Positions 1 through 64,000 of a stretch of 64,000 nucleotides of DNA are shown piece by piece. This DNA is from Loxodes magnus (lineage: Eukaryota > Ciliophora > Karyorelictea > Loxodida > Loxodidae): NCBI GenBank assembly GCA_946699065.1, contig CAMPDV010000855.1, forward strand, positions 62,001-126,000, read 5' to 3'. Each line of letters opens with the position of its first letter. Position 1 is the stretch's first letter. The position numbers were made by a program, and so were the translations under genes. The notes under the pieces are model-generated. The model saw only the letters and a list, made by a program, of their open reading frames with translations. It searched no databases and had not been told where the DNA came from.

Positions 1-48
1 TTTTTAAAAAGATGTGTCCTATTGAAGAACTATGTCCTCTATAATAAT
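1..48 (+). repeat. 3' end of a family-1a SINE, cut by the window edge
   Basis: These bases match the 3' end of the complete element at 37372-37660. They carry the end hairpin that occurs in all SINE families here and in the LINE at 43.4 kb, followed by a TATAATAATA tail. The stem is weaker than in other copies. The rest of the element would lie to the left of the window. Confidence 0.6.
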
Positions 49-89
49 ATTTTTATATATTTAAATTTTAGTTATAGAACCTACAATTA

Positions 90-721
90 CATCGAAAAAT
101 TGGTGAAAATCAATACTTTCAAAAGAATAAAAATTAAAGGATATGTTTGCTTCCTTTCTTTAACATATTATTGTATAGAACAATTTCAAAATCAGAGTTA
201 GAAAGAATAAATACATAATTTGCTTCTTCCTGTATAGAAAACTACTCCTAAATATTAGAAGATCTGAACTCTATTTATAGTTTCATCATTATATTGCTTA
301 ACAAATCTAATAAAAATATGACTTAATTAAGAAACTGCATTAATTTAGGATAAATATCGAAATTTAACTTTAAGAAACACATTTTGTATATAGAGAACGC
401 AAAATGGATTAAAAAATCCGCAAGCAGTTTAATCTAAACTTAAATCACTACAATAATACAGCTTTTGCATTTACAACTGTAAATTTCATCATAATTCATA
501 ATAATTATCTTCCGAAGATAAAAATCATAAATTTGAACGTTTTTAAGTCTTCTTCCTTCACTTATAACAACTCCTGATCACTCTAAGCCTGGTAATGTAA
601 GCTTAGTTTTTTGAATTTAAGCTTTTTAAATGAGCTTTAAAAAAATAAACAACTGGCTTTCTAGGAGAATAATACATCTAAACAACAAATTATCCTGACT
701 CAGATTTTGAAAGCTAAACAT
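90..721 (-). CDS. Unassigned coding-like stretch
   Basis: Reading from an ATG at 721 with TAA/TAG as Gln and TGA as Trp gives about 85 protein-like residues. They include a Cys-rich run (SCKCKSC) and a TGA in the context GLEWSGVV. After one frame change, a further protein-like stretch follows (QTACGFFNPFCVLYIQN). No family was recognised. The duplicate lies at 37698-38329. It could be a decayed gene. With no usable stop signal in this code, open frames alone prove little, so this rests on composition. Confidence 0.35.
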
Positions 722-1853
722 CTGTGTATAATTAAATTAATAAAATCTTATTTAGAATTAAAATATCATATTTTATCTTTTTAGCTTTTTGATAAATACT
801 CTTAATTTCAAATTTTTAAGAATATTAAATAGGTTATAATTAATAACTAATACATCTTATAAGATCACTTTCTCAATTTTTATAGCAAAGTAATATTAGT
901 TATATTGACTATTGATGCTATTTTTTGAGTTATCATTTAAATTATTAATAGATTTATGATTTTATTTAATACTTAATACAGTTACTTCTTTTGCTATTTC
1001 TATACTTATTTTAAAAGAATCTAGTTACTACTATTAGAACTCTCTTTTTTAAAATAAATAGTTTGCTACTAAGAAAATTATAAATATTTAAGAAAGAAAG
1101 CATATTTTTAATATATTGTATTATTATTTCTGAATTAATAGAAAAGAGTAATCTAAACATAATATATATCTTTGTAACAAGTATGAGATAATATAAGTAT
1201 TAGATTAGCTAATATAAATTATTTAAAACTAATTAAACAGATTATTATTTACTCTTAATACATTTTATTTACTTAAACTACTATTTTTCTATATCTATTG
1301 TTACTAATCAACATTTCATGCTTTGCTTTATAGCACATCATCCATTATTTTATATTAAACTTTACATAAGATTTAAATATAAAATTATGATATAGATAAT
1401 CATATAAATATTCAATCTTGAGGAATTAAAATGAGCTAGAATTTAAGATTTAACTCTTAATAGAAAATTTAAAAAGCTTTTTAATTTAATCTTTTTCTAA
1501 GCTTCATATACTTTTATGTTTAGACTATAGTAAAATTTTATTACTTTAATTAGGAGATTTAAATCTATTTAAAATAGTATTATTTAGTGTAAATACTAAA
1601 ATAAGTTAAGTTTTATAGTTGTTAGAATCTATAAACACATCAAATTTCCTTTTATTTATATTTAATACTATTATTTCTATATATCTTATACTACATATCT
1701 TATACTATATTACTATTCATATTTCCCATTTCTAACTAACATACTCCACTCTTATTCTACTTATCTAAAATTTATTTTTTATTATAAAATATAAAAAGTA
1801 TCTTAATAAGCTATTTTAAGTAATTTTATTTATTTAATTTAAATTATTTATTA
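722..1853. other. A+T-rich spacer
   Basis: No gene, tRNA or structured element was recognised. The last 90 bases match the conserved segment found just downstream of the other LRR genes (for example 11100-11185 and 22050-22130). Confidence 0.5.
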
Positions 1854-1869
1854 AAATATAAAATTAAAT

Positions 1870-2178
1870 AATTAAAAAGATGGTGGGAGCTGAGATTGAC
1901 CTTCTAAATCATACTTTCTGGTTTTATGGCTAGGAACAAGTTCCTTTCCTGTCGCTGAGAAAGTCCCTGGTCAAAGTCAACCTTTGCAAGGGAACGCCTT
2001 CATTTTGATTATCCACTCCTGGTAGGGGCTTGAAGCCTAGCTGCCCATAGCGATGGAGCTCCCTGGCAGCTGCTTTTCGAAAGTAACAGGATATCCCCGT
2101 TATCCCATGAAGGGAGTGCTGGGGTCGTTAAACTGCAAGAAGTTGCAGTCCAAAACTCTTTTAGTTTAAAATTAAATT
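1870..2178. mobile_element. GC-rich 309-bp insertion with 16-bp target-site duplication
   Basis: A GC-rich island sits inside otherwise 80% A+T DNA. It is flanked by direct repeats AAATATAAAATTAAAT at 1854-1869 and 2179-2194. LRR copies 2, 4, 5, 7 and 8 have a single uninterrupted copy of that sequence. The island contains a perfect hairpin at 2133-2148 (CTGCAA-GAAG-TTGCAG); the duplicate at 39741 changes only the loop. It also has a palindrome GGAAC-AA-GTTCC and the motif GCAGCTGC. Differences between the two copies are mostly transitions with no codon pattern, so it is probably not coding. It lacks the end hairpin of the other SINEs and looks like a separate SINE-type retroposon. No clear pol III A/B boxes were seen. 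Confidence 0.75.
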
Positions 2179-2210
2179 AAATATAAAATTAAATATTTAT
2201 TTACTTTCTT

Positions 2211-4021
2211 TCAAGTTTGAATGCTATCTTTCTCAACATTATGGAATATTGTCATCCTTACGAACTTCTATTTGAGTTCATACACCAATTATTCTTTTAT
2301 TGACGTTCCTCTAATATTTAAATATTTAAGATTTCTATAAAAAGGATATTCTTATCCCTCTTAATCACAAAGTGGAAAACCTTCCTATGTAATATCCTTT
2401 GAATTCGCAAGTTTTAAATACTTTAATTGCTTACAGTTAGTTATTATTTTTACTAAATCTTTGTTACTTAGTTCAATGTAATAAAAATTTAATTATTTTA
2501 ATTTTTTTATTTTAACTATTTCATCTATTCAATTCTCATCTAACATTTTGCAAAATATCAAGTCTAAACTTTCTAACTCCTTACAGTTTTAACTCAAAGA
2601 TTATAAAGCCTTATTATTTAGTTTTTCCATATCCCCAAAAGATAATTTTTTTAGTTTTCTACAATTCTCAAAAATATAACATAGAGTTTTATTAGAAAGT
2701 TATCTAACAGAATTAAAGGATATTTCTTTATAATTTTATCCATAATCTCCTATTTTCTTCAAAGATGTATTAGTAAGTTTATATAATGAATCTAATATAA
2801 TAGATTTTAAATTAGGACAGTTTTACATTAAAGATATAAGGTGATTATCATTAAAATTATAGCAATAATAAATCTCTATATGTTATAATTTATTATGCTA
2901 CTTAGAAAATAATTCTTATATTGCTTACATTTATAAGTTTCGATAAATTTTTAAACTACTAAGGTTCAAGTTTCTTATCTTCAGTATGAATTATTCTAAT
3001 TAATTTTATACTTTATAAGAGTCAATTTTGCTTAAATTAGGACATAAATCAATATAACTATCCATATTTTCATTTTAGTTTATATTTACTTCCTCTAATG
3101 AATTTCCTTTTTTCTACAAATATTGCAATAAAATATCTTGATTAAATCCTTTACTAAATAAATTTAGTACCTTTAAATTTAAATCTAAACAGTAGTCTAG
3201 TAAAAACTTTCCTGTTATCTATTTATAACTTATGTCTTAGATTTCTAAGGATTATAAATGAGTCAAATTTTATAAAAAACTTATACTTTCTCCTTAAAGA
3301 TTGAAAGCACTTAAAACTATTTTTTTTCTTGAAAGGTTTGATCTAAATTATTTAGTTCAAGTAAATGAATTTCTTATACTAGTTTATATCCTTTTTTATG
3401 TAAATTTAATTTTAGTTCTAAGCATTTTTTCATTTATTGAAAGATTTCTTCTGCTTAATTTTGCTTTTATCAATCATAAGTATTAATATATAAAATTTTA
3501 GTATCAGATTATAAAATTTATTTGAGAGTTCAGTTTATTTTATTTTAAACGTATTCTTTATTACTTGAATATTATTTTATTTCTAATTTTTTATATTAAT
3601 ATTTAAACTTATTTAGAAATTAATTAACCTATAATAGTCTACTTATGTCTATATTTTTAAGAAACTAACAAATATTTTGAAGAATATAAGAACTGGAAAA
3701 TAAAGTTTATTTACTACTTTTAAACTGCTTAATGCTTTATTATTCTATAGAAAACTATTCTTCTTAGTTTAAGTGTTCATGAAATCTCTTCATTGGAAGC
3801 GTTATTTCTTAATCTTAATAGTCTTTTTTTGATATTTTTTAATTTATCAAATTATTTTTTTAATTTTAATCTTAAGTTAAATGACTTTATATTTGGACTG
3901 CTACTTAAGTTTCTTGGTGTCTATTAGATTCTTCTTATTATTGATTAGAAGAGGACTATTATTTTGGATTATCTAGCGTATAGTTTTAGTTACTAGTTGA
4001 TTAATCAGTCCCACTTTACAT
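2211..4021 (-). pseudogene. F-box/LRR gene, copy 1 (28-bp deletion)
   Basis: This is a paralogue of the intact gene at 11202-13040. The start codon context, Gln-rich N-terminus, F-box region, LRR modules and terminal TGA are all recognisable. Length is 1,811 bp against 1,839: about 28 bp is missing near 3318-3330, just before the LRR part, which shifts the frame. The three in-frame TGA codons seen in the intact paralogues are still present. The near-identical copy 6 at 39819-41629 has the same deletion. It lies downstream of the WD40-type gene on the same strand, with a conserved TATAAATA about 30 bp before the ATG. Confidence 0.85.
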
Positions 4022-4249
4022 TTTATTATAATTTTTTATTTTATGAGACTATTTATACTTAGTTTATGAATAACGGCTATATTTATAAATAAAACTTAAG
4101 GTTTAAATAAGCATTATCATATTTATGTAACTTAATTAAATTTACTTTTTCAATTAAATAAAAGAGCTAAATTAAATGAAAGGTGTAAATAGTTTATTTA
4201 TCTTTCATCTATTCTTTATAATAAGCTAAATATAAATGTTTTCATAGTT

Positions 4250-7200
4250 TTTTATTTGAGAGTAAATCTAATTAATATTCTTTTAGGAAATTTAAATTAT
4301 AAGTCAAGCTTTACTTTAAATTTATGAATATAGATGCTTAAAGAAATTAAATACCCTTGCTTCTCATTATTTATAATTCCATAGGTATTAATGTGCATTT
4401 ATTCAAATATATAGTGTATACATAATAGTCTTCTATAAAAATTATAGACTATAGACGACTTACAAGTCTTTCTGAAAAGTAAATTAAACCTTTTTTATGC
4501 ATTATTTAATAAATTTTGCTCATGAAACTTCTGAAATTTATTTTAGATGAAACTTTCAGCTTGGTTTAATTAGATTATTCTACTAAGTAAGTTGTTTAGT
4601 ATATACTTTAAGGCAACACCTTTAATGACTGAATTTATTTTAATCAGCTAATTTTTTTCTTGCTGATAGCTTATGTCCCTTTAGTAATACAATGAATTAG
4701 GTTAATTTAGATAATTTCCCTTACTTCCAATAAAAATAATTCTTCTAGCTATTACTATCAAGAGCTAAAGTTTTTTGGAATAAACGATAGAAATTACTCC
4801 AATATTCTGTTTCTCAAGTCTTATAACTACATACTTAAATCTCTTTCTCTGCTTTTAATCTCATTTTTTATTCAGAAGGCACTTTAAAATTACCTAAAAA
4901 AGAAATGCATATAGTCGTGATAGATTTGACTAACTTAAAAGAATGATAGTTTATATACGGGAGAAAGAATTAAATTAGCTTATTTAGAAAAACCCTTTTG
5001 CTATTTATTCCTTTCTTCTCTTCTAATTTTTAATTTTACTTACTTAAGTTAAAGTTTATAGGTATTTCCTTTCACCTTTCTCTACCTCTTAAGATACTTT
5101 AAGATTACCTATATAAACTATCTTGTTCCTTTCTTTTTTAGTTCTCTTATAAAAACAAAGCTTTAAATCAAGTTAAACTTAGTTAAAAGCTTTTAATTTA
5201 TCGTTTTAAATCTTTTAGTGATTGATTTTCCCATCTGTTTATGAATTAAAGAGAAAATAAAAAGAGATATAGAATTATTTTAAAGACTCATATTAACTCT
5301 AGTCTCTAGCTATTACTATTTTATCCTATAGAGATACAGTTAAAGCTACTAATCCCAAACCTTCAAGAATTTTCTTCAAAGGCAGAATATAAAACAATAA
5401 ACATGCATTTTCTATTAAGTAACGATAATTCTCTTCAAGTCTTTTGTAACCTTTTAGTACTGAAAATGAATTATAAAACTCCTTATTATAAAATGAAATA
5501 GGATGAGATTTGGCATCTTTGGAGATTTTTTATTAATACATGCTTTATTTTTATTGGCTTATTTAAATTAACTTAAGCTAAGAATGAGAAAGGAGAAACT
5601 TATTATAGTTGTACTCATCTTAGAAAATAAAGTATTCTAAACTTAGAAGCCTTTGGTTATTGTATGAATTTTTAAATTGAAATATTCAGTTTTGGTTTTT
5701 CGATAAGGAATGTATGTCATATATAATAAATGACAAGTATGCTGATAAAACCTTTAAGGCTCATTTTGTGTTTATTTTTTCTGCTGTACTTTATAATTCC
5801 TTTAATTATCTAAAAACCTTAAAAACCCAGATATATTTATATTTTTTATGTCTTTAGAATGTTTCGATTTCTGTTTTTGGGTCTTAAATATTCTATTTTC
5901 TATTTCTTAATATCTCTTAAATCTCTACACTACCCTTAACAGAACTGTTCAACCGATAGACTGGTTGTTTATTTACTCTTCATATTAAATTATATGAGAG
6001 TCTTAAATGTATCCCAACACTTTAGTTTATATCAATAATTTTTAAACTAGCGCTCTATTCTGTCTTCAAATATAAATGGACCTATTGAATCTTTTAACCT
6101 TTTTTATTATAATTTTAAATCTTACTTTTCATTTCCTTTATCCTTTAAAAAGGCAATTAACTTTTCTCAATGTTATTAACTATTTATAACAATATTCGTT
6201 TGCTTTATTTGCTTACTCTTCATTTCGGTACCTAAATTTTAATTCAACCTCAAATATTAAACACATCAAATTTTATCTCCTATATCTATAGCTTTGAATA
6301 GCATACTAAACCTTAGTCTTTCTCCCTTTAATATCTACTTTTACCTTTAAAATACACTATCATTGTTACTCTGCATATATGCATTAAACTATTTCATACT
6401 GATCTCTTCATTTTAGTAACCTATCGCCTCTCAATATTTTTTTATACCTTTTTTGCTTATTTTCTTTCTCTTTATTTAATTTAATATTTACTTATTAAAC
6501 ATTTTACATTTTTTTCTTATTTTATTTCCTTTATTATATTTACTTTTATTTTGCCTTTTTCTTCTTCATATATCTTTCTTACTTAAAATTATTTCATAGC
6601 TCTATTTAAATACTCGCTTAATTATTAGAATACTTTTATATATATATTTAAGAATCCAATTACTTTATTTTTATTTATATATAAATTAAATTAATTCTTT
6701 TTGTTTTAAATCTTAAATTAATGAAATGTTTTTGTCCTTTATTATTCTCTAATTCCTCTATCCTTCCATCTACACTCACTCAAGTATACATTCATGTATT
6801 ATCAATTCATCTCTTCCTATCATCCTCTTAATCTAAAACTTGTTGGATCATTAATTAATTGCGACCGTCTCCCAAATTTTAATTGTTTTATCACCACTTC
6901 CTGTTATTATATACTTTTTATCATTTGCTACTAAAAAGGCATAGAAAGTTGATTAAGGATAAAGCTCTTAAATGTATAAACTAGCAATATTTTAAAGAGA
7001 AAAAGAGCTTAAATAATTAATTTCCCTAAATACCAAATTTAATTGACTATATTTACTAAGATTAATAGACTCTATAGAGAATGCTAGTTTTAAAATTAAG
7101 AATTGCACTTTATTAACTTCTGGAGATAAGTTAAACTTATACATTAACTATTTATATACATTTCGTAGCTTTATTTCATATATCCAAGTACTATTGCATA

Positions 7201-7480
7201 GTAAACTTAAATCAATAGCACTTTATTTGTAATGGCTGCTAGAAGCAAAATCTTACAATCGTTTATTTTTTAAGCACTTTGTATTATAATTAATTTGCTT
7301 TATCTTAAGGATTATTACACATAAGAAAGTTGTTTTTGTAGTTTGTGCTAGCAATCATAGTTGTTTACTTTGCAACTTTCATGAAAGGATATCTTAGTAT
7401 TTAGACATAAATTAGAACCTTATCTTAGAAGTCAAATAATGGATATCTCTTAAAAGATTTAACCTAGCTTTAAGAAAACT
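4250..7480 (-). CDS. WD40-repeat protein, large, ends approximate
   Basis: One reading frame stays protein-like for about 1,070 codons. Near 6840-6960 it holds a canonical WD40 blade end (YIITGSGDKTIKIWET). A second blade-like stretch lies near 7150-7290 (DFASSSHYK...STWIYEI). WD40 propellers are usually protein-interaction platforms. The C-terminal part is rich in Trp, with TGA and TGG mixed (for example VCSYKTWETEYWSNFY near 4790). Its last ~130 codons recur in frame upstream of LRR copy 2 at 13370-13620, with TGA at the same Trp positions. Neither start nor stop can be fixed: the N-terminus fades into A+T-rich DNA above 7480, and the C-terminal ~60 codons differ in frame between copies. 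It is followed on the same strand by LRR copy 1. WD40 identity is good; the exact extent and integrity are uncertain. Confidence 0.55.
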
Positions 7481-8499
7481 ATTCTTCTATGATAAAATGA
7501 GACAGCTCTTTGGTACAAAATTTGTAAATCAGTGTTAAAGCTAAGTTAGTTATGAAAAAAAACTAATGGAGAATCATCTTAAATACTAAAATAAATATAA
7601 AAGTATTAAGACAAAATAGTAGAACATAAACTTAAAATCAATCCTCAAAAACTAAACTTAATGAACTGTTAAATTAGTAGTATAAGAGTAAAGTAGATGC
7701 TAGTAAAGGTAGAAAAAGGAGAAGTAAAGAGAAAGTTTGAGAGATGGCAGAAAAGATCTTCATCTTTATTTATTTTATAAAGAATACTTTATTATTGCTT
7801 TAAATCAGATTCTTTCTTATTTATATCTTTCCTTTCTAATTTTTTATTTATTCAAATAAGAGCTAAAAAGCTTTTTTTCTAATTTTTATAATGATAGATA
7901 TTTTCTAAAATGTATTATTTAGATAAGGAAAATAAAACAAATCTTATATTATATTTTTACTTTTTTGTTCCTCAGATTTCTTTACTTTGCATAGACGTTT
8001 TTAACTTATTCAGCATAAAGTATAAACAAAATTTTAAATTATTAAAAAATAAATACATCTATGATTTCAAATGGTTAACTTTACTCAAATCTTAAGTTTT
8101 TTTCATATTTCCCAACCAATATATATAACTAATCCTATATATTAAGATTTACGTCTCTTTCCAAGTACACTAAATAATACCTACTTTTATCCTCAACAAA
8201 CTGATCAAATGTCTTATTTACCAAATAATTAAACCACAAAACTAAGCATTCATTCTCATAAATCACTAAAATAAATAAATAATATTATAAGGCAGTTAAA
8301 ATAATTTAGCTAATTAACTAAACAAAGAGTTAAAGATTTAATTATAATAAAAGATGCTCAATTTCTAATTTAAAAAGAAAAAATCCTTGCCGTTATGGCA
8401 ATTCGTCGAAATATTTATTCAAAAGAGACTAAAAGTATTTTGTTAAAAATTAATATCTAAAATAGAAAAATAAAAAAGTTAAAAAGATAACTATTTTAA
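7481..8499. other. Spacer with block-B-like right half
   Basis: The left part is purine-rich on the plus strand around 7560-7760. It can be read on either strand without a convincing protein (the minus strand gives a hydrophobic N-terminus from an ATG near 7768). The right part (about 7900-8499) is a diverged copy of the end of block B (28500-28940 and 47700-48400). No gene is supported. Confidence 0.4.
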
Positions 8500-9226
8500 A
8501 ATACTATGAATTAATCAAAGCTTTACTTCAATAACTAAGGAGAATTAAAGAACTCAAAAGTAAATCTTGAAGAGAAATAAACAAAATATTTAATAATTAA
8601 CAGATATTTTTAAACTTTTTATTTAACTTTCAATCATCGAAGTTAAAGTGAAATGAGAATAAAATCAATCAAGAACGCTAAAAATCTCTTTATTTTTATT
8701 ATTTAAAAAATTAAAAATTAATTATTTTATTTTATTTATTCTAATTTTAATTAATATTTCACTAAAATTAAGTCTTATTAAATATATTAAAACATATAAT
8801 AAATGATTAATGTCTTAAATTTAAGATTTTATATTAATCAAATCTAGAATTTAATTTAAATATTTGCTTTATAAGGAATTTTATAAAACCTTTCTACTAA
8901 GTTTTTAACATTAAACCATTAGAAATAAATTTGATTTGAAATATTAAAATTTTATAATATCATACATTTAGATAAATTAATTACTAAATAAATCAACACT
9001 AAAGATATAACATTTTATTTTAGAATATATATTTATTTATCAATAGTAATATGATCGCTTAATTTAGTATAAGCATATAGAGATTAGTACATTAAAAATA
9101 GCATATAAAAATGTTAATTAATTACTTTTATTCTAAAATCTAAAGTGTATTATGCTACTATAAATGCTATAAGTTACTTCTATCATATAAAAAGTTATTT
9201 AAAATAATTAGCAAAATAAGATTAAT
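8500..9226. repeat. LRR downstream spacer, distal half
   Basis: A diverged repeat shared with 28950-29400 and 48410-49060. It begins with the conserved string CTTTACTTCAATAACTA. It is the 3' flank of LRR copy 2 on the minus strand and is split by the retroelement at 9242. No coding potential was recognised. Confidence 0.7.
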
Positions 9227-9241
9227 AAATTTTATAAATAA

Positions 9242-10185
9242 GCATTAAAAAATGGAAGGCTTCAAAAGGGTTTCTATAAACCTCCTCGAAAAAGGAGAGG
9301 AAACCAGAAATAAATCTCAGACAGTCTTCTTACACTTAACCTTAACCTTTTTCTTAATAATTTTAACAATCTGGAATATAATAGAGCAACGAAGAACTGA
9401 AACAGACTCAGAAAAGCACTCACATGCTTATTTTAACGTCGGAGGAGAAGCCTAGAAAGCAGGCGTAATTTGCTTTATACAGGAAGTCTCAGAACTTAAT
9501 CCTTAAGGCCAGACGAGCATGGAACAGCTCATAAAGTTGTACTAAACCTCCAGGAAGAGGTCAAAAAGCTAAGAAAGAACAATGAGAAGTTAATGCATTA
9601 ACTTAACTAGCAGAAAAAATAGAGCAAGACTCATGTCCTAGGAAAGAGAGCTAAGCGCTTTTTGAAACATATCACAAAGTCAGAATAGCTAATCCTAAAA
9701 TTAGCTTCAGAAGCAAACTGAAATGAATAACAGAATCGGAAAAATAGAGAGAAATTTTAAACATTAAAGAAAGAGCAAAGCGAAACTGGAGCTATAAAAA
9801 TGGAAATCGAAGCCCAAAAAGAGCAAATGCATCAAGAAAAACAATTAAAAATAAAAAAGAAATGTTTCTGCTATGGAAGCGTATGACATCTTTATCAGAA
9901 GTATTGGAAATTTAAATAGGAATTAAGAAACTATTGGATAAAAGAGTAAAAAAGAAGAAGAAAGAATGAAAAGAATGTATTGTAACCTGGATGATTCAAT
10001 ATACAAGATCAAGATGGAACCAAGGCAAGTTAAAGGAGCGAAAACCTGGAAAATCCAAGTTCCCAATCTCGCTAAAATTGGGCGACCAGAATTTTTATAT
10101 TTAATAGCATGGAGCATGGACTATTGTCTGATGGGGTTGAAAATCCCTAAAACGAAAAACATAAATTAATATTATTATTATTATA
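9242..10185 (+). mobile_element. ORF1-only retroelement E1, 15-bp TSD
   Basis: A 944-bp insertion flanked by AAATTTTATAAATAA at 9227-9241 and 10186-10200. The paralogous spacer at about 49060-49075 has a single copy of this site and no insert, so the insertion is directly visible. The element starts 10 bp before an ATG and ends in (TTA)n. Just before the tail is a small hairpin-like block GGGGTTGAAAATCCC, resembling GAGGTTGAGATACCTC in E2. It has no reverse transcriptase. The TSD and 3' microsatellite tail point to LINE-type target-primed insertion, presumably driven in trans. Confidence 0.85.
9252..10169 (+). pseudogene. ORF1-like zinc-knuckle protein of E1
   Basis: The N-terminus (MEGFKRVSI...) belongs to the same family as E2 (MAEGLKKGF) and E3 (MAGFKKGFF). 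A central Gln/Lys-rich region is followed by KMEIEAQKEQ, the conserved P/K-M-E-I-E motif. The zinc knuckle at about 9863-9905 reads C-x2-Y-x4-H-x4-Y, with two cysteines replaced by Tyr. The residue before the His is TGA in both E1 and E3. The C-terminal 67 residues (9966-10169) align with E2 around GRPEFLYL / GDPNFYFK. The N- and C-terminal parts share one frame, and about 9760-9960 lies in another, so there are two compensating shifts near A-rich runs. It is probably decayed, or the assembly has homopolymer errors. Confidence 0.65.
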
Positions 10186-10200
10186 AAATTTTATAAATAA

Positions 10201-11190
10201 ACAAGTTATGCAAATATATATTAGTTACTATTATACAATCTTAATAAAATAAGAGTTTATTTAATATTTATTCACCATTACCATAAAAATATTTTTATAT
10301 TCTATAATTAAAGAGAAGCTTGGACTTAATTTGATATAATAAAGTAAGATGGGATCTTTTAAGAGATGGTAATAACTATAGCATTTATTTAAATAATTAA
10401 ATAGAAATTTATAAGATAGAAATGGTTAAAGTTATTTGATAAGATTATTGATTAGGTCGGTCTATATTATTTTTAATAGTTCTTAAAACTTAATTATTAT
10501 TAGCGCATTTAATAAATCTATTAGAATAAAAACTAGATAATAGCTAATTTAAACTAATTATATGTTATCAATCCTAAATAGTATTAATGAAGTTCTTTAT
10601 TTTTTGTAAAAAGTGTAACTTTAATTTATTTAAGATATTAATTTCTTATTTAGGAATAACTTATATGATAACTACCAAAGAATTTTAGATCAAATTAAAA
10701 TAACTTAGTTTCATATTATAATTAGAGGTATTTTCATTTAAACTTATTAGATATTTGAACATACTTATAAAATTCTTTTAAATTATTTATTAACCTAAAC
10801 TTGTCATTATTGTTTTCAAACTATTCATTTCTCGTCAATTCTCTACTAAATTTCTTTATTATATACTCTATCTGTATTCCTTTTTATCATTTTCATTCTA
10901 AGAACAATAATTTAAAGATTATCAACTAAATAATTATATAAAATATTGCTTTAATATCAAAAGCTAAATAATTTATTTATTATTATGCTTTGCAATTCAA
11001 ATTTCAATATCCATTTATTTATATATAACTATTGAAGCATTATTATTATCTCTTTATTCTACTTATATTACGAACAAAGTTATGTAAAATTTATATTTTA
11101 TTATATATAAAAAGTATCTTAATAAGCTATTTTAAGTAATTTATTTATTTAGCATAAATTATTTATTAAAATATAAAATTAAATGTTATT
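10201..11190. repeat. LRR downstream spacer, proximal half
   Basis: Conserved with 20350-20890 plus 21965-22140, and with 29400-30170, 49080-50040 and 56250-57140. It includes CATTTATTTATATATAACTA near 11010 and a strongly kept block TAAATTATTTATTAAAATAT just before the LRR stop codon. It probably carries the 3' UTR and polyadenylation region of LRR copy 2. No coding frame was recognised. Confidence 0.7.
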
Positions 11191-11201
11191 TTTACTTTCT
11201 T

Positions 11202-13040
11202 TCAAATTTGTTTGCTACCTTTCTCAACATTATGGATTATTGTCATCCTTACGAACTTCTATTTAAGTTTATTAGCCCACTGTTCTCTTATTTACGTTCC
11301 TCTAATATTTAAATATTTAAGATTTCTATAAAAAGGATATTCTTATCCCTCTTAATCACAAAGTGGAAAACCTTCCTATGTAACATCCTTTGAATATTCA
11401 AGTTCTAAAAGATTTAAACGTTTACAGTTAGTTACTATTTATACTATATCTTTAGTATTTAGTTAAATTTTATAAAAATTTAATTATTTTAATTTGTTTA
11501 TTTTAACTATTTCATCTATTCAATTCTCATCTAAAATTTAGACATATGTCAAGTCTATACTTTCTAACTCCTTACAGTTTTAACTCATAGATTGTAAAGT
11601 CTTATTTTTTATTTTCTTCATTTTACTAAGAGATAATTTAGTTAGTTTTCTACAATTCTCAAAAATATAACATAGAGTTTCATTAGTTAGTTATTAAACA
11701 GAAATAAAGGATATTTCTTTATAATTTTATCCATAATCTCCTATTTTCTTCAAAGATGTATTAGTAAGTTTATATAATTAATTTAATAAAAGAGATTTTA
11801 AATTAGGACAGTTTTACATTAAAGATATAAGATGATTATCATTAAAACTATAGCAATTATAAATCTCTATATGCTATAAGGTATTATACTACTTAGAAAA
11901 TAATTCTTATATTGTTTCTGCTTATAAGCTTGAAAAAATTGTTAAATAGCTAAGGTTTAAGTTTTTTAACTTCAATATGAATTAATCTTAAGAAATTTTT
12001 AGATAACATTAGTTAATTTTGTTTAAATTAGGACAAAAATCAATATACTTGTCCATATCTCTATTATGGTTAATATTTATTTCTTCTAGCAAGTTTCCTT
12101 TTTATTTCAAATATTATAATAACATTTCTTGATTAATTCCTTCATTAAATATAATAAGTTCCTTTAAATTTAATCCTAAACAGTAGTCTAGTAAAAACTT
12201 TCCTGTTATCTATTTCTAATTTATGTCTTAGACTTCTAAGGATTATAAATGAATCAAATTTTACAAAAAATTTAAATTTTCTTCTTAAAGATTAAAAACA
12301 ATTAAAACTAGTTTTCTTATATTTGAGCATTTTGTCATATATTCTTAAAAGGTTTTATCTAAATTATTTAGTTCAAGTAAATGAATTTCTTATACTAGTT
12401 TATATCCTTTTTGATGTATATTTAATTTTAGTACTAAGTATTTTTTTATTTCTTGTAAAATTTATTCTTAATATTTTTCTTCTTATCAATCTTAAGTATT
12501 AATATATAATTTTTTAGTATCAGATTATAATATTTGTTTGAGAGTTCAGTTTGTTTTATTTAAAACGTAGTCTTTATTACTTGAATATTATTTTATTTCT
12601 AGCTTTTTATATTAATACTTAAACTTATTATAAAATTAACTAACTTATTGTAGTCTACTGATATCTCTTTTTTTAAGAAACTAACAAATAATTTGAAAAA
12701 TATAAGAATTGGAAAATAAAGTTTGTTTACTACTTTTAAGCTGCTTAATACCTTATTATTCTTAAGTAAGTTATTGTTCTTAGTTTAAGTGTTCATGAAA
12801 TCTCTTCATTTGAAGCGTTATTTCTTAATCTTTTTAATCTTCTATTGATTCTTTTTAATTTATTTAACTAATTTTTTATTTTTAGTCTTAAGTTAAATGA
12901 CTTTATATTTGGACTGTTACTTAAGCTTCTTGGAGATGTTTATTAGATTCTTCTTATTATTGATAAGAAGAGGACTATTAGTTTGGATTATCTAGTGTAT
13001 AGTTTTAGTTACTAGTTGATTAATCAGTCCTGCTTTACAT
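11202..13040 (-). CDS. F-box/LRR protein, copy 2, intact (612 aa)
   Basis: ATG at 13040 to TGA at 11202-11204 is exactly 613 codons with TAA/TAG as Gln and TGA as Trp. Residues 1-108 are Gln/Ser-rich. Residues ~109-150 resemble an F-box (SYIFQIICQFLKKRDISRL). Residues ~200-580 hold cysteine-type LRR modules, for example CPNLKSLLLNQLYKLTNTSL near 411 and NCRKLTKLSL near 462. Proteins of this kind are usually substrate receptors of SCF ubiquitin ligases. TGA occurs inside the gene at codons 165, 185 and 507 (12546-12548, 12486-12488, 11520-11522), all conserved in the paralogues. The last ~105 codons lack TGA, and Trp588 there is TGG. No introns are seen. The domain order is clear; the substrate is unknown. 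Confidence 0.9.
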
Positions 13041-13068
13041 TTTATTATAATTTTTTATTTTATCAGAC

Positions 13069-13076
13069 TATTTATA
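13069..13076 (-). promoter_or_regulatory. TATA-like box of the LRR genes
   Basis: TATAAATA lies 29-36 bp before the ATG of copy 2. It is kept in all eight LRR copies, inside a conserved leader that begins ATAGCCGTTATTCATAA about 60 bp before the start. Upstream of that leader the paralogues carry unrelated sequences, so core promoter function must sit in this short segment. Function is inferred from position and conservation only. Confidence 0.5.
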
Positions 13077-13149
13077 CTTAGATTATGAATAACGGCTATA
13101 TTTATAAATAAAACTTAAGGTTTAAATAAGCATTATCATATTTATGTAA

Positions 13150-15000
13150 CTTAATTCAATTTACTTTTTAAATTAAATAAAAGAGCTAATTTAAATGAAA
13201 GGTGTAAATAGTCTATTTATCTTATAGCTATTCTTTATAATAAGCTAAATATTAATACTTTCTTAGTTTTTTATTAGAGAGTTATTTTATTAATATTCCT
13301 TTAGGAAATTTAAATTTTAAGCCAAGCTTATTTTTAAATTTATGAATATAGATGCTTAAAGAAATTAAATATCCTTGCTTCTCATTATTTATAATTCCAT
13401 AGGTATTACAGTGCATTTATTCAAATATATAGTGTATACATAATAGTCTCCTTAAGAAATTATAGACTATAGACGACTTACAAGTCTTTCTGAAAAGTAA
13501 ATTAAACCTTTTTTATGCATTATTTAATAAATTTTGTTCATGAAACTTCTGAAATTTATTTAGATTGAAACTTTCAGTTTGGTTTAACTAGATTATTCTA
13601 GTAAGTTAGTTGTTTAGTATATGCTTTATTATATTTTACGTATTTAGAATTCTATTAGCATTTTTCTTTGTTGACTTCTACTTTAAAACATTTTATGGAT
13701 GTAATCAATCACTAATCATGTTCATATCTATGAAAGTTTTTATTTTAGTAGCTTGTAAAATATGTTTCTTTATTTTACTTAAGCCAGAAACCAATTTTCT
13801 TCCTTGTCTAATAAAAGTTGGAAGATTAATAGTCAGATTATTTATATTGATTAGAAACTAATGATTAATATGTGAAAATAGATAAGCTACTACTGATGAA
13901 GCATTTTTTGCTTAGACTTTTTTAAGCTTTATGTCTGTTATATTCATAATTTAATATTCCTATTTTAGTTATACTATTTCATCTTCATACTTATACTTAG
14001 AAAGTTCTAATATATTTTTAGAGTTTTGAAATAGAATAAAAATATGATAATACTAACTTACTAAAAGCTTTTTTAAAGTAATCAGTTCTTTAGAGAACAA
14101 ATTTGTGAAATGCTTTATTATATAATTTAATTTAAATAGGGTGGACCTTGCCTCTAAAGGTTACAAGAAGAATTTCCCAAAGATGAACTAAACTCAGAAG
14201 TAAGCTTTCTTAGTGTTGGACCAGAATAATCTCCTCATCATGGGTTGGGAATCTACTTGTAATCGTCTGCTGGCGTCTTGTGCTTTTGAGAATTATAACC
14301 CCAACCTTCCCCGTATTTAAAAGAGAAATGCTATGGGAATATTGGGATTAAAAAGAAACTTAAAAATTGATTTTTTAAAGAGATGCACCCTATTGAAGGG
14401 CTACGCACTCTATAATAACATTTTTTTCATATTTAAGCATGCAATTTCTAGACTCTTAATTACTGAGTTTTTATTCCTTTTAAGTTAGATTTTTTTGCTT
14501 CTTTTTTGATTTTGAAATCTTTAATTTATTAAATTAATTTCTTAACACTATGAAGAAATAAATTTCTGAAATTTAATATTTGATTTATATATAGAAATAT
14601 TATATCTTACAAGTTTACTTAATCTATCTTTTTCGCAGATTTGCCAGCATTTATCATTGATTTTTCCTTTTATCTTACCCCTATCTAAAACTTAATATCA
14701 ACATTTAAGCTGCCTGAATTCTTTTTAATCAGCTAACTTTTTTTCTTACTGATTTTTGACCTTCCCATAGTTTAATTTAAATTCAAGAAGAATTTCGATA
14801 ATTTTATTCGTTTTCTTTCTTATAAAAATAATTCTTATTGCTATTACTATCAAGAGTAAAATCTCTTGGAATAAATGATAGAAATTACTCCTATATTCCA
14901 TTTCTCAAACCCTACAACTACATACTTAACTTCTTTCTCTTCTATTAATCTATTAGCTAATTTTCTTTTTTCTAGCCCTTTTATTGAATAAGGACTCTAG
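13150..15000 (-). pseudogene. Second, broken copy of the WD40-type gene C-terminal region
   Basis: 13370-13620 translates in frame with the 3' part of the gene at 4250-7480, including TGA at the same Trp positions and a shared TGG. 14690-14960 matches 4615-4860 of the first copy (VCSCRVWEMEYRSNFYHLF), then a one-base deletion shifts frame. Between them lie about 1.07 kb absent from copy 1: an unassigned coding-like minus-strand stretch (13620-14120) and a SINE (14128-14420). It is therefore a disrupted paralogue. The plus-strand open frame at 13610-13861 is an antisense shadow. Confidence 0.5.
14128..14420 (+). mobile_element. SINE family 1a
   Basis: A GC-rich island starting at TTTAAATAGGG and ending in the family hairpin. 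Here the stem reads AGAG-TGC-CCCT, loop, AGGG-GCA-CTCT, with small bulges. The central block CATCATGGGTTGG...TGTGCTTT is shared with the copy at 37372 and, more distantly, with family 1b at 26376 and 61376. Its position inside the WD40-type gene copy argues for insertion. Clear target duplications were not found. Confidence 0.65.
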
Positions 15001-15242
15001 CTATAAACATTATGATTGCTCAATCTATGAAATACTTTTTTTAATCTATTTCTTAGTAATTCATAGTTATTATATAGGTCTTCTTTATAGAAATATTGAA
15101 GGATAAGAAGCAGTTACATAAATTTCTATATAATTTTAGTTCTAATTTTTATAATAAAGTATAATTTTAATTAGCTTTTAAATGCTTACAAATAGAATTC
15201 TTTTTAATTTAATATACAGATAGCTTAACTATCTAAAGACAA

Positions 15243-16137
15243 ATGAAAGAGTTAGAAAAGTAATAGATAGAGAATAGAATTCTACTGTTTTAATAAAACC
15301 TAATGATGGAAATTGACTCTAATTATTCAGATCAGGATATAATGAATTAATTGGAAGAAGAATTAGAATAAGTGGAAGAAAATGAGAAGATTCTGATCAG
15401 ATAAGATACTTTCCAAGAATATTTTTACTTTTGATTATCTCTTAATTTGTGGTCAACTTATCAATGGTGAAACCACATAAATTAATTAATTAATTCATAT
15501 TAAAATATTAAAATTTTATATAAAGCTTAATTAAATCAAAAACTTAACTAAAGAATAATAAAAATAATTTGAAATTAAAAAAATAAAAAATATTTCTCAA
15601 ATTATTAAAAACTATATATTTTTCACATTAAAATAGTAAATCAAAATATTGAAATAAAAGTAAATTTCTCTAAAAATACGAAAAAGATATAAGAAAAAGA
15701 TAAAGATTAAATAGGCTTTTAATAATTTACATCTTTTTACCTTAATTTATTAATTAAGATTAGAAGCTTTCAATAATTTTAAATAAGAAAATGCGAAATT
15801 AGAAAATTAAAAATATTTAACTAAAATTATATCAATTAATTTCCAAAAAACAAATTAGAATACATCGATCTCAAATTAAATTTTTCCATAAGATGTTGCT
15901 TAAGGAGATTAGAATTATTCGAATTAGAAAAAGACTAATAATAAGAAAGTTCTGAGACTATGGGCAAAGAAGCGAAAGAGCAAGATAAAGATGAAGAGAA
16001 TGATGAAAATGAGGAAGGAAAAGAAGAGCAAGAAGAAAAATATGAACAAGTGGGAGATTAGAATGAATAAATTGATGACAAAGATGATATAGCTGAAGAA
16101 GAAGATGAAGTAGAAAGTTTTTAATTTTAAATAACAT
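15243..16137 (+). CDS. Hypothetical protein with acidic C-terminal tail (~298 aa)
   Basis: From ATG 15243 one frame stays open through two protein-like ends. The N-terminus (MKELEKQQIENRILLFQQNL, then a Glu-rich helix) and the tail (repeated E/D/K/Q from about 15960) are in the same frame, 612 bases apart at the points checked. The middle (15480-15840) is low-complexity A+T. Internal TGA codons fall in FYFW, QWWN and IIWN contexts. No clear stop was found before the E2 insertion, so the end given is where the acidic tail fades. No family was recognised. The antisense Leu/His-rich open frame at 15958-16167 is a shadow of the acidic tail. Confidence 0.5.
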
Positions 16138-16229
16138 AGTTATAAATTCATTAAATCTACAATTCATAAAAAAGTGTTATAATTATAAATAATTAGCAAA
16201 AATTAAATAATTAAATTTTAATATATATA

Positions 16230-17090
16230 TTCTATTTGGTTTATAATAATAATAATAAACTTAATTAAAGTGTTTGTGGCTTTGAGGTATCTCAACCTCA
16301 TTTCCACTGACATCCAGTGATCGCTCCTGGATGCTTAAAATAAAAGTTTGGGTCACCCAGTTTTTTCGGAGTTCTGGAACTCGAATGGAAAATTCGTCTT
16401 CTGTAAATTCTTTCTTCCATCGTCACATAAATTCTTTTTAATTCTCTTCAGACTTCTTCGCTATTTATCTTCATCTTTTCCTTGTATATCTTGCAACTCT
16501 TGAATCTATGGAATCTCGATTAGCACAGGTAACATCTCTTGAGAATCCTTTTAATATTGGTTGGTTTTATTTGCCTATCGTCTTCTACTTCCTTTTTTTT
16601 CTTAAATTAGAGGTTCTATTCATTTTTGTCCAAGATGCTATAATTTGATTTCTTATTTGACTAATCTTTCTTCAGTATTTTAACCTTTTTCTAATAATTT
16701 TTTGTTTTCTTATCTTAATATTTTTACTTCTTCTTACAGAATACGTACATATTTCAAAATATATACAATTAATAATTATTCTTCATTTGTCTGTTCTTGG
16801 ATCGGTTTTGGGTTCTCTTATTTCCTATAGTTACTCAGTCTCAGTTTAGGAAGAAAGTCAATATTTTATTATTAGTTTTATTCTGTTTATGCCTATTTAA
16901 GTTCTTATTTTATTTAAGATTGTCTTAAATTTTCAACTATTGGAGGTTATTAAGATTAAGAAGATTATTATTTTATTAAAGAAGACGTGATGGATGAAGA
17001 ATTAGAAGTCTCTGGTTTTTGCTCTTTTATCTATGGAGCCTGCAAAAAACCCTTCTTGAGACCTTCTGCCATTTTTTTATTAATATATAT
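16230..17090 (-). mobile_element. ORF1-only retroelement E2
   Basis: The element runs on the minus strand from just before the ATG at 17072 to a (TTA)n tail at 16240-16256. Just before the tail is the block GAGGTTGAGATACCTC, which can fold into a short hairpin. Flanks share TTAATATATAT on both sides, a likely but not clean target duplication. Size and layout match E1, E4 and E5. Confidence 0.7.
16245..17072 (-). pseudogene. ORF1-like zinc-knuckle protein of E2
   Basis: The N-terminus MAEGLKKGFLQAP leads into a Ser/Gln-rich segment and a coiled-coil-like stretch (LQEEVKILRQENKKLLEKG). After a shift at an A8 run, a perfect CCHC knuckle follows (CYLCQSRFHRFKSC, C-x2-C-x4-H-x4-C). Then comes a basic region and a C-terminal domain (LGDPNFYFKHPGAITGCQW) homologous to E1. 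CCHC proteins of this layout are typical LINE ORF1 nucleic-acid chaperones. A single one-base change at the homopolymer would make the whole frame open, so this may be an intact gene with an assembly error. Confidence 0.7.
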
Positions 17091-17620
17091 TTTTAATATC
17101 TTATAAATTAACTATTTTAGGTTAATTATATCTTAATTATTTTCAATTTAATTTAATTAAATCTATAAATAATAGTTATTAAATATAACAAATTTATATC
17201 TATAAATTAATTCTAAAATAAATATAACTATTGCATTTAACTAAAGTACCTAAATATTATTATCTTTAATATACAACTATTAACTTACTACTAAATCAAC
17301 TACTATCTCATTCAAAAATAATCTACATTATATATAATTATTAGTTTTATTTTAGTGCTTAATATATATAAGTATAAATCAGATTAATGTTAGAAAAATA
17401 AAATTTATTCTTACAAGTTTTCGTAGGATAAACTATTTTTGGTACCATATTTTTTATTTACTAACCTTTAAAAATTTTAGTTTTAATAAAAAAGATATAA
17501 ATCAAAAAAATATTTTAATTAGCTTTTTAAAAATAATTTTAGATATTTTTAGAATAGTAAATATATCATTTTTAATTAAATATTTTAATTTAAGTTTATT
17601 GTTATTTAGAAATTTTTCAT
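17091..17620. other. A+T-rich spacer after LRR copy 3
   Basis: No feature was recognised. Unlike other LRR copies, homology to the family stops exactly at the terminal TGA of copy 3, and the common downstream block is missing. Confidence 0.5.
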
Positions 17621-19444
17621 TCAAAATTATTTGTTATCTTTCTCAATATTATGGAATATTGCCATCCTTACGAACTTCTATTTAAGTTAATTAGCCCACT
17701 ATTCTCTTATTTACGTTCCTCTAATATTTAAATATTTAAGATTTCTATAGAAAGGAAATTCTTATCCTTCTTAATCACAAAATAGAAAACCTTCCTATGT
17801 AACATCTTTTGAATATTACAATTTTAGAACTTTCAATTATTTATATTTAGTTACAATTTGTAAGATTTCTTTATTAGTAAGCTTACTTCCTTAAAAACTT
17901 AATTTTTTTAATTTATTTATTTAAACTATTTCATCTATTCAGTTTTTATCTATGAATAAGCAATAATCCAAATCTAAACTTTCTAATTATAAACAATTTT
18001 AACTCATAGATTGTAAAGTCTTATTTTTTAGTTTTTTCATTCCTTGAAGAGATAATTTAGTTAGTTTTCTACACTTCTCAAATATATATTGTAGAGTTTT
18101 ATTAGAAAGTTATTTAACATGACTAAGAGATATTTATTCATAGCTTTATCCATAATTTCCAATCTTTTTCAAAGCACTATTAGTAAGTTAATACAATAGA
18201 GTAAATGTAAGACATTTCAAGTTAGGAGAGTTTTATATTAAAGATATTAGGTGATTATCATTAAAATTATAGCAATCATTAATCTCTATATATTATAAAT
18301 TATTTTACTACTTAGAAAATAATTTTTATACTACTTCTGCTTATAAACTTTGAGATTACATAAGTTTTAAATGGATAAGATCAAAGTTTCTTATCTTCAG
18401 TATGAATTATTCTAATTAATTTTATACTTTATAAGAGTCAATTTTGTTTAAATTAGGACATAAATCAATATAACTATCCATATTTTCATTTTAGTTTATA
18501 TTTGCTTCCTCTAATGAATTTCCTTTTTTTCTATAAATATTGCAATAAAATTTCTTGATTAAGTCCTTTACTAAATATTTTTAGTACCTTTAAATTAAAC
18601 TCTTAACAGTATTCTTATAAAAATTTTCCTGTTACCTAATTATTATTTGATACTGTGATATGCAAAACTTGTAAATGAGTCAATTTTTATAAAAAGTTCA
18701 AATTTTCTTCTTATGAAAAGTTAGTCACTAAAGTTAATTTGTTTATATTTATACATTTTGATATATAATCTTAAATAACTTTATCTACGTTTGTTAATCC
18801 AAGTAATTGAATTTCTTAAACTAGTTAATATCCTTTTTGGTTAGATTTAATTTTAGTTGTAATTATTTTTAAAATTCTTGCTAAATTTATTCTTCCAATT
18901 TTTCTCTATTTCAATCGTAAGTATTGATATATAAAATTTTAGTATCTGACTATAAAATTTGCTTAAGGGTTCAATTTATTTTACTTTAAACATAGTCATA
19001 ATTACTTGAATATTTCTTTATTTCTAACTTTTGAAATTAATATTTGAACTTATTAAGGAACAAGCAAACCTATTGTAATCTACAGATTTCTCTATTTTTG
19101 AGGAACTAGCAAATATACTAAAGAATATAAGAATTGGAAATTAAACTCTATTTACTACTTTTAATCAATTTAGCATTTTATTATTCTTAAGAAACAACTT
19201 CTTTGTTTAAATTTTAATGAAATCTTTTTATTGGAAGTGTTATTTCTTAAATTTATTAATCTTCTGTATATATTTCTTAATTTATTTAACTGTTCTATTA
19301 TTTTTAGTCTTTTGTTATTTGAGTGTTTATTTAAATTTCTTGGATATTAGACTCTTCTTATTATTGAAAAGAAGAGGACTATTAGTTTGGATTATCTAGT
19401 GTATAGTTTTAGTTACTAGTTGATTAATCAGTCCCACTTTACAT
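17621..19444 (-). CDS. F-box/LRR protein, copy 3, intact and most diverged (607 aa)
   Basis: ATG at 19444 to TGA at 17621-17623 is 608 codons, five fewer than copies 2, 4 and 8, from in-frame length changes. In-frame TGA at codons 158, 178 and 502 corresponds exactly to codons 165, 185 and 507 of copy 2. The codons around them differ mainly at third positions: AAC TGA ACT CTC AAA in copy 2 is AAT TGA ACC CTT AAG here. This is the strongest sign of protein-level constraint across a TGA. The domain layout is as in copy 2. The plus-strand open frame at 19217-19399 is antisense. Confidence 0.85.
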
Positions 19445-20902
19445 TTTATTATAATTTTTGATTTTATTAGACTATTTATACTTAATTTATAGGGCTATAT
19501 TTATAAATAAAAGGTTTAAATAAGCATTATCATATTCTAAATTTGTAAATGAAATGAATAATTAAAAATAAGCTAAAAAATGAAGTATAAATAGGTAAAT
19601 AACTATATTTAGGTTATAGATATTGTTAATAAGATGTTAAATAGGTATATTTAATAATTTTTATTAGTATGTTTTTATAATTGCTTAAATTTGATTTGTA
19701 GCTAATTTTTAAATGATAATAAATATAAATGATAAGAAAAAAGGAATTATTAGATTATTATTTAAAATATAATATTTTAATAATTATCTTGTAAATAAAA
19801 ATATCTGCATATAATTATTGTGTAATTATATCATATTCATTATTAAATATATAGATAAAAGGCATATTACCATTACTTTACTAATTATTATATAACAATA
19901 CCTTCCAATATTACCCACATTCAATATCTATGCTACTACTAAACTATTAATATTATATTTCTTTAATTTTATTATAATTCAAGCTTTAAGTTCAAATAAA
20001 GTAGCTTATTATACTACATTTTAGTTATTTAAGATAGTTATTAATACAATATATTTAAATAGTAACTACAATAATATTGATGGGATTATTAGTATAATTG
20101 AAGTTTTAGAGATTAATGAGTTTTTAGTTTAATTTTAAATAAAGAGTATAATAATCTAATCCTTCTAAAAGAATAACTTTTAAATTTAAGGAGAAATAAC
20201 CTGAAAATGAAAAAAAACGCGATAAAATAAGTAAATTCCTTCATCTAAAATAATGAAATAATCGTATCTATCGAGATCAGAAAACATAAGATTGAGCTAA
20301 TTGAAAGATTAAAAATCCAACTAAACTAAATGAAATAACTATGTTGATTATTAAATTTTAAGTTAATAGTTCTTAAAATCTAATTATTATTAACGTATTT
20401 AATAAATCTATTAGAATACAAACTAGAAAATTGCTAATTTAAACAAGTTATATGTTATCAATCTCTAAATAGTATGCTTTCAATTAAGTTCTTTATTTTT
20501 TGTAAAAAGTGAAACTTAAATTTATTTAAGATATTAATTTCTTATTTAAGAATATCTTATATGATAACTACATAAGAAATTTAGACCAAATTAAAATAAC
20601 TTAGTTTCATATTATAATAAGAGATATTTTCATTTAAACTTATTAGATATAATGCATAATTATAGCATCCTTTTAAATTATTTATTAACCTAAACTTATC
20701 ATTTATTGTTTCCAAACTATTCATTTCTCGTCAATTCTTTACTAAACTTCTTTATTATATAATCTATCTGCTTTCATTTTTATCATTTTCATTCTAAGAA
20801 CATAATTTAAATATTATCAACTAAATAATTATATAAAATAATGCTTTAATATCAAAAGCTAAATCCTTTATTTATTATGTTTTAAAATTAATATTTCATT
20901 AA
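19445..20902. repeat. Upstream and downstream spacers between LRR copies 3 and 4
   Basis: 19445-19550 is a short remnant of the WD40-type upstream block. 19550-20080 resembles 55710-56220. From about 20350 it is the LRR downstream spacer, cut at 20902 by element E3. No gene was recognised. Confidence 0.5.
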
Positions 20903-21949
20903 ATCATTAAAATAACTGTTCGCTTTCCGACTTAATTGAAGTTTTAAATGTATAAAATCTCCTTTCCTGCATGTTCGTTCCTTGTGCTCTTTTTCCTGGA
21001 CTTTTATCTTTTTAATAGTCTGAGTTAAGAATTTTTTTTCCAGATTTTCCCATTTCCCGATGGGAAGAATTCCGTCGCTCGTCATTTCAGTTGCTAATAG
21101 TTAATATTACTCCAAATATTCATTCTTATTCTTTTCTATTGGGGACATTTTCGCCATAGATGTCAAGTGCTGTTGTAAATGTAACATCTTTTCCTTGCTC
21201 TAGGAAATATCTTTTCTTGTTTCTCTATTTCCATTGGAATTCCTTAAGAAGGCTTCTACAGATTTTCTTCTATTAATTTAAGTCTGGAATCTAATTTTAC
21301 TCAGTTTTTCTCGTCTTGCTCTTGCATTACTCAAATATCATTCTCTAAATTTTAAATTGACTCATAGACTCCGACTTTAGCTCTTCGGTCTACCATGTGG
21401 ACTTCGTCATCATCTTCATGGTTTATCAGATCCTGACTTATTGTAAACATCTCTACCTTCTGGGAGTTTAATTCCTCTTCGAGTTTTTTTATGTTTCTAA
21501 TAAGTAGATGAATCAGCTGCTTCATCTACTAAGAGTCCATTTGTTCTATTTCGCTGTTGTCTAAATCAAAGGTAATAGGATCTATATTAAATTATCGTAC
21601 TTTACCTTCTTCGTTTATTTTTTATTTCTTCGTTATTATTTTTATCGATTCAGTTTAGTGGTCTCTTTTTTCAGTTTTCAATGGAGGCGTTGAGAGCTGT
21701 GTCAACTTTTCTTTTCTGAATTTTTGTCTCAGTTCCTTCTTGTCCTTTGATGGAAGAAGTTCGCTTTATTTTAATTTGTAGGATTTAGTATTTTTTATTA
21801 GTTCTTCTAATTTATTTTGTTGTTCTGGTTATTTTTATTAAGAAGAGCGTTAAGTTGAAGAAGACGTGGTGAGAATATTTGCTTCTGGCTTTCTCATCTG
21901 TTCTGAGGAGGCGGTAAAAAACCCTTCTTGAAGCCAGCCATTTTATATT
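20903..21949 (-). mobile_element. ORF1-only retroelement E3, near-perfect 15-bp TSD
   Basis: A 1,047-bp insertion in the spacer of LRR copy 4. Flanks are ATTAATATTTCATTA (20888-20902) and ATTAATTTTTCATTA (21950-21964), differing at one base. Spacers at 10985, 29970 and 49840 lack the insert. It has no (TTA)n tail and ends soon after the last coding-like codons. It is the largest member of the set. Confidence 0.8.
20905..21941 (-). pseudogene. ORF1-like zinc-knuckle protein of E3 (~340 codons)
   Basis: The N-terminus MAGFKKGFF is followed, after a shift in a T6 run, by about 250 continuous residues: a Ser/Gln-rich part, a helical/coiled part (EQMDSQQMKQLIHLLIRNI), KLDS, and PMEIEKQEK. Then comes a CCHC-like knuckle C-Y-I-Y-x4-H-L-W-R-K-C with the second Cys as Tyr. 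A second shift at a C4 run leads to a basic C-terminus (GILPIGKWENLEKKF). Trp in HLWRKC is TGG here, while the aligned Trp in E7 is TGA. Both shifts lie in homopolymers. Confidence 0.7.
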
Positions 21950-22154
21950 ATTAATTTTTCATTAGTTATTTATTTATATATAATAACTGAAATGCCATTT
22001 ATTATCACTTTATTCTACTTATTTTATAAACAATTTATGTAAAATTTATAATATATAAAAGGTATCTTAATAAACTATTTTAAGTAATTTATTTATTTAA
22101 CATAAATTATTTATTAAAATATAAAATTAAATTCTTAATGTTTTTTACTTTCTT

Positions 22155-23993
22155 TCAAGTTTGATTACTATCTTTCTCAATATTATGGAATATTGCCATC
22201 CTTACGAACTTCTATTTAAGTTAATTAGCCCACTATTCTCTTATTTACGTTCCTCTAATATTTAAATATTTAAGATTTCTATAAAAAGGATATTCTTATC
22301 CCTCTTAATCACAAAATGGAAAGCCTTCCTATGTAACATCCTCTGAATTCTAAAGATATAAAGATTTTAATTGTTTACAGTTAGTTACTATTTATACTAT
22401 ATCTTTATTATTTAGTTAAATGTATTAAAAATTTAATTATTTTAATTTTTTAATTTTAACTATTTCATCTATTCAATTCTCATCTAATATTTAGCAAAAT
22501 GTCAAGTTTAAATTTTCTAACTCCTAACAGTTTTAACTCATAGATTGTAAAGTTTTATCTTTTAGTTTTTCCATATCCCTAAGAGATAATTTAGTTAGTT
22601 TTCTACAATTCTCAAAAATATAACATAGAATTTCATTAGTAAGTTATCTAACGTAACTAAAAGATATTTCTTTATAGTTCTATCCATAATCTCCTATTTT
22701 CTTCAAAGATGTATTAGTAAGTTCATATAATGAATCTAATATAATAGATTCTAAACTAGGACAGTTTTACAATAAAGATATCAGTTGATTATCATTAAAA
22801 TTATTGTGATTATAAATCTCTATATGCTATAAATTATTATGCTACTTAGAAACTAATTCTTATATTGTTTATATTTATAAGTTTCGATAAATTTTTAAAC
22901 TACTAAGGTTAAAAGTTTTTAGCTTCAATATGAATTAGTCGTAAGAACTTTTCATTAAATACCATTCAATTTTATTTAAATTAGGACAAAAATCAATATA
23001 CTTGTCCATATTCTTATTAGAGTTAATGTTTATTTCTTCTAACGTGCTTCCCTTTTATTACAAATATTGTATTAAAATCTCTTGATTCATTCCTTCACTA
23101 ATTATTTTTAGTTCCCTTAAATTTAACCCTAAACAGTAGTCTATTAGAAATTTTCCTTATATCTATTACTAATTTCTGTTTTTAATTTCCAAGGACCATA
23201 AATTAGTCAAATTTTACAAAAAGTTTCAATTTTCTTCTTAAAGATTAAAAACAATTAAAACTAGTTTTCTTATATTTGAGCATTTTGTCATATATTCTTA
23301 AAAGGTTTTATGTAAATTATTTAGTTCAAGTAAATGAATTTCTTATACTAATTTAAATCCTTTTTGAAATAAATTTAATTTTAGTTCTAAGCATTTTTTT
23401 ATTTATTGAAAGATTTCTTTTGCTTAATTTTCTTATTATCATTTCTAAGTATTAATATATAGAATTTTAGTATCAGATTATAATATTTGCTTGAGAGTTC
23501 AGTTAACTTTATTTTAAACGTAATCATTATTACTTGAATATTCTTTAATTTCTAACTTTTCAAATTAATACTTAAACTTATTTAGAAATTTATTAACTTA
23601 TTGTAATCTACAAATGTCTCTATTTTTAAGGAACTAACAAATAGTTTGAAGAATATAAGAACTGGAAAATAAAGTTTATTTACTACTTTTAAACTACTTA
23701 ATGCTTTATTATTCTTAAGAAAGTTCTTCTTCTTAGTTTAAGTTTTCATGAAATCTCTTCATTGGAAGCGTAATATCTTAATCTTAATACTCTTTTATTG
23801 ATTCTTTTTAATTTATCAAATTATTTTTTTAATTTTAATCTTATGCTAAATTGTTTTGGATTTAGGCTGCTACTTAAGTTTCTTGGAGGAGTTTATTAGA
23901 TTCTTCTTATTATCGATCAGAAGAGGACTATTAGTTTGGGCTATCTAGTGTATAGTTTTAGTTACTAGTTGATTAATCAGCCCCACTTTACAT
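22155..23993 (-). CDS. F-box/LRR protein, copy 4, intact (612 aa)
   Basis: A 613-codon frame. Among the TCA triplets I could locate on the plus strand of this gene (about 34), only five fall in the coding frame. They are codons 165, 185 and 507 (conserved), one private change at 23226-23228 (TTA Leu to TGA), and the terminal stop. About 19 and 10 fall in the other two frames. Its upstream sequence is block B instead of the WD40-type gene, joined at the conserved leader. Confidence 0.88.
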
Positions 23994-24139
23994 TTTATTA
24001 TAATTTTTTATTTTATCAGACTATTTATACTTAATTTATGAATAACGGCTATATTTATAATTTATATAATCATAATCATATTTTAAATAGATTTAAATTA
24101 GTATAATAAACTTTTTAAATTATATAAATTAATAAATAA

Positions 24140-24470
24140 GATTATAGAACAAGTAGCAACCCAATGGCATGCAGTTCTTTAATAAAGATTTTTAATATTT
24201 AAATATCTCTTTGCTGAAGTCTTCCAAAGCGCAAACATTCCTTTGTGAATCTTGTCTTCTATAGGACCGTGATTTGAATTCTCCCTAAGAGCCGTTAATA
24301 TATCTGGCATCTTTCATCTTTAACTTTACTTGATGCTTCTTCAGTTTTTTCTTCTCTTGGTTTCTATAAGATTCTTGTTCGGTTCTTCGCTTATGGTATT
24401 TCTTGGTACAGTATTTAAAGTAAATCTCACTTGGAGGATTGTTTCTCCCTATTTAAAATTAATATATATA
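24140..24470 (-). mobile_element. SINE family 2
   Basis: Reading the minus strand, it starts TTTTAAATAGGGAG, contains GCATCAAGTAAAG...GATGCC (a stem GCATC/GATGC) and GGAAGACTTCA, and ends in the family hairpin. Here the outer stem is AGAAC/GTTCT, against AGAGC/GCTCT in the LINE, a compensatory pair. Relatives are at 41780, 42580, 59125 and 62600. The plus-strand open frame at 24330-24545 is incidental. Confidence 0.65.
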
Positions 24471-24540
24471 ATAATAATAGTTTATTATATTGATTCAGCT
24501 TTGATTGCTTATCCAAATTTTGTTCTTTATATAATAAGAA

Positions 24541-24880
24541 AGTAAAACTTCTTATCTTCAATTTCTTTTTTTGAGTCTCTATTTAGATTTTCTACTTCTT
24601 GAAATAATTAATTTATATTATTTAAACATTTCTAATCATACTTTAATTATTATTTTTCGATATCTTCAACTATTCAAATCAGGTTACCCTAAAATGTATT
24701 TTCAAATTTTCATATTGCACTATTTGAATTTCTTGTTTCAAATAGATATAACTATCTCAAGTTTTTGCTCTATCAATGGATTTCGACTGAAGTTAGGAAT
24801 TAGAAGCTTAAAAAATGGTTCTTTCATGCTATTGGTTATATTTAAAACCTTCTACCTAAATTGATTTGAACGTTTTGATA
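24541..24880 (-). CDS. Short coding-like stretch in block B
   Basis: One minus-strand frame reads ...QEIQIVQYENLKIHFRVTWFEQLKI. In the copies at about 42320-42500 and 59560-59830 the same frame gives RATWFEQL. Changes between copies include ACC/ACT and TAG/CAG, both silent under this code, and TGA is kept as Trp. No family or start was identified. The opposite-strand open frame (24571-24864) is less likely to be real. Confidence 0.3.
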
Positions 24881-26375
24881 TTTGGCCTGAGAGAAGAAAA
24901 GTTTGAATATAATATAATAGTGAAAATAAATATGATAGTTTGAGATAATATAGGAAAATAAAAGATATAATTGTAATAATTGTAATAAAAGGAAGAATCC
25001 TTATAATAGGAAAGAATATTTAAAAGTATCTTAAATAGATTAAACTTAATAGGAAAATATCTTTTTTAAATGTTTATTTAAATTGAAAATAAAGTGTAGA
25101 AATATTTAAGTTTTAGTATTTAATAATATTTATCTCTTACTCTATAGAAGCCTAATAAGTTACTTTATTATAAAAAATGAAGAGACTTTCTATTTTAAAA
25201 TTGATAAAAATAGCTTTGAATCACTAAAAAATGAATAATTAAAATTTGTAAAGAACAAAATATAAGTTGACTAATTATAAAATAATATAAGCTAAATATC
25301 AATAGAAGTAATACTTTAAAAATAAGTACTTTATTATAATTATTTTTAAAAATCTTTATTTTTCTACAATAACTATTAATAAAATATTAAATAATTAAAC
25401 AATAATTCCTAACTTAATTATTATAAAAACTTTACTAACATTTTTAATAAAATCACTTAAATTTAAAAAGTAATTATAATTTACTTAAAGTACATTTAAT
25501 TTACTTACCATAACTTAAGTAATTAACATATATCAATCTAAGCTAATTTTAATATTTACATTAATGCTAGATGATTCTTATAAAACATTCAGGAATACAA
25601 TTTTTATAATATTATATTGAGAGTAGATAAAGTTATTTACATTTAATCTAAGTGATGCAACTATTTAAATTACTTTTTTACTAAATCCTTTTAAGTAATT
25701 TTTAGTAGTATAATTTTAATATCTTTGTTTATTTTACATTATATTTATAAATAAAACTTAAGTAATTATTCAAAATTTATTTCTTACAGTTAAAATCATA
25801 AACACAAAAGAACCTTAATTTCTTAAAATGTAATCTTTTCTTATTGTATCTTAAAAGCTGGCTATTTAATACTACTTTTAATAAAACTATGCTTTAATAA
25901 TGAGTCAAAATATTAAAACTTTATGTTTGGTAATAGCTAAAATGGTTATATAAAATATTGATATCTCCTAATACCAAAAATAATTTAATTTAAATATCAA
26001 TTTAGATTATTTTTTTATTTTTATATAATAGAATTAAAAAATATTTTAAAGGCTTAGAAAGAAAATATACAACTTTATCTGAGCTTTCTTATAAAATATT
26101 TTGAAAATTTTTATAAAATAAATAGCCTTTTTATAGCCAAATTATTATTTTCTTTTAATTTAATTCTATATTTATTAAAAATGAATTGATGAATACTTTG
26201 TAATAAAATGTGATTCAGCAAATACTCTATATTATAGTAAATGTTTTGTTATTTGTTTGCAAAGAGTCTTTATTCATGATAAGAATTTAATTACTTTTCA
26301 ATTTTAGTTATTTGTCTTTTTGCATAGTTAACTTTTTTAAATTATGTTATATACAAGTAATTATAATTGTATTTA

Positions 26376-26785
26376 AACTCCTTATAATTATATTATATAT
26401 ATAATTTAAATAGGGTTGAAAGTCTACTCCTTTGGATGCTGCTTGGAGGCCCAGCAAGGCAACAAAAAAATGAGCGCGGACAGAGGTTAAATCGGAAGAA
26501 GAGAAACCAATACAGGAGAAGTAAGATGTGACAAGCTGGATTACTCTGAATGCCAGAAGAAAACTTTCTTCATCATAGGTCGGGGAAATGTACCAGTAAT
26601 CGCATACTGCATCCTATGCTTTGGAAGGAAAAATTACAGGGATGTACTGCAGGAAGAGAAAACAAGGAAAGATAGATCTATAAAATTTTTTTCGATAAAA
26701 ATAAAATTAATTTAAAGAGCTGTGCAACAACGAGAGTGCTACGCGTTCTGAAATCGAATTTATTTATTTATTATTTATTATAATA
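26376..26785 (+). mobile_element. SINE family 1b
   Basis: A GC-rich island starting ATTTAAATAGGGTTG, with the core TAGGTCGGGGAAATG...GTAATCGC shared with family 1a. It ends in AGAGCTGTGCAAC-AACGA-GAGTGCTACGCGTTCT. The block-B copy around 45550 lacks the whole island, so it is an insertion. Differences between this copy and the one at 61376 are mostly amino-acid-changing in the best frame, so there is no sign of coding constraint. Confidence 0.7.
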
Positions 26786-28940
26786 AAATATAAGTGAATA
26801 TGAAAATAAATAGAGTTAAAATAACTAAGTTAATAGTTAAAAATATGATTATTTATTTTTATTAAGTTCTTTTAGCTTATAAAATAATAATAAATTTAGA
26901 ATTAATTTCTTGTTTTAATTTTTATTCTAATTTTCTTTTCTTCTAAAACTTATTAATTTATAACTGTATTTTATAATTTTAATTTTTTAATAAATTCTAT
27001 TTATTCTAATGAAGATCTAAGTAAAGCATTAAATATGATTTTATATAATTAATCTAATAAAATGTATATTGTAAAACATAAATTTTAAAATTATTTTAGT
27101 TTTAAATATTTATTAAACAAGTTTAATCTTAATTAGCTTCAAAATTCCTTCAAAAGAAAAAGCACTAAAAAAGGATTATAAATAAATATACAAATTATAT
27201 ATAATTTATAGCTAAATAAAATATTAAAAAATTATGATTTAAAAAAAGTAAAAATAATAAAAATATAGACATTGAATCAAAAAAACATTTTAGCAAAGCA
27301 TAAGAAACTTTTAAAATTTTATGTTTAAATAGTTAAACTACTTTAAGTTATAAAAAGATAATTAAAAAATCTTATAAACTTATAATTTTATTTATTATTT
27401 GCTTTGATAAACAAAGGAGTAAATTTTAGAAATTTCTTAAATATGTAAAAATCTTATTAATTAATCACTAAAAATTTTAAAAAATTAAATATTTTTTATG
27501 AGTGCTATTCTTTGAATGTAATTAAAGCAAGCTTATCACTTATCTTTAATTTTAATAAATATATTTTTATTAGATTTTCAAATTAAAATATCCATTTTTT
27601 TAATTTTTTCTTTTTTAATAAAGATTTAATAATTTTATGAGATTTTGATTAGGCTTTAATGACATTACTATCTATTAAATATATTTTAAATTTCTTAGAA
27701 TTAAATGTATATTATTTAAATTTCTTGGAGAATTCTACTTTTTTAATATTTTTAAATTTTTTAAAATAATTTCTTAAATAGATCTTTAATCTATTAATTT
27801 TTAATGTATTGGTTGTAATTGTATATGTTTTTTAATTTGAATATAATTTTATAATTTTGCATAAAAGTTTGATATTCTTACAACCTAATTTTAAAATAAT
27901 AAATCTAGATTTTCTGAAAGTTAAAATATAATATTGTAATAAATGCTAAAAATAGTTATAATGTTTCTTTACTCTGCTATTTTTACAGCTTTTAACTTTT
28001 ATAAAATAGTTTTATTATTATTTTGTAATTTCTCTTTTTAGATTTATTTTAATTACTTCTTTTAGCTTATAGATATGCTTCATACCTTCTTTAAATATTT
28101 AGCATTTCTTACATTTTTAGATGTTAATTGATAAAATAGTTAGTATTAAAGCTGATTGCTCTTAGTATAATAGATTAGTAATTTAAAAATATTGAATATT
28201 TGGCTCTTTAAGCAATGGTAGTATAAATATAAGTTAGTTAAATGTTAAATGAAAATATGATGTAAATAGTATTAAGTATAAAGATGAATATAAGTGATGA
28301 TATTAATAATGGTTTAGTTAATAATTAATTAATTTGATGACATATAAAAGTATAAACTAGTTATTAAATTATTAATTTATTTATTAACTCAGATTATGCA
28401 ATTTTAATGGTATTAGTTATAATATTTTGATTAGTTTTAAACAAATCTATATTATAACTTAGTATATTTATAATTATTATAAACATTTAAAATCATTCTA
28501 TTATTTTAAATCAGACTTTATTAAACTTTATATCATTCCAATTAAATCAAAATTACAATTCAAAGGCTAGTATTTAGATTTTATAACGATAAATACCTCT
28601 AATCAATATATTTAAATCAAACTATCCAAAATCTAGATATTTAAGTTTAAATTTATGCTTAAACTACTATTTTCTTTACTTTAATTGGATAAAAGATATG
28701 CAACAATATTAAAGTATAAATAAAATCAAAGTTTAAATCATTAGAAAATCATTTATATTGTAATATTCAAATATTTCATTTTACTAAATTTAAACATATT
28801 ATACATATAACTATCAATATATTTCTAAACACAACTAATCCAACCTATCAACAAATATACTGTCACTAACTTTTTCCAAATTCATATCTAAAATACAAAA
28901 AACTTAAAACCATAATCATTTTCAAATATCATTAATTAAT

Positions 28941-30176
28941 ATGCTTTACTTCAATAACTAGGCCAAATCAAGAGGTCAAAAGTAAATCATTAAGAGAAAT
29001 TTATAAAATTTTTAATTATTAACAAAGATATTTAGGCTTTTTATTTAACCTTCAGTCAATTAAGTTAATGGAAAGGAGAATAAAATCAATCAAGAATAAT
29101 AAATTGTTTTTAATATTAATAAAATAAAAAATATAAATGTTTTATTTTGATTTATTAGAATTTTAATTAAAATGTAAATAAATTAAGTCTTATTAAATAT
29201 ACTAAATATATAATAAGTGATTAGTATATTAAAAATAAGATATTATATTAATTAAAGCTAATACTAACTTTAATTCTTGTTTTATAAGAAATTTTATAAA
29301 ATCTACTATCTTCTTAATATTAAGCCTTTAGAAATAAACTTTATTTGAGATATTAATCTGTATATCATCTTACAATAAATTAATTTTTAAATAAATCAAC
29401 ACTAAAGATAAAAATGGTTAAAGTGATTTTATAAGATTATTGATAAGGTTGATCTATATAATTTTTAATAATTCTTAAAATTTAATTATTATTAGCGTAT
29501 TTAATAAATCTATTAGAATACAAACTAGAAAATTGCTAATTTAAACAATTATATGTTATCGATCTCTAAATAGTATCAATGAAGTTATTTTTTGTAAAAA
29601 GCGAAACTTTAATTTATTAAGATATTAATTTTTTATTTAAGAATAGCTTATATAATAACTACATAAGAATTTTAGACCAAATTAAAATAACTTAGTTTCG
29701 TATTATAATAAGAGATATTTAATTTAAACTTAATATTTTAGCATAATTATAACATCCTTTTAAATTATTTAATACACCTAAACTTGTCATTTACTGTTTC
29801 CAAACTATTCTTTTCTTATCAATTCTCTATTAAACTTCATTATTATATACTCTAGCTATTTTCCTTTTTATCTTTTTCAAGCTTAAGTTCAATATCTTAA
29901 AGATTATCAATTAAATAATTATATAAAATAATGTTTTAATATCAAAAGCTAAATATTTTATTTATTATTATGCTTTACAATTCATATTTCAATAGTTATT
30001 TATTTATATATAACAACTGAAGCATTATTTATTATAACTTTATTCTGCTTATTACGAACAAAGTTATGTAAAGATTATATTTTATAATGCAATATAAAAA
30101 GTATCTTAATAAGCTATTTTAAGTAATTTTATTTATTAAAATATAAAATTAAATATTTATTGTTCTTTACTTTCTT
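28941..30176. repeat. LRR downstream spacer of copy 5
   Basis: Matches 8500-11190 (without E1) and 48410-50050, but its distal half is shorter. It ends in the conserved block before the LRR stop. No gene was recognised. Confidence 0.65.
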
Positions 30177-32005
30177 TCAAGTTTGAATGCTATCTTCCTC
30201 AACATTATAGTAAATTGTCATCCTTACAAACTTCTATTTAAGTTTATTAGCCCATTATTCACTTATTGACGTTCCTCTAATATTTAAATATTTAAGATTT
30301 CTTCAAAAAGGATATTCTTATCCCTCTTAATCACAAAGTGGAAAACCTTCCTATGTAACATCCTTTGAATCGCAAATATTTAAAATTTTTAATTGTTTAC
30401 AGTTAGTTACTATTTATACTAAATCTTTGTTACTTAGTTCAATGTAATAAAAATCTAATTATTTTAATTTGTTAATTTTAACTATTTCATCTATTCAATT
30501 CTCATCTAACATTTTACATAATGCCAAGTCTAAGATTTCTAACTCCTTACAGTTTTAACTCAAAGATCATAAAGTCTTATTTTTCATTTTTTTCATACCC
30601 CGAAGAGATAATTTAGTTAGTTTTCTACAATTCTCAAAAATATAACATAGAGTTTTATTAGAAAGTTATCTAATTTAACTAAAAGATATTTCTTTATAAT
30701 TTTATCCATAATCTCCTATTTTCTTCAAAGATGTATTAGTAAGTTCTTATAATGAAGTCAATATAATAGATTCTAAACTAGGACAGTTTTACAATAAAGA
30801 TATCAGTTGATTATCATTAAAATTATCGCAATCATCAATCTCAATATACTACAATTTATTATGCTACTTAGAAAATAATTCTTATATTGTTTCTTCTTAT
30901 AAATCTCATTAAATTTTTAAATAGCTAAGGTTAAAGTTTTTTAACTTCAATATGAATTAGTCGTAAGGGCTTTCTAATTGATAAGAGTCAATTTTATTTA
31001 AATTAGGACAAAAATCAATATACTTGTCAATATTCTCATAAAAGTTAATGTTTATTTCTTCTAATAAGCTTCCTTGTTATTTCAAGTACTATACTAAAAT
31101 TTCTTGATTAATTTCTTCACTAAATATAATTAGTTCCTTTAAATTTAGCCCTAAACAGTAGTCTAGTAAAAACTTTCCTGTTATCTATTTTTTATTTATG
31201 TCTTAGACTTCTAAGGATTATAAATGAGTCAAGTTTTACAAAAAATTTAAATTTTCTTCTTAAAGATTGAAAATACTTAAAACTAATTTTTTTAGATTTG
31301 AGCATTTTTATATATATTCTTGAAAGGTTTTATGTAAATTATTTAGTTCAAGTAAATGAATTTCTTATACTAATTTAAATCCTTTTTGAAATAAATTTAA
31401 TTTTAGTTCTAAACATTTTTTTATTTATTGAAAGATTTCTTTTGCTTAATTTTCTTATTATCATTTCTAAGTATCAATATACAGATTTTAGTATCAGATT
31501 ATAAAATTTGTTTGAGAGTTCAGTTTATTTTATTTTAAACATAGTCTTTATTACTTGAATATTGTTTTATTTCTAACTTTTCAAATTAATACTTAAACTT
31601 ATTTAGAAATTTATTAACTTACTGTAGTCTACTTATGTCTCTATTTTTAAGGAACTAACAAATATTTTGAAGAATATAAGAATTAGAAAATAAAGTTTAT
31701 TTATTACTTTTAAACTGCTTGGCACTTTATTATTCTTAAGACAGTTCTTCTTCTTAGTTTAAGTTTTCATGAAATCTCTTAATTGGAAGCGTTATTTCTT
31801 AATCTTAATAGTCTTTTTTTGATATTTTTTAATTTATCAAATTATTTTTTTAATTTTAATCTTATGCTAAATAGTTTTGGATTTGGGCTGCTACTTAAGT
31901 TTCTTTGATAATAGATGTTTATTATTATCGATTATAAGAGGACTATTAATTTGGGCTATCTAATGTTTAGTTTTAGTTATTAGTTGATTAACTCCCACTT
32001 TACAT
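30177..32005 (-). pseudogene. F-box/LRR gene, copy 5 (one-base deletion)
   Basis: 1,829 bp; one base restores 610 codons. The missing base is visible near 31486, where AGATTTTAG replaces AGAATTTTAG of copies 7 and 8, between the first and second conserved TGA codons. Two other length changes near the N-terminus are in frame. All three internal TGA and the terminal TGA are kept. It is either a young pseudogene or an assembly error. Confidence 0.8.
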
Positions 32006-32090
32006 TTTATTATAATTTTATTTTATCAGACTATTTATACTTAATTTATGAATAACGGCTATAAATTAAATTTATATAATCATAATCATA

Positions 32091-32973
32091 AAATATTAAA
32101 AAAATGAAGCCTGGCTTTTTTACCAAATAAAATTAGAAAGGTAAAAATTAATAAGAATATGAAGAGAAAAAGTAGAAACAATCAAAACCTAGGAAGATAA
32201 TGTCCACACCTCCAAAGCAATAAGAAACTCCAGTTGACTAAGATCTTTAAGAAATTAATCTTAGTAAGGATCGAAATAGCATTGAATAACTTCAGAATTA
32301 GTAAAAATTTTGCTTAATGAGGTTAAAAAGCTTAAGGAGTAAAATTAAATATTGATAGAGAATATTGAAAACGTAAAAGATAGATTAATTAAATAAGAAA
32401 GAGAAATGGATGCCTATTGAAATATTCAAACTGACTGCTCTTAGTAAATATAGTAAATGAAATTAGACTCATAATCATAATTAATTAAATAAACAAAACG
32501 TGCATAATAACCAGAACCAATTGCAATATTGGGGCAAAATCAAATTTAAGAATAATTTTAAAACAACTAGCAAGATTGTCAAATGGAAATTGAAAAAAGA
32601 TCAAAAATTTATCAGAATACAATGAAGAGTAGAAAGTGCTATTACTGCAAGAAAAAGGACACTAATAAAAATAGTGCAGAAATTTTTATGTATTCAAGAA
32701 TGAATTTAATTAGAGAGTTAAGAGACTGACAGAAAGAATTCATATTACTTAGAGAGAATCTATTTATCAAATTAAAGAGACAAGCGCCAAAAGAATAGTA
32801 GCAAGGTAGATGGATGAAAGATGGAGAGAGAAGAGAAATATAAGATTTAAGACAAGAAAAAATAGAAATGAAACAATAAACTTTTCTTTTTATTCACCAG
32901 ACTATTCTGGTTGGAAAGAGGAGAATTGATGAAAATCCAAGAAGACCTCTAAACAATTTTATCTATTATTATT
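32091..32973 (+). mobile_element. ORF1-only retroelement E4, 15-bp TSD
   Basis: 883 bp between perfect repeats ATAATCATAATCATA (32076-32090 and 32974-32988), inserted in the start of the block-B-type upstream region of LRR copy 5. It starts 13 bp before its ATG and ends in (ATT)n. Confidence 0.85.
32104..32960 (+). pseudogene. ORF1-like protein of E4
   Basis: The N-terminus MKPGFFTKQNQKG matches GFF of E3. After one frameshift a coiled region follows (LLNEVKKLKEQNQILIENI), then MKLDS, CQMEIEKRSK and a degenerate knuckle CYYCKKKDTNKN that lacks His and the last Cys. TGA occurs in DAYWNIQ and ELRDWQKE contexts. The knuckle variant CxxCKKKD recurs in the remnant at 53321. Confidence 0.6.
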
Positions 32974-33050
32974 ATAATCATAATCATATTTTAAATAGAC
33001 TTAAATGAGTATAATAAACTTTTTAAATGATTTACTAAAATTTAGCTAAT

Positions 33051-33879
33051 AATAATAATAATAATATACTTAAAGTTAGTAGAGTTTTGCATTCTCTGGA
33101 ATTGCAACCAGTTCCTGCGGACAGTTTTTTTAACGTGGGTGTGATCCACGACCTTTTTATTAAGTGGAAGGTTACCACTGTAACCGTTCAAGTGGTCTTG
33201 CAAAAAGCTTTTATTTGTAGATCCCTGTTGGAGTTATTCATAGTTTATTGAGTTGTCTCCATGTTCTTTTCTGCTCTTATTCGTTTATTTTCTTTCATTA
33301 TCAACAGTTTTTTAAAATATGTTGATTTGATTTGCAACATCAACAAAGTTTGTATTATTGTCTTTATTTCGTTCTTTTTTATGATAATTTATTTTCTATA
33401 TTTTCTAATCTTTTAATGAAACTTGTAGCAATCATTTCTTTTTCTGGATTCAATTCTGTTTTTAATTCTATTGGTATTTTTTCTATTTCCATTTTCGTGT
33501 CATATTTAAAGTTTTATTGTGACTAAGTTCAGAGTTGTTCTTCCGTTATCAAATTGCTTTGAATGAGCTGTCTTCTGAGTATTAATAATTCGTTGTTTTA
33601 ATCCTCTATGCTATTCATTAATTCCCTTATTTTTTCTCCTTAGTTATAAGCTATTTCTTCATACTTTGAAATTAATTTTTACATTTGATCTAGTTAAATT
33701 TAAAGTTTTTGATTAGTTTCGTTTTTAGGTTAACTTATCTCTATTTATCCTACCATAACTTTACCTTCTGAAGAAGAGCTTGACTCCTCCTATTGTTATT
33801 ATTTTTTCTAAATTTCTTTTGCCGCTTTTCTCTTTAGGTTTCTAAGTTAATTTTTTGAGAGTCGAAGAGATTAATCCAT
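33051..33879 (-). CDS. ORF1-like zinc-knuckle protein of E5, intact frame
   Basis: This is the only ORF1 of the set with no frameshift. From ATG 33879: a basic/Gln-rich N-terminus, a coiled stretch (LDQMQKLISKYEEIA, then NSIEDQNNELLILRRQLI), KMEIEKIP, and a perfect CCHC knuckle C-W-C-C-K-S-N-Q-H-I-L-K-N-C. The Trp inside the knuckle is TGA, and TGA also follows the last Cys. A later TGA at codon 214 (33238-33240) could be the stop, giving 213 aa. If it is read as Trp, the frame runs to the (TTA)n tail (~270 aa) with a basic, Pro-containing C-terminus. The likely role is RNA binding or chaperoning in retrotransposition. The plus-strand open frame at 33332-33526 is antisense. Confidence 0.75.
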
Positions 33880-33904
33880 TTTTTTCTATTGAGAATAATA
33901 ATAT
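33051..33904 (-). mobile_element. ORF1-only retroelement E5, 15-bp TSD
   Basis: 854 bp between perfect repeats TAAAATTTAGCTAAT (33036-33050 and 33905-33919). It lies in opposite orientation to E4, 62 bp after E4's right duplication. It ends in (TTA)n, preceded by CTGG-TTGCAATT-CCAG. Confidence 0.88.
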
Positions 33905-34039
33905 TAAAATTTAGCTAATTAAAAATAAAAGTACTTATTAAAAGTTACCATACTTATTCTTTAAATTTAACTAAATATTCATGTTATTTTAATTAAATAA
34001 AGCTAAATTAAGTGTTTAATTTAAAGAGTTGATCATTAA

Positions 34040-34850
34040 ATCCTCTTAAACTTTAGTTAATGTTCTCTTGAACTAAAGGTGACTTAGAACTTCATTAGTC
34101 CACCCTCCTTGTCTTTAATTAGACCTTTAAAATTGAGTTTATGATTGAAAAAATTAGAATAAATCGCTGATTTTGTTATTGAAAGACTTTTTTATTTCAA
34201 TTTCCTGTACGATTTGGCCTATCTGAAATAATTTCTTGAAAATAGTATTTTTATTTTTTCATAAATTTTATAAACATTTTTATAGTGATGATACTTCTAG
34301 CACATATAACATCTCTTTTTTTCTTTGAGGAGTAACTTATGCATGTTCACTTTGTTTAACTTCCATGGGAACACTTCCCTTTAGTCGGTTCTTTTTGTTT
34401 TAATAATTCCTTTTTGTAGTGTTTGCTTAACTTAAAGTTCTTTTATTTAATATTGAAATTAAGAAATTTGAAATTAATTAATTCGAAGTTCTACATTAAA
34501 TTTTTTATCAATCTTCTCCATTTTACTTACTTTTTACGATTAAATCTTATTAAATGTTTCTTCTATGGATGGAAATTATAGTTTAGCTATTAATCAACTT
34601 CCCCAACATATTTTATAGTTTTTCTATCCTTGATCTTTGCTTTTTAATTCATATTTTACGTTAGATTATCGTTGCTGTACTGAATATGTATTTTTTGAGA
34701 TTATTTTTCTTAAACTTACTAAGGCATTTTTTCGATTAGATTAATTTTTTCTTCTTGCTTTTTAATGAAAAAGTCAAAAGAGTATTATTTCTAAGGTATA
34801 GTTTTTAAGGATATTTTATCTATTAATAACTATTTTGATATTCTTTAATA
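34040..34850 (-). pseudogene. ORF1-like remnant E8
   Basis: Contains PMEVKQSE (near 34340-34365) and, in another frame, a knuckle CYMCQKYHHYKN-V at 34270-34311 with the last Cys lost. A C-terminal GGWTNEVL (near 34090) aligns with GWCTNEVL of E7, so E7 and E8 form one subfamily. N-terminal coiled part: KMEKIDKKFNVELRINQF. Ends were not defined, and no target duplication was found. Confidence 0.5.
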
Positions 34851-35269
34851 AAATTATTTCTATTATTTATTTTTAATAAATTTATTAGATTATGAAATGT
34901 GAAATGTCTAGAGAAGCTAACAATTATTGTATAGTATTATTTATTTTATTTATATTTTTATATTAATTACCTTAAGATTTATATTATTTACTTATAATTG
35001 TATTCATTAACTATAGTGCTTCCTTTAATAGATTCATTACTGTATATAAGTTTAATGTTTTCTTCAAATCTTTAAATTTCAGTCTTCGTCTTGATTTCTT
35101 TCCTTTAAGGCATATCTAATAGTGCTAATTTAATCCTTTTATACTGAGATTTTGTTTCGGTTAAGTTCACTGTTTAGCATTTATTCGTTCCTTCTTTATT
35201 GTGTAAATTTTATGTCTTGTAAAATTTCATTCCTTTTATAAATTTTCTTTCTGTATAATATATAAATAT

Positions 35270-35690
35270 TATTATAGAGTGTGTAGAACCTCGTTGGCGT
35301 GCAGCCCCTTCAATATCACTATTTAGTATTAAAAAAGATGTTCTCATACTTCTTATCGTCATTCTTACCATCCAATGAGTCACTTCAACTTTTCCAAATT
35401 GGGAATCTGCTAGCTAAAGATTATCTTCGAATCTTGAATCAAATGCTTCAGTCCTCTTGAATAAAATCCATATAAAAATTAGTAATATAGTCATTAGTAG
35501 GCCCGTCAATCAAACGTTCACACTGCTAGTGAGAAGTTTCGGGCAAGTTAAACTTGTCTCTTCCGAGCTTGTCTATCCTTCCCCGTGATGGCATCTAGAC
35601 TCTCAATACAGTATTTAATACATCAAACTACCTACTAGTTCTCCTTACCACAGCCGACATCCATTTTAATAATATATAATATACCCTTTT
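35270..35690 (-). mobile_element. SINE family 3 with Ulp1-like coding stretch
   Basis: Reading the minus strand, the island carries an ORF from ATG 35594 and ends in the shared hairpin (GCTGCACGCC-AACGA-GGTTCTACACACTC) and a TATAATAATAT tail. In the copy at 55070-55445 the frame is aligned and differs largely at third positions: CGG/CGA, AGG/AGA, GAC/GAT, and TGA/TGG at a shared Trp. The segment RLIDG[PS]TNDxITNxYxDxIQE resembles the start of a Ulp1/SENP (C48) protease domain, which in the family reads WLNDxxINFYxxLL. The catalytic His/Asp/Cys region is not present, so this is a captured or truncated piece rather than an enzyme. Confidence 0.45.
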
Positions 35691-36109
35691 TAGTGCAATA
35701 TAAATTACAAAACAACTGTCATAACTTTAAATATTTTTGCTATTATTTTTGTTTAAATATCTGCAGTATCTTACAGCATTAGCAATTCTTCTGCAATATT
35801 ATCATTATTTTTTTCTTACATAAAGAAAATTTTTAGACTGATCTTTAGGTTCTACATAATTAGGATTGCATATATAAATAAATATTTTCCGTCAACTATG
35901 AGAATTAGATTATATTTTTTTTAATCTAAGTGCTCGACTCTCATATTTATTCAAAACCTTTTTTTATATTTTCTCATTCTTTAGTGCTAGAAATCTGCTA
36001 TGCATGCTTTTTCTTCGTGTTCTTGTTCTTTTCTTAAGAGTTTAGCTAAAAAACAGAGAATTAATGAATTGATCCTCCTTTAAAATGTTTAAATAATCAA
36101 GGTATTTTT

Positions 36110-37200
36110 AAATCCGAGTAAAAGAAACTATATGCGTATGGATCAAGAAGGATTTGCTTAATTTATTAATAGATTGGAAAATAATGTTTTCGACAAGCAT
36201 AAGATTATTAATGAAGAAGAACTAAAAAGCAGCAATTGAAGAATTTATAACATTTCCAAAAGCTATACCTTTGTAAAAGAATAATAGGTGTCTTATTTGT
36301 AAGGGTTAGATCTTATTAGTTTTAAAGAAATTTAGGAAATCATTAAAGGACTAACTAATATAAATAATCTGGAATAGATGGCATAAAAGAAAAGTTTATT
36401 AAAGACGCTAATAAGGATTTTCATCTTGTAATATGAAATTTAGTTAATAATTTGTTGACAAATTAAAAAATCTCTGATTATCTCAAATAAGTAAGAATTT
36501 TTCCAATTTGCAAGAAAGGATCTAAGAATGATTGGAAGAATAGAAGACAAAAGCACTCATAAATGTAATTTTAAAAGAATATTATAAAATACTAACTTAA
36601 AGACTCTACAATATATTTATTAGCTTAAAAATATACATTCCATTAGTAAGTAAAGAGTAGATAAACAATGCATCATGTTTGAACTTTACATCAATTAATG
36701 ATTAATTTAGAAGGTAAGGGAAATCAAAGCGCCTACTTACAATCCTTATAGATGTAGAAAAGACGTTTGAAACTATTAACAGTAGATTATTGTTTCATCA
36801 TTACGTAGAATAAAACTATTGTTGCACTAATAAACTACTTAGAATTATTTTTTATCATAATCTAGATATTAGATTCATTTTAGATGGCATGCTTTCAAGA
36901 AACTTCTAATATAGTATTGGAGTATTGTAAAGAAGTTCACATAGTACAGCTCTAGTTAATATCTTTAATGATATTGTTATCAGGTATTTAGAAAATTAAT
37001 TAAAACTATTTGGCTTTAAAATCTATGGACATGTATTTGCTACTAAAGCTTGACCAGATGATTTGTAATTGATTTCTAATAAAGATTATAAGAATTTATT
37101 GATTAAAGCAACATGTAAAGTGTTTGAATGAGTAAAATTGAACATTAATGTTTGTAAGTGTGAGTATGGCTTAGAAGTTATTCATAAAAGATTCTAATGG
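36110..37200 (+). pseudogene. LINE reverse-transcriptase domain, frameshifted
   Basis: RT blocks run in order across three frames. About 36369-36550 gives SGIDGIKEKFIKD, then ISDYLKQVRIFPICKKGSKN. About 36553-37200 gives ALINVILKEYYKIL, the catalytic-Asp block TILIDVEKTFETIN, LQRSSHSTALVNIFND, AWPDDLQLIS (FADD-type motif with both Asp kept) and VFEWVKLNINVCKCE. In the last block the Trp nearly invariant in LINE RTs is TGA. Shifts lie near 36367 and in an A4 run near 36553. No endonuclease domain was found upstream. It belongs to the non-LTR class, and the clade cannot be fixed by eye. Confidence 0.8.
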
Positions 37201-37371
37201 ACATTGGAAAAATAAAAAAAGACACAATAATAATTAAAGAAAAGTATCAAGATATCCATTCCAATGTCCAATTCAACGTTTAATAAATTATGCTTCATAA
37301 ATTTGACAAGATTTTAAATATATAACTCCATAAACGTAAATTTAAGAATTAAACTTAATAATTATTACATA

Positions 37372-37660
37372 ATTTAATTTAAATACGGTAGACCTTGCCT
37401 CTAAAGGTTATGAGAAGATTTTCCCAAAGATGAACAGACGGAGAAGCAAGCCTTCTAAATATTGGACCAGATTAATCTTCTCATCATGGGTTGGAAATCT
37501 ACCTGTAATCACCTGCTGGTGTCCTGTGCTTTGAAGAATTGGAACCGTAACCTTGCCCGAAATTAGAAGAGAAAATGCTATGGGAATTAAAAAGACTTAA
37601 AAATTAACTTTTTAAAAAGATGTGTCCTATTGAAGAACTATGTCCTCTATAATAATATTT
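37372..37660 (+). mobile_element. SINE family 1a, complete copy
   Basis: Starts AATTTAAATACGG. It shares CTTGCCTCTAAAGGTTA and CATCATGGGTTGG with the copy at 14128. Its 3' end forms the left edge of the segmental duplication (37609). It lies about 100 bp downstream of the RT fragment in the same orientation, so it could be the 3' UTR of the same LINE, but the solo copy at 14128 shows it moves alone. Confidence 0.65.
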
Positions 37661-37697
37661 TTATATATTTAAATTTTAGTTATAGAACCTACAATTA

Positions 37698-38329
37698 CAT
37701 CGAAAAATTGGTGAAAATCAATACTTTCAAAAGAATAAAAATTAAAGGATATGTTTGCTTCCTTTCTTTAACATATTATTGTATAGAACAATTTCAAAAT
37801 CAGAGTTAGAAAGAATAAATACATAATTTGCTTCTTCCTGTATAGAAAACTACTCCTAAATATTAGAAGATCTGAACTCTATTTATAGTTTCATCATTAT
37901 ATTGCTTAACAAATCTAATAAAAATATGACTTAATTAAGAAACTGCATTAATTTAGGATAAATATCGAAATTTAACTTTAAGAAACACATTTTGTATATA
38001 GAGAACGCAAAATGGATTAAAAAATCCGCAAGCAGTTTAATCTAAACTTAAATCACTACAATAATACAGCTTTTGCATTTACAACTGTAAATTTCATCAT
38101 AATTCATAATAATTATCTTCCGAAGATAAAAATCATAAATTTGAACGTTTTTAAGTCTTCTTCCTTCACTTATAACAACTCCTGATCACTCTAAGCCTGG
38201 TAATGTAAGCTTAGTTTTTTGAATTTAAGCTTTTTAAATGAGCTTTAAAAAAATAAACAACTGGCTTTCTAGGAGAATAATACATCTAAACAACAAATTA
38301 TCCTGACTCAGATTTTGAAAGCTAAACAT
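37698..38329 (-). CDS. Duplicate of the unassigned coding-like stretch
   Basis: Appears identical to 90-721, including the internal frame change. It adds no independent evidence for coding because the duplication is too recent. Confidence 0.35.
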
Positions 38330-39477
38330 CTGTGTATAATTAAATTAATAAAATCTTATTTAGAATTAAAATATCATATTTTATCTTTTTAGCTTTTTGA
38401 TAAATACTCTTAATTTCAAATTTTTAAGAATATTAAATAGGTTATAATTAATAACTAATACATCTTATAAGATCACTTTCTCAATTTTTATAGCAAAGTA
38501 ATATTAGTTATATTGACTATTGATGCTATTTTTTGAGTTATCATTTAAATTATTAATAGATTTATGATTTTATTTAATACTTAATACAGTTACTTCTTTT
38601 GCTATTTCTATACTTATTTTAAAAGAATCTAGTTACTACTATTAGAACTCTCTTTTTTAAAATAAATAGTTTGCTACTAAGAAAATTATAAATATTTAAG
38701 AAAGAAAGCATATTTTTAATATATTGTATTATTATTTCTGAATTAATAGAAAAGAGTAATCTAAACATAATATATATCTTTGTAACAAGTATGAGATAAT
38801 ATAAGTATTAGATTAGCTAATATAAATTATTTAAAACTAATTAAACAGATTATTATTTACTCTTAATACATTTTATTTACTTAAACTACTATTTTTCTAT
38901 ATCTATTGTTACTAATCAACATTTCATGCTTTGCTTTATAGCACATCATCCATTATTTTATATTAAACTTTACATAAGATTTAAATATAAAATTATGATA
39001 TAGATAATCATATAAATATTTAATCTTGAGGAATTAAAATGAGCTAGAATTTAAGATTTAACTCTTAATAGAAAATTTAAAAAGCTTTTTAATTTAATCT
39101 TTTTCTAAGCTTCATATACTTTTATGTTTAGACTATAGTAAAATTTTATTACTTTAATTAGGAGATTTAAATCTATTTAAAATAGTATTATTTAGTGTAA
39201 ATACTAAAATAAGTTAAGTTTTATAGTTGTTAGAATCTATAAACACATCAAATTTCCTTTTATTTATATTTAATACTATTATTTCTATATATCTTATACT
39301 ACATATCTTATACTATATTACTATTCATATTTCCCATTTCTAACTAACATACTCCACTCTTATTCTACTTATCTAAAATTTATTTTTTATTATAAAATAT
39401 AAAAAGTATCTTAATAAGCTATTTTAAGTAATTTTATTTATTTAATTTAAATTATTTATTAAAATATAAAATTAAAT

Positions 39478-39786
39478 AATTAAAAAGATGGTGGGAGCTG
39501 AGATTGACCTTCTAAATCATACTTTCTGGTTTTATGGCTAGGAACAAATTCCTTTCCTGTCGCTGAGAAAGTCCCTGGTCAAAGTCAACCTTTGCAAGGG
39601 AACGCCTTCATTTTGATTATCCACTCCTGGTAGGGGCTTGAAGCCTGGCTGCCCATAGCGATGGAGCTCCCTGGCAGCTGCTTTTCGAAAGCAACAGGAT
39701 ATCCCCGTTATCCCATGAAGGGAGTGTTGGGGTCATTAAACTGCAAGAAATTGCAGTCCAAAACTCTTTTAGTTTAAAATTAAATT
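39478..39786. mobile_element. GC-rich 309-bp insertion, second copy
   Basis: Same island and same 16-bp flanking repeats as at 1870-2178, carried along by the segmental duplication. It shows five or more transitions. One of them breaks the GGAAC-AA-GTTCC palindrome; the CTGCAA/TTGCAG stem is intact. Confidence 0.75.
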
Positions 39787-39818
39787 AAATATAAAATTAA
39801 ATATTTATTTACTTTCTT

Positions 39819-41629
39819 TCAAGTTTGAATGCTATCTTTCTCAACATTATGGAATATTGTCATCCTTACGAACTTCTATTTAAGTTCATACACCAATTAT
39901 TCTTTTATTGACGTTCCTCTAATATCTAAATATTTAAGATTTCTATAAAAAGGATATTCTTATCCCTCTTAATCACAAAGTGGAAAACCTTCCTATGTAA
40001 TATCCTTTGAATTCGCAAGTTTTAAATACTTTAATTGCTTACAGTTAGTTACTATTTTTACTAAATCTTTGTTACTTAGTTCAATGTAATAAAAATTTAA
40101 TTATTTTAATTTGTTTATTTTAACTATTTCATCTATTCAATTCTCATCTAACATTTTGCAAAATATCAAGTCTAAACTTTCTAACTCCTTACAGTTTTAA
40201 CTCAAAGATTATAAAGCCTTATTATTTAGTTTTTCCATATCCCCAAAAGATAATTTTTTTAGTTTTCTACAATTCTCAAAAATATAACATAGAGTTTTAT
40301 TAGAAAGTTATATATCATAACTAAAAGATATTTTTTTATAATTCTATCCGTAATCTCCTATTTTCTTCAAAGATGTATTAGTAAGTTTATATAATGAATC
40401 TAATATAGTAGATTTTAAATTAGGACAGTTTTACATTAAAGATATAAGGTGATTATCATTAAAATTATAGCAATAATAAATCTCTATATGTTATAATTTA
40501 TTATGCTACTTAGAAAATAATTATTATATTGTTTACATTTATAAGTTTCGATAAATTTTTAAACTACTAAGGTTCAAGTTTCTTATCTTCAGTATGAATT
40601 ATTCTAATTAATTTTATACTTTATAAGAGTCAATTTTGCTTAAATTAGGACATAAATCAATATAACTATCCATATTTTCATTTTAGTTTATATTTACTTC
40701 CTCTAGTGAATTTCCTTTTTTCTACAAATATTGCAATAAAATATCTTGATTAAATCCTTTACTAAATAAATTTAGTACCTTTAAATTTAAATCTAAACAG
40801 TAGTCTAGTAAAAACTTTCCTGTTATCTATTTATAACTTATGTCTTAGATTTCTAAGGATTATAAATGAGTCAAGTTTTATAAAAAACTTATACTTTCTC
40901 CTTAAAGATTGAAAGCACTTAAAACTATTTTTTTTCTTGAAAGGTTTGATCTAAATTATTTAGTTCAAGTAAATGAATTTCTTATACTAGTTTATATCCT
41001 TTTTTATGTAAATTTAATTTTAGTTCTAAGCATTTTTTCATTTATTGAAAGATTTCTTCTGCTTAATTTTGCTTTTATCAATCATAAGTATTAATATATA
41101 AAATTTTAGTATCAGATTATAAAATTTATTTGAGAGTTCAGTTTATTTTATTTTAAACGTATTCTTTATTACTTGAATATTATTTTATTTCTAATTTTTT
41201 ATATTAATATTTAAACTTATTTAGAAATTAATTAACCTATAATAGTCTACTTATGTCTATATTTTTAAGAAACTAACAAATATTTTGAAGAATATAAGAA
41301 CTGGAAAATAAAGTTTATTTACTACTTTTAAACTGCTTAATGCTTTATTATTCTATAGAAAACTATTCTTCTTAGTTTAAGTGTTCATGAAATCTCTTCA
41401 TTGGAAGCGTTATTTCTTAATCTTAATAGTCTTTTTTTGATATTTTTTAATTTATCAAATTATTTTTTTAATTTTAATCTTAAGTTAAATGACTTTATAT
41501 TTGGACTGCTACTTAAGTTTCTTGGTGTCTATTAGATTCTTCTTATTATTGATTAGAAGAGGACTATTATTTTGGATTATCTAGCGTATAGTTTTAGTTA
41601 CTAGTTGATTAATCAGTCCCACTTTACAT
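39819..41629 (-). pseudogene. F-box/LRR gene, copy 6 (28-bp deletion)
   Basis: Duplicate of copy 1 with the same deletion. At 40301-40358 it differs from copy 1 at many clustered bases (AACTAAAAGATATTT for AATTAAAGGATATTT). There it resembles copies 4 and 5, which suggests a gene-conversion patch. Its upstream sequence is block B. The plus-strand open frame at 40909-41094 is antisense. Confidence 0.85.
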
Positions 41630-41779
41630 TTTATTATAATTTTTTATTTTATGAGACTATTTATACTTAGATTATGAATAACGGCTATCTTTTTAAATTT
41701 ATACAATCATAATCATATTTTAAATAGATTTAAATTAGTAAAGTAAACCTTTTTATATTATATAAATTAATAAATAAGA

Positions 41780-42085
41780 TTATAGAGCAAGTAGCAACCC
41801 AATGATGTGCAGTTCTTTAATAAAGATTTTTAAGGTTTAAATATCTCTTTGTTGAAGTCTTCCAAAGCGCATACATTCCTTTGTGAATCTTGTCTTCTAA
41901 AGGGCGGTGATCAGAATCCTCCCTAAGAGACCTTAAAATTTGGCATCTTTCATCTTTAACTTTACTTGATGCTTCTTCAGTTTTTTCTTCTCTTGGTTTC
42001 TACGAGATTCTTGTTCGGTTTTTCGTCCATGGTATTTCCTGGTTACATAATTAAAGTAAATCTCAGTTGGAGGATTGCTCCTGCC
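41780..42085 (-). mobile_element. SINE family 2, block-B position
   Basis: Orthologous position to 24140 and 59125 within block B. The 5' start is mutated (TTTTAATCAGG for TTTTAAATAGG), and the outer hairpin stem carries one mismatch, so it is a decaying copy. Confidence 0.6.
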
Positions 42086-42579
42086 TGATTAAAATTAATA
42101 TATATAATAATAATAGTTTATTATAATAATTCAGCTTTAATTGCTTATCCAAATTTTGTTCTTTATATAATAAGAAAGTAAAACTTCTTATCTCCAATTT
42201 CTTTTTTTTGAGTCTCTATTTAGATTTTCTACTTCTTTAAATCATTATTTTATTTATTTTTAAACATTTCTAATTATACTTTAATTATTCTTTTTCGATA
42301 TCTTCAACTGTTCAAATCAGGTTGCCCTAAAATGTATTTTCAAATTTTCATATTGCACTATTTTAATTTCTTGTTCCAAGTAGATGAACTTTCTCAAGCT
42401 TTTCTTTATCAGTGGATTTCGACTGAAGTTAGAAATTAGAAGATTAAAAATCTTTAAATATACTTCTTTCAGCCTATTGCTTATGTTTAGAACCTTCTAC
42501 CCAAATTGATTTTAATATTTTGTCAAAGGACTAAGTTTTCGCATGAGGGAACAAAATTTGAATAAAAAAATAACTAAGA

Positions 42580-42895
42580 TTATAAAGCGTTTAGTACTAC
42601 GAAAGCGCAGCTCTTTTATTAAATTTTTTAAAGTTTAAAAACGTATTACATTACATTCTTCACTACACTATTATCCCTTTGAAATTCTTGTTTCTTATAG
42701 GGCCAGTGTCGGAATGCTTCCCTAAAAAAACCTTAACCTCAGGCATCATTCAACATATCGTTACTTGATGCCTCGGTCTTGACATCCTTGGCTCCTGCCA
42801 AGATTCTGTTTCAGTCTTCACATGTGCTACTTTCTGGTACTAGAGTTTCTATTAATCACAGTGGAAGGATTTCTTCTCTCTATTTAAATTCAATT
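42580..42895 (-). mobile_element. SINE family 2, diverged copy
   Basis: Minus strand from AATTTAAATAGAGAG to AGAGCTGCGC...GCTTTATAATC. It contains GGCATCAAGTAACG...GATGCC, a 6-bp stem matching the family. It is absent from the other block-B copies, so it is a later insertion. Confidence 0.65.
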
Positions 42896-43424
42896 ATATA
42901 TTATAATATAATACTTAACAAATAAAAAATAAATATAAGAGATAGTTTGATTATGATAATATAGATTGAAAATAAAAGATATAATAAATTAAAATAATTT
43001 GAATAAAAGGAAGAATCCTTATAATAGCAAAGAATATTCAAAACTATCTTATTGAAATAGATTAAATTTAATAGGAAAATCTCTTTTTTAAATAAAATGT
43101 TTATTTAAACTTAAAAATTGAAAATAAAGTGTAAAAATATTTAAGTTTTAGTATTTAATAATATTTATCTCTTACTCTATACAAGCCTAATAAAAAAGTT
43201 ACTCTATTATAAAATAAAAAATTAAGAGACTTTCTATTTTAAAATTGATAAAAATAGCTTTGAATCAATAAAAAATGAATAATTAAAATTTGTAAAGAAC
43301 AAAATATAAGTTTACTAATTATAAAATAATAGAAGCTAAATATCAATAGAAGTAATACTTTAAAAATAAGTACTTTATTATAATTATTTTTAAAAATCTT
43401 TATTTTTCTACAATAACTATTAAA

Positions 43425-44466
43425 TAATAAATAAATAAATTTGATTATAGAGCGCGTAGCACCTCGTTGGTGCGCAGCTCTTTACATATCTCAATATATG
43501 TCCGTTTCTTCAAGTAAGCCTTCAGGTAATAAAAATACTTCTCTTATTAGTTACATATCTTCCTCACTTTCCTCAATGTTAACTCTTGTTCTTCTGTCTT
43601 CTATCTATCTACGCTTTTTTAGATCTTTATTGCAAGCTTTATTTATTTTTTCTTACATATCTTACTAATTTTCATTTCTAATTCTTTTCTTCTTGATCAA
43701 GCTTTTATACATTCATAAAAATTATCCTTTTCCTGCTCTATAGTCTTTTCTTATTTCTCTTTTGCATTCAATTTTCTTTTCTATTTATCCTCTTTTCCTT
43801 TTTTCTAATATATTTTTGATATAATCTTTTATTATCAAGTCAGCTTTAGCTCTTTTACTTTTCTTAGATTCTAATGAATTTCTCGAGTTTGGCCGTTCCT
43901 CATATTATATCAAATAGCTCCATTCCTTATCTCTCTACTCCTGATGCTCTAAGATTTCAGATAAATTATTATCTTCCTTCTTTGTATTCTGAACAGTTTT
44001 CTATGATATGCCTTTCGTTTTCTCTTGCATTGCTACAGAAAAGGCACTGACTTGTCATAATTAGGTGTCTTTCTTTTAAGCAATCCTAACTCCCATTACA
44101 TCTCGTTCTTATTCTAAATAGGTAACATATTTCTTCTTTTCTATTTTTATTATATCTCAGGTAGTTTGGTGGTCCTACTACAATTCATCAAATCATGTTT
44201 TTCTATATTGTAATGTTGTTATCATTTACTCCATCCTTTCTATCTTCTACGTATACTTTATATTCTCATATTACACGATTAATGTTTTTCTTTCCTTTTT
44301 AATTGTTATTACCATCATCTATAAATATTTCTTTGTCTTCAATTTTTAATTCTACTTTTATTGCTGTGCAGTATTATTCAAATATAAAATTCTCTTCTTT
44401 ACTTAGGTCGAACAATAATCTGTCTACTTTTTTTCCTTTTTTCCTATTAATTTGCCTCTTAATCTT
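43425..44466 (-). mobile_element. 5'-truncated LINE: ORF2 C-terminus and 3' UTR
   Basis: Inserted in block B where 25366-25390 is uninterrupted. The minus strand encodes about 300 protein-like residues in one frame. They include LFRIRTRCNGSQDCL and a C-x2-C-x8-H-x4-C zinc motif (CLFC...RHIIENC, 43993-44046) followed by FIWNLRASGV. This is the typical C-terminal zf-RVT type end of LINE ORF2. The 3' end is the strongest example of the shared hairpin: AGAGC-GCG-CACC, loop AACGA, GGTG-CGC-GCTCT. Truncation at the 5' side is normal for LINE insertion. The open frame at 43441-43668 is antisense. Confidence 0.8.
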
Positions 44467-47214
44467 AATAAAATATTAAAAATAAATAATTAAAGAATAA
44501 TTCCTAACTTAATTATTATAAAAAGTTTAGTAAACTTTTTATTTTTAATAACTTAAATTTAAAAAGCAATAATAATTTACTATAAGTAGATTAAATTTTA
44601 CTTACCATAACTTAAGTAATTAACATATATTTTACATTCTAAGCTAATTTTAATATTTACATTTATGTTAAATAATTATTATAAAACATTCAGGAATATA
44701 ATCTTTATAATATTATATTGAGAGTAGATAAAGTTATTTACATTTAAATCTAAATGATGGACTATTTAATTTACTTTTTTACTTTCTAAATCTTTTTAAG
44801 CAGATTTTTTCAACAGTAGTATGATTTTAATATCTTACTTTATTTTACTTAATATTATTTGTATGTTTTATATCAAAATCCATAGTTAAAACTTAAGCAA
44901 TTATTAAAAATGAATTTCTTACAATTAAAATTATAAACAAAAGAAATAAAAGGTTAATTTAAGATCATTTAATAAATTTTTTCTATAGTTTTTCTATCTT
45001 AATAAAAAGCTGGGTATTTAATTTTTATTTAATACTATTTTTGTAAAATAAAACTAAAATATGCTTTAATCAATAATGAGTAAAAATATTTTAATTAAAA
45101 TTTATCTTTCGAAATAGCTATTTATCAATTAATAAAGTATTTAAAAATATCTTTAAAGCCAAAAATAATTAAATTTAAATATCAATTTTAGATTACTTTT
45201 TATAATTTTATATAATAGAATTAAAATATATTTTAAAGGCTTAGAAAAAGAAAATATAGAACTTTATCTGAATTTTCTTAAAAACATTTTTAAAATGATT
45301 ATAAAATAAATAGTCTTTATAGTCAAATTATAATTTTCTTTTAATTTAATATTATAATAAAAATGAATTGATGAATGCTATGTAATGTGATTCAGCAAAT
45401 ACTCTTTATTAAAGTAAATGTTTTTTTATTTATTTACAAAGAGTCTTTATTCATTATAACAACTTAATTACTTTTCATTTTAGTTACTTATTTTTTGCAT
45501 AGTTAACTTTTTAAATTATATGCATAGTAATTATAATTATATTTAAATTTTTTACTATTATAATAAAATATCAGATAATATGAAAATAAATAGAGTTAAA
45601 TAACTAAGTTAGTAGTTAAAAATATGATTATTTATTTTTATTAAGTTATTTTAGCTTATAAAATAATAATTAATTTATAATTAATTTCTTGTTTTAATTT
45701 TATTCTCATTTTCTTTCTTCTAAAACTTATTAACTTATAACTGTATTTTATAATTTAAATTTAAATTATTTTTTATTAAATTCTATTTATTCTAATGAAG
45801 ATTTAAGTATAGCATTAAATATGATTTTATATAATTAATTTAATAAAATGTATATTATAAACATAAATTTTTAAATTATTTTAGTTTTAAATATCTATTA
45901 AATAAGTTTAATCTTAATTAGCTTCAAAATTCTTTCAAAAGAAAAAGTAAAGATTATAATAAATTTACAAATTATAAATGACTCATAGCTAAATAAAATA
46001 TTTAAAAAATGAATTCAAGAAAAAGTAAACATATATAAAAGATATTTTAGTAATTCAAAAGAAATAAGAAAATATTATGTTATAAAATCAGACTAATTTA
46101 AGTTATAAAAGATTAATTAAAAAATCTTATAAATTTCTAATTTTATTTATTATTTACTTTATTAAACTAAGTATAAATAAAGAGAAATTTCTTAAATATT
46201 AATTATCTTATTAATTAATCACTAAAAACTTAAAAAATTAAATATTTATTAATGATTGTTATTCATTTAATGTAATTAAAGAAAGCTTAGCAGTTATCTG
46301 TTTTTTAATAAATATATTTTTATTTAGATTTTCAAATAATATATCAATTTTTTAATCTTTTTTAAAAATAAAATTTAAGTTATTTTATGAAATATTTTTA
46401 ATTTAATTAGGGTTTAATGGTATTTTTATTTAAGATATTTTGAATAATTAGAATGAAATAAATTTAAATTTTTTATGAAGTTTATGTTTATTTTATGGAG
46501 GATTGTACTTTTTAATATTTTTAGATAGTTTTAAATATTTTGTAAATAGAATTTTCTCTCTTTATGTTTAATGTGTTTATTTATTGGTTATATTTGTATA
46601 TTTGTAATTTTGCATAAGAGTTTTTACTGTTGCAAGGTAATTTTGTTCATAATAAATCTGTATTTTGTAAAAGTTAAAATATAATATTGTAAAATAGTAT
46701 AATAATTCTTTACTTCAGCTTTTAACTTTTATCAAATTATTTTATTATTATTTGATAATTTCTCTTTTAAATTAATTTGAATTACATGTTTTACTTTTAT
46801 AGGTATGCTTCATACCTTCATTAAATATTTTAGGTTAGTTTAATTTTTAAAATGTTAATTTAATAGTTTGTATTAAAGCTAGCTGCTCTTAGTATAATAG
46901 ATTAGTTTAGTTTAAAAATGTTGATATATTTGTCTATTTAAGCAATCTTGAAATGTGATAAATATAAGTTATAGCAGATTGCAATTAATATCTACTCTTA
47001 AATGTTAAAATTAAAATATATATAAAATGTAAATTTTATTAAATATAAAGATTAAAATAACTTATCATAGTAATTATGCTTCAAAATGTTAATAATTAAT
47101 TAGTTTTATCACACTTAAAGGTAGGAATTAGTTATTAAATTATTAATTTAGCTAAGTATTTTATTTAACTCAGATTATACAATTTTTATTATTAATTTTT
47201 TATTAGTTTTCTAT

Positions 47215-47585
47215 AGATAAAAATAAATGAAAATAAGATAAATTTATTTAAAAACTATCTATATTTTTAAATATTAAAAGCCATAAAAATAATATATTTT
47301 ATATACATATTTTACTATAGAAAGGCTATCTCAAATTATACTTAAGACTTAATTATTTTATATCTCTATAATAGATAGTAAATATTATTTTTATATAGAT
47401 GAAATTTTATTTAACAATTTGTATCTATAAAATATATTATTTACTATCTATTTTAGAGAGATACTAAAATAACTCTACTGTAAAAAGATTTATTTTAAGA
47501 TATTAAATTTAATTTATTTCTACTTCCTCAATGTAAAAAATAAAAATAAACATGAACAAATTATAAATTTAGTTTCTTAAGAGAT
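47215..47585. mobile_element. Palindromic ~370-bp insertion in block B
   Basis: Absent from the matching place in block-B copy 1 (about 28400-28450). Its centre is an imperfect inverted repeat: arms 47361-47387 and 47433-47463 share AATAGATAGTAAATA. No ORF and no clear terminal inverted repeats were seen. It could be a MITE or a folded non-coding insertion. Confidence 0.45.
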
Positions 47586-48409
47586 TGATAATATTTTGAT
47601 TACTTTTAAAAAATCTATATTATAGTTTATTATTAAGGTAAACATTTAAAATAATTCTATCATTTTAAATCAGATTTTATTAAACTTTATATAATTCCAA
47701 TCTACTTTTTTCTTAATTTAAATTAAAATAAAATTAGAGATAAAATTCTAATTTTTTAAATTTATAACGATAAATATTTGTCTATAATTAAATATCTAAA
47801 TAAAAGAATAATAAATTTAGATATTTATAATTTTAAATTTATGTTTAATCTACAATTTTCTTTACTTTAATTAGATATACAACATAAAGTATAAATCAAA
47901 TCAAACTTTAAATTATTACAAAATAAATACACTTATATTGTAATCTTTTTATTCAAATACTTAACTTATAATTCAACATATTATAACTATCAATATATTT
48001 AATATAACTATGCAATATATCAACATTATAGTCAATTAACAAATCCACAAATACCATCAACATTTATCTCAACAAACAGATCAATTCTTAACCATCAACC
48101 CACAAAACTCACCTCAAATTAAGCCTATCACTAAAATCAAATATTTCAATAAACAAGAGGATTAGGCAGTTAAAATCATTTTTCTACTTAATTAAAGAAA
48201 GAGTTAAAGATTGAATGATAATAGAAGATATTCAATTTATAAGTAAAAAATAAAACAATTCTTGCTATTATTGTAATTCATTGAATTATTTATTCAAAAG
48301 AGATTAAAACTATTTTGTTAAATTAATATCTAAACTGAAAAATAAAAAACTTAAAAGATATTCATTTTAAAAAACCATTCATTAATAAAAGCTTTACTTC
48401 AATAACTAA

Positions 48410-50054
48410 GCAGAAATAAACAGCTCAAAAGTAAATCATCAAGAGAACTGGAAAATATTTTTTAATAGATAACTAAAATATTTAATCTTTTATTTAACTT
48501 TCAGTCAACAAAGTTAATGAAAAAGAGAATAAAATAAATCAATAACACTAAATATCTTTATTCATATAAACTAAAAATAAAAAAGATAAAATATTTTATT
48601 TATTCTAATTTTCATTAATATTCTAATAAAATTAAGTCTTATTAAATATATTAAAATATATAATAAAGGATTAATATATTCAATTTAACATATTATATTA
48701 ATCAAACCTAACATTTAATTTAAATTCTTAGCGAATTTAATAAAATCCTTCTACTATCTTTTTAATATTAAACCATTAAGAATAAACTTTATTTGAGATA
48801 TTCAATTTTATAATATCTTAAAATTAATTCATTTTTAAATAATCAACACTAAGATATAACATTTAGAATCAATCTATTTAACCAATAGTATTATGATCCT
48901 TTAATATTAGTATAACCATATAGAGATTAATACATTATAAAAATCTTAATTAATTACTTTTTTATAAAATCTTAAGGTTATTATGCTACTATAAAGGGTA
49001 TAAGTTACTTCTATCATATAGAAAGTTATTTAATTTATTAATTAACTAAATAAGTTTAACATTTTATAAATAAGTAAGTTATACAAATATATATTAGTTA
49101 CTATTATACAATCTTTATAAAATAATAATTTATTTTTCATTATTAACAAAAATATTTTTATTTTCTATACTTAAAGAGAAGCTTTGGGCTTAATTTTATA
49201 TAATAAAGTAAGAGTAGATTTTTTAAGGGATGGTTATAATTATAGTTTTGGTTTAAATAATTAAATAGAAATGAATAAGATAGAAATGGTTAAAGTGTTT
49301 TGATAAGATTATTGATAAGGTTGGTCTATATTATTTTTAATAGTTCTTAAAATTTAATTATTATTATAGTATTTAATAAATCTATTAGAATAAAAACTAG
49401 ATAATAGCTAATTTAAACTAATTATATGTTACCGATCAAAGTATCAATGAAGTTCTTTATTTTTTGTAAAAAGTGAGACTTTAATTTATTAAGATATTTC
49501 TTATTTAAGTATAGCTTATATGATAACTACATAAAAATTTTAGACCAAATTAAAATAACTTAGTTTCGTATTATAATAAGATATATTTTCATTTAAACTT
49601 AATATTTAGAGAATAATTATAGCATCCTTTTATATTATTTATTACACCTAAACTTGGATTTATTGTTTCAGAAATATTCTTTACTCGTCAATTCTCTACT
49701 AAACTTCTTTATTATATACTCTATCTGTATTCCTTTTTATCATTTTCATTCTAAGAACATAATTTGAAGATTTTAAACTAAATAATTATATAAAATAATG
49801 CTTTAATATCAAAAGCTAAATAGTTTATTTATTATGCTTTAAATTTAATATTTTAATATCCATTTATTTATATATAACTATTGAAGCATTATTTATTATC
49901 TCTTTATTCTACTTATTTTATGAGCAAAGTTATGTAAAGATTATATTTTATAATGCAATATTAAAAGTATTTTAATAAGCTGCTTTAAGTAATTTTATTT
50001 TCTTAACATAAATTATTTATTAAAATATAAAATTAAATATTTGTTTACTTTCTT
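48410..50054. repeat. LRR downstream spacer of copy 7
   Basis: Full-length spacer. It includes the empty site for E1 (around 49060-49075) and the empty site for E3 (around 49840). No gene was recognised. Confidence 0.7.
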
Positions 50055-51892
50055 TCAAGTTTGAATGCTACCTTTCTCAACATTATGGATTATTGTCATC
50101 CTTACGAACTTCTATTTAAATTTATTAGCCCACTATTTATTTATTGACGTTCCTCTAATATTTAAATATTTTAGATTTCTATAAAAAGGATATTCTTATC
50201 CCTCTTAATCACAAAGTGGAAAACCTTCCTATGTAACATTCTTTGAATTATAAAGATTTAATATTTTTAAATGCTTACAGTTAGTTACTATTTATACTAT
50301 ATCTTTATTATTTAGTTAAGTTCATTAAAAGTATAATTATTTTAATTTGTTTATTTTAACTATTTCATTTATTCAATTCTCATCTAAAATTTAGACATAT
50401 GCCAAGTTTAAACTTTCTAACTCCTTACAGTTTTAACTCATAGATTGTAAAGTCTTATTATTTAGTTTTTTCATATCCGTAAGAGATAATTTAGTTAGTT
50501 TTCTACAATTCTCAAAAATATAACGTAGAGTTTCATTAGAAAGTTATCTAACAGAATTAAAGGATATTTCTTTATAATTTTATCCATAATCTCCTATTTT
50601 CTTCAAAGATGAACTAGTAAGTGAATATAATTAATTTAATATAAGAGACTTTAAACTAGGACAGTTTTACATTAAAGATATCAGTTGATTATCATTAAAA
50701 CTATAGCAATTATAAATCTCTATATGCTATAAGGTATTATACTACTTAGAAAATAATTCTTATATTGTTTCTGCTTATAAGCTTGAAAAAATTGTTAAAC
50801 TACTAAGTTTAAAGTTTTTTAACTTCAATATGAATTAGTCGTAAGATATTTCTATATTATATTAGTTCATTTTGTTTAAATTAGGACAAAAATCAATATA
50901 CTTGTTCATATCTCTATTATGGTTAATGTTTATTTCTTCTAACATGTTTCCTTTTTATTATAAATATTATAATAACATTTCTTGATTAATTCCTTCACCA
51001 AATATAATTAGTTCCTTTAAATTCAATCCTTAACAATAGTGTAGCAAAAACTTTCCTGTTATCGATTCCTAATTTATGTCTTAGATTTCTAAGGATTATA
51101 AATGAGTCAAGCTTTACAAAAAATTTAAATTTTCTTCATAAAGATTAAAAACACTTAAAACTAGTCTTTTTAGATTTGACCATTTAGAAATATATTCTTG
51201 AAAGGTTTTATCTAAATTATTTAGTTCAAGTAAATGAATTTCTTATACTAATTTAAATCCTTTTTGAAATAAATTTAATTTTAGTTCTAAGCATTTTTTT
51301 ATTTATTGAAAGATTTCTTTTGCTTAATTTTCTTATTATCATTTCTAAGTATCAATATACAGAATTTTAGTATCAGATTATAAAATTTGTTTGAGAGTTC
51401 AGTTTTTTTTATTTTAAACGTAGTCTTTATTACTTGAATATTATTTTATTTCTAACTTTTCAAATTAATACTTAAACTTATTTAGAAATTTATTAACCTA
51501 TTGTAATCTACAAATGTCTATATTTTTAAGGAACTAACTAATAATTTGAAGAATATAAGAATTGGAAAATAAAGTTTATTTATTACTTTTAAACTGCTAA
51601 TGTTTTATTATTCTTAAGAAAACTCTTTTTCTTAGTTTAAGTGCTCGTTAATTCTCTTCATTGGAAGCGTAATATCTTAGTCTTTTTAATCTTTTATTGA
51701 TTCTTTTTAATTTATCAAATTATTTTTTTATTTTTAGTCTTAAATTAGATCCTTTTAAATTTGAGCTGTTACTTAAGTTTCTTGGAGATGTTTATTAGAT
51801 TCTTCTTATTATCGATCAGAAGAGGACTATTAGTTTGGATTATCTAGTATATAATTTTAGCTACTAGTTGATTAATCACTGCTGCTTTACAT
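50055..51892 (-). pseudogene. F-box/LRR gene, copy 7 (one-base deletion)
   Basis: 1,838 bp, one short of 613 codons. The missing base is near 51598 (GCTAATG for GCTTAATG in copies 1 and 6), in the Gln-rich N-terminus before the F-box. All internal TGA positions are kept in the family frame. Upstream is a short remnant of the WD40-type gene 3' end. It is possibly functional if the base is an assembly error. Confidence 0.8.
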
Positions 51893-53000
51893 TTTATTAT
51901 AATTTTTTATTTTATCAGACTATTTATACTTAGATTATGAATAACGGCTATATTTATAAATAAAACTTAAGGTTTAAACAAGCATTATCATATTTAAGTA
52001 ACTTAATTAAATTTACTTTTTCAAATAAATAAAAGAACTAAATTAAATGAAAGCGTAAATAGTTTATTTATCTTATAGATATTCTTTATAATAAGCTGAA
52101 CATAAATACTTTCTTAGGTTTTAATTAGAGAGTTATTTTAATGGATATTCCTTTAGGAAAATGAAATTTTAAGTTATGGTTAATTTAAATTTTATGAATA
52201 TAAATGCTTAGAGAAATTAGATATCCTTGCATATCATTATTTATAATTCCATATATATTTAGTGCATTTATTTAAATATATAGTGTATACATAATAGTCT
52301 CCTATAAAAAATATAGACCTGAGATGACTTAGAAATCTTTCTGAAAAAATAAGATAAATGAAGAAATACAGTCTGAATTTGAATTGTTGATTAAGATGTA
52401 GAAATATAAATATGTTAGGTTACTTAATATAGTGGCTGATTAGTAAGATTGATAAAGAATTGTATATTAGTATATTAGTATATTTGGATATTAGTTGGTG
52501 AAAATAAAGAGAAAAGATATGAAATGATATTAAAGTTAATGAGTTATTTGATAATTGAAGTATTACATAAACTTATTTTAATTATTAATAATTAAAATTT
52601 CTAATTGTTAGTTTAATAAAACAGATTAATAAAAAGAACCTTGCTCCTTCAAAGATAACCATATTTCGTTATACTTAAATATTTGTCTATTATTTACAAC
52701 AAGGAAACTAAAATTAAGAAAATATCATTTTTACGTCATTTAAACAAGGCAGAACTACTAGAATAGAACTAAGATTAACTCTAAGATTCAATATTAACAA
52801 AGATATAGCAGTAAAAACAAAACTACTAAGATAATAATTAAGTGAAGAGTCAATTTTATTTATACGCCCCTTTATTATCACTAGGGAAAATTTACTTTTA
52901 CTATGAAGGGATGTTGAAACTACTAAGAAATCAGGTATTTAATTATACTTTTCATAAAAGTAAAATAGATAATTATGCCTTTTCTATTGGAAAAAATTAA
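51893..53000. other. WD40-type remnant and A+T-rich spacer
   Basis: 51893-52345 matches 4022-4480 and 13041-13480 (end of the WD40-type gene) and then stops abruptly. 52346-53000 is A+T-rich, with no gene recognised. Confidence 0.5.
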
Positions 53001-53700
53001 TAACGTAAGCATAAACTCTAAAAGGAAATACAAAATTAATTCTCAGAATATGAGACTTAAAAGTTTAAGTCATAGAGTCAGATTAAAAAATAAGGACTTT
53101 GTTATAATAGTGGTGAAGATTCAACATGAGAATAACTAATTTGAAAAATTAGAAGTAATTCTGAAATGAAAGAGTTAAACTTGCAAACAAATAGAAGAGA
53201 GCTTTAATCAATTAACCTATATTTATAATCTATAATCTAAAATAATAATAAATTAGATCACAAGGTATTGATAAAGAGTAAAAGTCTGCTTATATCTATA
53301 AGCAGAGAAATATATTAAGATGCTAATTATGCAAGAAAAAGGACATTTACAGTTTTGATATTTAATAAAAGTAAATTATAAAAGAAAAAATAATTAACCA
53401 AAGGGAGTTAAATATATTTCTCGAGAGAATGTAAAATTTATATGAAAAAATTATATTAAGGTAAGAAAATACATGAATCAATAACTGAAAAAACAATAAT
53501 AAATTAAGTAAAGTGATAAAATGATTTAAATGATGCAGAATCCTTAAAGAGCAAGAGAAGAACTGAACTAAAGAGAAAGAATAGAAAGAAAAACTTAAAC
53601 AATTTCAGAAGCAGTAAGAGAAATTTCATAAAGAACAATAAACATAGACTTCTGAAAACCATGATGATTCTATTAGATAAAGTAAATATATGATTTGAAA
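53000..53700 (+). pseudogene. ORF1-like remnant E6
   Basis: A half knuckle CQLCKKKDIY at 53321-53350 is closest to E4 (CYYCKKKDTN). The preceding stretch is Lys/Gln-rich. Just before the knuckle is a perfect 9-bp hairpin (53285-53306, loop ATCT). Ends and other motifs are not recognisable, so it is an old, decayed copy. Confidence 0.4.
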
Positions 53701-55064
53701 ATGTATTGAAGTAATTAGTTAATGAAATAAGATTTAAGGTTTTTTTAAGATGAATGTAATAATGTTATGTAACTAGGATGTATTTATATATGAATTATGT
53801 TTGATACTAAGATATGAGTAAAAGATGTATTTAATGATACTTAGGTTTAGGTTAAAAATGTGGTAAAAAGTGTTTTTATAAGAGTTTTGATAATAATATA
53901 TTGATATATTGTCTTAATTAAGAGCATATTAATATGATTTAAAAGATAATTAGTTGATATTAGTTTTAGAAGAAAAAGACTTAGCAAAATATTAGTAATA
54001 TACATTTGTTTATATTAAGTTGAATATTTGTTTATTAATTACTCTTTTTTAATAACTAGCACAAATGTAAGATGCATTATATTTGATAACAATTTGCACA
54101 TATATGTGTATAGTAAAATAGCTTAATATTGTTATCACAACTAATAATAAAATTCTAATGATTTAATTATAAATTATTATTGTTGAGATATATTAATACT
54201 TGATTATCTAATTTCTTCTTAGCATAGCTTTTATTAATTGATATTGCTTATTATATTAGTTGATATGAAACAATTAATAATAAGAATAATAAGAGATATA
54301 GTAGTATAAATATGATTAATTAATAGTATAATAGTATGGATGTTATGACTGCTACTAAAAGGAAGAATATAGATATAATGTTTAGTATTTAGAAGATTGA
54401 AATGGCCTAAATGTATGTTGTAGTTAGTTTTAAACCATTAATTTGGCTTATTTTCTTAATTATTTAATATATATAACTAGAGTTTTTATTTAATATTAGC
54501 AGTATCTATCTTTATAAACAATATTATAACTCATAAGGATCTTTACAAAGAAGCAAATTATAATAAGAAGTTCTAATATAATTGTATATCAAAACCAATT
54601 CAATTACTAAATTGAGATAGTTAATAGACTATTTATTATCTATTTAGCTACTTTAACTAGTTACAAACTTATCAATTGCTTTAATTCTAACTAAGTTTAT
54701 ATCCAACTTTAAATATCAATCACTATTAATATTTCCTATATCAAATACTACCTTAAACAAATAACTAACTAACATCAAACTAGTACCTAGATATTAAGCT
54801 TAACCAAACATACATTTTCATTCAATATTATTCAAAAAGTAACCACAACAGTAACTTATTTTTATTACAAACTATAAAAACTATTCCTTCAAAACTAATC
54901 CTCCTACTTTAGATTTAGAATTACCTAAAATTAAGTCAAGTAGCTTACGTTAAAGACAGTAAGAATTCTTGCCAAAGTAAAAACCAATCTTTCAAAATTT
55001 TGATTCTATAGCTGCAATAAAAGGAAATTAAAAAAAAAGTAAATGTAAGAAAATTTATTATTAT
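53701..55064. other. A+T-rich spacer
   Basis: Nothing recognised: no GC-rich island, no repeat shared with the rest of the window, no coding-like frame. Confidence 0.5.
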
Positions 55065-55069
55065 TATAG

Positions 55070-55445
55070 AGAGTGTAGTATCTCGTTGGTCTTTCAATAT
55101 TAATATTTGAAATTAAAAAAATGCTCTCATAATTATTGCTATCATTCTAGCCGTTTAATGAGTTATGTCAGTTTCCCAAATGGGCAATCTGCTCATTATA
55201 AATTATTCTCGAATAAAATGTTCCAGTTTTCTTGAATAAGATCCAAATAAGAATTAGTAATTAAATCATTAGTAGACCCGTCAATCAAACGTTCATACTA
55301 CAAGCTAGAACTCTTGGTCATTTTAGACTTGTGTCTTCCGAGCTTATCCACTCTTTCTCGTGGTGACATCTAGTGCGAGATTACTCGCAATGCAGTATAC
55401 AATGTACCAGACTATCTACTAGTTCTCCTGACGAAATTAATTTTA
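55070..55445 (-). mobile_element. SINE family 3, second copy
   Basis: Paralogue of 35270-35690. The ORF from ATG 55369 aligns codon for codon with the first copy (DKLGR, YERLIDGSTND, YLDLIQENW), with TGG where the other has TGA. The 3' hairpin has lost part of its 5' arm, and the tail is (TAA)n. Confidence 0.5.
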
Positions 55446-57146
55446 TATATATAATATAATTAAAAACAAGGATAAAAATGGTAAAATTAAATGAACTATG
55501 AATATCTTTAGCAAATCTTTGCATAACCTATAGAGTAACAATATTTGAAGTATCTATAAAAATCTAGTAATAACAAGTTTATTAAGTCTAATAGTTTTAG
55601 ATACATTTCTATAAATAATAATTATAATATTAAAAAGCTTAATAAATGGAAATATTTGTAGGAAATAGCTTAACAGTAAATAAAGAGAGAACAGTTTCAT
55701 ATTTTAAGTGAAAATAAAGATTTGTAAATAAGCAAAAAAGTAAAATTAAGTATAAATAGGTAAATTTTAATATTTATCTTATAGATATTCTTAATAAGGT
55801 GCTAAATACCTATATTTAATTACTTTTATTTTAAATGTTTTTTATAATTCCTTAAATTTTATTTCTAGCTAAATTTTAAATTTAATGAAATATAAATGAT
55901 AATACAAAAGCAATTATTGCATAAATTATTGAAATCCTTATATTTTAAAAATAATCTTAGACATAAAAATATGATCATATAATGATATAGTAATTATATA
56001 ATTCATTACTAGATTATATAGTAAGAAACTTATGACAAATCTTTTAAATATAATTATATAAGAAAAGTTTCCAATATTACTAACCCTCAATTCCTCACTA
56101 CTACTAAATTATAAATATCATATTTTTGAAAGTTTATTATAATTCAAACTTTTAGTTTAATTAAAGTAGGTTATTATACTAGATTTTTACCTATTTATTT
56201 AGATTATTCTTATTATGTTTTGTGTGTCAGAATTAAAACAGAAGTTTTGGACTTAATTTGATATAATAAAGTAAGAGTAGATTTTTTAAAAGATGGTAAT
56301 AATTATAGTTTTGGTTTAAATAATTTAATAGAAATGAATAAGATAAAAATGGTTAAAGTTATTTTATAAGATTATTGATTAGATTGATCTATATAAATTT
56401 TAATAATTCTTAAAATTTAATTAATTATTATGGTATTAAACAAACCTATTAGAATACAAACTAGATAAATGCTCATTTAAAAAAGATATGAGTTACCAAT
56501 CTCTGAAAAATATCAATGAATTTATATTTTGTAAATAGTGTTACTTTAATTTATTTAAGATATTAATTTCTTATTTAAGATATTAGCTTCTTATTTAAGA
56601 ATATCTTATATGATAACTACATAAGAATTTTATAACAAAATTAAAATAATAGCTTAGTTTCATATTATAATAAGAGATGTTTTCATTTAATCTTAATATT
56701 TTAGCATAATTATAACATCCTTTTAAATTATTTAATACACCTAAACTTGTCATTTATTGTTTCTAAACTATTCTTTTCTTATCAAATCTCTACTAAACTT
56801 CTTTATTATATACTCTATCTGCTTTCTTTTTATCTCTTTCAAGTTTAAGTACAATAATTTAAAGATTATCAACTAAATAATTATATAAAATAATGCTTTA
56901 ATATCAAAAGCTAAATAGATTATTTATTATTATGATTTACAATTCATATTTCAATAGTTATTTATTTATATAAAACAATTGAAGCATTACTTATTATTTC
57001 TTTATTCTACTTATTTTATGAACAAGTTAAGTAAAATTTATATTTTATTATATATAAAAAGTATCTTAATAAGTTATTTTAAGTAATTTATATTTTAACA
57101 TAAATTATTTATTAAAATATAAAATTAAATTGTTATTTACTTTCTT
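55446..57146. repeat. Spacer downstream of LRR copy 8
   Basis: 55710-56220 resembles 19550-20080. From about 56250 it is the standard LRR downstream spacer, with a local repeat of TTAATTTCTTATTTAAGATA near 56560-56590. No gene was recognised. Confidence 0.6.
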
Positions 57147-58985
57147 TCAAGTTCAATTACTATCTTCCTCAACATTATGGACAACTGTCATCCTTACGAA
57201 CTTTTATTTAAGTTTTCTAGCCCACTATTCTCTTATTTACGTTCCTCTAATATTTAAATATTTAAGATTTCTATAAAAAGGATATTCTTATCCCTCTTAA
57301 TCACAAATTGGAAAACCTTCCTATGTAACTCCATGTGAGCACTCAATTTTTAAAAGATTTAAATGCTTGCAATTAGTTATCATTTATACTATATCTTTAT
57401 TATTTAGTTAAATTCATTAAAAATTTAATTATTTTAATTTGTTTATTTTAACTATTTCATTTATTCAATTCTCATCTAACATTTTGCAAAATATCAAGTC
57501 TAAACTTTCTAACTCCTTACAGTTTTAACTCATAGAATGTAAAGTCATATTATTTAGTTCTTCCATGTCCCAAAGAGATAATTTAGTTAGTTTTCTACAA
57601 TTCTCAAAAATATAACGTAGAGTTTTATTAGAAAGTTGGCTAATAGAAATAAAGGATATTTCTTTATAATTTTATCCATAATCTCCTATTTTCTTCAAAG
57701 ATGTATTAGTAAGTTCAAATAATGAATCTAATATAATAGATTTTAAATTAGGACAGTTTTACATTAAAGATATAAGATGACTATCATTAAATTTATAGCA
57801 ATCTTCAATCTCTATATGCTATAAATTATTATGCTACTTAGAAAATAATTCTTATATTGTTTCTGCTTATAAATCTCACTAAATTTTTAAGTAACTAAGG
57901 TTAAAGTTTTTTAACTTCAATATGAATTAGGGGTAAGAACTATTTATATAAAATATGTCAATTTTGTTTAAATTAGGACAAAAATCAATATACTTGTCCA
58001 TATTCTTATTATGGTTAATGTTTATTTCTCCTAATGTGCTTCCTTTTTATTACAAATATTATAATAACATGTCTTGATTAATTCCCTTAATAAATAATTT
58101 TAGTTCCTTTAAATTTAACCCTAAACAGTATTCTATTAGAAACTTTCCTGTTATCGATTCCTAATTTATGTCTTTAATTTCTAAGGAATATAAATGAGTC
58201 AAATTTTACAAAAAACTTAAATTTTCTTCTTAAAAATTGTAAACACTTAAAACTAGTTTTTTTAGATTTGAGCATTTCGCTATATACTCTTGAAAGGGTT
58301 AATCTAATGTATTTAGTACAAGTAAATGAATTTCTTATATTAGTTTATATCCTTTTTGATATAAATTTAATTTTTGTTCTAAGCATTTTTTTATTTATTG
58401 AAAGATTTCTTTTGCTTAATTTTCTTATTATCATTTCTAACTATCAATATACAGAATTTTAGTATCAGATTATAATATTTATTTGAGAGTTCAATTTATT
58501 TTATTTTAAACATAGCCTTTATTACTTGAATATTCTTTAATTTCTAACTTTTCAAATTAATACTTAAACTTATTTAGAAATTTATTAACCTATTGTAATC
58601 TACAAATGTCTCTATTTTTAAGGAACTAACTAATATTTTGAAGAATATAAGAATTGGAAAATAAAGTTTATTTACTACTTTTAAACTACTTAATGCTTTA
58701 TTATTTTTAAGAAAACTCTTCTTCTTAGTTTAAGTGTTCATTAATTCTCTTCATTGGAAGCGTTATTTCTTAATCTTAATACTCTTTTATTGATATTTTT
58801 TAATTTATCAAATTATTTTTTTAATTTTAATCTTATGCTAAAATGTTTTGGATTTAGGCTTCTACTTAAGTTTCTTGGAGGTGTCTATTAGATTCTTCTT
58901 ATTATCGATCAGAAGAGGATTAACAATTTGAACTATTTGGAGTATAATTTTAGCTACTAGTTGATTAATCAGTCCTGCTTTACAT
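57147..58985 (-). CDS. F-box/LRR protein, copy 8, intact frame
   Basis: 613 codons to the family stop position. TGA at codons 165, 185 and 507 is checked by position (58491, 58431, 57465). An extra TGA two codons before the usual stop (57153-57155) replaces Asn-Gln of other copies by Asn-TGA; if it terminates there, the protein is 610 aa. Domain layout is as in copy 2. Upstream is block B. The plus-strand open frame at 58268-58462 is antisense. Confidence 0.85.
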
Positions 58986-59124
58986 TTTATTATAATTTTT
59001 TATTTTATCAGGCTATTTATACTTAGTTTATGAATAACGGCTATATTTATAATTTATATAATCATAATCATATTTTAAATAGATTTAAATTAGTATAATA
59101 AACTGTTTATATGATATAAATTAA

Positions 59125-59455
59125 TAAATAAGATTATAGAGCAAGTAGCACCCTAATGGCATGCAGTTCTTTAATAAAGATTTTTAATGTTTAAATATCT
59201 CTTTGCTGAAGTCTTCCAAAGCGCAAACATTCCTTTGCATGTCTTGTCTTCTATAGAGCCGTGATCAGAATCCTCCCTAAGAGACGTTAATATATCTGGC
59301 ATCTTTCATCATTAACTTTACTTGATGCTTCTTCAGTCTTATCTTCTCTTGGCTTCTACTAGATTCTTGTTTGGTTCTTCGCTCATGGTATTTCCTGGTA
59401 CAGTATTTAAAGTAAATCTCAGTTGGAAGATTGTTTCTCCCTATTTAAATTTAAT
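59125..59455 (-). mobile_element. SINE family 2, block-B position
   Basis: Same position and layout as 24140-24470. The outer hairpin stem has AGAAC against GCTCT (one A/C mismatch). Confidence 0.6.
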
Positions 59456-61375
59456 ATATATAATAATAATAGTTTATTATAATAATTCAGCTTTAATTGT
59501 TTATCAATTTTTAGCTCTTTATATAATAAAAAAGTAAAACTTCTTATCTTCAATTTCTTTTTTTGAGTCTCTATTTAGATTTTCTACTTCTTGAAATAAT
59601 TAATTAATTTTATTTAAACATTTCTAATTATACTTTAATTATTCTTTTTCGATGTCTACAACTATTCAAATCAAGTTGCCCTAAAATGTATTTTAAAATT
59701 TTCATATTGCACTATTTGAATTTCTTGTTCCAAATAGATATAACTATCTCAAGTTTTTGCTCTATCAATGGATTTCGACTGAAGTTAGGAATTAGAAGCT
59801 TAAAAAATGGTTCTTTCATGCTATTGGTTATATTTAAAAGCTTCTACCTAAAATGATTTGAACGTTTTGATATTGGCCTGAGAGAAGAAAAGTTTGAATA
59901 TAATATAATAGTGAAAATAAATATGATAGTTTGAGATAATATAGGAAAATAAAAGATATAATTGTAATAATTGTAATAAAAGGAAGAATCCTTATAATAG
60001 GAAAGAATATTTAAAACTATCTTAAATAGATTAAACTTAATAGGAAAATATCTTTTTTAAATGTTTATTTAAATTGAAAATAAAGTGTAGAAATATTTAA
60101 GTTTTAGTATTTAATAATATTTATCTCTTACTCTATAGAAGCCTAATAAGTTACTTTATTATAAAAAATGAAGAGACTTTCTATTTTAAAATTGATAAAA
60201 ATAGCTTTGAATCACTAAAAAATGAATAATTAAAATTTGTAAAGAACAAAATATAAGTTGACTAATTATAAAATAATATAAGCTAAATATCAATAGAAGT
60301 AATACTTTAAAAATAAGTACTTTATTATAATTATTTTTAAAAATCTTTATTTTTCTACAATAACTATTAATAAAATATTAAATAATTAAACAATAATTCC
60401 TAACTTAATTATTATAAAAACTTTACTAACATTTTTAATAAAATCACTTAAATTTAAAAAGTAATTATAATTTACTTAAAGTACATTTAATTTACTTACC
60501 ATAACTTAAGTAATTAACATATATCAATCTAAGCTAATTTTAATATTTACATTAATGCTAGATGATTCTTATAAAACATTCAGGAATACTATTTTTATAA
60601 TATTATATTGAGAGTAGATAAAGTTATTTACATTTAATCTAAGTGATGCAACTATTTAAATTACTTTTTTACTAAATCCTTTTAAGTAATTTTTAGTAGT
60701 ATAATTTTAATATCTTTGTTTATTTTACATTATATTTATAAATAAAACTTAAGTAATTATTCAAAATTTATTTCTTACAGTTAAAATCATAAACACAAAA
60801 GAACCTTAATTTCTTAAAATGTCATCTTTTCTTATTGTATCTTAAAAGCTGGCTATTTAATACTACTTTTAATAAAACTATGCTTTAATAATGAGTCAAA
60901 ATATTAAAAGTTTATGTTTGGAAATAGCTAAAATGCTTATATAAAATATTGATATCTCCTAATACCAAAAATAATTAAATTTAAATATCTATTTAGATTA
61001 TTTTTTTATTTTTATATAATAGAATTAAAAAATATTTTTATGCTTAGAAAAAAAATATACAACTTTATCTGAACTTTCTTAAAAAACATTTTGAAAATGT
61101 TTATAAAATAAATAGCCTTTTTATAGCCAAATTATAATTTTCTTTTAATTTAATTCTATATTTATTAGAAATTAATTGATGAATACTATGTAATAAAATG
61201 TGATTCAGCAAATACTCTATATTATAGTAAATGTTTTTTTATTTATTTGCAAAGAGTCTTTATTCATTATAACAACTTAATTGCTTTTCAATTTTAGTTA
61301 CTTGTCTTTTTGCATAGTTAACTTTTTAAATTATGTTATATACATAGCAATTATAATTATATTTAAACTCCTTAT

Positions 61376-61760
61376 TATTATATTATATACATAATTTAAA
61401 TAGGGTTGAAAGTCCTCTCTTTCGGACGCTGTTTGGAGACCCAGCAAGGCAACAAAAAAATGAGCGCGGACGGAGGTTAAATCGGAAGAAGAGAAACCAA
61501 TACAAGAGAAGGAAGATGTGACGAGCTGGATTACTCTGAATGCCAGAAGGAAACTTTCTTCATCATAGGTCGGGGAAATGTACCAGTAATCGCATATTGC
61601 ATCCTATGCTTTGGAAGGAAAAATTACAGGGACATACCGTAGGAAGAGAAAATAAGGAAAGATAGATTTATAAAATTTTTTTCGATAAAAATAAAATTAA
61701 TTTAAAGAGCTGTGCAACAACGAGAGTGCTACGCGTTCTGAAATCGAATTTATTTATTTA
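61376..61760 (+). mobile_element. SINE family 1b, second copy
   Basis: Same insertion as 26376-26785, carried with block B. The 3' hairpin is unchanged, while the body has about a dozen substitutions without codon bias. Confidence 0.7.
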
Positions 61761-62599
61761 TTATTTATTATAATAAAATAAAAATTAATATGAAAATAAA
61801 TAGAGTTAAAATAACTAAGTTAATAGTTAAAAATATGATTATTTATTTTTATTAAGTTATTTTAGCTTATAAAATAATAATTAATTTATAATTAATTTCT
61901 TGTTTTAATTTTTATTCTAATTTTCTTTTCTTCTAAAACTTCTTAATTTATAACTGTATTTTATAATTTAAATTTTTTAATAAATTCTATTTATTCTAAT
62001 GAAGATCTAAGTAAAGCATTAAATATGATTTTATATAATTAATCTAATAAAATGTATATTGTAAAACATAAATTTTAAAATTATTTTAGTTTTAAATATT
62101 TATTAAACAAGTTTAATCTTAATTAGCTTCAAAATTCCTTCAAAAGAAAAAGCACTAAAAAATGATTATAAATAAATATACAAATTATATATAATTTATA
62201 GCTAAATAAAATATTAAAAAATTTAGATTTAAAAAAAGTAAAAATAATAAAAATACCTATTTAAATATATAATTCTATTTAATAAAAAGGAAAAGAAATA
62301 GCAAATATATAAAATATTATTTAGACTAATAGTCCTCAATCTTTTTTAAAATTGACATACAAAAAAAGCTATTCGACAACATTTTTAGATATCAAATTTT
62401 AAAATGCCCGAATATCTAAAATCTCCTTTCATCATAAAACCATCTAAAAAATAATGCAATGTTCATCTATAAAATTTAAGTTTATGCAGTTCTTAAATAT
62501 ACTAATAAATGCTTTTAATAAATAAAAATACAAACCTTTTTTCATTCGGTTTGTTTATAAAAAGCAAGCTAAATTGTAAAAGTATAAAGAAATGTATTT

Positions 62600-62900
62600 C
62601 TGCTTTTTAAATTTTAGTACTAGGAAGTATTTTTGTACAAAGAACTGAGCAAGGATCTTCGCAGAAGTTAAAAGAGACAAGAGAGGAGGCATAAAGTAAA
62701 GTTCCCGTTGAAAGAAACCGGATTATTAGGTTTTTTAGGGTATTACTCAATCACAGCCTTATAGAAATAAAAACTAACAGAAGAATGCTAGCATTGGGGA
62801 AGACTTCAATGAAGAACTTTTTAAAGCTTTAAGAAAATTTTTTAAAGAGAACTGCTCGCCTTTGAGGTGCAACATGCTCAATAATATAGATTTTTTAAAG
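62600..62900 (+). mobile_element. SINE family 2, diverged plus-strand copy
   Basis: Contains GAGGCATAAAGTAAAG, TTTTTTAGGG, AATCACAGCCTTATAGAA and GGGGAAGACTTC in the order of family 2. It ends in an AGAGAACTGCTCGCC-TTTGA-GGTGC hairpin relative. Confidence 0.55.
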
Positions 62901-63189
62901 TAAAATACCTATGCATATATAATGAACAAATTAGCATATAAAAATCTTATTAATTAAGTTAAAATAAAGGAATTTTCCCTAAATTTAAGGTTATTACTAA
63001 AATTCAGCAAGTACGAAAGAGTAATTTGTTATCTTTAGATTTATAAAATAAAAAAATTAGATTAGAAATATAAATAAATATTACTATTATTATATTTATA
63101 ATAAAATGGCTTCTAAGAAATAACAGAACTTTGAACAAAACATTTAAACAGGAAAATTCTCTAAAAAATAAAAAAGCGAAATAATTACA

Positions 63190-64000
63190 ATGAGTGAAAG
63201 TGAGAAATATGATTGATATGATGAACATTAACCACTTGGAAATTCAGAATTAAAAAAACTTCTGACACAAACTCAAATAGAAATATTATCTAAGTCATTA
63301 AAAGAGTTTATGCTCAAAAATAGATATCTCACTGATAAAGTAGAAAAATTAGAAAAACTAATAACGTCTTTACTTGAGAAACATCATTAATCATCATAAG
63401 AAATAGAAAAAAAGCAGGAACAAAGAATTCTTTAAAGTTAATAATAAATTCAGGTAACGCCATTTTCGTTTTAACAGAATTAATCAGATCCTATGGAAAT
63501 GAAAATGAAGCCTCAAATTAAAATAAAAAGTAAACGTTTATTTAAAATAAGTAGTAAATTTAAATTAAATAAGTATTACAGGAATAATAGTTTAAAAGAA
63601 GAATAAAATGCTACGTGTGCAATAAATAACACCAATGAAAATACTGCTACTAACTAAGCGAAATTTAAAGAAAGAATAAATAAGATATTTTTAGAAAACT
63701 ATTTAGGATATATCCAACATAAAGCGGAAAAATGTATAGAAAAAAATTCTTCAACTCAAATCTTAACCCTTGGATAAATAATTAGGAACACTACGAGAAA
63801 GATGGAAACTATTCAGAATATTAAAGGATGGTGCACTAATGAAGTGCTATACCGCCTAACTAAGCCTATTAGAAATTCAAGACAAACTAAGGGAGACAAG
63901 CTGATAGAATAGGTCAGATGCCTGACTACTAAGGCTTTAGCTAAGGTTTTTAACTTTAACTTTTTATCAACTAAAAATTTAAGAAATGTTGCTTTTCTTG
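63190..64000 (+). pseudogene. ORF1-like zinc-knuckle protein E7 (runs off window)
   Basis: From ATG 63190: MSESEKYDWYDEH (Trp as TGA), then a strong coiled coil (LTDKVEKLEKLITSLLEKH) and DPMEMKMKPQ. After one shift near 63500 comes a knuckle CYVCNKQHQWKYC (C-x2-C-x3-H-x4-C, one residue shorter than usual). The long Gln-rich C-terminus continues past the RMVHQW region. GWCTNEVL in another frame aligns with E8. In HQWKYC, Trp is TGA where E3 has TGG (HLWRKC). The antisense open frame at 63004-63228 is not supported. Confidence 0.6.

Follow-up and report, generated by a model that had tools for sequence, protein, structure and literature searches.

An F-box/LRR gene family of Loxodes magnus with in-frame TGA codons that fit the ambiguous karyorelict genetic code

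Results

Copies of an F-box/LRR gene in the window

The window, by which is meant the whole stretch of 64,000 nucleotides that was analysed (contig C855, 62001-126000), has a G+C content of approximately 22% and carries eight copies of an F-box/LRR gene (Table 1). It belongs to a Loxodes magnus genome assembly that was examined at 705,730,643 bases in 7,843 contigs; the macronuclear assembly is given as 706 Mbp in its published description (Seah et al. 2024, PMC11441545), and L. magnus is placed within the Karyorelictea in the NCBI taxonomy. All eight copies have TGA at codons 165, 185, 507 and 613 in the numbering of copy 2. Frame-breaking indels were found in copies 1, 5, 6 and 7, and the 25-base deletion is common to copies 1 and 6.

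Table 1. Copies of the F-box/LRR gene, in-frame TGA codons of copy 2 and tRNA-Trp arrays. Positions are those of the window unless a contig is named; fractions refer to distinct copies of the family.
Feature	Position	Strand	Remarks
Copy 1	2211..4021	-	Frame broken by 25-base deletion; 4/4 family TGAs present
Copy 2, F-box/LRR gene	11202..13040	-	612 codons and terminal TGA; TAA/TAG as Gln, internal TGA as Trp
Copy 2, in-frame TGA, codon 165	12546..12548	-	TGA in 39/39
Copy 2, in-frame TGA, codon 185	12486..12488	-	TGA in 38/39, TAA in 1/39
Copy 2, in-frame TGA, codon 507	11520..11522	-	TGA in 39/39; FBXL2 and FBXL17 homology extends beyond
Copy 2, terminal TGA (stop), codon 613	11202..11204	-	TGA in 39/39; frame-shifting indels between window copies located after
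Copy 3	17621..19444	-	Most diverged (79%); TGA at 158, 178, 502 and 608
Copy 4	22155..23993	-	Frame intact; additional TGA at 256
Copy 5	30177..32005	-	1-base deletion; 4/4 family TGAs present
Copy 6	39819..41629	-	Near-identical to copy 1 (99.3% over 4,090 bases)
Copy 7	50055..51892	-	1-base deletion; 4/4 family TGAs present
Copy 8	57147..58985	-	Frame intact; additional TGAs at 370, 524 and 611
tRNA-Trp(CCA) tandem arrays	G000:C67:482321-491201; C148:155462-169182		At least 48 and at least 51 matches, respectively, among those listed

The gene sits within larger duplicated units, and the eight copies share one orientation at a spacing of 4.5–10.2 kb. Positions 1-4090 and 37609-41698 form a gapless repeat that spans copies 1 and 6 including their deletion; judged from the sequence, this block is a recent duplication. 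A second repeat of 5.3 kb relates 21950-27265 to 56942-62255 at 93.3% identity. Downstream of copies 1 and 6 (~2031-2160 and ~39639-39768), 40–50 bases past the stop, the sequence departs from that of the family and becomes G+C-rich, a switch that may be due to inserted sequence or mark where a mobile element ends.

Identity of the encoded protein was evaluated by profile and sequence comparison. The Pfam family LRR_At5g56370 scored above cut-off in both copies that were scanned (copies 2 and 4), and an LRR array is present. The F-box profile PF12937 reached 16.3 bits in copy 4, below its cut-off of 24.3, and was not reported in copy 2. A protein search with P0001, in which 7994 candidates were scored, returned five distant proteins that included two plant F-box/LRR proteins and one from fly. 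LRR stretches of FBXL2 (PDB 6o60) and FBXL17 (6w66) align with the copies between codons 348 and 558; compared with these two proteins, the copies' own F-box is weak and their N-terminal region is rich in Gln. The family is an ordinary, though large, F-box/LRR family. Rfam gave no match at the gathering score and ARAGORN found no tRNA anywhere in the window, and a Pfam search of the six frames of 32500-37399 yielded no family at E 0.01.

In-frame TGA codons across the family

A family sample was assembled by DNA search. The best 40 of 533 candidates together with the eight copies of the window resulted in 50 sequences with repeats, 39 of which were distinct. As the best-scoring candidates favour intact copies, these probably make up a smaller part of the family as a whole than of this sample, where indels were restricted to multiples of three in 32 of the 39 distinct copies and shifted the frame in the remaining 7. 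Three internal TGAs and no more were counted in 16 of the 32 frame-preserving copies. The others carry additional ones, for example at codons 370, 524, 571 and 581, where other copies encode different residues.

A preliminary description of this DNA had noted invariant TGAs in the LRR paralogues, and the counts over the window and over the family (Table 1) bear this out. It had further described the frames of copies 2, 4 and 8 as open apart from codons 165, 185 and 507; the three TGAs are where it placed them, but only copy 2 is otherwise open, given the extra TGAs of copies 4 and 8. The three internal positions that it gave for copy 3 were right, and to these are added TGAs at 240, 249 and 255, in a stretch bounded by a single-base deletion on one side and a single-base insertion on the other. 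Silent changes flanking the fixed TGAs, also part of that description, were seen in the alignments of the copies. The scarcity of TGA in frame relative to out of frame that it reported for copy 4 extends to the 32 frame-preserving copies, with a mean of 3.9 TGAs per copy in frame (terminal TGA left out) versus means of 9.8 and 17.8 for the two remaining frames.

No TGG was found at codons 165, 185 or 507 among the 39 distinct copies. This absence was considered as an anomaly and dropped, since A is likewise fixed in the frame-preserving copies at 75 of the 108 two-fold A/G sites that can be compared, and the missing TGG is therefore not unusual. Under the karyorelict code, a depletion of coding UGA is expected over approximately the last 20 codons ahead of the stop; among the 32 frame-preserving copies, which represent a single family, one TGA lies 2 codons before the end and the next nearest lies 26 codons before it.

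Evidence for translation of the frame

The 32 frame-preserving copies were used to evaluate selection on the frame. Their mean pairwise dN/dS was 0.53 overall, and by segment 0.39 (codons 1-164), 0.47 (165-345), 0.68 (346-505) and 0.69 (506-612). Synonymous changes were compared with 1000 simulations in which the mutation spectrum was preserved and the positions were shuffled; the majority sequence has TGA at codon 370 as well. Over the whole frame 274 synonymous changes were counted versus 214.5 ± 10.2 expected, and over codons 166-506 there were 159 versus 122.5 ± 7.5, values that none of the 1000 simulations attained in either case. For codons 508-612 the count was 44 versus 38.1 ± 4.2, which 101 of the 1000 simulations reached. 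The same simulation gave no synonymous excess in the two other frames. A position-wise comparison of diversity, which is a weak test and was superseded by the spectrum-preserving simulation, gave significant differences for codons 186-506 only. Translation past the first TGA is accordingly well supported by the excess over codons 166-506, whereas the excess over codons 508-612 argues weakly for translation past the third TGA at codon 507. Homology adds to the case there, as the alignments to FBXL2 and FBXL17 continue beyond that codon (386-558 and 392-549, respectively).

New in-frame TGAs were gained 8 times versus an expected 20.3 ± 4.0, and no simulation out of 1000 was as low. Such TGAs are thus tolerated but selected against, and TGA does not behave as a neutral sense codon in this family. 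Together, the dN/dS of 0.53, which rises to 0.69 for codons 506-612, and the slight synonymous excess after codon 507 indicate relaxed constraint on the family, in which some of the copies may be decaying.

These observations bear on the reading that the family consists of pseudogenes or non-coding repeats, its three internal stops having been inherited from one dead ancestor in a genome that, like that of Tetrahymena, uses TGA solely for termination. The dN/dS, the faint signal past codon 507 and the under-representation of TGA gains are all in its favour, as are the broken frames of 7 of the 39 copies, a number drawn from a sample that favours intact ones. Against it stand the 32 copies in which the frame was kept, the synonymous excess between the TGAs and the occurrence of TGA at Trp positions in tubulin genes of the same genome, which are described below. 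On the tubulin result, the code stands whether or not individual copies of the LRR gene are dead, and we regard the pseudogene reading as very improbable.

TGA at tryptophan positions of tubulin genes

An independent test was made in tubulin genes of the same assembly. Out of 258 candidates 150 were scored and 38 loci were fetched, comprising the 12 best-scoring and 26 chosen for carrying TGA; many of the others were near-identical. Tubulin genes or fragments are very numerous in this genome, with at least 150 scored among the 258 candidates, and occur in clusters on G000:C64, C441 and other contigs.

For the beta-tubulin gene L055, a gapless alignment of 442 residues was obtained with PDB 6u0h_B, 417 of them identical. 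The three internal TGAs of L055 (codons 101, 344 and 397) all fall opposite Trp of the reference, and its 12 TAA and 3 TAG codons all fall at Gln positions. Where the reference has Cys, L055 has TGT or TGC Cys codons, and TGA is matched by Trp only. The codon directly after residue 445 is again TGA.

When the 38 loci were aligned to L055, 61 of 95 TGAs within the aligned parts, the three of L055 included, were opposite its four Trp, that is 4 of 445 residues: 18 at W21, 15 at W101, 16 at W344 and 12 at W397. Among the remaining 34, 33 were at other residues and one at a gap, with at most two per position and mostly in diverged tubulins. Other loci have TGG at W21 (18), W344 (15) and W397 (13) and mostly Phe or Tyr at W101. 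Across the other loci, Gln was the commonest residue opposite both TAA (198 of 494) and TAG (65 of 171). An earlier and narrower alignment of 27 loci, with 11 of the 38 dropped, had 24 TGAs, of which 22 fell on W21 or W101; a TAA/TAG tally over these 27 loci against a mixed alpha/beta tubulin consensus, a cruder comparison, did not single out Gln.

The central claim of the preliminary description, that TGA encodes Trp inside genes, is supported by L055, by the counts over the 38 loci and by the published karyorelict code. A Tetrahymena-type code, which it had judged not to fit, was rejected on account of the TGAs at tubulin Trp positions and the synonymous excess between the LRR TGAs; the frame kept in 32 of 39 LRR copies points the same way. 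Applied to this genome, the Tetrahymena table would cut the LRR family off at codon 165.

Another reading is that the TGAs lie in short introns and are removed by splicing. In its favour, the introns of L. magnus are typically very short, with a mode of 17 bp and 93% at or below 25 bp according to the published genome description (PMC11441545), and GT..AG pairs 15–80 bases long surround the TGAs at codons 165, 185 and 507 in 33, 26 and 39 of the 39 copies, having a length that is a multiple of three in 30, 7 and 39 copies, respectively. At none of the three sites, however, does a GT..AG pair keep a constant offset and length across the 39 copies, which speaks against introns. Lengths that are multiples of three are moreover stated to be relatively depleted among L. 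magnus introns in the same source (PMC11441545), and the TGAs of L055 match Trp residue for residue in a gapless alignment. We regard introns at these sites as extremely improbable.

The proposal that TGA specifies another residue at least at some sites, such as Cys as in Euplotes or selenocysteine, or that it is skipped, is likewise extremely improbable: the motif at codon 507 (ILDEN*IDEIVK) is closer to the LRR consensus without that residue and the FBXL17 alignment has a one-residue gap there, but LRR repeat length varies, FBXL2 aligns at this codon without a gap, and TGA is concentrated at the four tubulin Trp positions and, in L055, distinct from the codons used for Cys. As FBXL2 has Gly opposite codon 507, these homologues do not fix its residue. 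The residue at the LRR TGA sites themselves is, by extension from the tubulins, presumably Trp.

Candidate tRNAs for decoding of UGA

A genome-wide pattern search for the anticodon arm and T arm of tRNA-Trp, allowing up to 3 mismatches, gave 159 forward and 159 reverse matches, and 0 and 0 with the reversed control. The 100 matches listed out of these 318 were all exact and all carried the anticodon CCA. They comprised 48 in a tandem array on C67 with a spacing of approximately 188 bases, 51 on C148, mostly spaced at 241 bases, and one on C110 (Table 1). Four genes were fetched from the 318 matches, and three of these, L090, L091 and L092, fold as tRNA-Trp(CCA) in which the anticodon stem has 4 base pairs on account of a mismatched top pair. 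L090 and L091, from the C67 array, are identical with A.C at the top, and L092, from C148, has T.C. The fourth, L093 (G000:C110:470064-470154), is likewise a tRNA-Trp(CCA), and its anticodon stem is of the normal 5 bp, closed by T-A. One pair of its T stem is broken, and it may for this reason be a pseudogene.

A tRNA-Trp with a 4-bp stem is among the features reported for Loxodes and Blepharisma in PMC13092985, citing Swart et al. 2024, where the 4-bp form from Blastocrithidia and Condylostoma is also stated to increase UGA readthrough in reporter systems. Given the tRNA-Trp(CCA) genes with a 4-bp stem, the tRNA-Trp(UCA) that had been proposed beforehand as the suppressor is probably not the decoder. 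In C. magnum, the genome assemblies are described as having no detected tRNA-Trp(UCA) (Swart et al. 2016, PMC4967479). That the 4-bp tRNA-Trp(CCA) is what reads UGA in the L. magnus cell appears likely on these grounds.

A more elaborate scheme can be put forward, though we consider it unlikely. The high-copy arrayed 4-bp tRNA-Trp(CCA) would read both UGA and UGG while the 5-bp L093 would read UGG only, the two kinds would coexist and, if L093 is expressed, their ratio would set the rate at which UGA is read as Trp. The choice between sense and stop would then be tunable through tRNA dosage.

Tryptophan and termination at the same codon

TGA also terminates the frames in which it occurs. It is the last codon in all 39 LRR copies, in the beta-tubulin gene L055 and in the eRF1 gene L082, which makes the code ambiguous and not a simple reassignment. 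The preliminary description missed that TGA is the stop of the same frame.

The in-gene TGAs are read as Trp because the DNA is that of Loxodes magnus, a ciliate whose code has UGA as Trp inside genes and as stop at their ends. We hold with near certainty to the joint explanation, which combines the karyorelict code (table 27), an F-box/LRR family with three UGA-Trp codons and a fourth UGA as its stop, and decoding by tRNA-Trp(CCA) in competition with eRF1. In this model UAA and UAG are read as Gln, and UGA as Trp where it lies deep within the coding sequence and as stop near the 3' end of the mRNA. Three Trp of each LRR gene would then be encoded by UGA and the fourth UGA would end the frame. 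Internal UGA would most likely be read by the near-cognate tRNA-Trp(CCA) with 4 pairs in its anticodon stem, and eRF1 would win at UGA near the poly-A tail. By analogy, distance to poly-A would decide between sense and stop, a rule that is set out for karyorelicts and Condylostoma in published accounts (PMC11441545, PMC4967479).

The code found here is the already described karyorelict code (NCBI table 27) and not a new one. As that code is presented for L. magnus in PMC11441545, UAR specifies Gln and UGA, the sole stop, also specifies Trp if far enough from the poly-A tail; no difference from this description was detected. The result is a confirmation, from raw sequence alone, of a code present in the NCBI tables and holds no novelty as a code. 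It does provide an example for teaching and gene prediction, with one codon standing for Trp three times and for stop once in dozens of copies of one family. Whereas Condylostoma magnum also stops at UAA and UAG (table 28), TGA was the only stop seen here in the few genes looked at. The system of Kachale et al. from 2023 reportedly shares with the present one UGA as Trp and a tRNA-Trp(CCA) whose anticodon stem has its top pair broken, and is said to differ from it in having UAR as Glu and UAA as stop. In the account of Swart et al. 2016 (PMC4967479), C. magnum and Parduczia sp. have UAR as Gln, UGA as Trp and context-dependent termination, as here.

The eRF1 gene L082 encodes 436 amino acids, has no internal TGA and matches a solved eRF1 structure over residues 6-432, with RAQNIKS in place of the TASNIKS of the reference. 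Two further in-frame TGAs follow within five codons after its TGA stop. Matches to eRF1 domains were found in L082 and L083, approximately 35 kb apart on G000:C196, and a third and higher-scoring one, L081, lies on G000:C2.
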